A DNA stretch of 38,211 bases from a virus, in the IMG/VR virus record IMGVR_UViG_3300008116_000430, positions 1-38,211 of that record, one strand, 5' to 3'. The position numbers and the translations under genes are program-made. The notes beneath the pieces are model-generated. The model was given only the letters and a program-made list of their open reading frames with translations. It searched no databases and was not told the DNA's origin. Positions 1 to 38,211 of this stretch are shown here, piece by piece. Position 1 is the first letter of the stretch; each line of letters opens with the position of its first letter.

Positions 1-164
1 TCCAAATATTGACTTATCTCCATATCATCATCGTGGACATCATATTTAATGTTTACTCCGTAAGGTGGTGAGGTGACAATCAAGTCAACGAATGAATCGG
101 GCATCTCTCTCATTACTTCAACACAATCACCGTTGATTACTTTATTTATATAATTTTCTATCAT
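1..164 (-). CDS. DNA methyltransferase, N-terminal fragment (cut by window edge)
   Basis: About 54 residues are visible, reading from the ATG at 164 to the window edge. They contain the start of a site-specific DNA methyltransferase: an NGDCVEVMREMPD stretch followed by DLIVTSPPYG. TSPPY is the catalytic motif IV, and finding it before any SAM-binding FxGxG motif fits the beta-class architecture. SPPY is commonest in N4-cytosine enzymes but also occurs in N6-adenine enzymes, so the methylated base is uncertain. The ATG overlaps the stop of the DUF3310 gene in an ATGA, so the two are probably translationally coupled. The SAM-binding and target-recognition parts lie outside the window. Confidence 0.85.
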   Translation of the reverse strand, partial: MIENYINKVINGDCVEVMREMPDSFVDLIVTSPPYGVNIKYDVHDDDMEISQYL

Positions 165-385
165 TTTTCTAAATTTTGAATTTTTCTGTCCAAATACCAT
201 AAAGCCTTTTTTAAATCTTGTAGTTCTTTACTTGGGTCCTTTTTACCGGCACGAGCCACATATTTAACCACATTGAATAGATATGCGTCATGGTCAAGTC
301 CCCATGCTTCCGCAACCTTTACAACCTCATACGCATTTTCCTCCCCACCATAGTGGTCAGGATGATTAACCATTTCTTTTGACAT
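161..385 (-). CDS. DUF3310 family protein
   Basis: This 74-residue protein has the DUF3310 pattern: VNHPDHY near the N-terminus, a central GLDHDAYLFNVVKYVARAGKKD block, and LQDLKKALWYLDRKI at the C-terminus. DUF3310 is a common phage family, sometimes annotated as nucleotide-kinase-like, whose biochemical role is not settled. The length is typical of the stand-alone form. It is the fourth gene of a compact minus-strand operon, starting 2 bases after the upstream stop and overlapping the methyltransferase ATG. The neighbours suggest a role in nucleotide or DNA metabolism, but that is inference. Confidence 0.85.
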   Translation of the reverse strand: MSKEMVNHPDHYGGEENAYEVVKVAEAWGLDHDAYLFNVVKYVARAGKKDPSKELQDLKKALWYLDRKIQNLEK

Positions 386-387
386 AA

Positions 388-579
388 TTATTTACTTTTT
401 ACAACGTAATACCCCTTTCCATACTTACTCTCCTCAATCAATCCTTCCTCTATCATTTCACTAATCAATCTTTCGGTTTCAGTCATTGATGTTCTCAACA
501 AATGTTTAGATATGTAAGTAATATGCACAGGTTGTCTTAATTTAGACAGGAGTTTTTCAATTATTGTGTTTTTTTCCAT
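388..579 (-). CDS. Small winged-helix-like protein
   Basis: About 63 residues from the ATG at 579 (MEKNTIIEKLLSKLRQ). An in-frame upstream ATG at 606 would add nine hydrophobic residues and lies deeper inside the preceding gene, so 579 is preferred. The layout of three helices followed by a GLIEES-KYGKGYYVV beta wing looks like a winged-helix DNA-binding domain. It could be a small transcriptional regulator or an accessory DNA-binding protein. I recognise no specific family. Its start overlaps the end of the upstream gene by 23 bases. Confidence 0.65.
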   Translation of the reverse strand: MEKNTIIEKLLSKLRQPVHITYISKHLLRTSMTETERLISEMIEEGLIEESKYGKGYYVVKSK

Positions 580-754
580 CGATAAAAAGTTTAATATTAG
601 TATCACTTAATCCTTGTTGATAAAGTTGATACACTTCACTAGCTTTATTATCCATAAATAACAACGCATCGGAAAATAATCTTTTTAACGAATCTCCATT
701 TTTTAATGTATTAGAAATCGTTTCCTCCGATATGAATCTTTTATTAAACCCCAT
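557..754 (-). CDS. Small hypothetical protein
   Basis: This 65-residue protein is not recognised. It is probably all helical, with an internal SDALLFMDNKASEVYQLYQQGLSD stretch in two parts, and it ends in DGKKHNN. There is no Cys pair, signal peptide or membrane segment. It overlaps the gene before it by 11 bases and the gene after it by 23 bases, the usual spacing of a translationally coupled phage operon. That spacing is the main evidence that it is real. Confidence 0.6.
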   Translation of the reverse strand: MGFNKRFISEETISNTLKNGDSLKRLFSDALLFMDNKASEVYQLYQQGLSDTNIKLFIDGKKHNN

Positions 755-1529
755 TTGTTATTAGTTTTTTTTCTCTCTCTAACCTTTCAATCTTCGCACT
801 TTGATTAATCAAAGATACTATCTTTCTTTTAGCAATCGGAACCAAAGTTTCAGCAATTGGAAATTTTTGTGTGGATAAAATTTCAAACACCGGAAAACTT
901 TTTTCTTTCTTGGTTTTATAGGTTTTAGAAAATTTAGAGATTAATTGTGTTATAGTCAAATCCTCTCCATCACCATTATACATCATTTTAACATGTGTCT
1001 TTGTTAGATTAAAAGAATTCCTAACTCTCCGAATATCATATCTCCAAACATAAGTCATACCCTCATCTCTGTAATAAAAAAACCCTGATTTAGATTTAAG
1101 ATTGTTTCTATTTCTTTTGATATTAACAGTCAAAGAATCATATACTAAAGTCCATATAGCTTTAACCATATTGAAGTAATCAAATAACTTTGGTTGGACA
1201 TTTTTTAATATTTTTTTGAATTCTACCTGTTCTTCATCTGACATTACCGGTAAGTCATGTACAACTAAATCAGTAACCACCAGTTCGTCATCGTGAGATA
1301 AAAACTTTTTTTTGGTTTTTAAAATTCTATTTTGATTGATGATTGTTTGGATGTTACCCAAATGAACGGAAACCTCAATGAACATTGGGTATAACTTAAT
1401 TTCTTCCAAGAAAACATTCATTTTCTGAAAATAAGCCATCAACTTGTATTCTTTTTGTTCAGCATCGATTGACCCCGTAATAATCCATTCGGGGTCCATG
1501 GCAAACTTTATTTTCTGGGTCTTATTCAT
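744..1529 (-). CDS. Hypothetical protein, first gene of the left-end operon
   Basis: About 261 residues from the ATG at 1529 (MNKTQKIKFAMDPEW). An in-frame ATG at 1547 would add only six residues and sits in an AT-rich leader. No known domain is recognised. The protein is soluble, rich in Lys and aromatic residues, and ends in a charged helix (IERLEREKK). It opens a run of five overlapping minus-strand genes ending in a DNA methyltransferase. The nearest upstream gene ends at 1571, so the 41-base gap may hold a promoter, but no clear TTTG/TAnnTTTG pair is present. Confidence 0.75.
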   Translation of the reverse strand: MNKTQKIKFAMDPEWIITGSIDAEQKEYKLMAYFQKMNVFLEEIKLYPMFIEVSVHLGNIQTIINQNRILKTKKKFLSHDDELVVTDLVVHDLPVMSDEEQVEFKKILKNVQPKLFDYFNMVKAIWTLVYDSLTVNIKRNRNNLKSKSGFFYYRDEGMTYVWRYDIRRVRNSFNLTKTHVKMMYNGDGEDLTITQLISKFSKTYKTKKEKSFPVFEILSTQKFPIAETLVPIAKRKIVSLINQSAKIERLEREKKLITNGV

Positions 1530-1570
1530 ACTACAGAAAATATACAAAATAAAAATGATAAAAAAAAGAT

Positions 1571-2986
1571 TTAATTAATTCTCATGATATAGTAATGCGT
1601 ACCATTAACTTTTTCCGTATCAACAACACCGTCATATGAACCCATAATAGCATATCCATCACTTTCTACTAAACCTCGAGCTAAAGCATCCTTATCGATA
1701 TAATCTTCTATACTCATACCAAATTCGTCCAATGACGCCCTTGGGTCTGCCATTTTTTCAGAGACCAAATATTCAACTTTGTCTTCCACCATTTGAGTTG
1801 TAACTTCACCTTCAGGAACCATATTATCAATTTCTTCTTGTGAGTCATCAATATGTCCTTGAATTATCCTTATCTTTTCTTCAATTTCATCCCATTGTTT
1901 TTTATATTCATCAAAGTCTTCAATCGTATTGTTAAGGTCATCTTGTTTTCTTTTTAACTTTTCAATGACACCTTTAACATTTTCAATATATTCTTCCAGT
2001 TCTTCTCTACGTCTATCCTGTTCTTCGGTGGTCGGCATTTCACTTTCATCAAAATATACTTCAGGATTCTGTCTTACATCATCGTAAAAAACATCTCTGA
2101 AATAATCTTCAATGGAGTCAGTGTCCAAATAATCATCTAAAAAATGCCGTCTAAATCCTTCTACACCAACTTCACTTACATAATTTTTGGCATATTCAAG
2201 TGCCGCGTCATCCATTTCATCTTCATCACCAACCGCGTATTCTCTACCTTCCGCGTCACTACTAATAACTTCAAATTGTTGGAGTCCATGATAATCGTAG
2301 TATAGTGGTATTAGGTTATATACTGTTACCATTTCACCTCTTAATTCTTCGACTCTGTCTTGTAATTCAGATAAAGTGTTGTATAACTGTTTAGCCCTTT
2401 CTTCGTCCTCACTCTGTTCCATCTCATTAGTAACTCTCCTGATTTCATTTTCAAGATTCTTTAATTCATCAAGTTGTTCTTCATCAGGTTCTTCGATTTC
2501 TCTATCTTTAACCAACATATCATATAGAGCATTTGCCTTTTCACCTAGTTCAGTAATATCAGGATTATCGATATCCCACTCCTTATTGAATCTTCTCTCC
2601 TCGGCACTTTGTAACTTTTTTCTTCTTTCTTCAGCTTTACGTCTTGCCTCCCTCGGTGTTCCAGAGTCCCAAGTATAATTTTTAACTTCAACACCTGACA
2701 AATCACTTATGTTTGTATGTCTAATATCTAATCTACCCTCAATATATTTAACATTACCTAATGAATCGGTAGGTGTATCATTTAAAATCAAATCACCAGT
2801 AATCCAAATTGGTTTACCTCCAAACATTTTTAATTTTGTTACACTTTTTCCGTGATATCCACCGAACTTCATCAACTCTGAAAATTCTTCTGGTGAAATT
2901 TTGTAGTATTCTTCCTCACTTTGCTCGACAAGCGTAATCCTCAAAAACTTCTTAAATTCACTTTCCGTGAGTTTTATTTTACCCAT
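1571..2986 (-). CDS. Coiled-coil protein with N-terminal targeting-like motif
   Basis: This 471-residue protein starts MGKIKLTESEFKKFLRI followed by TLVEQ. The same amphipathic motif plus a [LI]-x-E site begins the transglycosylase at 7472 and recurs in other proteins here. Residues of about 50-105 form short LRR-like strands (ITGDLILN, YIEGRLDI, TNISDLSGVEV). Most of the remainder is acidic, Glu/Arg/Lys-rich coiled coil in two blocks, roughly 110-225 and 320-400. The last 70 residues may be a small folded domain. A minor virion or internal head protein is the best inference. A TATTTAT element lies at 2993-3000, unusually only 6 bases before the ATG. Confidence 0.8.
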   Translation of the reverse strand: MGKIKLTESEFKKFLRITLVEQSEEEYYKISPEEFSELMKFGGYHGKSVTKLKMFGGKPIWITGDLILNDTPTDSLGNVKYIEGRLDIRHTNISDLSGVEVKNYTWDSGTPREARRKAEERRKKLQSAEERRFNKEWDIDNPDITELGEKANALYDMLVKDREIEEPDEEQLDELKNLENEIRRVTNEMEQSEDEERAKQLYNTLSELQDRVEELRGEMVTVYNLIPLYYDYHGLQQFEVISSDAEGREYAVGDEDEMDDAALEYAKNYVSEVGVEGFRRHFLDDYLDTDSIEDYFRDVFYDDVRQNPEVYFDESEMPTTEEQDRRREELEEYIENVKGVIEKLKRKQDDLNNTIEDFDEYKKQWDEIEEKIRIIQGHIDDSQEEIDNMVPEGEVTTQMVEDKVEYLVSEKMADPRASLDEFGMSIEDYIDKDALARGLVESDGYAIMGSYDGVVDTEKVNGTHYYIMRIN

Positions 2987-2992
2987 AGTACT

Positions 2993-3000
2993 GATAAATA
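2993..3000 (-). promoter_or_regulatory. TATTTAT late-type element, atypical spacing
   Basis: The minus strand reads TATTTATC, 6 bases before the ATG at 2986. The core matches elements before the other virion-type genes, but the spacing is shorter than their 13-17 bases. The DNA is AT-rich, so a chance match is possible. Confidence 0.3.
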
Positions 3001-3052
3001 TTTTTATTTCGTAAATAAAGCAATATTCTTTACAAATTGTCTCAAATAAAGA

Positions 3053-3060
3053 TATTTATG
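3053..3060 (+). promoter_or_regulatory. TATTTAT late-type element, long leader
   Basis: The plus strand reads TATTTATG, 41 bases before the ATG of the small protein at 3102. It has the same core as the other late-type elements but a longer leader. It is the weakest member of the set. Confidence 0.25.
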
Positions 3061-3101
3061 TTTATAACGATAAGAAATAAACTACCTAAAAAACTAATCA
3101 C

Positions 3102-3248
3102 ATGGGTTGCGGATGTAAAAACAAGCAGGCAGAAGCTCAACCAGCTCAACCTGCACCAGGTCAAATTCAGACGCCACAACAGCCTCAAAACAACCAAACT
3201 GTTCAAGAACAGGTAAATAAGGTTGTTGAGAAGTATTATAAGAAATAA
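3102..3248 (+). CDS. Small Cys-x-Cys, Gln/Pro-rich protein
   Basis: A 48-codon ORF begins MGCGCKNKQ, continues with a Pro/Gln/Ala-rich middle (QPAQPAPGQ, TPQQPQNNQ) and ends in a short charged helix (QEQVNKVVEKYYKK). It has its own terminator hairpin 31 bases after the stop, and a TATTTAT element precedes it. The coding bias looks real: A/T third positions and an amphipathic end. There is no signal peptide or lipobox. It could be a small virion protein or a metal-binding peptide; the function is unknown. Confidence 0.6.
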   Translation: MGCGCKNKQAEAQPAQPAPGQIQTPQQPQNNQTVQEQVNKVVEKYYKK

Positions 3249-3279
3249 TATGAATGGGATGTTGGGTGTAAAAAAAATT

Positions 3280-3304
3280 AAAGGGGGAATTTATTCCCCT
3301 TTTT
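3280..3304 (+). terminator. Rho-independent terminator
   Basis: An A-rich tract leads into a GGGG...CCCC stem (AAAGGGGGAA, 4-base loop, TTCCCCTTTT) that ends in a T-run. It follows the small gene at 3102-3248 and precedes the next plus-strand gene. The A-tract on the left would let it work in the reverse direction too. Confidence 0.8.
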
Positions 3305-3351
3305 CTATTTAATATGTGGATTTTTTTCACTATCAATTTCAAAACAGTTTT

Positions 3352-4179
3352 ATGAAGTATATTTATCCTAATTACAGAATCGGTATCGTTAATAAATTCG
3401 CTGATTATATCATGTCGGAAATATCTAAAGATGGTAATCCATACACTGAAATTAGAGTAACACAATTTGAGCCATTCTTTGTTGTTGAGGGCAAAACATC
3501 ATCAAAGAAAATAATTGATTTAGATTCAATCAAAGAATCATTTTTTGAAAAGATGAAATCTCAATTATCTACATTAGGTATCAAAAACATTAATACGATT
3601 GATTTAATCAAATATGACTGTGAATACTTACATCGAGAAAAGAAAGAATTTTGTTTTGAATTTTTCAATAGTGTAAGACCTATATTCCATGAGAGAGTTT
3701 TAAATTATGTATATAATCATTCTGACATTTGGGAAGCGGTAGATTACACGGATAAGCTTTTGATATACACCAATGAATACATTGAAAAACCAATAGATTA
3801 TTCATTTAAAGACATTAGAGGTTCAAGACAGTCTGAGTTCCCATATGGGTATAGTCTAAACAACGGTAGGTCTGCATTTTATTACTGTGAATACATCGCG
3901 TATCAGCTATTCAAAGCAATTAAAGCAACAAACATGTCAATAAAATATACCGACGTTATTGATGAGGAAACAAACGACCCTATTATCGATATATTAAGTA
4001 ACTCCCCATATATGAATGAGAAAATTAAATCGATGGTATTGGACGTGTTCGATTTTAATATTCAAAGATTTGAGAAAAAATATCTCAAGGGTTACGATAT
4101 AAGTAATGATTTAGACACACAACTAGAAACCAAACCTTGGTTAGTTGGTGACAAGATATCTGAATTATATATTATCTAA
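3352..4179 (+). CDS. Degenerate S-adenosylmethionine synthetase-like protein
   Basis: About 275 residues from the ATG at 3352; a GTG at 3316 would add 12 residues. Several blocks follow MetK in order. GIVNKFADYIMSEI matches MetK GHPDKIADQISDAI. FFVVEGKTSSKKIIDLDSI matches the GGEITT...VDI region. SDIWEAVDY matches SPDINQGVD. FPYGYSLNNG...YIAYQLFKAI matches MFGYATNE...THRL-type helix. A final LVGDKISELYI faintly recalls LTGRKIIVDTY. The catalytic His and Asp of GHPDK are replaced by Ile and Asn, and the last third of MetK is missing, so it is probably not a working enzyme. This is a by-eye comparison. The stop overlaps the convergent gene by 4 bases. Confidence 0.5.
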   Translation: MKYIYPNYRIGIVNKFADYIMSEISKDGNPYTEIRVTQFEPFFVVEGKTSSKKIIDLDSIKESFFEKMKSQLSTLGIKNINTIDLIKYDCEYLHREKKEFCFEFFNSVRPIFHERVLNYVYNHSDIWEAVDYTDKLLIYTNEYIEKPIDYSFKDIRGSRQSEFPYGYSLNNGRSAFYYCEYIAYQLFKAIKATNMSIKYTDVIDEETNDPIIDILSNSPYMNEKIKSMVLDVFDFNIQRFEKKYLKGYDISNDLDTQLETKPWLVGDKISELYII

Positions 4180-4700
4180 ACTCGTTTAGAATAAGAAACC
4201 ACCTGATAAAAATCTTTCTTGCCATTACAGAAGTCCCTAACTAACTGTAAAAGATTTTTAAACATGAAAGCACCAGGAGTTTGTTTTTCACACTTAATGA
4301 ATAACTCAATAAGTGCTGACAAAAATTCCACAGATAAATGACCCAAGTTATCTATGGTTGTATAAGTATCACAGAAATACTCATTGTAGATTAATTCGTA
4401 GTTGTCTCTCTCCTCGGTTGAATTGAATGGTTCTATCTTATCATATAATTCAATCCAATCAGAAACAAAGTCACACACATCGGATGATGAATGACTAGAT
4501 TTAACAATCAAATCAACAATCCAATGTGTGTGAGATGGAGCTCTCAATCTTTTGTTTGGTGCTTTATATTTGACAATAAAGTCCAAATCGGGGTTCGCTC
4601 CTCGAGACCCTTGATATATCACTAAAATATTTCCGTCATCTAAATCCCATTTCTTTATTGGTATGTGTAGTTGTCCGTGTTTGTTAAATGATAGATTCAT
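4176..4700 (-). CDS. Hypothetical protein, last gene of the redox operon
   Basis: This 174-residue protein is not recognised. It is Asp/Glu/Aromatic-rich with no membrane segment or Cys pair. A beta-rich N-terminal part (HIPIKKWDLDDGNILVIYQGSRG) is followed by a mostly helical C-terminal half (LSALIELFIKC, LLQLVRDFCNG). Its ATG overlaps the stop of the glutaredoxin-like gene in an ATGA, so it belongs to the operon that starts at 7322. Its 3' end overlaps the convergent plus-strand gene by 4 bases. Confidence 0.75.
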   Translation of the reverse strand: MNLSFNKHGQLHIPIKKWDLDDGNILVIYQGSRGANPDLDFIVKYKAPNKRLRAPSHTHWIVDLIVKSSHSSSDVCDFVSDWIELYDKIEPFNSTEERDNYELIYNEYFCDTYTTIDNLGHLSVEFLSALIELFIKCEKQTPGAFMFKNLLQLVRDFCNGKKDFYQVVSYSKRV

Positions 4701-4981
4701 CCGTTTAATTTATTTTTAATAATTTGAATACCTTCTTCTATTGTATTGTAGTGTTTGTCAGGAACAAAACCTTCTGACTTTGGTTCCCCATATGGGTCAT
4801 CAATAATCATGAATGCCGGAACAAACTCACTACCAGTTGCTTCAACAAACAATTGATATTCGTCGGCATGAGTATTGATATTTCTCTCAACAAACTCAAT
4901 CTGACTCTCAACCAATTGGGTTTTCATCATCTCACAAAATGGACAACCGTCCATTGTGAAAACTATAACTAACTTATCCAT
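4697..4981 (-). CDS. Glutaredoxin-like protein (CPFC)
   Basis: This 94-residue protein has the size and order of a glutaredoxin: VIVFTMDGCPFC with active-site Cys13 and Cys16, a helix with FVERN, and a cis-Pro region EFVPAFMII before a C-terminal helix. The family exchanges dithiols, for instance to reduce ribonucleotide reductase, and works in the cytoplasm. CPFC is between the usual glutaredoxin CPYC and NrdH-type motifs. It overlaps the thioredoxin gene by 8 bases and is followed by an overlapping unknown gene. No ribonucleotide reductase is visible in this window, so the partner is unknown. Confidence 0.85.
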   Translation of the reverse strand: MDKLVIVFTMDGCPFCEMMKTQLVESQIEFVERNINTHADEYQLFVEATGSEFVPAFMIIDDPYGEPKSEGFVPDKHYNTIEEGIQIIKNKLNG

Positions 4982-5297
4982 TTAACAAATTGTTTGCTAG
5001 GTCCAAAAGTGCGTTTTCTTGTAACAAACCAACTCTTGTGTTCATTTCTTTTCCGTTAGCGAAACTCTTAATTGTTGGTACGCTACGAACACCCAACGAT
5101 ACAACCATATCACGATTGTTATCTACGTTCATTGTATAAAGTTTAACATCTGAATTTTTTGATGCCAAATCTTGGGCAACCTTTTCGTAAATCGGTTTCA
5201 ACATTTTACAGGGACCACACCACGCGGCGTGAAAATCCACTATAAATTTTTCACCATTATTCATTTTCTCTTGGAGTTCTTTGCTTGTAATTTCCAT
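4974..5297 (-). CDS. Thioredoxin
   Basis: This 107-residue protein has the full thioredoxin pattern: FIVDFHAAWCGPCK with catalytic Cys27 and Cys30, YTMNVDNNRDMV, and the cis-Pro motif RSVPTIKSF. The length is normal. Thioredoxin reduces disulfides in the cytoplasm; phages use it with ribonucleotide reductase or, as in T7, recruit the host protein as a polymerase processivity factor. Its start lies 41 bases inside the upstream gene and its end overlaps the glutaredoxin-like gene, so all three are probably co-translated. Thioredoxin reductase is not encoded here, so it presumably uses the host enzyme. Confidence 0.93.
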   Translation of the reverse strand: MEITSKELQEKMNNGEKFIVDFHAAWCGPCKMLKPIYEKVAQDLASKNSDVKLYTMNVDNNRDMVVSLGVRSVPTIKSFANGKEMNTRVGLLQENALLDLANNLLNG

Positions 5298-5613
5298 TTT
5301 TTGCTTTAATTAAATTATTTATTGTAAATTCAGCAACACTGTATCTATCAGGTGTTGTCATTATAAATATTTTGACTTTATTTTCTCCTAATTTTTCTAC
5401 ATAGAAATGAATACCTGACGCGTCATACTCGATATATTTTTCTATAAAATTAACACCTTTGTCAGTGAAAATTGATTTAAACCAAATAGTATATGACCTT
5501 GTCGTCAATTTGTCAAAGTTATCTACACTATCATAATCAAACTCAATAATTGAGGGATATTGTCCAAACTTCTGTCTAAACTTATCTATACAATGTTGTG
5601 GTACTTTTTCCAT
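5257..5613 (-). CDS. Hypothetical protein between PcfJ-like gene and thioredoxin
   Basis: This 118-residue protein is not recognised. It begins MEKVPQHCIDKFRQKFGQYP, is followed by alternating beta strands (YTIWFKSIF, IHFYVEKLG, VKIFIMTT), and ends in a basic tail. It starts 2 bases after the PcfJ-like gene and overlaps thioredoxin by 41 bases. That overlap is long for a phage operon but both frames look coding. The function is unknown. Confidence 0.75.
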   Translation of the reverse strand: MEKVPQHCIDKFRQKFGQYPSIIEFDYDSVDNFDKLTTRSYTIWFKSIFTDKGVNFIEKYIEYDASGIHFYVEKLGENKVKIFIMTTPDRYSVAEFTINNLIKAKNGNYKQRTPRENE

Positions 5614-5615
5614 AA

Positions 5616-7322
5616 TTAAAATTCTTCTAGCAAAGGTATTGCGATATCATTTATGTTATTAACTCTTTTATCCTCCCACTCCAATGAATTATCCGAAGAA
5701 TCATAAAATCTCATTAATGGTCTATTAAGTCTTATCTTATTATAATCAACAAATTTAGACTCTGATGTGAATTCAATATATCCAATTTTACACTTTATCT
5801 TTGGTGTATCAAATGTATATACCAAATCATTAATTCTTTTATCTAATATAGGTAAAATGTTATCCCATTCCAAAGTTAGTGATTTATTAAATCTTCCGAG
5901 GGTTTGTACTCTCTTAAGTTCTATAACAGTATCAAAACTAATTCTAAACTCAATAGTCGCTCTTTCTTTAGAATCAGGACTATCTTTTCTCAATGATACT
6001 ATCAAAGCGTCAGGTCGTTTGATATAACCTTTAACACAGTTAGATTGAATAAATGATTCGTCATTATATTCTGAGGAACTTTTCAGAATTACAGGATAGA
6101 AAGTTTTCCCATCTGTAAATATTGGTTTGGTAACCTCACTCTCAAATTTATCGTTATATATTCTATCGAACGTTCCTTTGGTATAAAAGTCATTTAACTC
6201 CGTCCAATTCAAATGTTCTTCCCTAAACTCATCATACGTTGTCGAGGTCCATTTGATGTTTTCATAGTTTTTCAAGTTAGTATAGAAAATGAAATGGTCC
6301 GCAAATGTTTGGGGATTAATTTCATCGTTAATAACCAATTTGAATATTTCAAAAATACAATTGCGTTCTTTCTTTGAGTGTATTGAGGCAAAATTCATAT
6401 TAAGAAAATCCCCCATACAAGTTGTCTCAAATATATTTTGTAGTTCGTCATCAGACTTTCCCAAAAGATAATCTTTACCAAAGAAACGGACTGCCTTGTG
6501 ATACACCAAAGGGTTAAAGTTTTTAATCTTATGTAATACTCTACGTATCTTATCACCCTTTAAACCATTAATCTCCATTATCACATTGAGATATCTATCA
6601 CCATACTTCTTGAAGTCTTTCGCCTTTGGTTGGGGAAAATGACAAGAAAATGAAGACCAATTGTCGGATAACTTAATATTCTTTTTGGTTAAAATAGTCT
6701 TATGGATGGTTTTAGTACCATACTTTTCATTGTCATAAACTACGCCAGGTATGTTATCTATAAACGTACTTAACAAATCATAAAAACCATTTTTGGTGGT
6801 TTTCTTTTCAGGTAAATTTTCATGAACAAAATGAAACCATGTTATGTATTTACCCAACAAATCATTTACCGTATCGTTAGAAAATGACACAATCTTAACT
6901 GACTTATTAACTTTTTTCTTTTTATGATATCCATTTACAATTCCCGTATAAAGACAATTCTTTTTGAAGTTATAGGTCATGTAAACACAATTTGTAGTAA
7001 TTCTTACAAACTTCTCATCAGGTCTTCGGTTTCTTGAATACAAAAAAAACTTTAATGTTATCCTCTCATCATCCGCAGCAACAACACCAGTCATCCTTCT
7101 ATGAAATAGATTATACAAAGGATTTTTGAAGTTTTCCTCAAATACCTCCTTGCTCGTGTGTTTTTGTTTTAGTGAGAACGATAATCTTCCCTCCCAAAAC
7201 CTCCCATTTGAAAGGGAAAAAATATTTAAGTCGTCTTGTTCTTCGGTAAAAGTTAACTCATTGAAGTCGTGATGCTCCAACGACACGAAGGTCTCAAACC
7301 TTTTTGATAGAAGTTCAGTCAT
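5616..7322 (-). CDS. PcfJ-like protein
   Basis: This 568-residue protein has a C-terminal region (about 420-480) like the PcfJ family: FIQSNCVKGYIKRPDALIVSLR followed by ERATIEFRI. It corresponds to the family's H/N-C-V-x-x-Y, I-x-x-x-R and T-[IV]-E pattern. PcfJ was first named from an enterococcal conjugative plasmid, and homologues occur in phages and plasmids; its biochemical role is unknown. The upstream 400 residues are Lys- and aromatic-rich without a recognised domain. It leads a five-gene operon with thioredoxin and a glutaredoxin-like protein. A TATATTTG box lies 55 bases upstream. Confidence 0.6.
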   Translation of the reverse strand: MTELLSKRFETFVSLEHHDFNELTFTEEQDDLNIFSLSNGRFWEGRLSFSLKQKHTSKEVFEENFKNPLYNLFHRRMTGVVAADDERITLKFFLYSRNRRPDEKFVRITTNCVYMTYNFKKNCLYTGIVNGYHKKKKVNKSVKIVSFSNDTVNDLLGKYITWFHFVHENLPEKKTTKNGFYDLLSTFIDNIPGVVYDNEKYGTKTIHKTILTKKNIKLSDNWSSFSCHFPQPKAKDFKKYGDRYLNVIMEINGLKGDKIRRVLHKIKNFNPLVYHKAVRFFGKDYLLGKSDDELQNIFETTCMGDFLNMNFASIHSKKERNCIFEIFKLVINDEINPQTFADHFIFYTNLKNYENIKWTSTTYDEFREEHLNWTELNDFYTKGTFDRIYNDKFESEVTKPIFTDGKTFYPVILKSSSEYNDESFIQSNCVKGYIKRPDALIVSLRKDSPDSKERATIEFRISFDTVIELKRVQTLGRFNKSLTLEWDNILPILDKRINDLVYTFDTPKIKCKIGYIEFTSESKFVDYNKIRLNRPLMRFYDSSDNSLEWEDKRVNNINDIAIPLLEEF

Positions 7323-7377
7323 AGAATAAAGTTATGTAGTATTAAATATAGATTTTTATATCTTAAAAAATTTTTTT

Positions 7378-7385
7378 CAAATATA
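7378..7385 (-). promoter_or_regulatory. Possible host-type -7 box upstream of the PcfJ-like operon
   Basis: The minus strand reads TATATTTG, which matches TAnnTTTG, 55 bases before the ATG at 7322. No TTTG is found 19-21 bases further upstream, so it is only a half-match. Confidence 0.35.
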
Positions 7386-7450
7386 AGTAATTTTGTTAAT
7401 CTGACTGTATTAATTTGATTTCAAATCTATTTATTAAGAAATAAGATACA

Positions 7451-7458
7451 TATTTATT
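7451..7458 (+). promoter_or_regulatory. TATTTAT late-type element
   Basis: TATTTATT lies 13 bases before the ATG of the lytic transglycosylase at 7472, followed by a T-rich leader with no Shine-Dalgarno sequence. The same core and spacing occur before 8976, 12617 and 18440. Confidence 0.45.
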
Positions 7459-7471
7459 TTTTTATAGTCAA

Positions 7472-8497
7472 ATGAAAAAAGTTATCAAACTCACTGAATC
7501 TGATTTGTTTAAAATTGTAAAAAAAATAATTTTAGAGCAAACCAAATTTAAAACTAACACATTGAAGCCTGAAGAACAAAAAAAATATGCTCAAGGAATG
7601 AATCGAATGCAACAAGTATCCAAACAACAACCAGTCACCCAAAATACCCCAATTAAAAGTCAAAGCGTTGTCAAAACATACGATTTGAACCTCAACAAAT
7701 ATACTTGTACCACACCTGAAATTTCAACAGCTGCGGTATCTGTAATTTCTGAAGGTTTTGACCCACTTTACGTAAAATATGCAATAGGAATAATTGGTAG
7801 AGAATCTGATTTTGGTAAGGTTATGGGTATGTACGGTATTAAAGCAGCACCAGAATACTTGATGAATAAGCTTAGTGATACAATACCGGGTTTTAGTGAG
7901 GTTTTGAAATATGGGGCTAAAAAAGTTTTTAATAAAGATAATTGGGTTCCGAGTATGGGAATTGCTCAAATGACTCCAGATATCGCAAAAAAATATGGAG
8001 TAGATTTGGAGGAATTGATGTCATTATCAGGTTCACTTTTAGCAGTTACTAAACACCTTATAAATTTATACGAAGAATTAACCCCATATTATGATAGTAA
8101 AAGTCCGTCTAAAATAATAAACCAAGGTCAACTCATAGATAATCCATCTTCATCAAATAATAGTGTTATGGATGCCGCAATTATGTCATATAATTTAGGT
8201 TCATCTAGATTTAAGAAAAAATATTGTAAAACAAACAATCCTGAATTTATGGCTCCGTGTGATAGTATTAATGGTGTATATCAACCATTTCCTAAAGATA
8301 AACCTGATTTGGTACTAAAAGTAGATAAAAACCAAGTTATAAAAAACTATATTCCAAATATCAAAACTGATACAACTACAGTAACCCAAAAAGCAATTAA
8401 TTTAGTTTCAGATGAACCAACAATTCAATATATTAGCAGTTTAGGATATTTGAAGGAGGTCGTTAATACAGCTAAAAGTTTATCCTGTATAAAATAA
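7472..8497 (+). CDS. Lytic transglycosylase with N-terminal targeting-like motif
   Basis: This 341-residue protein starts MKKVIKLTESDLFKIVKKI followed by ILEQ, an amphipathic motif shared with other virion-type genes here, then a Gln/Thr-rich linker to about residue 75. The rest follows the SLT lytic transglycosylase pattern: GRESDFG with catalytic Glu111, SMGIAQMTP with Gln166, and MSYNLGSSR around Asn241. The family cleaves peptidoglycan between MurNAc and GlcNAc. The targeting-like motif in place of a signal peptide suggests a virion-carried enzyme that opens the wall during DNA entry rather than a lysis enzyme, although both are possible. It is followed by its own terminator. Confidence 0.85.
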   Translation: MKKVIKLTESDLFKIVKKIILEQTKFKTNTLKPEEQKKYAQGMNRMQQVSKQQPVTQNTPIKSQSVVKTYDLNLNKYTCTTPEISTAAVSVISEGFDPLYVKYAIGIIGRESDFGKVMGMYGIKAAPEYLMNKLSDTIPGFSEVLKYGAKKVFNKDNWVPSMGIAQMTPDIAKKYGVDLEELMSLSGSLLAVTKHLINLYEELTPYYDSKSPSKIINQGQLIDNPSSSNNSVMDAAIMSYNLGSSRFKKKYCKTNNPEFMAPCDSINGVYQPFPKDKPDLVLKVDKNQVIKNYIPNIKTDTTTVTQKAINLVSDEPTIQYISSLGYLKEVVNTAKSLSCIK

Positions 8498-8516
8498 TAG
8501 AATAAAATAAAATACG

Positions 8517-8861
8517 TTAATCAAAACACATTTTGTGTTTTGTTTTAATTTTACTTAATTTTCGAGCTTCTACTTCCATTGGCCCATCAAACCTACCGTA
8601 CTTTTTGTACTCAGATAAATACGTAGAGTAAAATCCGTAAACTCCCATCCTCTTGTATTGAGCCCAATGTACCAACTCATGTCTTAACATTTCTTCATTA
8701 GAACGATATTTTGACTCGATAAAAATACCGAATGGAGGTATTGTGGCCGCCATTTGTTTACCAGGAATATCAAACGGTATGTAATACAATTTGTCTTTTT
8801 TCAAGATTGAAAATATTATAAATGAACTTATAAATCCCAAGATTATTAGTGTTTTTTTCAT
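8517..8861 (-). CDS. Membrane-anchored HELVH putative metallopeptidase
   Basis: About 114 residues from the ATG at 8861 (MKKTLIILGF); an upstream ATG at 8906 adds a poor 15-residue extension. Residues 4-20 form one hydrophobic segment that would serve as an uncleaved signal anchor, placing the rest outside the inner membrane. RHELVHWAQYKRMG carries an HExxH zinc-binding site, and a later Glu in GPMEVEARK could be the third ligand. Small DUF4157-like HExxH proteins of this kind occur in Bacteroidota and their phages. It sits between two wall-degrading enzymes and may act on the envelope, but the substrate is unknown. Confidence 0.7.
   Translation of the reverse strand: MKKTLIILGFISSFIIFSILKKDKLYYIPFDIPGKQMAATIPPFGIFIESKYRSNEEMLRHELVHWAQYKRMGVYGFYSTYLSEYKKYGRFDGPMEVEARKLSKIKTKHKMCFD
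8522..8546 (+). terminator. Rho-independent terminator inside the end of the convergent gene
   Basis: A perfect 9-bp stem (CAAAACACA / TGTGTTTTG) with a TTT loop is followed by TTTT. It terminates the transglycosylase transcript. The same bases encode the last residues of the convergent metallopeptidase gene (8517-8861). Confidence 0.75.
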
Positions 8862-8954
8862 TTTATTTATTTTAAAAAAACAAAGATAAGTTAAAATCAA
8901 TCCCAAAAAAAAATAAATTTACATAAACTTATTAACAATTATAGGTATGTTAAA

Positions 8955-8962
8955 TATTTATA
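8955..8962 (+). promoter_or_regulatory. TATTTATA late-type element
   Basis: TATTTATATAAAAA lies 13 bases (from the octamer) before the ATG at 8976. It is almost identical, including the TAAAAA downstream, to the element before the gene at 18440 on the other strand. Confidence 0.5.
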
Positions 8963-8975
8963 TAAAAACCCCAAA

Positions 8976-10046
8976 ATGTTAAAAAAATTACTAATATCCG
9001 AAGAAGAACAAAGTAGAATTTTGAATTTACACAAAGAAGCCATTTCAAAATCAAAAAATAAAATTAGATTAGATGAAGGTTTTTCCCAAACTGTGTATGA
9101 CGTACAAAAAAAACTTAAACCTAAATATGGTAGTTTATTGGGTAGGAGTGGAAAAAATTTAGACGGAGTTGACGGGATTTTTGGGGGAAAAACAATAACC
9201 GCTTTAAAAAAATATCAAAAAGATAATAACTTACCAATTACAGGTAAAATAGATACAAAAACTGTAATGAGTATGGGTATTAAGTCTTTACAAAAAAAAT
9301 CTGAGGAAAAAAATAAAGTGTCGGGAACAGAGAGTTGTGTTGCGGTTGATAATACACTTTGTAATAAAATTTCAGATAAAAATGAGTCCACAATTGGTAA
9401 TGGCGGTGGTGAAGGATGTTCTGAATATGTTAGAAAAATGACGGGTAACTATCTTGGAAATGCGTGGCAAGCTTTTGTTAACGCAAAAACTAAAGGGTCA
9501 GTTTTATATAATATGTTCACCGACGGTTCGATTAATTGGGACAATATTAGAAACTCAAAATTTGTAAACTCGGACTCTTGTTCTTGTTTTGAGCTAGAAG
9601 GTGAGGGTAAAGATAAAAGTTGTAAAAATGGTAGTAAAATTTCATCAACCATTTCTAGTTTTTATCCATCCAAATCAAACGTAAATCTTTCATCTTTAAA
9701 GGTTGGGGATATTGTTGGTATGTACTATGGTAACTCAGGTAATAAAGGAAAAGCATTTTGTGAAAGAGCTGTCCAAAATAGACAATTAGACAAAACCGGT
9801 ATTTATCAAGACAAAACACCATTTACTTTTAATACACACGTTGGTTATGTAGGTGCAATTAAAAACGGAATTCCGATTATTTTTCATAGTGTCCATGGGG
9901 AAAGATTAGCAACTCCAGGAACTAAATTACTGAGTAAAGATGGAGAAGCTATGATTACTTGGGTTGTATCAATGGGTGGTAAAAATGAAAAAAAGGTAGA
10001 CTTTTTATCTAACGAAGGTCCTAAATGGTGGGAAGTTTCTAAATAA
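8976..10046 (+). CDS. Peptidoglycan-binding plus NlpC/P60-like cell-wall hydrolase
   Basis: This 356-residue protein begins MLKKLLISEEEQSRILNLHK, a variant of the N-terminal motif of this genome, followed by IRLDEG, a possible [IL]-x-E cleavage site. Residues about 38-95 form a PG_binding_1 domain (VDGIFGGKTITALKKYQKDNNLPITGKID). The C-terminal domain has GCSEYVRKMTG with Cys148, SLKVGDIVGMYYG, and FNTHVGYVG with His288. This Cys...His order fits the papain-like NlpC/P60 or CHAP superfamily, which cleaves peptide bridges in peptidoglycan. It could be the endolysin or a virion-associated hydrolase. A strong bidirectional terminator follows. Confidence 0.8.
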   Translation: MLKKLLISEEEQSRILNLHKEAISKSKNKIRLDEGFSQTVYDVQKKLKPKYGSLLGRSGKNLDGVDGIFGGKTITALKKYQKDNNLPITGKIDTKTVMSMGIKSLQKKSEEKNKVSGTESCVAVDNTLCNKISDKNESTIGNGGGEGCSEYVRKMTGNYLGNAWQAFVNAKTKGSVLYNMFTDGSINWDNIRNSKFVNSDSCSCFELEGEGKDKSCKNGSKISSTISSFYPSKSNVNLSSLKVGDIVGMYYGNSGNKGKAFCERAVQNRQLDKTGIYQDKTPFTFNTHVGYVGAIKNGIPIIFHSVHGERLATPGTKLLSKDGEAMITWVVSMGGKNEKKVDFLSNEGPKWWEVSK

Positions 10047-10069
10047 AAATAATTCAATATTCCAAATAA

Positions 10070-10101
10070 TCAAAATGGGGGAGTTTCCTCCCCCATTTTG
10101 A
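10070..10101. terminator. Strong bidirectional terminator
   Basis: A perfect 14-bp stem (TCAAAATGGGGGAG / CTCCCCCATTTTGA) with a TTTC loop lies between the convergent genes ending at 10046 and 10102. The A and T tracts in the stem provide a U-run on each strand, so it should serve both. Confidence 0.9.
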
Positions 10102-10851
10102 TTAGATGAATGTTTCGGCAAGTTCCCACAACTTTTGGTTAATCATGGTGTCCATGTTCAGTGAAGTGATTGGTTTCACTGTACGCTTGTTGCGACCTTG
10201 CTCTTTAACAAATCCCCCACGAATCAACTTCTCTTGGACTACATTGAAGGTATTCCACAAAGTGCTTTCGAAGTCATCAACACGGAGTGGATTAACAATT
10301 GACTCGAGAGTCAGTGTTGAGATGTCCTCTGTGTTCTTCCAACGTACTCCGATAGCTTTGGTTGTGAAGTCAATCTTTTCATCCATTGACATTTCCTTCT
10401 CCATCATACGATTTACTGAACGCTCAATCACAGGACTAATCTCAAGAAACTTCTCTGTGATTTGGTAAACCTCATCCATCTGAATGTTCATATGACGTTG
10501 GTTAATGTTAACCAATTCTTGCATTGGGACTACAAGTCCGTTTGAACATACAAGTCGGTATAGACCTGCCCCAACTTGGAGTTTGGTACGTCCATCGTGA
10601 GAGTTGGTGATGATTGCCTCAACTAGTGAGTCACCTACTTTAGGAAGGTCCGAGTTACGAAGACGAACAGAATGTTTAGCGAACATTCCTTGACCTACTT
10701 GTTTGGCACTTGCGACTTGCCAACCTGCGTCAATGAAGTTGTTGATAACCTCAATGGTTGGTACAACCACGTAACGGTCTGAAAGTTTACTTGACTTTTG
10801 AGTGTTGAATACTGATGGGGTAGCTGATTGAAGTTCTTGGATTGTCATCAT
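10102..10851 (-). CDS. DUF932 phage/plasmid-like protein
   Basis: About 249 residues from the ATGATG at 10851. An in-frame ATG at 10908 lies upstream of the promoter's -7 box, so the longer 268-residue reading is very unlikely. The DUF932 signature is clear: RYVVVPTIEVINNFIDAG, then SHDGRTKLQVGAGLYRLVCSNGLVV. DUF932 proteins are common in phages and conjugative plasmids and are among abundant early-type genes; the function is unknown. Codon use is GC-richer than its neighbours, with third positions often C or G, which suggests high expression or a different origin. It has a host-type promoter and a strong terminator and is probably monocistronic. Confidence 0.9.
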   Translation of the reverse strand: MMTIQELQSATPSVFNTQKSSKLSDRYVVVPTIEVINNFIDAGWQVASAKQVGQGMFAKHSVRLRNSDLPKVGDSLVEAIITNSHDGRTKLQVGAGLYRLVCSNGLVVPMQELVNINQRHMNIQMDEVYQITEKFLEISPVIERSVNRMMEKEMSMDEKIDFTTKAIGVRWKNTEDISTLTLESIVNPLRVDDFESTLWNTFNVVQEKLIRGGFVKEQGRNKRTVKPITSLNMDTMINQKLWELAETFI

Positions 10852-10877
10852 GGGGTTTATTGTTTTTAATTGTGGTA

Positions 10878-10909
10878 CAAATATACATCGGAAATCCTGT
10901 CCTGCCAAA
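10878..10909 (-). promoter_or_regulatory. Host-type Bacteroidota promoter for the DUF932 gene
   Basis: On the minus strand TTTG (10909-10906), a 20-base spacer and TATATTTG (10885-10878) match the Bacteroidota consensus TTTG/TAnnTTTG exactly. The predicted start of transcription leaves a leader of about 20 bases before the ATG at 10851. Confidence 0.85.
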
Positions 10910-11200
10910 TTAATTTAAACAAAAGATACCAACTTTGTTTTGTTCGAAGACATCGTGAATAACCACGGAAGACCCCGAAGAGATTTCTTCCGTTTTAAGT
11001 TCGACAACAATGTCAATAAGTTGTTTTTGTGTTAAAGAAATTTCATCGCCTGTTTCCAAGTTTTCATAGCACTTGATTCGGATTTTGTCAAAAAACCTAT
11101 CTTTCAACGATTCTCCAATCAAATTAGATAGGTCATTCGGATTCTTTTCAAAAAAAGAAATCATCTGATTAACATAAATTTCCACATCGACGTTTTTCAT
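10910..11200 (-). CDS. Small hypothetical protein with host-type promoter
   Basis: About 96 residues from the second ATG at 11200 (MKNVDVEIYVNQMISFF); the first ATG at 11203 is adjacent and equally possible. It is soluble and acidic, with helices in the first half and a beta-rich end (SSVVIHDVFEQNKVGIFCLN). There is no recognised domain. It has its own TTTG-N19-TATATTTG promoter 12 bases upstream, and its 3' end contacts the -33 box of the DUF932 promoter. Early expression is likely; the function is unknown. Confidence 0.75.
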   Translation of the reverse strand: MKNVDVEIYVNQMISFFEKNPNDLSNLIGESLKDRFFDKIRIKCYENLETGDEISLTQKQLIDIVVELKTEEISSGSSVVIHDVFEQNKVGIFCLN

Positions 11201-11215
11201 CATAATTTTTTTTTA

Positions 11216-11246
11216 CAAATATAGAAAAACAAATCAAACCGCCAAA
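11216..11246 (-). promoter_or_regulatory. Host-type Bacteroidota promoter
   Basis: On the minus strand TTTG (11246-11243), a 19-base spacer and TATATTTG (11223-11216) precede the ATGATG at 11203 by 12 bases. Both boxes match the consensus. Confidence 0.8.
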
Positions 11247-11252
11247 AAATTT

Positions 11253-12617
11253 TTAATCAACATGCCAAAAACCTGGCATTTCTTCACTCATCTTTTCTTT
11301 CAATCTATCAGGTATCTGAACATTAGGATTAGAACCAACCAAATTAACAAATGCCAATTTTGGTAAATCCGCCATACCTTCCGGTAATGACTCAAGATTT
11401 TTGTTATTATTCAAAGACAAGAATTTAAGTTTTTGAAGATTACTTATCGATTCCGGTAAAGACCTAATAATATTGTTAAGTAACAAACCATCAAGATTAG
11501 TGAATCTACCCAATGATTCCGGTACATCCAAAGCAATTTGTTCTTTAGATTTATTAGTAATAAGAAGTTTCTCAATTGTTTCAGGTAATGTCTCAAACAA
11601 ATCTTCAAAACCATATAACGCAATGAATTTACCGGCAGAGCTATCAGGATAGTTAATTTCAACCTTATCACCACCTTTACTTACCAATCCTTTAGCAAAT
11701 TCAGGTTTGAAGTATTCTTTGAGTTCAGACATTTTACCGTTGAGATATTCAACCAAATTAATCTGGCGGTCTTCTCTATCCATAAACTGTCCTGAAGGGA
11801 AGTGGAACTGATATCTTTCTTGTGGAAGACCTGTCTTTTGCCCAACACTACCTCCATCATCATTAGGTAATACAACATACAAAGGACCATCCTTAATATA
11901 TGTTCTGAAATAATTTGAATTATGTGGAGACGTACACCATCTTGACTCTCCTTCATTATAAAGATAATAACCACCATAGAATGAAGCGGCGTCTGAACCG
12001 AGAGTACCTTGGTCTTCAATTTTAACTAAAGTCCAATTTGGGCCTCTAAACATGATTTCTGCGCCAGGGTGTTCATAGGTTGTTTTTGCCTTTTCTTTTT
12101 CAGATTTTGTAGCTTTAGTCTTCTCAAGACTCAAATCTTTAGTCAATTCAAAAACATCATCAACTGTTAATTTGTTGATATCTCTCTTGTCTTGAGGGAA
12201 TTGGTTTTTAAACCTTTCATATTTTTTAAGGTCCTCCGTAACTTTAAACAAGTCCTCAATAAACAATCTTTGATACTCATCCATCGCTCTTTTGTATTCA
12301 GCAGTACCCTTTTCGATATTTGTCCTTTCATCATTAAAAGTTGGCATTACAAAATTCTTCAACAGCCATTGACTATACTTACCAACTTTAACTTTTTCCA
12401 TGTCCTCAACACTTGCAGTTTCAGGTGTCATACCTTGTGGTGCTTTGGTTGTTGGGTCAGCAAAAATTATTTGCTTCAAAGTTTCAAAGTCCATCAAACC
12501 TTTAGGTTTTCTGGCGTCTCCTTCTTGACCCTTAGCAGGTTTAACCATCTTGTCGTAAAGAACTTGGAATCTTGAATTTTCCAAAATCAAATTTGTTAAA
12601 AGTGATGTAAACTTCAT
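11253..12617 (-). CDS. Leucine-rich-repeat protein with targeting-like N-terminus
   Basis: This 454-residue protein starts MKFTSLLTNLILENSRF, a variant of the amphipathic motif followed by [IL]-x-E. Residues about 190-290 form a compact domain with ESRWCTSPHNSNYFRTY, GPLYVVLPNDD and ERYQFHFPSGQFMDRED; similar W-C-T...YQFHF blocks recur in phage proteins of unknown function. Residues about 345-440 contain three to four leucine-rich repeats (PESLGRFTNLDGLLLNN, PESISNLQKLKFLSLNN). There is no signal peptide or membrane segment. The combination suggests a packaged protein that binds a host partner after injection, which is inference. A TATTTATA element lies 14 bases upstream. Confidence 0.75.
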   Translation of the reverse strand: MKFTSLLTNLILENSRFQVLYDKMVKPAKGQEGDARKPKGLMDFETLKQIIFADPTTKAPQGMTPETASVEDMEKVKVGKYSQWLLKNFVMPTFNDERTNIEKGTAEYKRAMDEYQRLFIEDLFKVTEDLKKYERFKNQFPQDKRDINKLTVDDVFELTKDLSLEKTKATKSEKEKAKTTYEHPGAEIMFRGPNWTLVKIEDQGTLGSDAASFYGGYYLYNEGESRWCTSPHNSNYFRTYIKDGPLYVVLPNDDGGSVGQKTGLPQERYQFHFPSGQFMDREDRQINLVEYLNGKMSELKEYFKPEFAKGLVSKGGDKVEINYPDSSAGKFIALYGFEDLFETLPETIEKLLITNKSKEQIALDVPESLGRFTNLDGLLLNNIIRSLPESISNLQKLKFLSLNNNKNLESLPEGMADLPKLAFVNLVGSNPNVQIPDRLKEKMSEEMPGFWHVD

Positions 12618-12631
12618 GTCTATTTTTTTAT

Positions 12632-12639
12632 TATAAATA
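12632..12639 (-). promoter_or_regulatory. TATTTATA late-type element
   Basis: The minus strand reads TATTTATAATAAAAAAA, with the octamer 14 bases before the ATG at 12617. It has the same core and spacing as the elements at 18455, 8955 and 7451. Confidence 0.5.
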
Positions 12640-12641
12640 TA

Positions 12642-13481
12642 TCAATAATTCATAATTAGCAACTCCTCACCCATATTTTGGGATTGTCCTTTCTTTGCTG
12701 CGGCGGCCTTAGCAAATTCCTTCTTTTCCCATCTATATTGGTCTTGGGGAAACCACTCCGACAAAAGTACGAAATCATAGTAAGATAACGAAAACTTTCC
12801 TTCAATAGTTTTCAACACATTTGCCAGTCTCTCATGGTCATCACGGTCAAAGTCATGGTTTGAGTAGTAATTTTCGGTTTTCCAATACGGTGGGTCAAGA
12901 TAAAAATAAGTTGTAGAGCTATCAAACTCCTTAATAACATTCTCAAAGTCACCCAATCTAAAATGACTTATCCTGTTAAAATGTTCTACCCAATCAGGTT
13001 TAGATAACTTGTCTCTGAACGTAAGATACTTTGATTTGTACTTACCCTTTAAATCAATAAACGAACTTGTTTCAGGTTTAGAACCACTGAACACTTGTGT
13101 AAGAACGTATGAGTATTTTGCCGCGACATCATAGTCAGGATAGTTGATTGTAAAACCATCCCCAAATATTTCTTGTTGAAACTCGTTAAACTGTTCTTTA
13201 TATATTGCCGGTGTAACTTCAACTCCTTGTTGCTGGCACGGTATTGAATTTACCGCAGACAATAATAATTCAGGTTGTTGAAGACACATGAACAAATTGT
13301 AATTTAGTGGATTGAAGTCATTGTAAACAACCCGTTTGAGATTTGGGTATTGTTTCAAATCCATATTAAAGAAACACCAAAACATTCCTCCGAATGTTTC
13401 AACATATGTTTCCATGTCCTTTGGGTAATATGGAACTATCCATTTACCTATCTTTGATTTACCTCCTATATAGCTTAACAT
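12642..13481 (-). CDS. dam: DNA adenine N6-methyltransferase (Dam, D12 class)
   Basis: This 279-residue protein has the D12-class order. MLSYIGGKSKIGKWI is the N-terminal SAM-binding motif, followed by YVETFGGMFWCFFN (motif I, FxGG), VVYNDFNPLNYNLF, and YFYLDPPYW near residue 195 (motif IV). C-terminal FSLSYYDF and EELLIMNY complete the family pattern. The enzyme methylates adenine in a short target; the target cannot be read from sequence. It may protect phage DNA from host restriction. No cognate nuclease is adjacent, so it looks like an orphan enzyme. The promoter lies so close that the transcript may be leaderless. Confidence 0.92.
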   Translation of the reverse strand: MLSYIGGKSKIGKWIVPYYPKDMETYVETFGGMFWCFFNMDLKQYPNLKRVVYNDFNPLNYNLFMCLQQPELLLSAVNSIPCQQQGVEVTPAIYKEQFNEFQQEIFGDGFTINYPDYDVAAKYSYVLTQVFSGSKPETSSFIDLKGKYKSKYLTFRDKLSKPDWVEHFNRISHFRLGDFENVIKEFDSSTTYFYLDPPYWKTENYYSNHDFDRDDHERLANVLKTIEGKFSLSYYDFVLLSEWFPQDQYRWEKKEFAKAAAAKKGQSQNMGEELLIMNY

Positions 13482-13485
13482 GGTA

Positions 13486-13517
13486 CAAACATAATCAATA
13501 AACCTTAAAAAAGCAAA
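13486..13517 (-). promoter_or_regulatory. Host-type promoter, possibly giving a leaderless dam transcript
   Basis: On the minus strand TTTG (13517-13514), a 20-base spacer and TATGTTTG (13493-13486) match the consensus. Only four bases separate the -7 box from the ATG at 13481, so transcription would start at or next to the A of the start codon. Confidence 0.7.
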
Positions 13518-13542
13518 TTTTGAATTGAAAAATTTATTCCTT

Positions 13543-13550
13543 TATTTATT
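13543..13550 (+). promoter_or_regulatory. TATTTAT late-type element
   Basis: TATTTATT lies 17 bases before the ATG at 13568, followed by an A-rich leader. It has the common core with slightly longer spacing. Confidence 0.4.
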
Positions 13551-13567
13551 ATTACTAAAAAAATAAT

Positions 13568-13732
13568 ATGGAAGAAAAGAAAAAAGGTTGTTCAAGTTGT
13601 GGTAAGAAAAAATTTCCAGAATTTGAGTTTTCAAAAAAGGAAAAAGTTGGGGCAATTATTGCCGTGTCAATAATATTCTTCGCATTCTACGGAATGGTAT
13701 CATTAGTGAAGGACATTATCTCTATTTTTTAA
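13568..13732 (+). CDS. Small membrane protein with CxxC
   Basis: A 54-codon ORF starts MEEKKKGCSSCGKKKFPEF and continues with a Lys-rich stretch, then a hydrophobic segment of about 20 residues (VGAIIAVSIIFFAFYGMVSL) and a short tail. The positive N-terminus followed by a single membrane segment predicts N-in, C-out topology. CSSC could bind metal or be redox-active. It lies divergently from dam and its last 11 bases overlap the end of dnaJ. A-rich leader and a TATTTAT element support expression. The function is unknown; a small holin-like or envelope protein is possible. Confidence 0.65.
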   Translation: MEEKKKGCSSCGKKKFPEFEFSKKEKVGAIIAVSIIFFAFYGMVSLVKDIISIF

Positions 13733-14645
13733 ACTTAACAAAAAGTTTAATAAACAAATCCCCAACTCCGTTAGTATTAAACCCTTTCGATTTAACTCGA
13801 AGGGGTTTTGACGTATCAAATTCTGTAGGAACCTTTATTTCTATATTACCATCAGGGTGAGGTATGTTGAATGAATCTTTTTGTAATTCTTCTAAATTAA
13901 AAAACGCATTATACACCAAATCATTACCAGCCTTTTCAAAGTTATTTTCAGCAACAATTCTAACTCTCATTACAAGATTTCCATACATACCATTGATATA
14001 ATCACCACTTCCTTGTAATTTGAAGAACTGTCCGTCATCGACCCCGTGAGGTAGTTTTACATTGATTGTTTCTAATGAAGCTATTGTACATTCACCATTA
14101 CATCCTCCACATCTGGTCCTATATGTGAATCCTTGTCCTTGGCAACTACCACAAGTTTGTCTAACCATTTGAATAAACATTCCATTACCAACCCTTGTGG
14201 TTGTAAATCCTTGTCCAGCACATTGATTACAGTTAATTCTATCACCACCTTGTCCATGACAAGTAGGACATTCTGTACGTCTAGAATATGTAATTGACTT
14301 ATCCCTTGAAAGAAAAGATTCTATTGCCCCGATTGTAACGTCTATAATCTTATCGGGGACAGCTCGTCTTTGATTAAACTGTTGTCCAAAAGCGCCATTA
14401 AAGAAGTCATCAAACGGATTAAATCCTGTTTGACCAAATGGATTATTCTTTTGACTATCGTAGTTTCTACGTTTCCCTTCATCTCCTAATGTATCATACG
14501 CCTCGGAAACTTTTTTGAACACGTCTTCATTCCCACCTTTATCAGGATGATGCTCAACTGCTTTCTTCTTATAAGCCTTTTTAATCTCATCTTGTGTTGC
14601 GGTTTCAGTTACACCCAAAATATCGTAAAAACTTTCTACACTCAT
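13722..14645 (-). CDS. dnaJ: DnaJ (Hsp40) co-chaperone
   Basis: This 307-residue protein has a J-domain (residues 1-70) with the HPD motif at 33-35 that stimulates the DnaK ATPase. A Gly/Phe-rich linker (NPFGQTGFNPFDDFF) follows. The zinc-finger domain has four Cys pairs (CPTCHGQG, CNQCAGQG, CGSCQGQG, CGGCNGEC), the last departing from CxxCxGxG. The C-terminal substrate-binding part is shortened compared with the roughly 375 residues of bacterial DnaJ, so one of the two beta domains or the dimerisation end is probably reduced. No DnaK or GrpE is present, so it presumably redirects host DnaK, perhaps for capsid or fibre folding. Confidence 0.95.
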   Translation of the reverse strand: MSVESFYDILGVTETATQDEIKKAYKKKAVEHHPDKGGNEDVFKKVSEAYDTLGDEGKRRNYDSQKNNPFGQTGFNPFDDFFNGAFGQQFNQRRAVPDKIIDVTIGAIESFLSRDKSITYSRRTECPTCHGQGGDRINCNQCAGQGFTTTRVGNGMFIQMVRQTCGSCQGQGFTYRTRCGGCNGECTIASLETINVKLPHGVDDGQFFKLQGSGDYINGMYGNLVMRVRIVAENNFEKAGNDLVYNAFFNLEELQKDSFNIPHPDGNIEIKVPTEFDTSKPLRVKSKGFNTNGVGDLFIKLFVKFKK

Positions 14646-14670
14646 TTTTTTATTCTATTATATTTTTGTT

Positions 14671-15327
14671 ATGGAAAAAACCAATTTTAATTATCAGATT
14701 GTTCTTTTCAAAAATAAAGTAAAAAAGAAAATAATCAACAAGTTTCAGACCCACAAAAAAACTGTTTCTGTGTTTGAAACTATGATTAAAGAAAGTAATA
14801 AGGTTATTTTTGAGAAATCTTTTGAGAATGGGTCGCCATGTAATTACGAACTGGCAATAATAAAACTAAATGATAATAAACAAATTCCATTATACACAAA
14901 AGACGAATTTGGGAGACAGAGTAAAGTCACTCTTGAAGATGACAAATACGAGATTATCAAAATAGATAACTACAAAATACCTGATAAAGTTTTAGATTAC
15001 TCCACAGGTGAGAAGATATCGTTAGAACAACTTATCTCAACTTATTTACCAAAGAACCGTATGTCTATGGTGTCATCAATAAATAATAAAATTGTGATAC
15101 AAAATGATGACGATTATAAGTTATTTACTCTAAAGACTATTGAAGATTCATCTAGGTTTATAGACTCTCTTTACAATCACTTTCTATTAGAAAAAAGAAA
15201 CGATACTATTTTTGTCAAAGACCATTCAACTATACAAAGAAAATATCTATATAAGATATTAGAAGAAAAAGGTTTCCCTAAATCGTATCTGTTTCGTCAT
15301 TCAACAACTCACGTTTCAAAAAAATGA
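14671..15327 (+). CDS. Hypothetical protein on the opposite strand
   Basis: This 218-residue protein is not recognised. It is Lys-rich and soluble with alternating strands and helices, without Cys pairs or a signal peptide. It lies alone on the plus strand, 25 bases from the divergent dnaJ, and its last 50 bases overlap the convergent small gene ending at 15278. The ATG is preceded two bases earlier by TATTTTTG, which fits the host -7 box but lacks a -33 TTTG at the right distance. The function is unknown. Confidence 0.75.
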   Translation: MEKTNFNYQIVLFKNKVKKKIINKFQTHKKTVSVFETMIKESNKVIFEKSFENGSPCNYELAIIKLNDNKQIPLYTKDEFGRQSKVTLEDDKYEIIKIDNYKIPDKVLDYSTGEKISLEQLISTYLPKNRMSMVSSINNKIVIQNDDDYKLFTLKTIEDSSRFIDSLYNHFLLEKRNDTIFVKDHSTIQRKYLYKILEEKGFPKSYLFRHSTTHVSKK

Positions 15328-15529
15328 ATTCAGTCCCTGAAATATCAACTTTGAATTGGGAACTTACATTCGTAGGTATTAGCATTTCTTTTTGAGTTAG
15401 ATTGAAATCATCTTCATTCAACTCAAACACCACAACTCCTCTACCTTGGGGATATATATTTTCCATGGCGTCCGCAAGTAAAGCGAACTTCTCCATCATC
15501 CTATTAACACCTTCATTATTCTCTGCCAT
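15278..15529 (-). CDS. Small hypothetical protein
   Basis: This 83-residue protein is not recognised. It has a helical N-terminal half (NRMMEKFALLADAMENI) and a beta-rich end (GVVVFELNEDDF, EFIFLKRELL). It is the last of a series of overlapping small genes starting with Hc1, overlapping the gene before it by 34 bases. Its 3' end runs 50 bases into the convergent gene at 14671-15327. Confidence 0.65.
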   Translation of the reverse strand: MAENNEGVNRMMEKFALLADAMENIYPQGRGVVVFELNEDDFNLTQKEMLIPTNVSSQFKVDISGTEFIFLKRELLNDETDTI

Positions 15530-15678
15530 AGATTAAGTTTTTTGGGTGGTTGTGGTATAATTTCTTCTTTATTTTTTGTTTTAATTGAATTGATAAAGTT
15601 TAATTTTTCTCTTTCTAAATCAACTTTATCTTTTTCAACTTCACTCTGAAACCAATTTAGCGCTTTCTCGGATTTCAT
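15496..15678 (-). CDS. Small Lys/Glu-rich helical protein
   Basis: This 60-residue protein has a charged helix (SEVEKDKVDLEREKLNFI), a Pro-Gln-Pro-Pro hinge and an amphipathic C-terminus (LNLWQRIMKVLIG) that could lie on a membrane. It overlaps its upstream and downstream neighbours by 38 and 34 bases. The overlaps, and no obvious alternative frame, support it. The function is unknown. Confidence 0.6.
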   Translation of the reverse strand: MKSEKALNWFQSEVEKDKVDLEREKLNFINSIKTKNKEEIIPQPPKKLNLWQRIMKVLIG

Positions 15679-16072
15679 CTACATTATCCTCCAATTCTAT
15701 TTTAGTTTGTTTGAACTCAAATTTGAGTTGCTTTAAATTCTTTAGAGATTGTTTTTCAAATAATGTTTTAAGCTCATTTACTTTTTCTTGAAAAAGTTGG
15801 TCTTTCTCTTCTCTCTCTAAATTATAATTTATTATACTCTGAATGTTTGTTGATACTTTTTCAATTGATTGTTCGTCAATTTCTGAAACAAAAGAAAACA
15901 ATCTCATATTAGCAGTCTTGGACTCTTGTTCCATGACTTTTTCTTCGTCCACATATTTTTTTGGTAATTTCCATGTTGTAGAAAACATCACATCAAAACT
16001 TAAAAAGTTTTGTAGTTTTCTAACTGACTGAAGATATGGAAATAATGTTGAAAATTCTTTATATAAACTCAT
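15641..16072 (-). CDS. Coiled-coil protein
   Basis: This 143-residue protein is predominantly helical. Heptad-like stretches run from about residue 75 to 135 (EEKDQLFQEKVNELKTLFE, KQLKFEFKQTKIELEDNVD). The N-terminal 40 residues are more hydrophobic and may form a small folded part. There is no recognised domain. It starts 2 bases after the small membrane protein and overlaps the next gene by 38 bases, so it is translated from the Hc1 operon. A structural or scaffolding role is possible, but nothing proves it. Confidence 0.65.
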   Translation of the reverse strand: MSLYKEFSTLFPYLQSVRKLQNFLSFDVMFSTTWKLPKKYVDEEKVMEQESKTANMRLFSFVSEIDEQSIEKVSTNIQSIINYNLEREEKDQLFQEKVNELKTLFEKQSLKNLKQLKFEFKQTKIELEDNVDEIRESAKLVSE

Positions 16073-16074
16073 GA

Positions 16075-16263
16075 TTAACCCTTTATTATGTATGTTAAGG
16101 CATATGAAATACTGATACCGAGGATAATAAGCTCCCTACTACCGAGAACAAACTGTTGTGGGTTTGCCTGTAGCAGGGCACTTATTAACCTAAAACATGT
16201 TCGTAGAACATTTAAAACTGAAAATATAAAACAAAATAAAAATAAAGATTCAAAATTAAGCAT
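16075..16263 (-). CDS. Small two-segment membrane protein
   Basis: This 62-residue protein has two hydrophobic segments (FESLFLFCFIFSVLNVL and ELIILGISISYALTYII) separated by a polar loop with an Arg. The size and topology fit a small phage membrane protein or holin-like protein. It overlaps the end of the Hc1 gene by 8 bases. I recognise no named family. A holin role would be supported only by the topology, so the call stays descriptive. Confidence 0.65.
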   Translation of the reverse strand: MLNFESLFLFCFIFSVLNVLRTCFRLISALLQANPQQFVLGSRELIILGISISYALTYIIKG

Positions 16264-16438
16264 CCTCAGTTTTTTTTCTTTCGTCCAAAATTTCGTTTCT
16301 CAAAGTTTGTAAAAGAGCTTTCAATTCTTGAGCTGACTTTCTAGCTCTAGTACCGGCACTCTTATTACCCTTGAAAAATTTAGTCGCATCAACAGACAAT
16401 TCTTCTGTGAGGGACTTGATTTGTTCTAGTGTATCCAT
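16256..16438 (-). CDS. Histone H1-like protein Hc1 family
   Basis: This 60-residue protein matches the short Bacteroidota form of the Hc1 family: LEQIKSLTEELSVDATKFFKGNKSAGTRARKS in two parts, followed by AQELKALLQTLRNEI. The key feature is the K/R-rich SAGTRARK turn between two helices. Members bind DNA without sequence specificity and compact nucleoids. Phage copies could package the phage chromosome, remodel the host nucleoid or mask DNA. It leads an operon of overlapping small genes. The AT-rich leader ends AAAAATTGTAACG and has no Shine-Dalgarno sequence. Confidence 0.85.
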   Translation of the reverse strand: MDTLEQIKSLTEELSVDATKFFKGNKSAGTRARKSAQELKALLQTLRNEILDERKKTEDA

Positions 16439-16513
16439 CGTTACAATTTTTAATGATTTATTATAGAGTAAAATTAATTTTTTTGTGCTAGATGTAAATA
16501 AAAAAAGGATTTT

Positions 16514-16981
16514 TTATATTTTAATATTTTTTTCTAACGCCCTATATATTGATGTAACCATGTCTAAATCTGACTTTGTAAACCCTTTGTTGATGTCAAA
16601 TAATTCTGTGAAAAAATCCCCAACAGACTCTCTAATTATACTTTCTTTTTGTTCATAAAATATCTCATCGAAAAATGACTTGAAGTAGTCATAGTGTTCT
16701 CCAGTTTCTTCAAATACAATACTCTCTTTTTCGAAGTTATTAATCACTTTACTCCAACACCAGTTAAAATGTTTCTCATTGTCCTCATCTGACATGGTTA
16801 TTTTGGTTTCATTACTTTTACTGTCATGACCAAAATAGGTGTCCATCATCAAATCATATAAAGAACGAGTAAAATCGTGATACAATTCAATTTTTTCTAC
16901 AATCATATTATTACTTCTGAACCATACATCAACATCCTCAGGACTTATCGGTTTGGTCACATAATTAAAAAAATTCTCCAT
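16514..16981 (-). CDS. Hypothetical acidic protein with start codon in a hairpin
   Basis: This 155-residue protein is not recognised. It is acidic and helical, rich in Phe, Tyr and Asp, with no membrane segment. The ATG at 16981 lies in the 3' arm of an 11-bp hairpin that also has the T-run of a terminator, whose Ts encode Phe-Phe. If the hairpin is only a terminator, translation may begin at the next Met, residue 26 (MIVEKIELYHDF), from a shorter transcript. If both roles hold, this would be a regulated start. Confidence 0.6.
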   Translation of the reverse strand: MENFFNYVTKPISPEDVDVWFRSNNMIVEKIELYHDFTRSLYDLMMDTYFGHDSKSNETKITMSDEDNEKHFNWCWSKVINNFEKESIVFEETGEHYDYFKSFFDEIFYEQKESIIRESVGDFFTELFDINKGFTKSDLDMVTSIYRALEKNIKI

Positions 16982-16999
16982 AAGAAACCTTATGGAGAA
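16967..16999 (-). terminator. Terminator hairpin overlapping a start codon
   Basis: On the minus strand an 11-bp perfect stem (TTCTCCATAAG / CTTATGGAGAA) with a GTTT loop is followed by seven Ts. It lies 28 bases after the stop of the gene ending at 17028. The 3' arm contains the ATG of the next gene. Confidence 0.75.
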
Positions 17000-17027
17000 A
17001 TAATAAGAAATAATATTTAATTGTATA

Positions 17028-18440
17028 TTATTGTGTTTTTTGACTGTAACCGAGAAGTTGTTTCATTCTATCAAATTCTTCATTCAATTTTTGAGTTGTC
17101 TTCTCGTTTTCAGATTCTAGCTTCATCATTAACTTACCAGTACCTGTATCGCCAGTCTCATCGGTAACAACAGGTTGTGGTGCTTTATTGTAAGCCTTTC
17201 TCTTAATCTTTGCCAACATATTCTTCTCACGTATCTCGTTTCTCTTTTTATTAACATCAGATTTACCAGTATTTGCCCATTCAGGATTATTACCTGTTCT
17301 TGATGACCCCTCAATGTTATCACTTACCCAATCTTCATTAGGATGTATTTCATCATAATCAAGGTTTTCTTGACCAGCGGCAGTAAGATTATCTACATAG
17401 TCTTGAACCGCGTCTGAAGGTATATAAGCCTTCTTTTTCATATCACCCAATTCACCATTTCCTTTTGGGAAAAAGTCAGGTTCAGTTTCATAATCCCCTT
17501 TAGAACCATCTTTTAAATAGTCTTTCATTTTTTTAGTGACACTCTTTAGATAATCTTCGTTCTCTTTACCTGAACCTTTGTGAGCTTTTTCATAAGTCGC
17601 TAATCCTTTATGTTTAGTAGTTGCTTTCAATTTTTCTTCTTTGATAATTTTTTCAATGAAGTTAATTAGTTCTCCTTCGGTCATTGTTATTGTATTTTTT
17701 TTCTCGACATTTTCACCAAACATTTTGTCTAAAGCCCAATCAGTTGCCGCCGGAGCCACATAAGGTAAAGCCGCTTCAGCAGCACCTGCCAAAGCTCCCC
17801 AAATTTCCTTAGTTTCGCCACCACTTTTTTTACTTTTTCTCAACATTTTAAAATCTTCAGAGTCAAGTCTTCCATTATTGTTTTTATCTAACCTTTTTTG
17901 TCCTCCTACTAATTTTTCATTCATGTTAATTGGTCTGCGAGCTAAGTCTTTCATGCTCTTTTCCATGCTAGAGCATTTTTCTTCATATCTCTGAACCATA
18001 TCATTTCTAACATCTTCATCGTCTTCACTATCGATTTTACTTTTTTGATATTGACAAAACTCTTTGTTTTGTTCATCCTCATCATCTTCCATATCCATTA
18101 CATCCATATCTTCTTCCTCGTAAACACCTTCTTTCATTGAACACTGTTCACACATGTTTCCTTCCATGATAGGACCTTTAGCACCACATTGTTCACAAAC
18201 ACTTTCACCCTCACCCAATTCACCTTCATTATAATCCGAAGTATCGGTAAATGTATTATCACCTACCTTAAATTTTTCTCCTTTTTTAGTTTTAGCGAGA
18301 GCTGCTGTAAAGGCATTACCTTCTTCAGTCTCCTTACCCATCAACATATTTTCGATTTGTTCAGCCTTTTCATGGATAGTTTCGTTGATAATTTTTTCAA
18401 CCAAACTATTAATATAGGTTTCGTTAAGTTTTTGTCTCAT
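17028..18440 (-). CDS. Acidic head-core-like protein with zinc and EF-hand motifs
   Basis: This 470-residue protein begins MRQKLNETYINSLVEKI followed by INETIHE, with a second internal copy near residue 250 (TMTEGELINFIEKIIKEE), both of the targeting-motif type. A zinc-ribbon (CEQCGAKGP...MCEQC) lies near residue 83, then a very acidic stretch (EEEDMDVMDMEDDEDE). An EF-hand-like loop (DKNNNGRLDSED) near residue 184 could bind calcium. The C-terminus has MKQLLGYSQ. Such mosaics are common in large marine phages; scaffolding or internal head protein is the best inference. It has a TATTTATA element 14 bases upstream and a terminator downstream. Confidence 0.75.
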   Translation of the reverse strand: MRQKLNETYINSLVEKIINETIHEKAEQIENMLMGKETEEGNAFTAALAKTKKGEKFKVGDNTFTDTSDYNEGELGEGESVCEQCGAKGPIMEGNMCEQCSMKEGVYEEEDMDVMDMEDDEDEQNKEFCQYQKSKIDSEDDEDVRNDMVQRYEEKCSSMEKSMKDLARRPINMNEKLVGGQKRLDKNNNGRLDSEDFKMLRKSKKSGGETKEIWGALAGAAEAALPYVAPAATDWALDKMFGENVEKKNTITMTEGELINFIEKIIKEEKLKATTKHKGLATYEKAHKGSGKENEDYLKSVTKKMKDYLKDGSKGDYETEPDFFPKGNGELGDMKKKAYIPSDAVQDYVDNLTAAGQENLDYDEIHPNEDWVSDNIEGSSRTGNNPEWANTGKSDVNKKRNEIREKNMLAKIKRKAYNKAPQPVVTDETGDTGTGKLMMKLESENEKTTQKLNEEFDRMKQLLGYSQKTQ

Positions 18441-18454
18441 CTTTAATTTTTTTA

Positions 18455-18462
18455 TATAAATA
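18455..18462 (-). promoter_or_regulatory. TATTTATA late-type element
   Basis: The minus strand reads ATATTTATATAAAAAAA, with the octamer 14 bases before the ATG at 18440. It lies in the 31-base gap between two virion-type genes and nearly matches the plus-strand element at 8955-8962. Confidence 0.5.
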
Positions 18463-18471
18463 TCAATTTAA

Positions 18472-19362
18472 TTAAATTAATCCTAGTTCGTAAGCAATAA
18501 TATTTTTGATTACACTCTCACTAATATTCTGTTTTTTACTTATGTCTGTTATGACTTTTTGGAGTGTCTTATTCTCCCAAATTTTCAAAGCTTTAATATC
18601 TCCCTGATTACAATAAGGAAATTTTTTACATTTTTCCTTAACTTTAACAAATTTTCCACCAGGTATTTGTGTATTCTTATATGACCTACCTGAACCACGT
18701 TCATTATTACCTTTCATTTTAACATCTTCAAAACCTGGTGCGTCATAGGCACCAACAGAAGAAGAGCTGGTAGCTTCGGTAGCCTCGACCTTCTTGGGGG
18801 TTTCGTCATTAACAAAACCTCCTTTAACTTTCTTTTTAGGTTGTTCTGATTTGAACATACTATCAAGTTTTTTTGGTTCAGAAAATAAGGGGACCTCAAA
18901 CCCACCAGCCGAGCCCGAGCCTGTGGCTTCAGCCGCCTCCGCCTTTTTTAAACGTGTATAATAATCAGGAAATTCCTCCAAATGGTCTAAAGCTATTTTT
19001 TGAGCCTCCTCTTTACCCATGTCGTGTTCCATCTCCACCTTTGTACCTTTGTGAAGTTGTTTTACTAACATGTCAAACATTTTTTGTATTTTTTCCTTTC
19101 GGTTAGCATCTTTTGAGTCACCCTTGACGTGTTTTCTTGCCAAGTCTTTCAATCTTGCCATTAATGTTCTTTCGGCTTCGGTTATATTTTCTTTCATTTT
19201 CTTTTTCCTCCCTTGACAATGAGCTCTTTGACTAAATCCTTTTGGGTTATTACAGTCAATACTTTTTTTATACTTTTCAGACCAGTCCTCTTCCATTTCA
19301 TCCTCACCTATATTAATTTCACTTTTAAGCCTATTGGTAAAACTTTCTTCTTCTTTAAGCAT
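18472..19362 (-). CDS. DUF5661-containing internal or core protein
   Basis: This 296-residue protein starts MLKEEESFTNRLKSEI. It then has CNNPKGFSQRAHCQGRKKK (about residues 37-55), a Cys/His/basic motif seen repeatedly in large marine phages. Next come MKENITEAERTLMARLKDL, another targeting-like helix, and KGTKVEMEHDMGKEEAQKIALDHL...PDYYTRLKKAE (about 103-142), which fits DUF5661. A Ser/Gly/Ala/Thr-rich linker (ATEATSSSSVGAY) and a Cys pair (KCKKFPYC) follow. It resembles head-core or packaged proteins more than enzymes. It overlaps the upstream gene by 8 bases. Confidence 0.7.
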   Translation of the reverse strand: MLKEEESFTNRLKSEINIGEDEMEEDWSEKYKKSIDCNNPKGFSQRAHCQGRKKKMKENITEAERTLMARLKDLARKHVKGDSKDANRKEKIQKMFDMLVKQLHKGTKVEMEHDMGKEEAQKIALDHLEEFPDYYTRLKKAEAAEATGSGSAGGFEVPLFSEPKKLDSMFKSEQPKKKVKGGFVNDETPKKVEATEATSSSSVGAYDAPGFEDVKMKGNNERGSGRSYKNTQIPGGKFVKVKEKCKKFPYCNQGDIKALKIWENKTLQKVITDISKKQNISESVIKNIIAYELGLI

Positions 19363-19600
19363 TTTTCAATCTTGGTTCCCAATATCCTCTTTGAGTCCAC
19401 ATAAAATTGTAAAACTCTCTGAATACTTTTATGACTACCTCTTTAACATCTCCCTCAATCTTTCCTCTTTTGATTTCTCGAGAAATAGTGTCAATAAGTT
19501 TGTCTTCATATTGTCTCATGGTATTACTACCAATGAAGTCTTTGATTTCTTTACGTATCATGACTTCAATTTGTTTTTTATCGGTGTCTGAAAGTGCCAT
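19355..19600 (-). CDS. Conserved small phage-type protein
   Basis: About 81 residues from the ATG at 19600 (MALSDTDKKQIEVMIRKEI); an ATG four codons upstream lies inside the preceding gene. It is a charged helical protein (EDKLIDTISREIKRGKIEGDVKEVV in two parts) ending with FREFYNFMWTQRGYWEPRLKNA, an aromatic block. Similar short proteins are familiar in large marine phages, without a known role. It starts 1 base after the spanin-like gene's stop and overlaps the next gene by 8 bases. Confidence 0.75.
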   Translation of the reverse strand: MALSDTDKKQIEVMIRKEIKDFIGSNTMRQYEDKLIDTISREIKRGKIEGDVKEVVIKVFREFYNFMWTQRGYWEPRLKNA

Positions 19601-19601
19601 G

Positions 19602-20009
19602 TTAAAAAGCAATTATTAATAATAGTAATGTGGTAACTCCTCCAGCAATAGCTCCTCGTCTCCACCATTTTATTTTATCATTTTGGTCTTCTATTGCGTC
19701 TTCTAAATTTTTAGACAATTCTCTTAATTGTCCTATTTGACCATCTTTATAACCTATAATGTTTTGATTATTTAAATCCTTTTCTTTAAGGAAATAAATA
19801 ACACTATCCTTTTGGATATCTCTTTCCTCCATTTTAGCAATCTTTAGGTAAGTTTGCTCGAGCTCTTCTTTACACCCGTCACCGGCTAAAATATCCTTTA
19901 TAACTAACTTGGCAGTTTGGTTACTTAGGGTTATTTGGGTTGTATCTTTTTGAGAAAAACTTTTGAAGTTCAGAATAGTTAAAATTATCAACAGCAGAAA
20001 CTTTGGCAT
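19602..20009 (-). CDS. Spanin-like protein, N-terminal signal and C-terminal membrane segment
   Basis: This 135-residue protein has a signal peptide (MPKFLLLIILTILNF, then SFSQKD), a central coiled coil of about 75 residues (ELEQTYLKIAKMEERD, QLRELSKNLEDAIEDQ), a WWRR anchor and a C-terminal hydrophobic segment (GGVTTLLLLIIAF). This order recalls unimolecular spanins, but the lipobox Cys is missing. The fold DTTQITLSNQTAKLVIKDIL is familiar in Bacteroidota phages. Its first 89 bases overlap the preceding gene in another frame, as in Rz/Rz1 pairs. A role in envelope disruption at lysis is inferred. Confidence 0.65.
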   Translation of the reverse strand: MPKFLLLIILTILNFKSFSQKDTTQITLSNQTAKLVIKDILAGDGCKEELEQTYLKIAKMEERDIQKDSVIYFLKEKDLNNQNIIGYKDGQIGQLRELSKNLEDAIEDQNDKIKWWRRGAIAGGVTTLLLLIIAF

Positions 20010-20280
20010 TTGTTCTAGTTTTAATTATGTTTATGTTTTCATCAACAAGGTGTATTTCGTTATTAATAACCAAAATAGCCGAGTCGAGTTTAGCAATTTT
20101 ATTGTCAATTCTTTGATTGACCGCCATAGCAGAATCAATTTTGGTCTGTAACCCATCAACTCTGTCATAGTAAGATTTAACATCAACACTTAAATCTGTA
20201 GTAAGCATTAATGAATACACAACCAAAGCACCAACTGCGATGATTAGTAAATTACTTATAATATCTTTCAAGTTCATCAT
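19921..20280 (-). CDS. Spanin-like inner-membrane coiled-coil protein
   Basis: This 119-residue protein has one N-terminal membrane segment (NLLIIAVGALVVYSLML) and then a long coiled coil (YYDRVDGLQTKIDSAM, INNEIHLVDENINIIKTR), consistent with a periplasmic domain anchored to the inner membrane. This is the layout of i-spanins such as Rz. Its 3' third overlaps the downstream signal-peptide gene by 89 bases out of frame. It overlaps the upstream gene's stop by 4 bases. A lysis function is inferred from topology and gene arrangement; a virion-tail membrane protein is an alternative. Confidence 0.65.
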   Translation of the reverse strand: MMNLKDIISNLLIIAVGALVVYSLMLTTDLSVDVKSYYDRVDGLQTKIDSAMAVNQRIDNKIAKLDSAILVINNEIHLVDENINIIKTRTNAKVSAVDNFNYSELQKFFSKRYNPNNPK

Positions 20281-20894
20281 TCTTCAGGTTTTGTTTTTTT
20301 ACGAGAAGCCAAAATTTTAGCCCATTTAGATTTGAATTTTTCATAATAAGTTTTTAGTTTTGTTATCAAATCCAAAAATTTCTCGTCAGTTTTAATCATT
20401 TCTCCATTTAGATAGATTCCATTTTCTTCACCTATCGAGTAGAAAAATTCTATATCAAAATCAATAATTTTACCTGACCATTCAACATTGTTTGTATATA
20501 CATTTAATTTGTTGAAATCTACTAAATCGGAAACTTCTGACACGAATTCGTCCATAGTTTCTTGGAACGCGATTTTCTCGTCGGTAGTCAATTCTAAATC
20601 TGTCTTGTCCTTTCCGTGTAATACTAAAATACCTCCTGATATTCTGTAAGCCTGTTTCTTATCCTCTTTGGATGGGTCCATTTCTTGTTCGTCATCCTCA
20701 ATTTCATCTTCAACAGATTTAGCAACATTAAGTTTTTTAGTGACATTACCGCCCCCAACCAAGCTAACTCCTTGTTCAGTTAGAATACCGTATTGGTTTT
20801 TAATTCTATTTGTTTCGTCAATTACTTCAGTACTAGACAACATCTCACGAGATGCTCGAAGTAATTTTTTAATTTCATCATGTGAATTGTTCAT
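20277..20894 (-). CDS. Hypothetical protein, possibly head-core related
   Basis: This 205-residue protein is not assigned. An N-terminal helix (HDEIKKLLRASREMLS) and YGILTEQG recall the motifs of its neighbours. An acidic stretch (DEIEDDEQEMDPSKED) follows, then a beta-rich half (ILVLHGKDKTDLELTTDEKIAFQET in two parts, DFDIEFFYSIG) and a basic tail (KKTKPEE). It lies in the virion-type cluster, overlapping the amidase-like gene by 17 bases and the next gene by 4. A structural or core role is inferred from position only. Confidence 0.65.
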   Translation of the reverse strand: MNNSHDEIKKLLRASREMLSSTEVIDETNRIKNQYGILTEQGVSLVGGGNVTKKLNVAKSVEDEIEDDEQEMDPSKEDKKQAYRISGGILVLHGKDKTDLELTTDEKIAFQETMDEFVSEVSDLVDFNKLNVYTNNVEWSGKIIDFDIEFFYSIGEENGIYLNGEMIKTDEKFLDLITKLKTYYEKFKSKWAKILASRKKTKPEE

Positions 20895-21480
20895 CTTCTA
20901 TATATTTTAAAAAAAGTTCAAAATCGAAAGAAGGATTTACGTCAGTAAAATCTTGACTGAAATTACTTCTACATAAAACTCCCTCTGTTCTCTCGGCTCC
21001 ATTAATTTTGGTATTGTGTCCTACCACTTGCTTCTTTATGGATATTTCTTCGAACAATTTTTTACATATAAAAGCTGTCGCTTCGATTTGTATTTCACTA
21101 TAAGGTTCCCAAAAGAAATAATCCCTCCACTTTTTTTCGAACACATTACCTTTATAAATATCTCCAATCCAGTTAATGTAATTCTCGTTTAAAGGTTCTT
21201 TTTGTAACCAACCTAAATTTTCTAAACAGACTATAATAGAATTCTGATTTATTTTTTTATCCAAAAAGAATTTAGGACTTTCAGTGTTTTCTAATAGTTG
21301 AATAATCTTACCTTCCCTAGTGATTAAGTAGTTAGGTATTTTTTGATTTTTCCCGTTAAATCTATACTTCGCGGAGTTCAAAAACGTTTCTTTGTCTCTT
21401 AAAGTATTAAGTAATATTATCTGAATTTTGTTGTTGTGGTCCCCTACTTCAAACTCTCCGTATTTTATTAATTCGAACAT
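20878..21480 (-). CDS. Amidase_2-fold protein with missing zinc ligands
   Basis: This 200-residue protein follows the N-acetylmuramoyl-L-alanine amidase (T7 lysozyme/PGRP) layout: IPNYLITREGKIIQLLE, SIIVCLENLGWL, SEIQIEATAFICKKLF, then VVGHNTKINGAERTEG and DVNPSFDF. Active enzymes have His in the first HxxA/S position, a second His, and a Cys or Asp before PSFD. Here only the GHN His is kept: the first position reads LLNT and the last N-P-S-F-D. So it may bind peptidoglycan without cutting it, or use other ligands. It has no signal peptide and is 8 bases from the membrane protein gene. Confidence 0.6.
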   Translation of the reverse strand: MFELIKYGEFEVGDHNNKIQIILLNTLRDKETFLNSAKYRFNGKNQKIPNYLITREGKIIQLLENTESPKFFLDKKINQNSIIVCLENLGWLQKEPLNENYINWIGDIYKGNVFEKKWRDYFFWEPYSEIQIEATAFICKKLFEEISIKKQVVGHNTKINGAERTEGVLCRSNFSQDFTDVNPSFDFELFLKYIEDEQFT

Positions 21481-21488
21481 AGGTCATT

Positions 21489-22337
21489 TTACTTTGAGTA
21501 GGTCAATCTTCTTGAGTTTTCATCATCATCGTTACCTTTTTCAATATAGACCGGTACTTCGACTATCTTCTCCACCTCAACTATTTTTTCGACGGGGACT
21601 TCAACTATTTTCTCAACAACAGGAGGTTGCATTTTTTCTAATTCAGCAATCCTTGATAATAGTTGTGCGTATGATTGCTCGTCTCTAACTGGTACTTCAA
21701 CTATCTTTTCAACGGGTACCTCGACTATTCTTTCTACCTCAACTATCTTTTCAACTTCCACAATCTTATCAACAGGTACTTCAACAATTTTCTCCACCTC
21801 GACAATCTTTTCAACCGGTACTTCTACCGTTTTTTCAACAACAATCTTTTCAATTCCAATTTTGTTTTCTTTTTTCCCAACATCGTATTTTGTAAAGAAG
21901 TGAAGCGATGTCAATGATATAATAGGTAACAAACCTCCTTCAAGAAACGCCAACCATCTTCTTGCCGATGTCATATCAGACATATCAGAGCCAAGAGCTT
22001 CCCATACAGGTGATGTTAATTCAACCCAAGACCTGAATAATTCCCCATTAACCTCAATTTCTTTAAACGAGAAGTAGATATTACCAATCATTTGAATGAA
22101 GGTAATCAACCCAAACATAAACCAAACCCCTCCTTTAATTTTGTTGGTTGCAGCAACAAGAGCCGTCATTGCACCAATCTCAATTGCAATTGATAAGTAG
22201 ATGGCCCAATTAAATGGATTGGCTATGTCATACCAAGAAACGACGTGGGATATTGAGATAATAGCTACCAATATAATTGGTATCAAGAACATAGTTCTGT
22301 TGGGGTGTTCTACAACCCAGTTAAATATTTTTCTCAT
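21489..22337 (-). CDS. Polytopic membrane protein with VEKIVEVP repeats
   Basis: This 282-residue protein has three or four N-terminal membrane segments (IPIILVAIISISHVV, AIYLSIAIEIGAMTALVA, VWFMFGLITFIQMIG, a weaker GGLLPIISLTSLHFF). The C-terminal third is built from VEKIVEVP-type octads (about 180-230 and 245-270), which alternate hydrophobic and charged residues, split by a short helix (DEQSYAQLLSRIAELEKM). The tail is acidic (GNDDDENSR). The topology could fit a tail or envelope-linked protein; a holin is possible but the repeats are unusual for one. It overlaps the upstream small gene by 4 bases. Confidence 0.75.
   Translation of the reverse strand: MRKIFNWVVEHPNRTMFLIPIILVAIISISHVVSWYDIANPFNWAIYLSIAIEIGAMTALVAATNKIKGGVWFMFGLITFIQMIGNIYFSFKEIEVNGELFRSWVELTSPVWEALGSDMSDMTSARRWLAFLEGGLLPIISLTSLHFFTKYDVGKKENKIGIEKIVVEKTVEVPVEKIVEVEKIVEVPVDKIVEVEKIVEVERIVEVPVEKIVEVPVRDEQSYAQLLSRIAELEKMQPPVVEKIVEVPVEKIVEVEKIVEVPVYIEKGNDDDENSRRLTYSK
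21541..21860. repeat. Imperfect 24-bp tandem repeats encoding VEKIVEVP
   Basis: Tandem imperfect repeats, 24 bases or multiples, encode VEKIVEVP/VEKIVEVE octads in the membrane protein. They are interrupted once near 21650-21690. Codons vary between units, so the array is not newly expanded. Confidence 0.75.
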
Positions 22338-22630
22338 TTACGAGTTTTTAAACTGTCGATGATATTACCAATCCTTTCTTGTCTTGTAACATCCATCAAC
22401 TCTCTATCGGTTGATTGAATCATTCTTCTCTCCGCCTCCAAACCTTCGATTTTGATTTCTTTTCTCAATTCGATAGCCAAAGAGTCAATTCTCTCATTAT
22501 TTTTTAAGGATACATCTTTAACCTTTTCTATACGTGTGTTAGTACTACAGGTTTTGAAAAAGATAATAAGGATGAGAATACTTGAAATTCTAACACCCCA
22601 TGCGTCTAAAAATTCTAATACTTTTTTCAT
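22334..22630 (-). CDS. Small single-segment membrane protein
   Basis: This 98-residue protein has an N-terminal membrane segment (RISSILILIIFFKTC) and a charged helical tail (VKDVSLKNNERIDSLAIEL, EGLEAERRMIQ). The positive-inside rule puts the tail on one side of the membrane as a coiled coil. It opens the virion/lysis-type run after the sigma terminator, 61 bases from the sigma gene's stop, and overlaps the next gene by 4 bases. An envelope or spanin-like accessory protein is possible; no family is recognised. Confidence 0.7.
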   Translation of the reverse strand: MKKVLEFLDAWGVRISSILILIIFFKTCSTNTRIEKVKDVSLKNNERIDSLAIELRKEIKIEGLEAERRMIQSTDRELMDVTRQERIGNIIDSLKTRK

Positions 22631-22650
22631 GATAGTTTTATTATAAAAGT

Positions 22651-22680
22651 AAAAAACCTTCTATTATAATAAATAGAAGG
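22651..22680 (-). terminator. Terminator of the sigma operon
   Basis: On the minus strand a 9-bp perfect stem (CCTTCTATT / AATAGAAGG) with a 6-base AT loop is followed by six Ts. It lies directly after the sigma-factor gene and before the membrane-protein gene at 22630. Confidence 0.85.
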
Positions 22681-22691
22681 TCTTTTATTTT

Positions 22692-23492
22692 TTACATGTA
22701 GTCGAAAAGTACTGAACTTTCGTTTCGTAATTTCCTCAACGCTTTCTCTTTGATTTGTCTTACACGTTCTTTGGTAAGACCAAAATCTGTTCCGATATCT
22801 TCCAATGTTCGTGGAGTACCAGTTAGACCAAAGTAGTCAAGTACGATTACTTTTTCACGTTCGTCCAAAACGTTTAGAAGATTGATTAACTCCGACTTCA
22901 GTACATCTTTGTTGTTGAATACCGCGTCAGGCATGTCAGCGTCTTCATTTTTAATAATATCGACAAGTGTATCACCTTCCTCATTGATATTCATATCAAG
23001 GTCAATAATCGAAGGTAACATCTCAAACTTCTCATCCAACTTACCACCCTTTGACTCAACCTCTTTCTTTGCTCGTTGTAGGTCCTGTACAACATTTACT
23101 GGTAGTCGGATTGTACGAGCATTGTCGTTAAGAGATTGAAGGATTGATTGTTTAACCCACCACACTGCGTATGATATGAAACGAAGATTTTTACTCCAAT
23201 CAAAGTTATGGATAGCTTTCATAAGACCCAAGTTACCTTCGGCAATGAGGTCAGGGAAATCTAATCCTTGATTCTGATATTGTTTGGCCACGGTAATTAC
23301 AAAACGTAAGTTACCAATCAACAATTCTTTTTCAATTTCTTTACGTTCCTTATCTGTAATGTTTTCAGACAACATTCTTGAGGCGAGCTCACGCTCACGT
23401 TCGGGAGACATTACCTTTATTTTGCGAATGTCTTTGAGGTAATATTGAATTTCTTCTTGGTTAATAGGAATACCTGTGTTTTTGTCTTTCAT
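22692..23492 (-). CDS. Sigma-70 family RNA polymerase sigma factor (RpoD-like)
   Basis: This 266-residue protein has regions 1.2 to 4 of a primary sigma. YYLKDIRKIKVMSPERERELA is 1.2, and LRFVITVAKQYQNQGLDFPDLIAEGN lies in 2.1-2.2 with NLGLMKAIHNFDW. FISYAVWWVKQSILQSL is 2.3-2.4, TIRLPVNVV starts region 3, and LEDIGTDFGLTKERVRQIKEKALRKLR is the 4.2 helix-turn-helix. Region 1.1 is absent, as in Bacteroidota RpoD, which it closely resembles. It redirects RNA polymerase to promoters. T4-like phages usually carry a small gp55 instead. It overlaps the upstream gene in an ATGA and has its own terminator. Confidence 0.95.
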   Translation of the reverse strand: MKDKNTGIPINQEEIQYYLKDIRKIKVMSPERERELASRMLSENITDKERKEIEKELLIGNLRFVITVAKQYQNQGLDFPDLIAEGNLGLMKAIHNFDWSKNLRFISYAVWWVKQSILQSLNDNARTIRLPVNVVQDLQRAKKEVESKGGKLDEKFEMLPSIIDLDMNINEEGDTLVDIIKNEDADMPDAVFNNKDVLKSELINLLNVLDEREKVIVLDYFGLTGTPRTLEDIGTDFGLTKERVRQIKEKALRKLRNESSVLFDYM

Positions 23493-23986
23493 ATATTGTT
23501 TGCGTAATTATCTAATTGTTTTTTTTCTTTATCTGTTAGTGAATATATCCCTTGGGTATTAATCTTATCCAAGATTTCGTCCAAAGTTAATTCTTTTTCT
23601 TCAACTTTCTTATTCAATAAGTCTCTTAATTTACTAACATCGATATCAAATTCTTCCTCCTCTTCAAATTCTATCACTTCTTCATTTTCATTCACCTCTT
23701 CATTATTGAAGAACATTTGGTAAATTCCTTTAGCCATGTTAGCGGAGTTTATGTCGCTGACATTTTCTAATAGAACATAGATTGTGTTCTTTTCTCCAAA
23801 AATTGGTGAGAAAATTTGATGTAGTTTCTTTTGGGCCAGAATACTCTTGAACAGTATTGTTATGGAGTCATCGGTTACATGGTATTGTACCTCATGAATT
23901 TTTTCTTCTCCTGTAATTTTTTCGCAAATATCGATTGCCGACACTTCGTTCATATTTTTTCCGAATACAATTAATAAGTAGTTCAT
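23489..23986 (-). CDS. Acidic protein co-transcribed with sigma, DUF6576-like end
   Basis: About 165 residues from the ATG at 23986 (MNYLLIVFGKNMNEV); a TTG start at 24004 would overlap the promoter's -7 box and is rejected. A beta-rich N-terminal domain (about 1-90) is followed by a very acidic linker (EVIEFEEEEEFDID). The C-terminal helices (LDEILDKINTQGIYSLTDKEKKQL in two parts) resemble the DUF6576 tail found in Bacteroidota proteins. It is followed by the sigma gene with an ATGA overlap, so it is made with sigma. It could regulate sigma, but this is inference. Confidence 0.7.
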   Translation of the reverse strand: MNYLLIVFGKNMNEVSAIDICEKITGEEKIHEVQYHVTDDSITILFKSILAQKKLHQIFSPIFGEKNTIYVLLENVSDINSANMAKGIYQMFFNNEEVNENEEVIEFEEEEEFDIDVSKLRDLLNKKVEEKELTLDEILDKINTQGIYSLTDKEKKQLDNYANNI

Positions 23987-24001
23987 ATGATTAATTTTTG
24001 A

Positions 24002-24032
24002 CAAAGATACTCAAACTTTTCAATTACACAAA
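24002..24032 (-). promoter_or_regulatory. Host-type promoter of the sigma operon
   Basis: On the minus strand TTTG (24032-24029), a 19-base spacer and TATCTTTG (24009-24002) match the Bacteroidota consensus. The ATG at 23986 follows after 15 bases. The -33 box sits at the very end of the gp46 gene region. Confidence 0.8.
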
Positions 24033-26405
24033 TTATTGTGACACGTAGCTAATATTTTCTTCCTTTCTAATCCTGATAACATTATCCGACCAGTTGGTAA
24101 CTAATGGATTGTGAGTTATTAAGAAAATTTTTTCAAAATAATCTTTGATTTTTGTGAAAAATTCTGAAACCATTTCAAGATTATCATTAGATATTTTACC
24201 AAAAACTTCATCAAAAACTATGATATTTGGTTTTGGTAATGAACATATCTTACTTAATACCGCTCTTAACGCCAGCGATGCTATTGTACGTTCATACCCT
24301 GACCCTGATGACATAAGTTTTTCAACTTGGGTATTGTTATCAACCATGATGAATTCAACCTCATTCTTTTCATTAATTTGAATTTCCAATCTGAAATGAC
24401 AACTGTTTTCTAAAAGTCTTTGAAGTTCAGAGTTGATAAGTGGCATCATGGTTTTCATGATAATCTTTGAAATTCCGTTCTTACCATAAATCTCCAAATA
24501 AACTTTATAGATTTTTTCTCTCTCCGCTTCTTGCTTTATCTTCTCAATAATCTTATTGTTATTATCAATCTTATCATTAAGTTTTTCAATGTCAAAGTTG
24601 AGACGAGTTAACTCATTATTAACTGACGTTTTTTGATTTTCCAAATCGTCAAGTCTCATATTGGCTTTGAGGAGTTGTTCTTCAATTTTGGTATTTTCTT
24701 GAATTTTGTCTTGGGCCTCTTCGTACTTTTTCAATTTGTCATGGAGTTTCTCAATTTTCATATCAAAACTTTCAATGCTCAAGTCGAGTTTTTCTTTGAC
24801 TAGTTTATTCTTTTCGTATTCATCAAATTCTTTTTTAAGTCTAACAAATGTTTGTTCTGTGCTGGTTAAAACCTGCATTGTGGTATAAATTTGGTCTTTT
24901 TGCTGGATATAACCATCAAGTTCGGCAATTTTAGATTGTGTAATTGAGGCCATCATTAAGTCAATTCCACAGTGTTCACATTTTATTCCACCTTCAACAG
25001 AACTCTTTAATTCTTCAATTGATTTAATCTTACTTTCAACCTCAACCATTTGTTTAAATGATTTGTTGTATTCATCTTTAACTTTATCGTGTTTGTCTTC
25101 GTGATAATACTTGGATGGTTCAACAACTTTGACTTCAGATAATTGTTTAACCACAACATCTTTCTTGAAGTTTAGGTCGGCAATCTCGGACTTAACTTGA
25201 GCCGGTTGTACCATACTAATCTCTTTATCAATATCGGTGTGTTTGTTCTTTAACAACCCATCACGATATTCTTGACCTTTGATAATTCTGTTCTGAACAT
25301 CAATTAATTCACTCTGTCTCTCACCAATGGTATTCTTATGTTCTTGAATACCGTTTTTACAATTCTCAATTTCAGTTTTCAATTGCTCACTATTATGAAC
25401 ATTTGAAATCATTGATTTTGAAAACTCACTGAACACTTCCTTCGCAGCGTCTTCCTTACGTTTTAGAAACTCAAGACCCATAAATCGTGATAACACTTGA
25501 CCACGAGCTGTTGGTTTAGAGTCAATCAAATCCTCAAGATTAGTTGCCGTTGTAAGGATAGTCATAAGAAAATCTTCCTTTGACCCAATAGAATTCTTGA
25601 TAAACGTTTCAGTCTCACGTCTTTGCTCACCAGTGAAATTCATAAGACTACCATCAGATAGTTTCTTAAAGAAGTCTAGCTCGGTCTTAACATTCCAATC
25701 ACCAGCTTTAGACTTCTTACGTTCAATGTTACGAACAATAATGTATTCATCACCATCAATAATGATTTCACCTTTGACAGATACCTTGTTCTTATCCGTG
25801 AAACGATTGAATACCTCTTCAGCCTTTGATGTCTTGGTAGTCTCATTGAAGAATAGGAACAATAACAAGTCAACCGACAATACGGTCTTACCTCCAAAGT
25901 TTGGTGGGTTAGACTCAATCACCGTGATACCATCACACTTTGTGAAATCAACAACTTGATTTTCCCCATATGATAGAAAGTTAGAGAACTCTATTTTTTT
26001 GATATACCACCGTTTGAATGGTGTTACTTCAGAGTCATCCATCGCCAACTTACTATCAACAATACCATCCAACTTATAAATTTCATCATAAAGGTTATCA
26101 TTACCCTTATTAGTTAAAAAAGACTTCATTAATTCAAGTTGATAATTCTTATCCAATACATTGAATGAAATATCAACTGTCTGAACGGTCTCATCAGATG
26201 TCTTTGTCTTGGTTATGACATTAACATTTGTTGATAGATACTTCTTTTGAAAATAATGTCTTACGCTTTTTATCTTTTCTTGCGTGATATTTTCAGCATA
26301 ATCCTCCCATACGACCTGTATGTATGGATTATCAAGCGAATTAGTATCTAACTTATGAATCATTTTTTTATAGTTGAAATTTGGTGGGGGATTAAACAAA
26401 TCCAT
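24033..26405 (-). CDS. 46: SbcC/Rad50-like ATPase, T4 gp46 homologue
   Basis: This 790-residue protein is an SMC-type ATPase. FSNFLSYGENQVVDF leads to a noncanonical P-loop, SNPPNFGGKTVL (about 164-176). Long coiled coils flank a zinc hook (CEHC, around residue 476). The signature SSGSGYERTIASLALR is followed by Walker B IIVFDEVFGKIS (around 732) and a switch His in ITHN. With gp47 it forms the nuclease complex for recombination-dependent replication and host DNA degradation. A roughly 130-residue N-terminal extension precedes the ATPase core and is longer than usual. It lies downstream of gp47, separated by three small genes. Confidence 0.93.
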   Translation of the reverse strand: MDLFNPPPNFNYKKMIHKLDTNSLDNPYIQVVWEDYAENITQEKIKSVRHYFQKKYLSTNVNVITKTKTSDETVQTVDISFNVLDKNYQLELMKSFLTNKGNDNLYDEIYKLDGIVDSKLAMDDSEVTPFKRWYIKKIEFSNFLSYGENQVVDFTKCDGITVIESNPPNFGGKTVLSVDLLLFLFFNETTKTSKAEEVFNRFTDKNKVSVKGEIIIDGDEYIIVRNIERKKSKAGDWNVKTELDFFKKLSDGSLMNFTGEQRRETETFIKNSIGSKEDFLMTILTTATNLEDLIDSKPTARGQVLSRFMGLEFLKRKEDAAKEVFSEFSKSMISNVHNSEQLKTEIENCKNGIQEHKNTIGERQSELIDVQNRIIKGQEYRDGLLKNKHTDIDKEISMVQPAQVKSEIADLNFKKDVVVKQLSEVKVVEPSKYYHEDKHDKVKDEYNKSFKQMVEVESKIKSIEELKSSVEGGIKCEHCGIDLMMASITQSKIAELDGYIQQKDQIYTTMQVLTSTEQTFVRLKKEFDEYEKNKLVKEKLDLSIESFDMKIEKLHDKLKKYEEAQDKIQENTKIEEQLLKANMRLDDLENQKTSVNNELTRLNFDIEKLNDKIDNNNKIIEKIKQEAEREKIYKVYLEIYGKNGISKIIMKTMMPLINSELQRLLENSCHFRLEIQINEKNEVEFIMVDNNTQVEKLMSSGSGYERTIASLALRAVLSKICSLPKPNIIVFDEVFGKISNDNLEMVSEFFTKIKDYFEKIFLITHNPLVTNWSDNVIRIRKEENISYVSQ

Positions 26406-26406
26406 T

Positions 26407-26595
26407 TTATTGTTGTGTCACAACAGTCGCCTCTTCTACTTCGGTCATTGCCGACATTTCACTTTGCATTTCCGCAAATTTCTTGGAAAGCATTTCGGTG
26501 TATTCGGTTTCCATTTTACGACGAATTCCTTTAATCATGTTGTTACGATTTTGAACCTTCTGTTTGTGGTTCTTTCTGTTTCTTGACTTTGGCAT
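26407..26595 (-). CDS. Small basic helical protein
   Basis: This 62-residue protein has a strongly basic start (MPKSRNRKNHKQKVQNRNN) and a long charged helix (RRKMETEYTEMLSKKFAEM). The basic end could bind nucleic acid. It ends 1 base before the gp46 ATG and lies between genes 47 and 46 as small genes do in T4. The function is unknown. Confidence 0.7.
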   Translation of the reverse strand: MPKSRNRKNHKQKVQNRNNMIKGIRRKMETEYTEMLSKKFAEMQSEMSAMTEVEEATVVTQQ

Positions 26596-26614
26596 AATAT
26601 ATAAATTTTAAAAA

Positions 26615-26965
26615 TTACTTTGCTGGTCGGTTTTCTTCAAACCATTCTATAACACTGTTGATTGCCCACACCGCACCTGACGCCATCAATCCATCAAAGA
26701 ACCAAGATACGAAAGGCGATGCTCCCAAAAAATAGTATGAGGGAGAAAATATGAACAATCCCAAAAAGAAACCTACCCAAGTAGAACAACACATCATACA
26801 TGACAATATGCCAGATATGAATGAAAAAATTGGTGCTATACCGGGAATATGAGAGTTTCCAATTAACTCAATTCTTTTTCTCATTCCGGCAAATATACTA
26901 CCATAAACCATAATGTTGGTGAATCCGTACGCCAACACAAACCATGCAATTAAATAAGTCATCAT
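26615..26965 (-). CDS. Small polytopic membrane protein
   Basis: This 116-residue protein has three or four hydrophobic segments (TYLIAWFVLAYGFTNIMVYG, IAPIFSFISGILSCMMCC, FFLGLFIFSPSYYFLG, GLMASGAVWAINSVI). It ends in EWFEENRPAK. CMMCC is a notable Cys cluster. It overlaps the stop of the upstream gene by 4 bases, so it is in the gp47-gp46 transcript. The function is unknown; a membrane anchor for a replication or superinfection function is possible. Confidence 0.7.
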   Translation of the reverse strand: MMTYLIAWFVLAYGFTNIMVYGSIFAGMRKRIELIGNSHIPGIAPIFSFISGILSCMMCCSTWVGFFLGLFIFSPSYYFLGASPFVSWFFDGLMASGAVWAINSVIEWFEENRPAK

Positions 26966-27414
26966 AATCTTTCTTTTATATTTGAATTTTTTAGATAAAA
27001 AGCATAAGAAGTTTTTGTGAGATTCTCAAGCTCGTCTATCTTTTTGTTTAAATTTTCTATTTCTTTGTTTTTGTCACCAATTTGTCGATTCAATTCCATG
27101 AGTGATTGTTGAAGTTTCCCACATTCAACTTCTTTTTGATTTTCAAGTTTTCCCTTGAGCACGTAAATCTCATTCTGTAGTTCTTCAATTTTAGAACTAT
27201 CCTCAACAATAACCTTCTTCTCAAGTTCTCTCTCGATAATATCAGGTAGTTGTCCTTGATTCAATAACCCGTACTTCTCTATATAATAACCTTTACGAAA
27301 ACAAAGTTTAGCAAAATCATCGACCATTTCAATGTCATTCAATTTACAGAATGACATCAAATCATTATGGTCTTGATTACTTAACTCAATAATTAACGAG
27401 CTTTTCTGTTCCAT
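26962..27414 (-). CDS. Coiled-coil protein between genes 47 and 46
   Basis: This 150-residue protein has a small N-terminal region (LIIELSNQDHNDLMSFCKL, FAKLCFRKGYYIEKYGLL) and then a coiled coil from about residue 70 to 130 (SSKIEELQNEIYVLKGKLE, MELNRQIGDKNKEIENLNK). The N-terminal part recalls small DNA-binding helical folds, but no family is clear. It overlaps gp47 by 29 bases and the next gene by 4, so all are co-expressed. Confidence 0.7.
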   Translation of the reverse strand: MEQKSSLIIELSNQDHNDLMSFCKLNDIEMVDDFAKLCFRKGYYIEKYGLLNQGQLPDIIERELEKKVIVEDSSKIEELQNEIYVLKGKLENQKEVECGKLQQSLMELNRQIGDKNKEIENLNKKIDELENLTKTSYAFYLKNSNIKERL

Positions 27415-28165
27415 GTTCTAATTCTTCAAATGAGTTAATTCTAAATGATAAAAATGGTCTTGGATTAACCAAATCTACGGTGAGATATTCATCTTTTTCA
27501 ACGTCATAAATACCATACCCGTGTTTAGTAATTGTTTCACCATAGTTCTGACAAATGGTTGAGCCAATCATGTACGCCTTCTTATTACCAGGTATATCGA
27601 ATATCTGACGCTTATGTATGTCTCCACACAAAACAAGGTCACAACCCTCAAATTTAGATGCCTCAAACCCGTCCTCAAACTTAAATCCCAAATTGGTAGT
27701 AAGTCCTTGTACCGGTCCATGAAACAAACCAATCTTTACCCTATCCGATTTTTCAATGTCTGGTGGTATGTTGTGGTCCATAAGTGAGTAAACACACCAA
27801 TCAATATTTTCATCTTTATAAACACCTCTGTTCTTGTAATAAATAATATTATCATTACGAAGTGAATCAACCACAGGTGTCAAAGCATCCAATCTTTCCA
27901 TATTGTTTTCAAGGAAATCGTGGTTGCCGGGTATCAATATTGTTTTAGCAATCTTTGAACACTCTGTCAGCACCCAAGCAACAAACTCAACGAGCTCTGG
28001 TGTCATTTGATTTTTAGAATGTACAAGGTCACCAGTGAAAACAATTCGGTCAGGAGCGATTTGTTCCCATTGCTCAAACGCATCAACCATTATCTTACGA
28101 TACAGGTCGTGGTCTTTGAATAACCTAACGTGTAGGTCACTGAAGTGAATTAGTTTTTTAATCAT
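27386..28165 (-). CDS. 47: SbcD/Mre11-like nuclease, T4 gp47 homologue
   Basis: About 259 residues from the ATG at 28165 (MIKKLIHFSDLHVRLF); an in-frame ATG at 28180 overlaps the upstream gene and adds five residues. All phosphoesterase motifs are present: FSDLH, VFTGDLVHS, IPGNHDF, LFHG and CGDIHKRQ, binding two metal ions. The length is shorter than full Mre11 because the capping and Rad50-binding regions are small, as in gp47. With gp46 it resects DNA ends and helps degrade host DNA. It overlaps the next gene by 29 bases. Confidence 0.93.
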   Translation of the reverse strand: MIKKLIHFSDLHVRLFKDHDLYRKIMVDAFEQWEQIAPDRIVFTGDLVHSKNQMTPELVEFVAWVLTECSKIAKTILIPGNHDFLENNMERLDALTPVVDSLRNDNIIYYKNRGVYKDENIDWCVYSLMDHNIPPDIEKSDRVKIGLFHGPVQGLTTNLGFKFEDGFEASKFEGCDLVLCGDIHKRQIFDIPGNKKAYMIGSTICQNYGETITKHGYGIYDVEKDEYLTVDLVNPRPFLSFRINSFEELEHGTEKLVNY

Positions 28166-28166
28166 G

Positions 28167-28382
28167 TTAATCTTTTTCAAACAATGCGAAGTCTTTATTT
28201 ACGTGACCACATTTACCACACATATAGGTGGGAAAAGGAACAAGAGTGTCTTCAGAACTACCTGTGTATAGTTTTGATACTCTTTTGATTAGAACCACTT
28301 CCTTAAAATATTCATTACTACAGCTTTCACAAACTTCGGTGGGTTGTCCTTTCAAATCAATTTTTGGTGATAAATCTTCCAT
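28167..28382 (-). CDS. Small zinc-ribbon protein
   Basis: This 71-residue protein has two Cys pairs: CESC near residue 18 and CGKC near 54, a zinc-ribbon spacing. It is mostly polar (MEDLSPKIDLKGQPTEV) with a hydrophobic core (FKEVVLIKRV, FPTYMCG). It begins the transcript that runs through gp47 and gp46, 1 base before the gp47 ATG. It may bind DNA or a protein partner of the recombination complex, but that is inference. Confidence 0.7.
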   Translation of the reverse strand: MEDLSPKIDLKGQPTEVCESCSNEYFKEVVLIKRVSKLYTGSSEDTLVPFPTYMCGKCGHVNKDFALFEKD

Positions 28383-28393
28383 AACTTTTTTTT

Positions 28394-28426
28394 CAAAAGT
28401 TAGGTGAAAAAAACTTCATAATCAAA
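28394..28426 (-). promoter_or_regulatory. Near-consensus host-type promoter for the 47-46 operon
   Basis: On the minus strand TTTG (28426-28423), a 20-base spacer and TAACTTTTG (28402-28394) fit the consensus except for one extra base inside the -7 box. The ATG at 28382 follows after 11 bases. Confidence 0.5.
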
Positions 28427-28428
28427 TA

Positions 28429-29550
28429 TTACCAAGGAGCCATTGCGAATCTTCTCCAAACCGCAAGACTAATTTTTATATAAATTCCTTCACTATCCCA
28501 ACACACAGTTCCAACAGGTATATTAATTTCAAAAGTTGGTGGGGTATAAGATGTTCTCAATCGTAAGTTACGAAATCCAGAAGTTTGTCTATTAGCATTT
28601 ACACCGTTAATGTCAACTAATGAAGTTGGTGATAAATTTTTAAGCCCAAAACCTATAAAACCTTTAGTACCCGGATTACCATCTATATGAATATGCGGAG
28701 TTGGGTAATCTTCTTGGGGTCCGGCACAGGAATTATAATCACATCCCAAATAAAATCTTATAAATCCTGTACCATCTAACGCTGTTGATATTATATTCAA
28801 ACCATTAGAGTGTGTTGTTGTCGATAAAAAAGAATCTGAGGCCTCTCCATAATATCCCAAAGTATTGTCAAACTGACCTACAATTCCCATGACCGCACCA
28901 ACTTTATTACTACTATCCAAACCAGGTGTTATTACGGCCATTGCAGTTGAGTTACTATTGTTGGGGCTATTCATTAATGGCTCCTGAACATCTTTAAAAG
29001 TACCTTGTGAGAAATTATCATAAAAATACCAACCAGACCTTCTATTTTTGCTCAAAAAACTAAAACTAACCGGGGTGTCAATTGTATTAGTATTTAGAAT
29101 TAGTTTTGTACAGTTAAATAAAATACCTCCGTTTTCGTTGTTGTTAGCTTGGGTTGTGTGGAATACAGTAAATCCCGAAATTCCGGAAAGTCTACCAAAA
29201 TAAGTTCGTGCATTGTTTATTGCAATCGGTTGTATATTGATATTTTCGACACATGGATGTACGTTATTAAGATATAAATTAGTTATGCAACTATTAGACC
29301 CTCCGCTAAAAATACTTACGTTTTGTATTTGTAATGACAGTGAACCTGACTGACCAAATAAATTTATAGTATTGGCCGATGGAACATATTCTCCGCCAGT
29401 CAAACAACATGCCTCTGCATCTATAAGTTGAGCAATAGTTACTTTATAAGATGAGCCGTTTTCACTTTGGAATTGGTCATCTCTTGCGATATGAACTATA
29501 TCATTTAACTCAACCGTATTAGCCTTTATTTGTTCTGTTAGTATTGCCAT
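28429..29550 (-). CDS. Tail-fibre or baseplate-type protein, paralogue 2
   Basis: This 373-residue protein is a paralogue of the gene at 29563. Both start with DIVHIARDD...GSSYKVTIAQL...CCL, then INNLYLNNVHPC or a close form with NINIQP, and end with PTSLVDI...LRLRTSYTPP...VGTVCWDSEGIYIKI. The middle is beta-rich and Ser/Asn/Gly-rich without membrane segments. Shared small Cys positions and the repeated architecture fit a virion fibre or baseplate protein. Which ligand it binds is not visible. It is 12 bases after its paralogue and forms one transcript with it. Confidence 0.75.
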   Translation of the reverse strand: MAILTEQIKANTVELNDIVHIARDDQFQSENGSSYKVTIAQLIDAEACCLTGGEYVPSANTINLFGQSGSLSLQIQNVSIFSGGSNSCITNLYLNNVHPCVENINIQPIAINNARTYFGRLSGISGFTVFHTTQANNNENGGILFNCTKLILNTNTIDTPVSFSFLSKNRRSGWYFYDNFSQGTFKDVQEPLMNSPNNSNSTAMAVITPGLDSSNKVGAVMGIVGQFDNTLGYYGEASDSFLSTTTHSNGLNIISTALDGTGFIRFYLGCDYNSCAGPQEDYPTPHIHIDGNPGTKGFIGFGLKNLSPTSLVDINGVNANRQTSGFRNLRLRTSYTPPTFEINIPVGTVCWDSEGIYIKISLAVWRRFAMAPW

Positions 29551-29562
29551 AATTTTATTAAA

Positions 29563-30615
29563 TTAGAAGAATGAACCTAAAAATCCTCTTACCCAACCAG
29601 TATTGGTTTTCAAATAAATGTAAGGTGTCGCACCATCAAGACCCCAACAAATATCACCAACATTACCATTAGGGTCAGAAGCGCTTGTTGGTATGTAGGT
29701 CGTTCTTAATCTTAATTGGTCATAACCGGTCGTTCCGCTTATGTCGACCAATGAAGTTGGACTCGTATTCCCTTGACCTATACCCATATATCCTCTAGTC
29801 GCCCCACTTCCTTGAATATGTACGTGTGGTTGGTAATTTGCATCCACAGGGCTGATACCGGCATAAAATCTTATATAATCTTCTGTGGCTCTTACTGTTT
29901 CATCAGGGGTTACTTGACTTATAATGTTTATTCCATTAGCATAGGTTGATGAAAACAATGCGGTTTCTCCTTGAGCCCCTATAAAGTCATAGTCTGGATT
30001 ATTAAAACCTCTTGCGGTAAGAGCAATACCCCAACTTCCTTGTGAGAATGCCCCATATTGGATTGATAATGATGAATCTCCTGAATATGTCAAACTATGT
30101 AAAGATGGAGTTGTCGCATTACTATCATCATAAAATAATCTACTTCGTCTATCAAAACTATAAAAGTCTAATGTATATTCAGGGGTATTTGTATTTAATC
30201 CTAACCTTGTAGCCGGTGTGGTATCGGTAACTAAATCAACTGTGAATCCGCTGGCCCCACTTAAAGCCCCAAAGAAAACTTTTCCTTGGCTCTGCGGTTG
30301 CACATTAATATTAACAGAACATGGCCATATATTATTAACATACAAATTATTAATACAATTACCTGAACCTCCAGTAAATGACAATCCTGTTACGGTAAAT
30401 GCGGTACCTCCTGAAGCGTTATTAAAAGTAATTGTTCCTTGATTAAAAGTTGCGGAGCTTAAACAACATCCTGCGGTAAGCTCAAATATTTGATTAATTT
30501 CGGCTTTATATGATGAACCAGCAGGGTTTCCTTGTGAGGTATCACCTGTTTTTACAATATGTATTAAGTCAGTTGGTAGAACACTTACCGCTTGTTGTCT
30601 GTCAGTTAAAAACAT
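29563..30615 (-). CDS. Tail-fibre or baseplate-type protein, paralogue 1
   Basis: This 350-residue protein has the same ends as its neighbour: DLIHIVKTGD...GSSYKAEINQI...CCL, INNLYVNNIWPCSVNINVQP, and PTSLVDISG...LRLRTTYIP...GDICWGLDGATPYIYLKT. The C-terminal 75 residues are the most alike, while the middle (about 120-260) diverges, which suggests duplication followed by divergence of a surface-exposed part. The gene starts 18 bases after the small upstream gene, which has the promoter. A GGAGG lies 25 bases before the ATG, too far for a normal ribosome-binding site. Confidence 0.75.
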   Translation of the reverse strand: MFLTDRQQAVSVLPTDLIHIVKTGDTSQGNPAGSSYKAEINQIFELTAGCCLSSATFNQGTITFNNASGGTAFTVTGLSFTGGSGNCINNLYVNNIWPCSVNINVQPQSQGKVFFGALSGASGFTVDLVTDTTPATRLGLNTNTPEYTLDFYSFDRRSRLFYDDSNATTPSLHSLTYSGDSSLSIQYGAFSQGSWGIALTARGFNNPDYDFIGAQGETALFSSTYANGINIISQVTPDETVRATEDYIRFYAGISPVDANYQPHVHIQGSGATRGYMGIGQGNTSPTSLVDISGTTGYDQLRLRTTYIPTSASDPNGNVGDICWGLDGATPYIYLKTNTGWVRGFLGSFF

Positions 30616-30633
30616 GTTATTTACATTATAATT

Positions 30634-30963
30634 TTATCCTCCACCTTGGAATTGGTCTTGGAAATAGTATGGTTGATAATCTTGAAATTCAAAACATAGT
30701 CCATGCTGGAATTGTTTATAGTCACAACAAATAATTGTTACGTATAAACAACAAGCAGTTGCCGGGTCTCTTAATAAAATCACTGTCGTAAAATCCGGTA
30801 TTCCTGTAAGAGTAAAAGGACATTGGTTTCCTGTTATTGCTGACAGAGGAACCGAATCAAACGGTACTGAAAAATTATCATAATCAGAAAAAATCTGAAT
30901 AGTTGCGTTCGGAGATAAAGAAGCTCCGGTTACAGTCATACATGTTAATGCTGAAAATGACAT
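30634..30963 (-). CDS. Small Cys-rich virion-type protein
   Basis: This 109-residue protein is beta-rich (CMTVTGASLSPNATIQIF, NQCPFTLTGIPDFTTVILL). It has a CCLYVTIICC block and an aromatic/Gln end (YQPYYFQDQFQGGG). No family is recognised. It is between the giant adhesin and the fibre paralogues and is preceded by TATTTATAAATA, so it is probably a small virion component, perhaps a fibre cap or connector. Its Cys-rich core resembles the short CC modules in the giant neighbour. Confidence 0.65.
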   Translation of the reverse strand: MSFSALTCMTVTGASLSPNATIQIFSDYDNFSVPFDSVPLSAITGNQCPFTLTGIPDFTTVILLRDPATACCLYVTIICCDYKQFQHGLCFEFQDYQPYYFQDQFQGGG

Positions 30964-30979
30964 TGTGATTTATTTTATT

Positions 30980-30987
30980 TATAAATA
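30980..30987 (-). promoter_or_regulatory. TATTTATA late-type element for the fibre operon
   Basis: The minus strand reads CTATTTATAAATAAAA, with TATTTATA 16 bases before the ATG at 30963. The sequence is palindromic, so it also contains TATAAATA, the T4 late -10 octamer, 12 bases before the ATG on the same strand. Confidence 0.5.
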
Positions 30988-31001
30988 GTTTTAGGTTTGG
31001 T

Positions 31002-34000
31002 TTATGAGGTGAAATTAATGTTTATGAATTCTTGTGGTTGAGCGCTTCCACGAAGTAGTGGTAACTCGAAGGATTGTAATGGAAGTGGATTGTTAATATT
31101 ACTATCTGTATTCCATTGATAAACAACCGAAAGACTAGCAGAGATACTAGTACTATAGATATTATTATTAGATACAAAATAAACTTTTTGACCGCCAGCA
31201 GCATAAGTAGTTGGTAATGCCCTATCAATCTCTAAAGTATTTGTTTCATAGTTATACTGCGTCATAAATCCGACTGTTGTATTACCACCTGAATAGTTGG
31301 CAACTATTAATTTTCCAGTATTAGTATACATCATATCAGCACCTATGGTTCTGTTAAGAGGTAAATCAAATTTATCGGTAACTATGGCCGTTGTTGATGA
31401 TATATCCATTTCAACAATAGTTGTATTACCTGTACATCCAATCAAATATTCAATACCTCCCACAGTCCTTACAGTTAATCCATCAGTCAATGTAACTGGT
31501 ATATTCAAAGTTCTATTCAACACATAATTGAAAGGTGACGCGGTATAAGTATATTCTTTTATTATGTTACCAGACCCCTGATTTGATAACCAAAATTTAT
31601 TTTGAGTACATGCAATATCTTGATTTGGTAAAATACCGGAACTTTGTACATCTAAAGTTGTAATAGTATTTGTTGTTACATCGTATCTTGATATTACAGT
31701 AGATGTTCCAGAAAAACTTACCATCAATGGTTGAGTATAGATACCAATAGATGAAGGTGTCATTGTTACTGTTCGACTTGGTGTAATCGACGGACTCATG
31801 GTTATTGTTGGTGTTCTTGTTGGTGTTGCACTTCTTGTTGGAGTTCTTGTTGGTGTTGCACTTCTTGTTGGAGTTCTTGTTGGTGTTGCACTTCTTGTTG
31901 GAGTTCTTGTTGGTGTCGGAGTTTTTGTTCTTGTTGGTGTTGGTGTCTGTGTAGAAGGGATAAACTGAATATTAATACATTCAGGATTTTGAGCAACGTC
32001 ATTTGGGGCACTACCTCCAAGAGCCGACTGAATTGTGGTATTGTAAGGATTATTTAAATTAATTAAATAATAATTATTATATGTTTGATTATGTGGTAAT
32101 AAATATAATTGGTTATTAACTACCGCGAAATTTATTCCGGAATTAAATAAAGATATAGATGAAACGTCTACCGCCAGTTCAAAAGTCCCATTAACATCAT
32201 ATTGGTGAATTTGCCATATGTTAGTATTAATTGTATTTTTAACCGCAACTATGACTTTATTGGTTGTAGTATAAATCATGTCACCAAAAACCGTAAATGG
32301 TGATATTAAATCTATAATTTTAGTAGATGATAAAATTCCACCTGAAACATTTAATTTTGCAATAACATTCAATGCAGTTCCGGACCCAACAATAAAATTC
32401 TCATCATCGATTGCCGCCATACCATTGTCGATAACAGACGGCAAATTTGTCGGTAATGTATAGTTATTAGTCACCACCGCAGACCAAGGATTTTGGGTAA
32501 TTGAGTATTCCCTTATTCTAGAACCACCTAATGCCGTAAAAAATCCTAGTACCCAAACTTTATTAGACGTTCTCGCTAAAGCGTTGGTTCCTACAGTTCT
32601 ACCAGAAACCGGCAAATACAAAAGACTTTCGTTTCTAATACTCATAATCTGCCAAAGACCATTAGTCGGACCAGAAGGTTCTTTTTTAACCGATAACAAA
32701 TCACAAGAATTTATAGATATGTTAGGACAAAAACCATTTACACATGAACCAACTTGGTTAACAAATGTTATTTGTGATGACCCACTATATCCGCTTAAAT
32801 TTACACACAATTGTACAAATGAATTAGCCGATACCGTTGTAGAACTAACTGTTAAATTACAAGCAGTGTATATAAGAGTACCATTTACCGTATCACTTGT
32901 ATTGTAAAAATTAAAACATTTACATGGTAAATTTGAGGTTATTGTTGGAGTTATACTTATGGTTGGGGTAATCGATGGAGTATTTGTTGCCGTTCTAGTT
33001 GGTGTTCTTGTTGGTGTCGCAGTTCTTGTCGGTGTTTGAGTCGCCGTTCTTGTTATTGTCGGTGTTTGAGTCGCCGTTCTTGTTATTGTTGGTGTTTGAG
33101 TCGCCGTTCTTGTTATTGTTGGTGTTTGAGTCGCCGTTCTTGTTGGTGTTGCCGTTATTGTCGGAGTAATCGTAGATGTTATTGTTGGTGTTGAAGTTTG
33201 AGTGGTAGTCGGCGTCGGAGTCCGTGTTTCTGTTGCACCTGAAGTTGGCGTTATCGTCATAGTCACGGTAGGTGTTGGAGTTTTAGTAGGTGTTGGAGTC
33301 GGTGTTTTTGTAACAGGTATAAACTCAACTGTGATACACTCTGGTGATTGGGATTGGTCCGTCACAGTAACTGGTAAACTTTCAGAAAGTAAGGTTGCCG
33401 AATATGGTGAAGTTAAGTTTACCTGATAAATTTCTCCAGGAGTAGTAGCTCTTACAATATACAAATTATTAGAATTAATCAAAATAGACCATCCACTATT
33501 TGCATCTATTCCTGATGTGAATAATGGAACATCAACCTCAATGTTTCCAAGTATATCATATTGAGTAATAAATATTTTGACAGGGGTAGTTGTTTGGGTC
33601 ATTATTATAATCTTACCAGTTTGAGTAAAAACTAAATCAGTTAATATTCTTCTATTACTTGGTAAATCAAAAAGTTTCGTAAATACCGCGTTATTGGTTA
33701 TGGTATCTGAAATATCAACATTAACCACACTTTGGGACCCTGCAGTAGCACCTGACACACTTAATAAATTAAAATTATCGATTGCAACTAAACCACATGC
33801 ATTACTATTAGGTAATATAGTATTACTTTGTATGTTTATAGTTCTGCCATTATATGTTGCACTAAACGGTGAAAATGTTATATCCCATTCTCTTATACCT
33901 CCACTGGTGAAACCAAGATAAGTACCGTGAACCCAAAGTTTATTTGAAGTATTTGCAATTCCAAGCATTGACCATGGTCTATTTGGTATGGGTAAAAAAG

Positions 34001-37000
34001 TTGTGGTATTAGTTTGAAAATCATATGATTGAATGATGTTACCCGGCCCCCCAGCTAAAAAGGAAATACAACTATCCAAATTAATTGTTGGGCAACTTAC
34101 TGTACAATCACCTAACTCATCTATAGCAGTAATTTGGGTCGTTGCGGTGTATAATGGATTTGTTGAATTACCTGAAACACATAATTGAACATATGAAGTG
34201 GCACTAACCGTTACAGAACTAAATACCCCATCACAATTATAATAAGTAACTGTTCCGGGTTGGTTATTTGATGTGTTGAAGAAATTATAACAAGTACAAG
34301 CAAACAGATTAGAAGTTTCGGTAGGTGTAGGAGTTTGAGTTGCAGTTTGTGTAACAGTTGCCGTTTGTGTTACTGTTGGGGTATTCGTTTGGGTTGCCGT
34401 TTGTGTTATTGTTGGAGTAATTGTTGATGTTCTTGTAACGGTAGGAGTAATCGTTGATGTTCTTGTAACGGTAGGAGTAATTGTGGCGGTTCTTGTAACG
34501 GTAGGAGTAATTGTGGAGGTACTTGTAATAGTAGGAGTTTGGGTGTTTGTTGGGGTTGAGGTTCTAGTTGGAGTTTGGGTTTGGGTTTGCGTTGATGTAG
34601 GCGTATTAGTTTTAGTGGTAGTAGGTGTTGGGGTAGGTGTTGGGGTTTGTGTTGGTGTTCGGGTAACTCCTATGAAATTAACATTTAAACAACTTAACGG
34701 TTGGGCAAACCCAACATTTGTTATTGTCATATTGTTTACTGTTAAAGATGTATAGGGGAAGTTCAAATCTCTTCTAACTACAGCGGGAGACGCCGATGAA
34801 GAGGCAACCGTAAATATTTGTGAATTATACATGAACAAACCAAATCCTTCAACAGAATTACCTATTTGGAATTCTAATTCCTGATTACCAAATAAATCAA
34901 ACTGTGTTAAAAAAGACCCGGTACCCGCAACATTATTATAAGTTAACGCAATAATATTACCTGTGTTTGTATAAGTTAAATCACCCCTTAGGACTCTATT
35001 TGTTGGTAAAGTAAATAACGGAGTTGCAACCCAAGTATTTGATGAAATATTTAAACTCACTATCACATTACCAGCCGTACCTGAAGCCGTTATTAATGTG
35101 GTGTTATTTAAAACCGCTAAACCATTTCTTGTGGATTGATATAGTGTAGAACCCGATATAAATCTATTTAAACTTGATGTAAATGGGGATGTTGTTATAA
35201 AATATTCTTTTATACCATTTCCTAATGTTGCGAAATTACCATATGGTAATGGAATTTGTGTGTTAGTTATTGGGTCATAAGTATAAATAATTCTATTTGT
35301 TCCATTCACTACAAATGGGTTACAAGCTTGTATGGTAGTTGTCGGACATCCATTTGTACAATCACCATTTAAGAATGATACTAAAGCCCCTGATGGGGTA
35401 CCCGAGAAAATATTATTTTTAACACAAACTTGAGCACTATTTCCGTAATTTATTGTAATTTGGTTTTGTAAGCCTGTACAATCAATAAAATCTACAGTCA
35501 AACTTTGTGAAGTTGATATGTTAAAGAATGTGTAGCAATTACAAGTATCAGGAGTACGTGTCAAAGTTGGTGTTACTGTTGTGGTAGGGGTGTTGGTTGA
35601 TGTTTGTGTATTAGTCGGTGTTTGTGTTGAAGTTTGAGTTTGGGTTGGTGTTTGAGTGGATGTCTCAGTTGGTGTTTGAGTGGATGTCTCAGTTGGTGTT
35701 TGGGTTTGCGTTGGTGTTTGGGTTTGCGTTGGCGTTAATGTAGGAGTCGATGTAACTGTAGGTGTTGGTGTTGAGCTTGGACATGGGTAATTTGTCGAGC
35801 AACCACTACAACTTGTTTGAGCACTCAAGTTAACAAATAGGTAATTGTTTTGAGTGAATGTCTCTGCAATGTTTGTCGCACATCCACTAAATCCTACGGA
35901 CTCAATGTAATAAACCGTGCCTTCAGTTATTGAATTTGCGGTTAATCCAGGTATTTCGAAAATCTTAAAGGTTTCAAATGGGAAACAACATCCACTAAAC
36001 GTTCTAATTGCCGGCTTGTATTCAGTTATGGTTGGTGTCGGGGTTGATGTAACAGTTGGGGTTGATGTAACCGTACTTGTTTGAGTTGGTGTAACAGTAA
36101 TTGTTGAAGTTGGTGTTTGAGTTTGGGTTGGAGTCTGTGTTACTGTAGAAGTTATTGTTGGTGTAGGTGTTGAAGTCTGTGTTATAGTTGGGGTTTGTGT
36201 TATTGTTGCAGTTGGGGTAGGGGTCGGGGTTGGAGTTGAGGTTGGTGTTGGTGACACAGGTACTATGTTATTGTCGAAACATCCGTTGGATTGGGATGCA
36301 CCAAAATATGCGGCGTTGATTGTATTTGGAGGTAAAGGAACTGTAGGTGCCGCGGTAAGTGTGTACGGAGGATTTAGGTCTAAAGTATATTGTGTACCAT
36401 TCGCACTCAGAATATAGAAACCACCTCCATATTGATATAACCCATATGGGAATACAATTGTTGGGGATATTAATATATCAACATTGTTATCTACAGGGGG
36501 TGTTGCCGAAGTTATATAGTTATATTGTGTTATGTAAACACCAGTGGGTGCATTTGGGTTTGTTCCCGAAAAATTACTAACAATTAACTTACCTGAATTT
36601 GTTAGAACATAATCACCTGAAACTCTTCTTCCTGGTAATAAAGAGAATTTTGTTGTAACTGTGTAAGGATTAGTCGAAACATCAATCTCTAAAATTGAAG
36701 AAGGGGTCGCTCCATTATTAGCAATTAAAGTAGTGTCATTTATTGCAAATAATCCAGCACTAAATGCCGTTGAACCTGAAATTTCTCTGCTGAATGTCGC
36801 CGAGAACGGACATAATATTATATCATATTCATATAATGAAGTTCCTCTATTTAACCATATTTTGTTATTTGTATGTGCAATATCGAAGGAACCATCAGGA
36901 CCATCAATACCTAAGTACAGTGGAGAGTTAGTGACTGAATTGTATATATAAACTCTACCGACATTGTCTAATAACAACACATCACAGCTAGATAAACATG

Positions 37001-38211
37001 GTGCCTGAGTTTTGGTTGGTGTTAATGTCCTTGTTGGCGTAACAGATTCAGTAATTGTCACAGTCGGTGTTAAAGTATTAGTTGGAGTTTCAGTCGGTGT
37101 TGGTGTTTGAGTTTGTGTAGCCGATTCCGTGATAGTAACAGTTGGTGTCGAGGTCTGAGTAACAGTTGGTGTCGAGGTCTGAGTAACAGTTGGAGTTTGG
37201 GTAATTGTTTGGGTTGGAGTTTCAGTTGGGGTTGGGGTTTCGGTTTGAGTTGGAGTTGGCGTTGGTGTTGGACAATTTCCATCTATACATAGTCCTACAA
37301 GTTCGGCGGTACCTGAACCATAATCAATTATTTCTCTAACACAATAATTTCCAAAATTATTTGGTGCTATTGAAATCAAACTACCCAAACAATCTAAAAA
37401 TACTAAATTTACTCCATCTCTAATGTCTGGCACATTTATAAAATAACAATTACAAGTATATTGAGTAACGGTTACTGTATTTGTTGGGGTTTGAGTTATT
37501 GTTGATGTCACAGTAGGTGTCAATGTTGGTGTTGGAGTTTGAGTGACACATACACATGATGGGTCAGACTCAGCATACCCGAATCCTGATATAACCTGAA
37601 CATCATAGGAACAAGGAATGACCAATATTTCATTGTTATTCAAATTCAAAGTCGTAAGAGACCCTCCACAATTGTAAACATTGAATTGTGTACCTCCTGA
37701 CTGATAAATGTTATAAATTATACTCTGGAAGGTACTACCCAAATTAATTGTTAAAGTAGGGGTAAATGTTAATAAGTAGGCCGAATTTATAGGGTTAAAC
37801 GTAGCAGTTAAAATTGTAAAATATTGGGGCGATAGTGGAGGGCTAACACTGATTAGTTCCAAAACTTGACCAACTAAAGTACCAGGTGAGCCTACATTTG
37901 TAGGTATCAATGCAAAATCATCCCCTACCCTCAAAGGAGGTTTAATAACAAATCCATTATCGAGTAATTGACCTAAACCTCCATATAGTGTCCATGAGGT
38001 ACAACACAATGTTTGAGTAGGTGTTGATGTTATAGTGTTGGTTACACTTGGTGTTTGTGTTGATGTACTAGTCGGTGTTTCAGTAGTTGTCGTAGTTGGC
38101 GTTACGGTATTTGTAGGTGTTTCAGTAGTTGTAGGAGTCGGGGTCGGGGTACCAGTTCTTGTAGGAGTCGGAGTTCTAGTAGGACAAAGTATTGAGTTCT
38201 CACAAGACCCA
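31002..38211 (-). CDS. Giant Thr/Pro-repeat adhesin-like protein, N-terminus beyond window
   Basis: At least about 2,400 residues. The frame stays open to the right edge, so a TTG at 38009 is not the start. PT/TPTQT linkers of 30-120 residues join repeated domains. Four A modules (C-x-C-[YF]...C...C...CP) begin near 37460, 35553, 34305 and 32935. Five B modules of about 240 residues begin near 37000, 35340, 34090, 32725 and 31750, with blade-like strands (ITQYD, GNLIV-type, NRTI.GD). Two CC modules lie near 38009 and 36030. B modules look like beta-propellers. A tail fibre or other long surface adhesin is likely. Codons vary but linkers contain 30-bp repeats. Confidence 0.85.
31821..31910. 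repeat. Perfect 30-bp tandem repeat, three copies
   Basis: Three identical 30-base units encode the 10-residue unit [10 protein letters not shown] in a linker of the giant protein. The perfect identity points to recent expansion or gene conversion, and such repeats can change length by slippage. Confidence 0.9.
33031..33150. repeat. 30-bp tandem repeat, four copies
   Basis: Four 30-base units encode [10 protein letters not shown]-type decapeptides. The first three are nearly identical and the fourth diverges at its end. It lies in the linker between the third B module and the fourth A module. Confidence 0.85.
34411..34530. repeat. 30-bp tandem repeat, four imperfect copies
   Basis: Four 30-base units encode [10 protein letters not shown]-type decapeptides in a linker of the giant protein, with a few substitutions per unit. 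The same 10-residue period as the other two arrays occurs with a different sequence. Confidence 0.8.

Follow-up and report, generated by a model that had tools for sequence, protein, structure and literature searches.

The 38,211-nucleotide stretch of viral DNA analysed here (the window) raises the question of why proteins with different bodies should begin with similar short peptides. A first-pass annotation had noticed the likeness on five proteins, all of which we found at the coordinates it gave, and by analogy with T4 internal head proteins had read the shared N-termini as capsid-targeting sequences removed by a prohead protease after [IL]-x-E. The window is part of a T4-like phage of ~322 kb and matches the related contig G001 at >99% identity, at both ends of that contig. 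Our comparison set comprised seven related contigs of 292-326 kb with 2578 predicted proteins, called by a simple script that may have placed some starts wrongly. These phages carry gp23-type capsid and gp20-type portal genes, recognized by sequence matches, and a bS21 gene on the opposite strand within the terminase-portal-protease-capsid block. The same bS21 placement, in genomes of up to 331 kb, is described for freshwater Bacteroidetes phages in the accessible part of PMC9723584, and together with the genome size range it indicates that the phages studied here belong to that group or are close kin; that part of the paper does not describe the tags that we find. The cultured relative Flavobacterium phage immuto shows, by eye, a similar tag pattern with its own tag families (FDLKKFLxEN, RMQxLAGIITE and KKSQLRQIIKE).

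The sharing of N-terminal tags is real and larger than was first seen. Five N-terminal tag classes (A to E) are recognized on 177 of the 2578 proteins and in only 13 of 7335 internal control windows from the seven contigs, spanning 120 body families by the tag-class count and ~17-41 proteins per genome by the class rules used. Because body families were clustered transitively and many proteins merged into one giant group, apparently via low-complexity repeats, these family counts are conservative. The genome-wide enrichment is equally visible in direct comparisons of 44-residue stretches at a score of at least 50, where 30-142 pairs of unrelated bodies per genome share their N-terminus, as opposed to 1-6 pairs for internal or C-terminal stretches (seven genomes). 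The tags are 13-34 residues long and end in [LIV]xE, which has a fixed place in class A, a usual one in classes C and E, and a variable distance in B and D. In class A, the motif lies exactly 17 residues from the head of the tag in 43 of 46 body families (shuffling expectation, 1.0), with I or L at P3 in 52 of 57 tags. It is found at offset 12 in 16 of 30 class C families (offset 13 in five more) and at offset 8 in 17 of 45 for class E, some of whose assignments will be due to chance since 10 of the 7335 control windows pass the same rule. Any single offset accounts for at most 4 of 16 in class B (consensus head ISEEEQxxILxLH) and for 4 of 12 in class D, and as the rules for these two classes in the 177/2578 count include the [LIV]xE end itself, support for their end is weaker once it is removed. 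Finally, a DNA-pattern scan of IMG/VR that did not use the end and covered 80 of at least 120 stretches recovered [LIVM]xE at 81 of 88 sites among the matches listed.

Three of the five window proteins, encoded at 1571-2986, 7472-8497 and 17028-18440, carry class A tags, and by hand reading the E lies at offset 17 in each (LVE, ILE and INE) as well as in an internal copy in the third (IKE). The single common motif originally proposed for all five thus holds for this trio, the protein at 8976-10046 bearing a class B tag and that at 11253-12617 a third, short one. The 471-residue protein of 1571-2986 (minus strand) has no assigned function, with no Pfam match at E 0.001, and its tag (2924-2986, residues 1-21, MGKIKLTESEFKKFLRITLVE) is followed by Q. 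It has homologues in 7/7 genomes, of which the G001 copy is truncated where its contig stops and the G002 copy has a different N-terminus; the five with a full N-terminus end in IVE, IVE, IKE, LNE and VLE nearby. The tag of 7472-8497 (plus strand; 7472-7537, residues 1-22) ends in IILE before Q, and two homologues place the boundary at VLEE/Q and VLDE/Q (the slash marks the boundary). Its earlier designation as a transglycosylase is weakly supported: two homologues match Pfam SLT (lytic transglycosylase) at E 0.00091 and 0.004, under the curated cut-off, while the window protein itself has no SLT match and a search of solved structures with the family profile gave none. The protein of 8976-10046 (plus strand) contains a peptidoglycan-binding domain (PG_binding_1, E 8.8e-10, residues 40-99), and among solved structures its profile matches spore cortex-lytic, protease and endolysin domains, all weakly (best E 0.044). 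The exact end of its tag (8976-9077, residues 1-34) is uncertain; LDE at residue 34, followed by G, is a plausible candidate, and a partial homologue with a similar head (G006_288827) has LSE/Q at residue 30.

The leucine-rich-repeat-like protein of 11253-12617 (minus strand; LRR_14, E 2.4e-5, under the Pfam cut-off) starts with a 13-residue tag (12579-12617, MKFTSLLTNLILE) followed by N. Orthologues in five other genomes read NLITE/Q, TLITE/Q, DLIIE/S, NLITE/D and SVIVE/N, with an identical [SA]RFQ after the site in four of the five, and the G002 orthologue, as called, begins without a tag. A sixth protein, at 20277-20894 (minus strand), has a class D-like N-terminal segment (20775-20894, with RIKNQYGILTE at its end, then Q) that the earlier annotation had missed. 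Orthologues in four genomes have NIITE/Q, GLLTE/Q, GIINE/Q and GMITE/Q at this place, that in G002 has a shorter start with LLFE/Q, and G007 has none.

The 17028-18440 protein (minus strand), present in 7/7 genomes, carries two tags. The N-terminal one (18381-18440, residues 1-20) ends in IINE before T and in the six orthologues in LNE, LKE, LTE, LKE, VSE and LNE. The internal copy, previously noticed and likewise of class A, occupies residues 251-268 (17637-17690, ITMTEGELINFIEKIIKE); it is found in 7/7 orthologues directly before the better conserved C-terminal half, and ends in [IV]xE in six of them and in VKD in G006. Near the C-terminus, a conserved peptide (17031-17081, EEFDRMKQLLGYSQKTQ) has K460, L462, Y465, K468, T469 and Q470 invariant in 7/7. 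The protein is possibly a two-part precursor. A tblastn search with it gave no match, and its AlphaFold model is of low confidence (pLDDT 47.5) and, like a second model (pLDDT 32.4), was too poor to use. The neighbouring gene at 18472-19362 (minus strand; DUF5661, E 1.1e-10) has no recognized tag in the window, and G007_238979, which shares part of it, bears a class A tag.

A cut tag would call for a protease from the same phage. A search within the window alone was negative, as the head genes lie outside it, and G001 encodes a gp21-type prohead protease (Peptidase_S77, G001:117086-117811, E 1.5e-25), the gene that the first-pass annotation had proposed to look for. S77 is present in 10 of 12 related contigs (nine above the family cut-off) and in 13 of 16 contigs of at least 106 kb chosen by tag pattern alone, compared with 4 of 11 random contigs (P 0.024), a modest enrichment. 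The three tag-pattern contigs without S77 also gave no match in a gp23 search, with a model that did match in another search, and may therefore be fragments. Those 16 belong to 19 listed tag-bearing contigs of at least 100 kb, the others being G007, G009 and G010 from the related set; two of these have S77, giving 15/19 overall, with near-copies possible among the contigs. Furthermore, the major capsid protein has a predicted site of the form QAS[HF]LINE/A in 7/7 genomes, so that the [IL]xE tag end fits both this site and the T4 rule. As a check, T4 gp23 has LTE/A at E65, in line with the 65-residue propeptide given in the accessible text of PMC5694885. [LI]xE by itself is no predictor of cleavage, since gp23 has three further such sites upstream of E65 and the T4 portal, described there as unprocessed, has at least six.

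Tags are exchanged on related bodies. Such bodies are preceded by different upstream segments, as in VKRVLEE/QGSDRYMFFSNLEQM and IKQVLRE/DKESSRYMFFSNLEQM or LLNE/SGIRNINELSKRY and LIKE/SGLRDINALSKRY, and retain [LIV]xE at the same boundary; these were taken from 15 such pairs, some with doubtful alignments, because their bodies visibly match. A tag is recognized on just one of the two members of 114 orthologous pairs, and in 83 of these the untagged partner has [LIVM]xE within residues 6-40 (general rate, 1176/2220). Few tagged families are recognizable, mostly ones with a link to the cell wall (LysM, PG_binding_1, phage lysozyme, GH19 and OmpA in Pfam); the tagged set matches 25 Pfam families and a length-matched untagged sample 108, with many metabolic families among the 25 of these 108 that were listed.

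Dozens of unrelated proteins sharing a few interchangeable tags with a likely cut site suggest loading into the head and delivery with the DNA. We put at roughly 0.77 the probability that the tags are propeptides that target proteins to the capsid and are cut off by the prohead protease, in an enlarged T4 internal-protein system whose packaging, cleavage and injection steps we infer from the genes. In such a system, as the head is assembled, a short amphipathic N-terminal helix would dock each protein in the prohead core, the gp21-type protease (Peptidase S77) would cut after [IL]-x-E with loss of the tag, and the mature protein would remain packaged together with the DNA, to be delivered at infection. 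At least five tag classes serve these phages, and on some bodies one can stand in for another. The best explanation for the wall-related bodies would then be that some cell-wall enzymes are among the cargo. The T4-like packaging interpretation made at first reading is partly supported by the sequences, and the literature searches made turned up no virion proteome for a phage of this kind.

The tags might instead serve virion assembly or docking, at the core, vertex or tail, and stay in place, the terminal E just capping a helix. Wall hydrolases, which sit in the tail in many phages, are among the tagged bodies, P1' is mostly Q, N, E or D after the tags but A in the capsid protein, and very weak matches link two tagged proteins to head-tail or tail-fibre families (Pfam E 0.005; PHROG E 0.05). 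We nonetheless consider retention unlikely: tags of differing length end in [LIV]xE, [LI]xE stays at the same boundary in orthologues whose upstream segment differs, no confident tail family occurs among the 25 Pfam families or the best 25 of 49 in PHROG, and tail sheath, tube and baseplate orthologues have no tag. A role outside the virion, such as recruitment to replication sites or binding of a chaperone or host factor, would accommodate a tag variant found in Bacteroidales genomes. Bacterial assemblies gave 24 matches, 18 of them N-terminal tags that all have [LIM]xE by eye, and seven of these lie beside a transposase-like gene, so the tag also occurs outside S77-encoding phages. This role is less likely still, given that the tag end shares its form with the protease rule and the capsid site, and that tags are absent from all 171 orthologues of annotated non-cargo proteins (replication, transcription, shell, tail and others; P 3e-6), contrary to an equal spread over proteins that are unlikely head cargo. 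That control used 48 hand-chosen markers (40 annotated immuto genes and eight from the window), of which 29 had orthologues, and excluded immuto endolysins and peptidases save one lysozyme that had no orthologue.

Tags common to unrelated bodies could also reflect recently copied 5' ends, a recombination or translation-enhancing module whose peptide has no role, and tagged genes do adjoin more than by chance in some genomes (17 pairs versus 4.8 in G007, 15 versus 3.5 in G008). Identical tag residues, however, use the same codon at a frequency of 0.50-0.60 as against 0.42-0.49 expected in four genomes; synonymous sites are thus nearly randomized, the peptide is what is kept, and the copying explanation is largely refuted and very improbable. 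Chance, amino-acid composition or gene-calling artefacts, conceivable where script-called starts are wrong, are refuted by the N-terminal sharing, offset-shuffling and internal-window controls and have a negligible probability; the IMG/VR scan, which needs no gene calls, finds an in-frame ATG 5-7 codons 5' of the R codon at 85 of 88 sites among the matches listed. We also rejected Sec signals, as the tags read directly as charged and amphipathic rather than hydrophobic, and RiPP leaders, as the tags sit on large proteins.

Returning to capsid targeting, a broader form of it stands at even odds in our judgement: a general capsid export code in Bacteroidetes jumbo phages, in which several interchangeable signal peptides with one cut rule would mark dozens of proteins for injection by each phage, wall hydrolases carried in the head and a precursor with tandem tags among them, and transposon-like elements would also carry a tag variant between phages and Bacteroidales. 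Sequence alone would then reveal injected effectors across metagenomes. If the tags act as they seem to, the classes would be a set of alternative loading tags, and a simple sequence rule would turn many unannotated phage proteins into predicted injected proteins, much as secretion signals did for bacterial effectors, so that candidates for anti-defence and entry functions could be listed directly for uncultured phages of freshwater bacteria. The open-access literature searched, in its accessible parts, turned up work on T4, P1 and SPN3US and no description of these tags; the string LTESDL was not found there, and PMC7077304, as far as available, does not mention phage immuto. A tblastn search of cultured phages with a typed 23-residue consensus tag gave no match, probably because the query was too short.

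The best explanation is that the tags are a variation on the internal-protein scheme known from T4, with several tag classes. As in T4 IPI-IPIII and Alt, going by the available portions of PMC3012670, PMC5694885 and PMC12373910, a short N-terminal propeptide, putative in the present phages, precedes otherwise unrelated proteins, and the two systems are alike in the [LI]xE end, S77 protease, gp23-type capsid, gp20-type portal and form of capsid site; the comparison with the T4 capsid-targeting sequence itself covers the site rule. T4, however, has one leader and three internal proteins (the accessible part of PMC12373910 puts the number across its relatives at ten or more), whereas the phages studied here have several tag classes, an internal tag and 17-41 tagged proteins per genome under the class rules applied, with cell-wall enzymes, known here from their genes, among the bodies. 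T4 internal proteins are also highly diverse, whereas tagged families here are no more genome-restricted than untagged ones (73/117 versus 465/716 in one genome only), and we rejected a strong hypervariable-island picture on these counts. In giant phages of the SPN3US/phiKZ type, a protease removes N-terminal propeptides from several of the many head proteins, but in the excerpted account of PMC5694885 these propeptides are mostly >100 residues long with AxE or SxE sites, unlike the 13-34-residue [LIV]xE tags. In phage P1, the first 30 residues of DarB are enough to bring a reporter into the capsid, and the Dar N-termini are without consensus, according to the available text of PMC9024508, whereas the tags described here form clear consensus classes.

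Near-identical contigs to the window, a virus record of 38,211 bases, are present in IMG/VR, and the 322,372-base contig G001 matches it in four main pieces at 99.2-99.97% identity. The window spans both ends of G001, which overlap by about 110 bases; this indicates a circular or circularly permuted genome, and G001 is probably an almost complete, permuted copy of the genome of the window's phage. Among G001 and its relatives, a gp23-type capsid protein is found in 10 of 12 contigs, a gp20-type portal in all three contigs searched, and tail sheath and tube in all seven genomes; a Peptidase_S77 prohead protease, the gene that the first-pass annotation had proposed to look for, is likewise present in 10 of 12 contigs, with nine matches above the cut-off. 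In both genomes tested, the head gene block encloses a ribosomal protein S21 gene (PF01165) on the opposite strand (L203:3088-3282 and L225:5319-5522, each in a database stretch), which, judged by gene content and together with the T4-like genes, is the signature given for bS21 phages of freshwater Bacteroidetes in the available text of PMC9723584. The window also encodes a very large protein whose repeated domains are separated by long PTPTPT/TxTPT stretches and which runs off the window (31002-38210, -), and a probable membrane protein in which a VEKIVEVP-like unit recurs many times (21489-22337, -).

Five window proteins had been described in the first-pass annotation as sharing an N-terminal motif followed by [IL]-x-E, likened to the capsid-targeting sequence (CTS) of T4, and all five proteins are found at the positions given there. 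Genes were called with a simple script on seven related contigs of 292-326 kb (2578 proteins), and in a motif-free test the N-terminal similarity between proteins with unrelated bodies was compared with that of internal or C-terminal stretches of similar length: 30 to 142 N-terminal pairs per genome score at least 50, versus 1 to 6 internal or C-terminal ones, in all seven genomes. Clustering of the N-terminal pairs yields a few tag classes, namely A ([IV]RLTESDLxRIVKRVINE), B (ITEEEKxxILxLH, then a variable stretch, then [LI]xEQ), C (MKIIITESQYxxLxE), D (xRIKxLMGVIxE) and E (MNLQESIRRILRE). The class rules, which for these counts include the [LIV]xE end, match 177 of the 2578 N-termini in 120 body families (G001 23, G002 17, G004 18, G005 18, G006 23, G007 41 and G008 37), whereas 13 of 7335 internal control windows pass, ten of them by class E, so that the anticipated genome-wide enrichment at N-termini is borne out.

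When class A proteins were chosen by the tag head only, [LIV]xE with its glutamate at offset 17 was found in 43 of 46 body families, against a shuffling expectation of 1.0, and isoleucine or leucine occupies the P3 position in 52 of 57. In class C the tripeptide lies at offset 12 in 16 of 30 families and at offset 13 in five, in class E at offset 8 in 17 of 45, and in classes B (16 families) and D (12) no single offset has it in more than four families. In IMG/VR, a DNA pattern encoding RLTESDLxRIV matched at least 120 stretches, 80 of which were analysed; among the matches listed, an in-frame ATG precedes the arginine codon by five to seven codons in 85 of 88 distinct sites, [LIVM]xE stands at a fixed place in 81 of the 88, and six of the remaining seven show a variant in which the stretch ahead of [IL]xE is longer by about one helical turn. 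The T4 record follows the rule at LTE|A (E65) of gp23 and further at gp24 E10, Alt E6, gp67 E6 and gp68 E6, the last four of which we take to be sites actually used. The gp23 propeptide length given for T4 in the accessible part of PMC5694885 agrees with the E65 site, and within these limits the tag-end rule is consistent with T4. Three other [LI]xE sites lie ahead of E65 in T4 gp23, and several occur in the T4 portal, which is not processed; the tripeptide by itself is therefore no proof of cleavage. Capsid proteins of all seven genomes contain QAS[HF]LINE|A (E is residue 60 in G001) directly preceding a variable linker and then the conserved shell domain, and the G001 protein at the scaffold position has LNE|Q at residue 48, one of its 11 [LI]xE sites.

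Tags by the class rules are absent from all 171 orthologues of annotated non-cargo proteins (0/171; P = 3e-6), which span replication, recombination, nucleotide, transcription, chaperone, thioredoxin, terminase, portal, protease, capsid, sheath, tube, baseplate and a few other proteins. A Pfam search of the 120 tagged families recovers 25 families at E 0.01, eight of them below 1e-5 (LysM, PG_binding_1, phage lysozyme, OmpA, GH19, DUF6576, Phage_L5_gp82 and a galactosyltransferase), of which the first five are all wall-related; named PHROGs among the best 25 of 49 are mostly endolysins and a transglycosylase, the others being a chitinase, a ParB-like protein and a metallo-protease, and NCBIfam matches are for the most part to proteins that hydrolyse or bind peptidoglycan and to OmpA-like proteins. 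A sample of 120 untagged families, matched in length, hits 108 Pfam families, with ATPases, a ClpB-type protein, dehydrogenases and aminotransferases among the best 25 of 108, and 121 PHROGs, with DnaB and baseplate wedge among the best 25 of 121; it also matches M23, NlpC/P60 and endolysin, and wall enzymes therefore occur among untagged proteins as well. In some genomes, tagged genes lie side by side more often than expected (adjacent pairs 17 versus 4.8 in G007 and 15 versus 3.5 in G008), and tagged families are no more restricted to one genome than untagged ones (73/117 versus 465/716).

On related bodies, the upstream segments differ while the predicted boundary stays. In a head-block protein containing RYMFFSNLEQM, the G001 copy starts with a class A tag that ends VLEE|Q, and the G007 copy with a short one that ends VLRE|D. 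The boundary of a DHH-like protein is LLNE|SGIRNINELSKRY in G007 and LIKE|SGLRDINALSKRY in G006. The tag of the protein encoded at 1571-2986 (-) belongs to class A or resembles it in the window and in G004, G006 and G008, and is MSIKNIIKNMVLE|Q in G007. Reciprocal best body pairs comprise 46 of the same class, 15 of different classes, some doubtful, and 114 with a recognised tag on one partner only. In four genomes, residues that are identical between class A tags of one genome have the same codon at a rate of 0.50-0.60, where codon usage predicts 0.42-0.49, so it is the peptide that is conserved and not the DNA. The family of the protein at 17028-18440 (-) is present in all seven genomes, always with an N-terminus ending in [ILV]xE and a second, internal tag directly ahead of its better conserved half; this internal tag ends in [IV]xE in six and in VKD in G006; the protein is likely a precursor that would be cut twice, with the conserved domain as the mature product. 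Its predicted structure model is of low confidence, and its C-terminal peptide MKxLIGYNxKTQ (window 17031-17081, -) is nearly invariant across the seven genomes.

Contigs of at least 106 kb picked by tag pattern alone contain S77 in 13 of 16 cases (15 of 19 tag-bearing contigs when three examined earlier are added), and the three S77-less contigs among the 16 also lack a gp23 match. Relative to random contigs of at least 80 kb picked by a 15-base pattern (4 of 11), this is a modest enrichment (P = 0.024). Two large tagged contigs each hold a divergent two-piece S77 match (G017:222089-222991 and G018:265878-267536) inside a longer open frame, of 386 and 609 aa respectively. Against the GTDB genome collection, the RLTESDLxRIV DNA pattern gives 24 matches, six not N-terminal and 18 N-terminal; the latter are a longer variant, e.g. 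MNKKLIRLTESDLHRIVKESVNRVLNE, all 18 end by eye in [LIM]xE, and 16 lie in Prevotella and other Bacteroidales assemblies, one of which is the complete chromosome 2 of Segatella baroniae B14; the tag is thus found outside phage genomes as well. A convergent transposase-like gene, presumably of the IS1595 family, adjoins seven of the 18 (stretches L568, L574, L583, L584, L585, L587 and L564), an arrangement that would suit a tagged gene travelling as a passenger, and neighbouring genes look chromosomal in the four bacterial stretches inspected; perhaps the tag reached these genomes from phages via mobile elements.

Flavobacterium phage immuto_2-6A, a relative available in culture, encodes homologues of gp20 and gp23, and its annotated prohead protease matches S77 proteins in each of the seven genomes. 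The motif-free test finds nine N-terminal pairs scoring at least 50, versus no internal and no C-terminal ones; they involve ten proteins, two of which are tail fibre or spike proteins, and the other eight form three tag families particular to this phage, all of which have one or more [LI]xE close to the start (e.g. KILKE|N, GIITE|S and IIKE|A), while the capsid protein has QIVSE|A. This pattern makes the idea open to laboratory testing.

We propose that a tagged protein would be targeted into the prohead core, its tag cleaved by the prohead protease and the mature protein delivered with the DNA; the T4 mechanism, which comprises these same steps in the text available from PMC3012670, PMC5694885 and PMC12373910, fits the tags by analogy. 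The four defining sequence features of the T4 CTS system that were tested here all hold for these phages, and, as far as literature searches show, the scale, the interchangeable tag set, the occurrence of wall enzymes as bodies and the internal tag are new.
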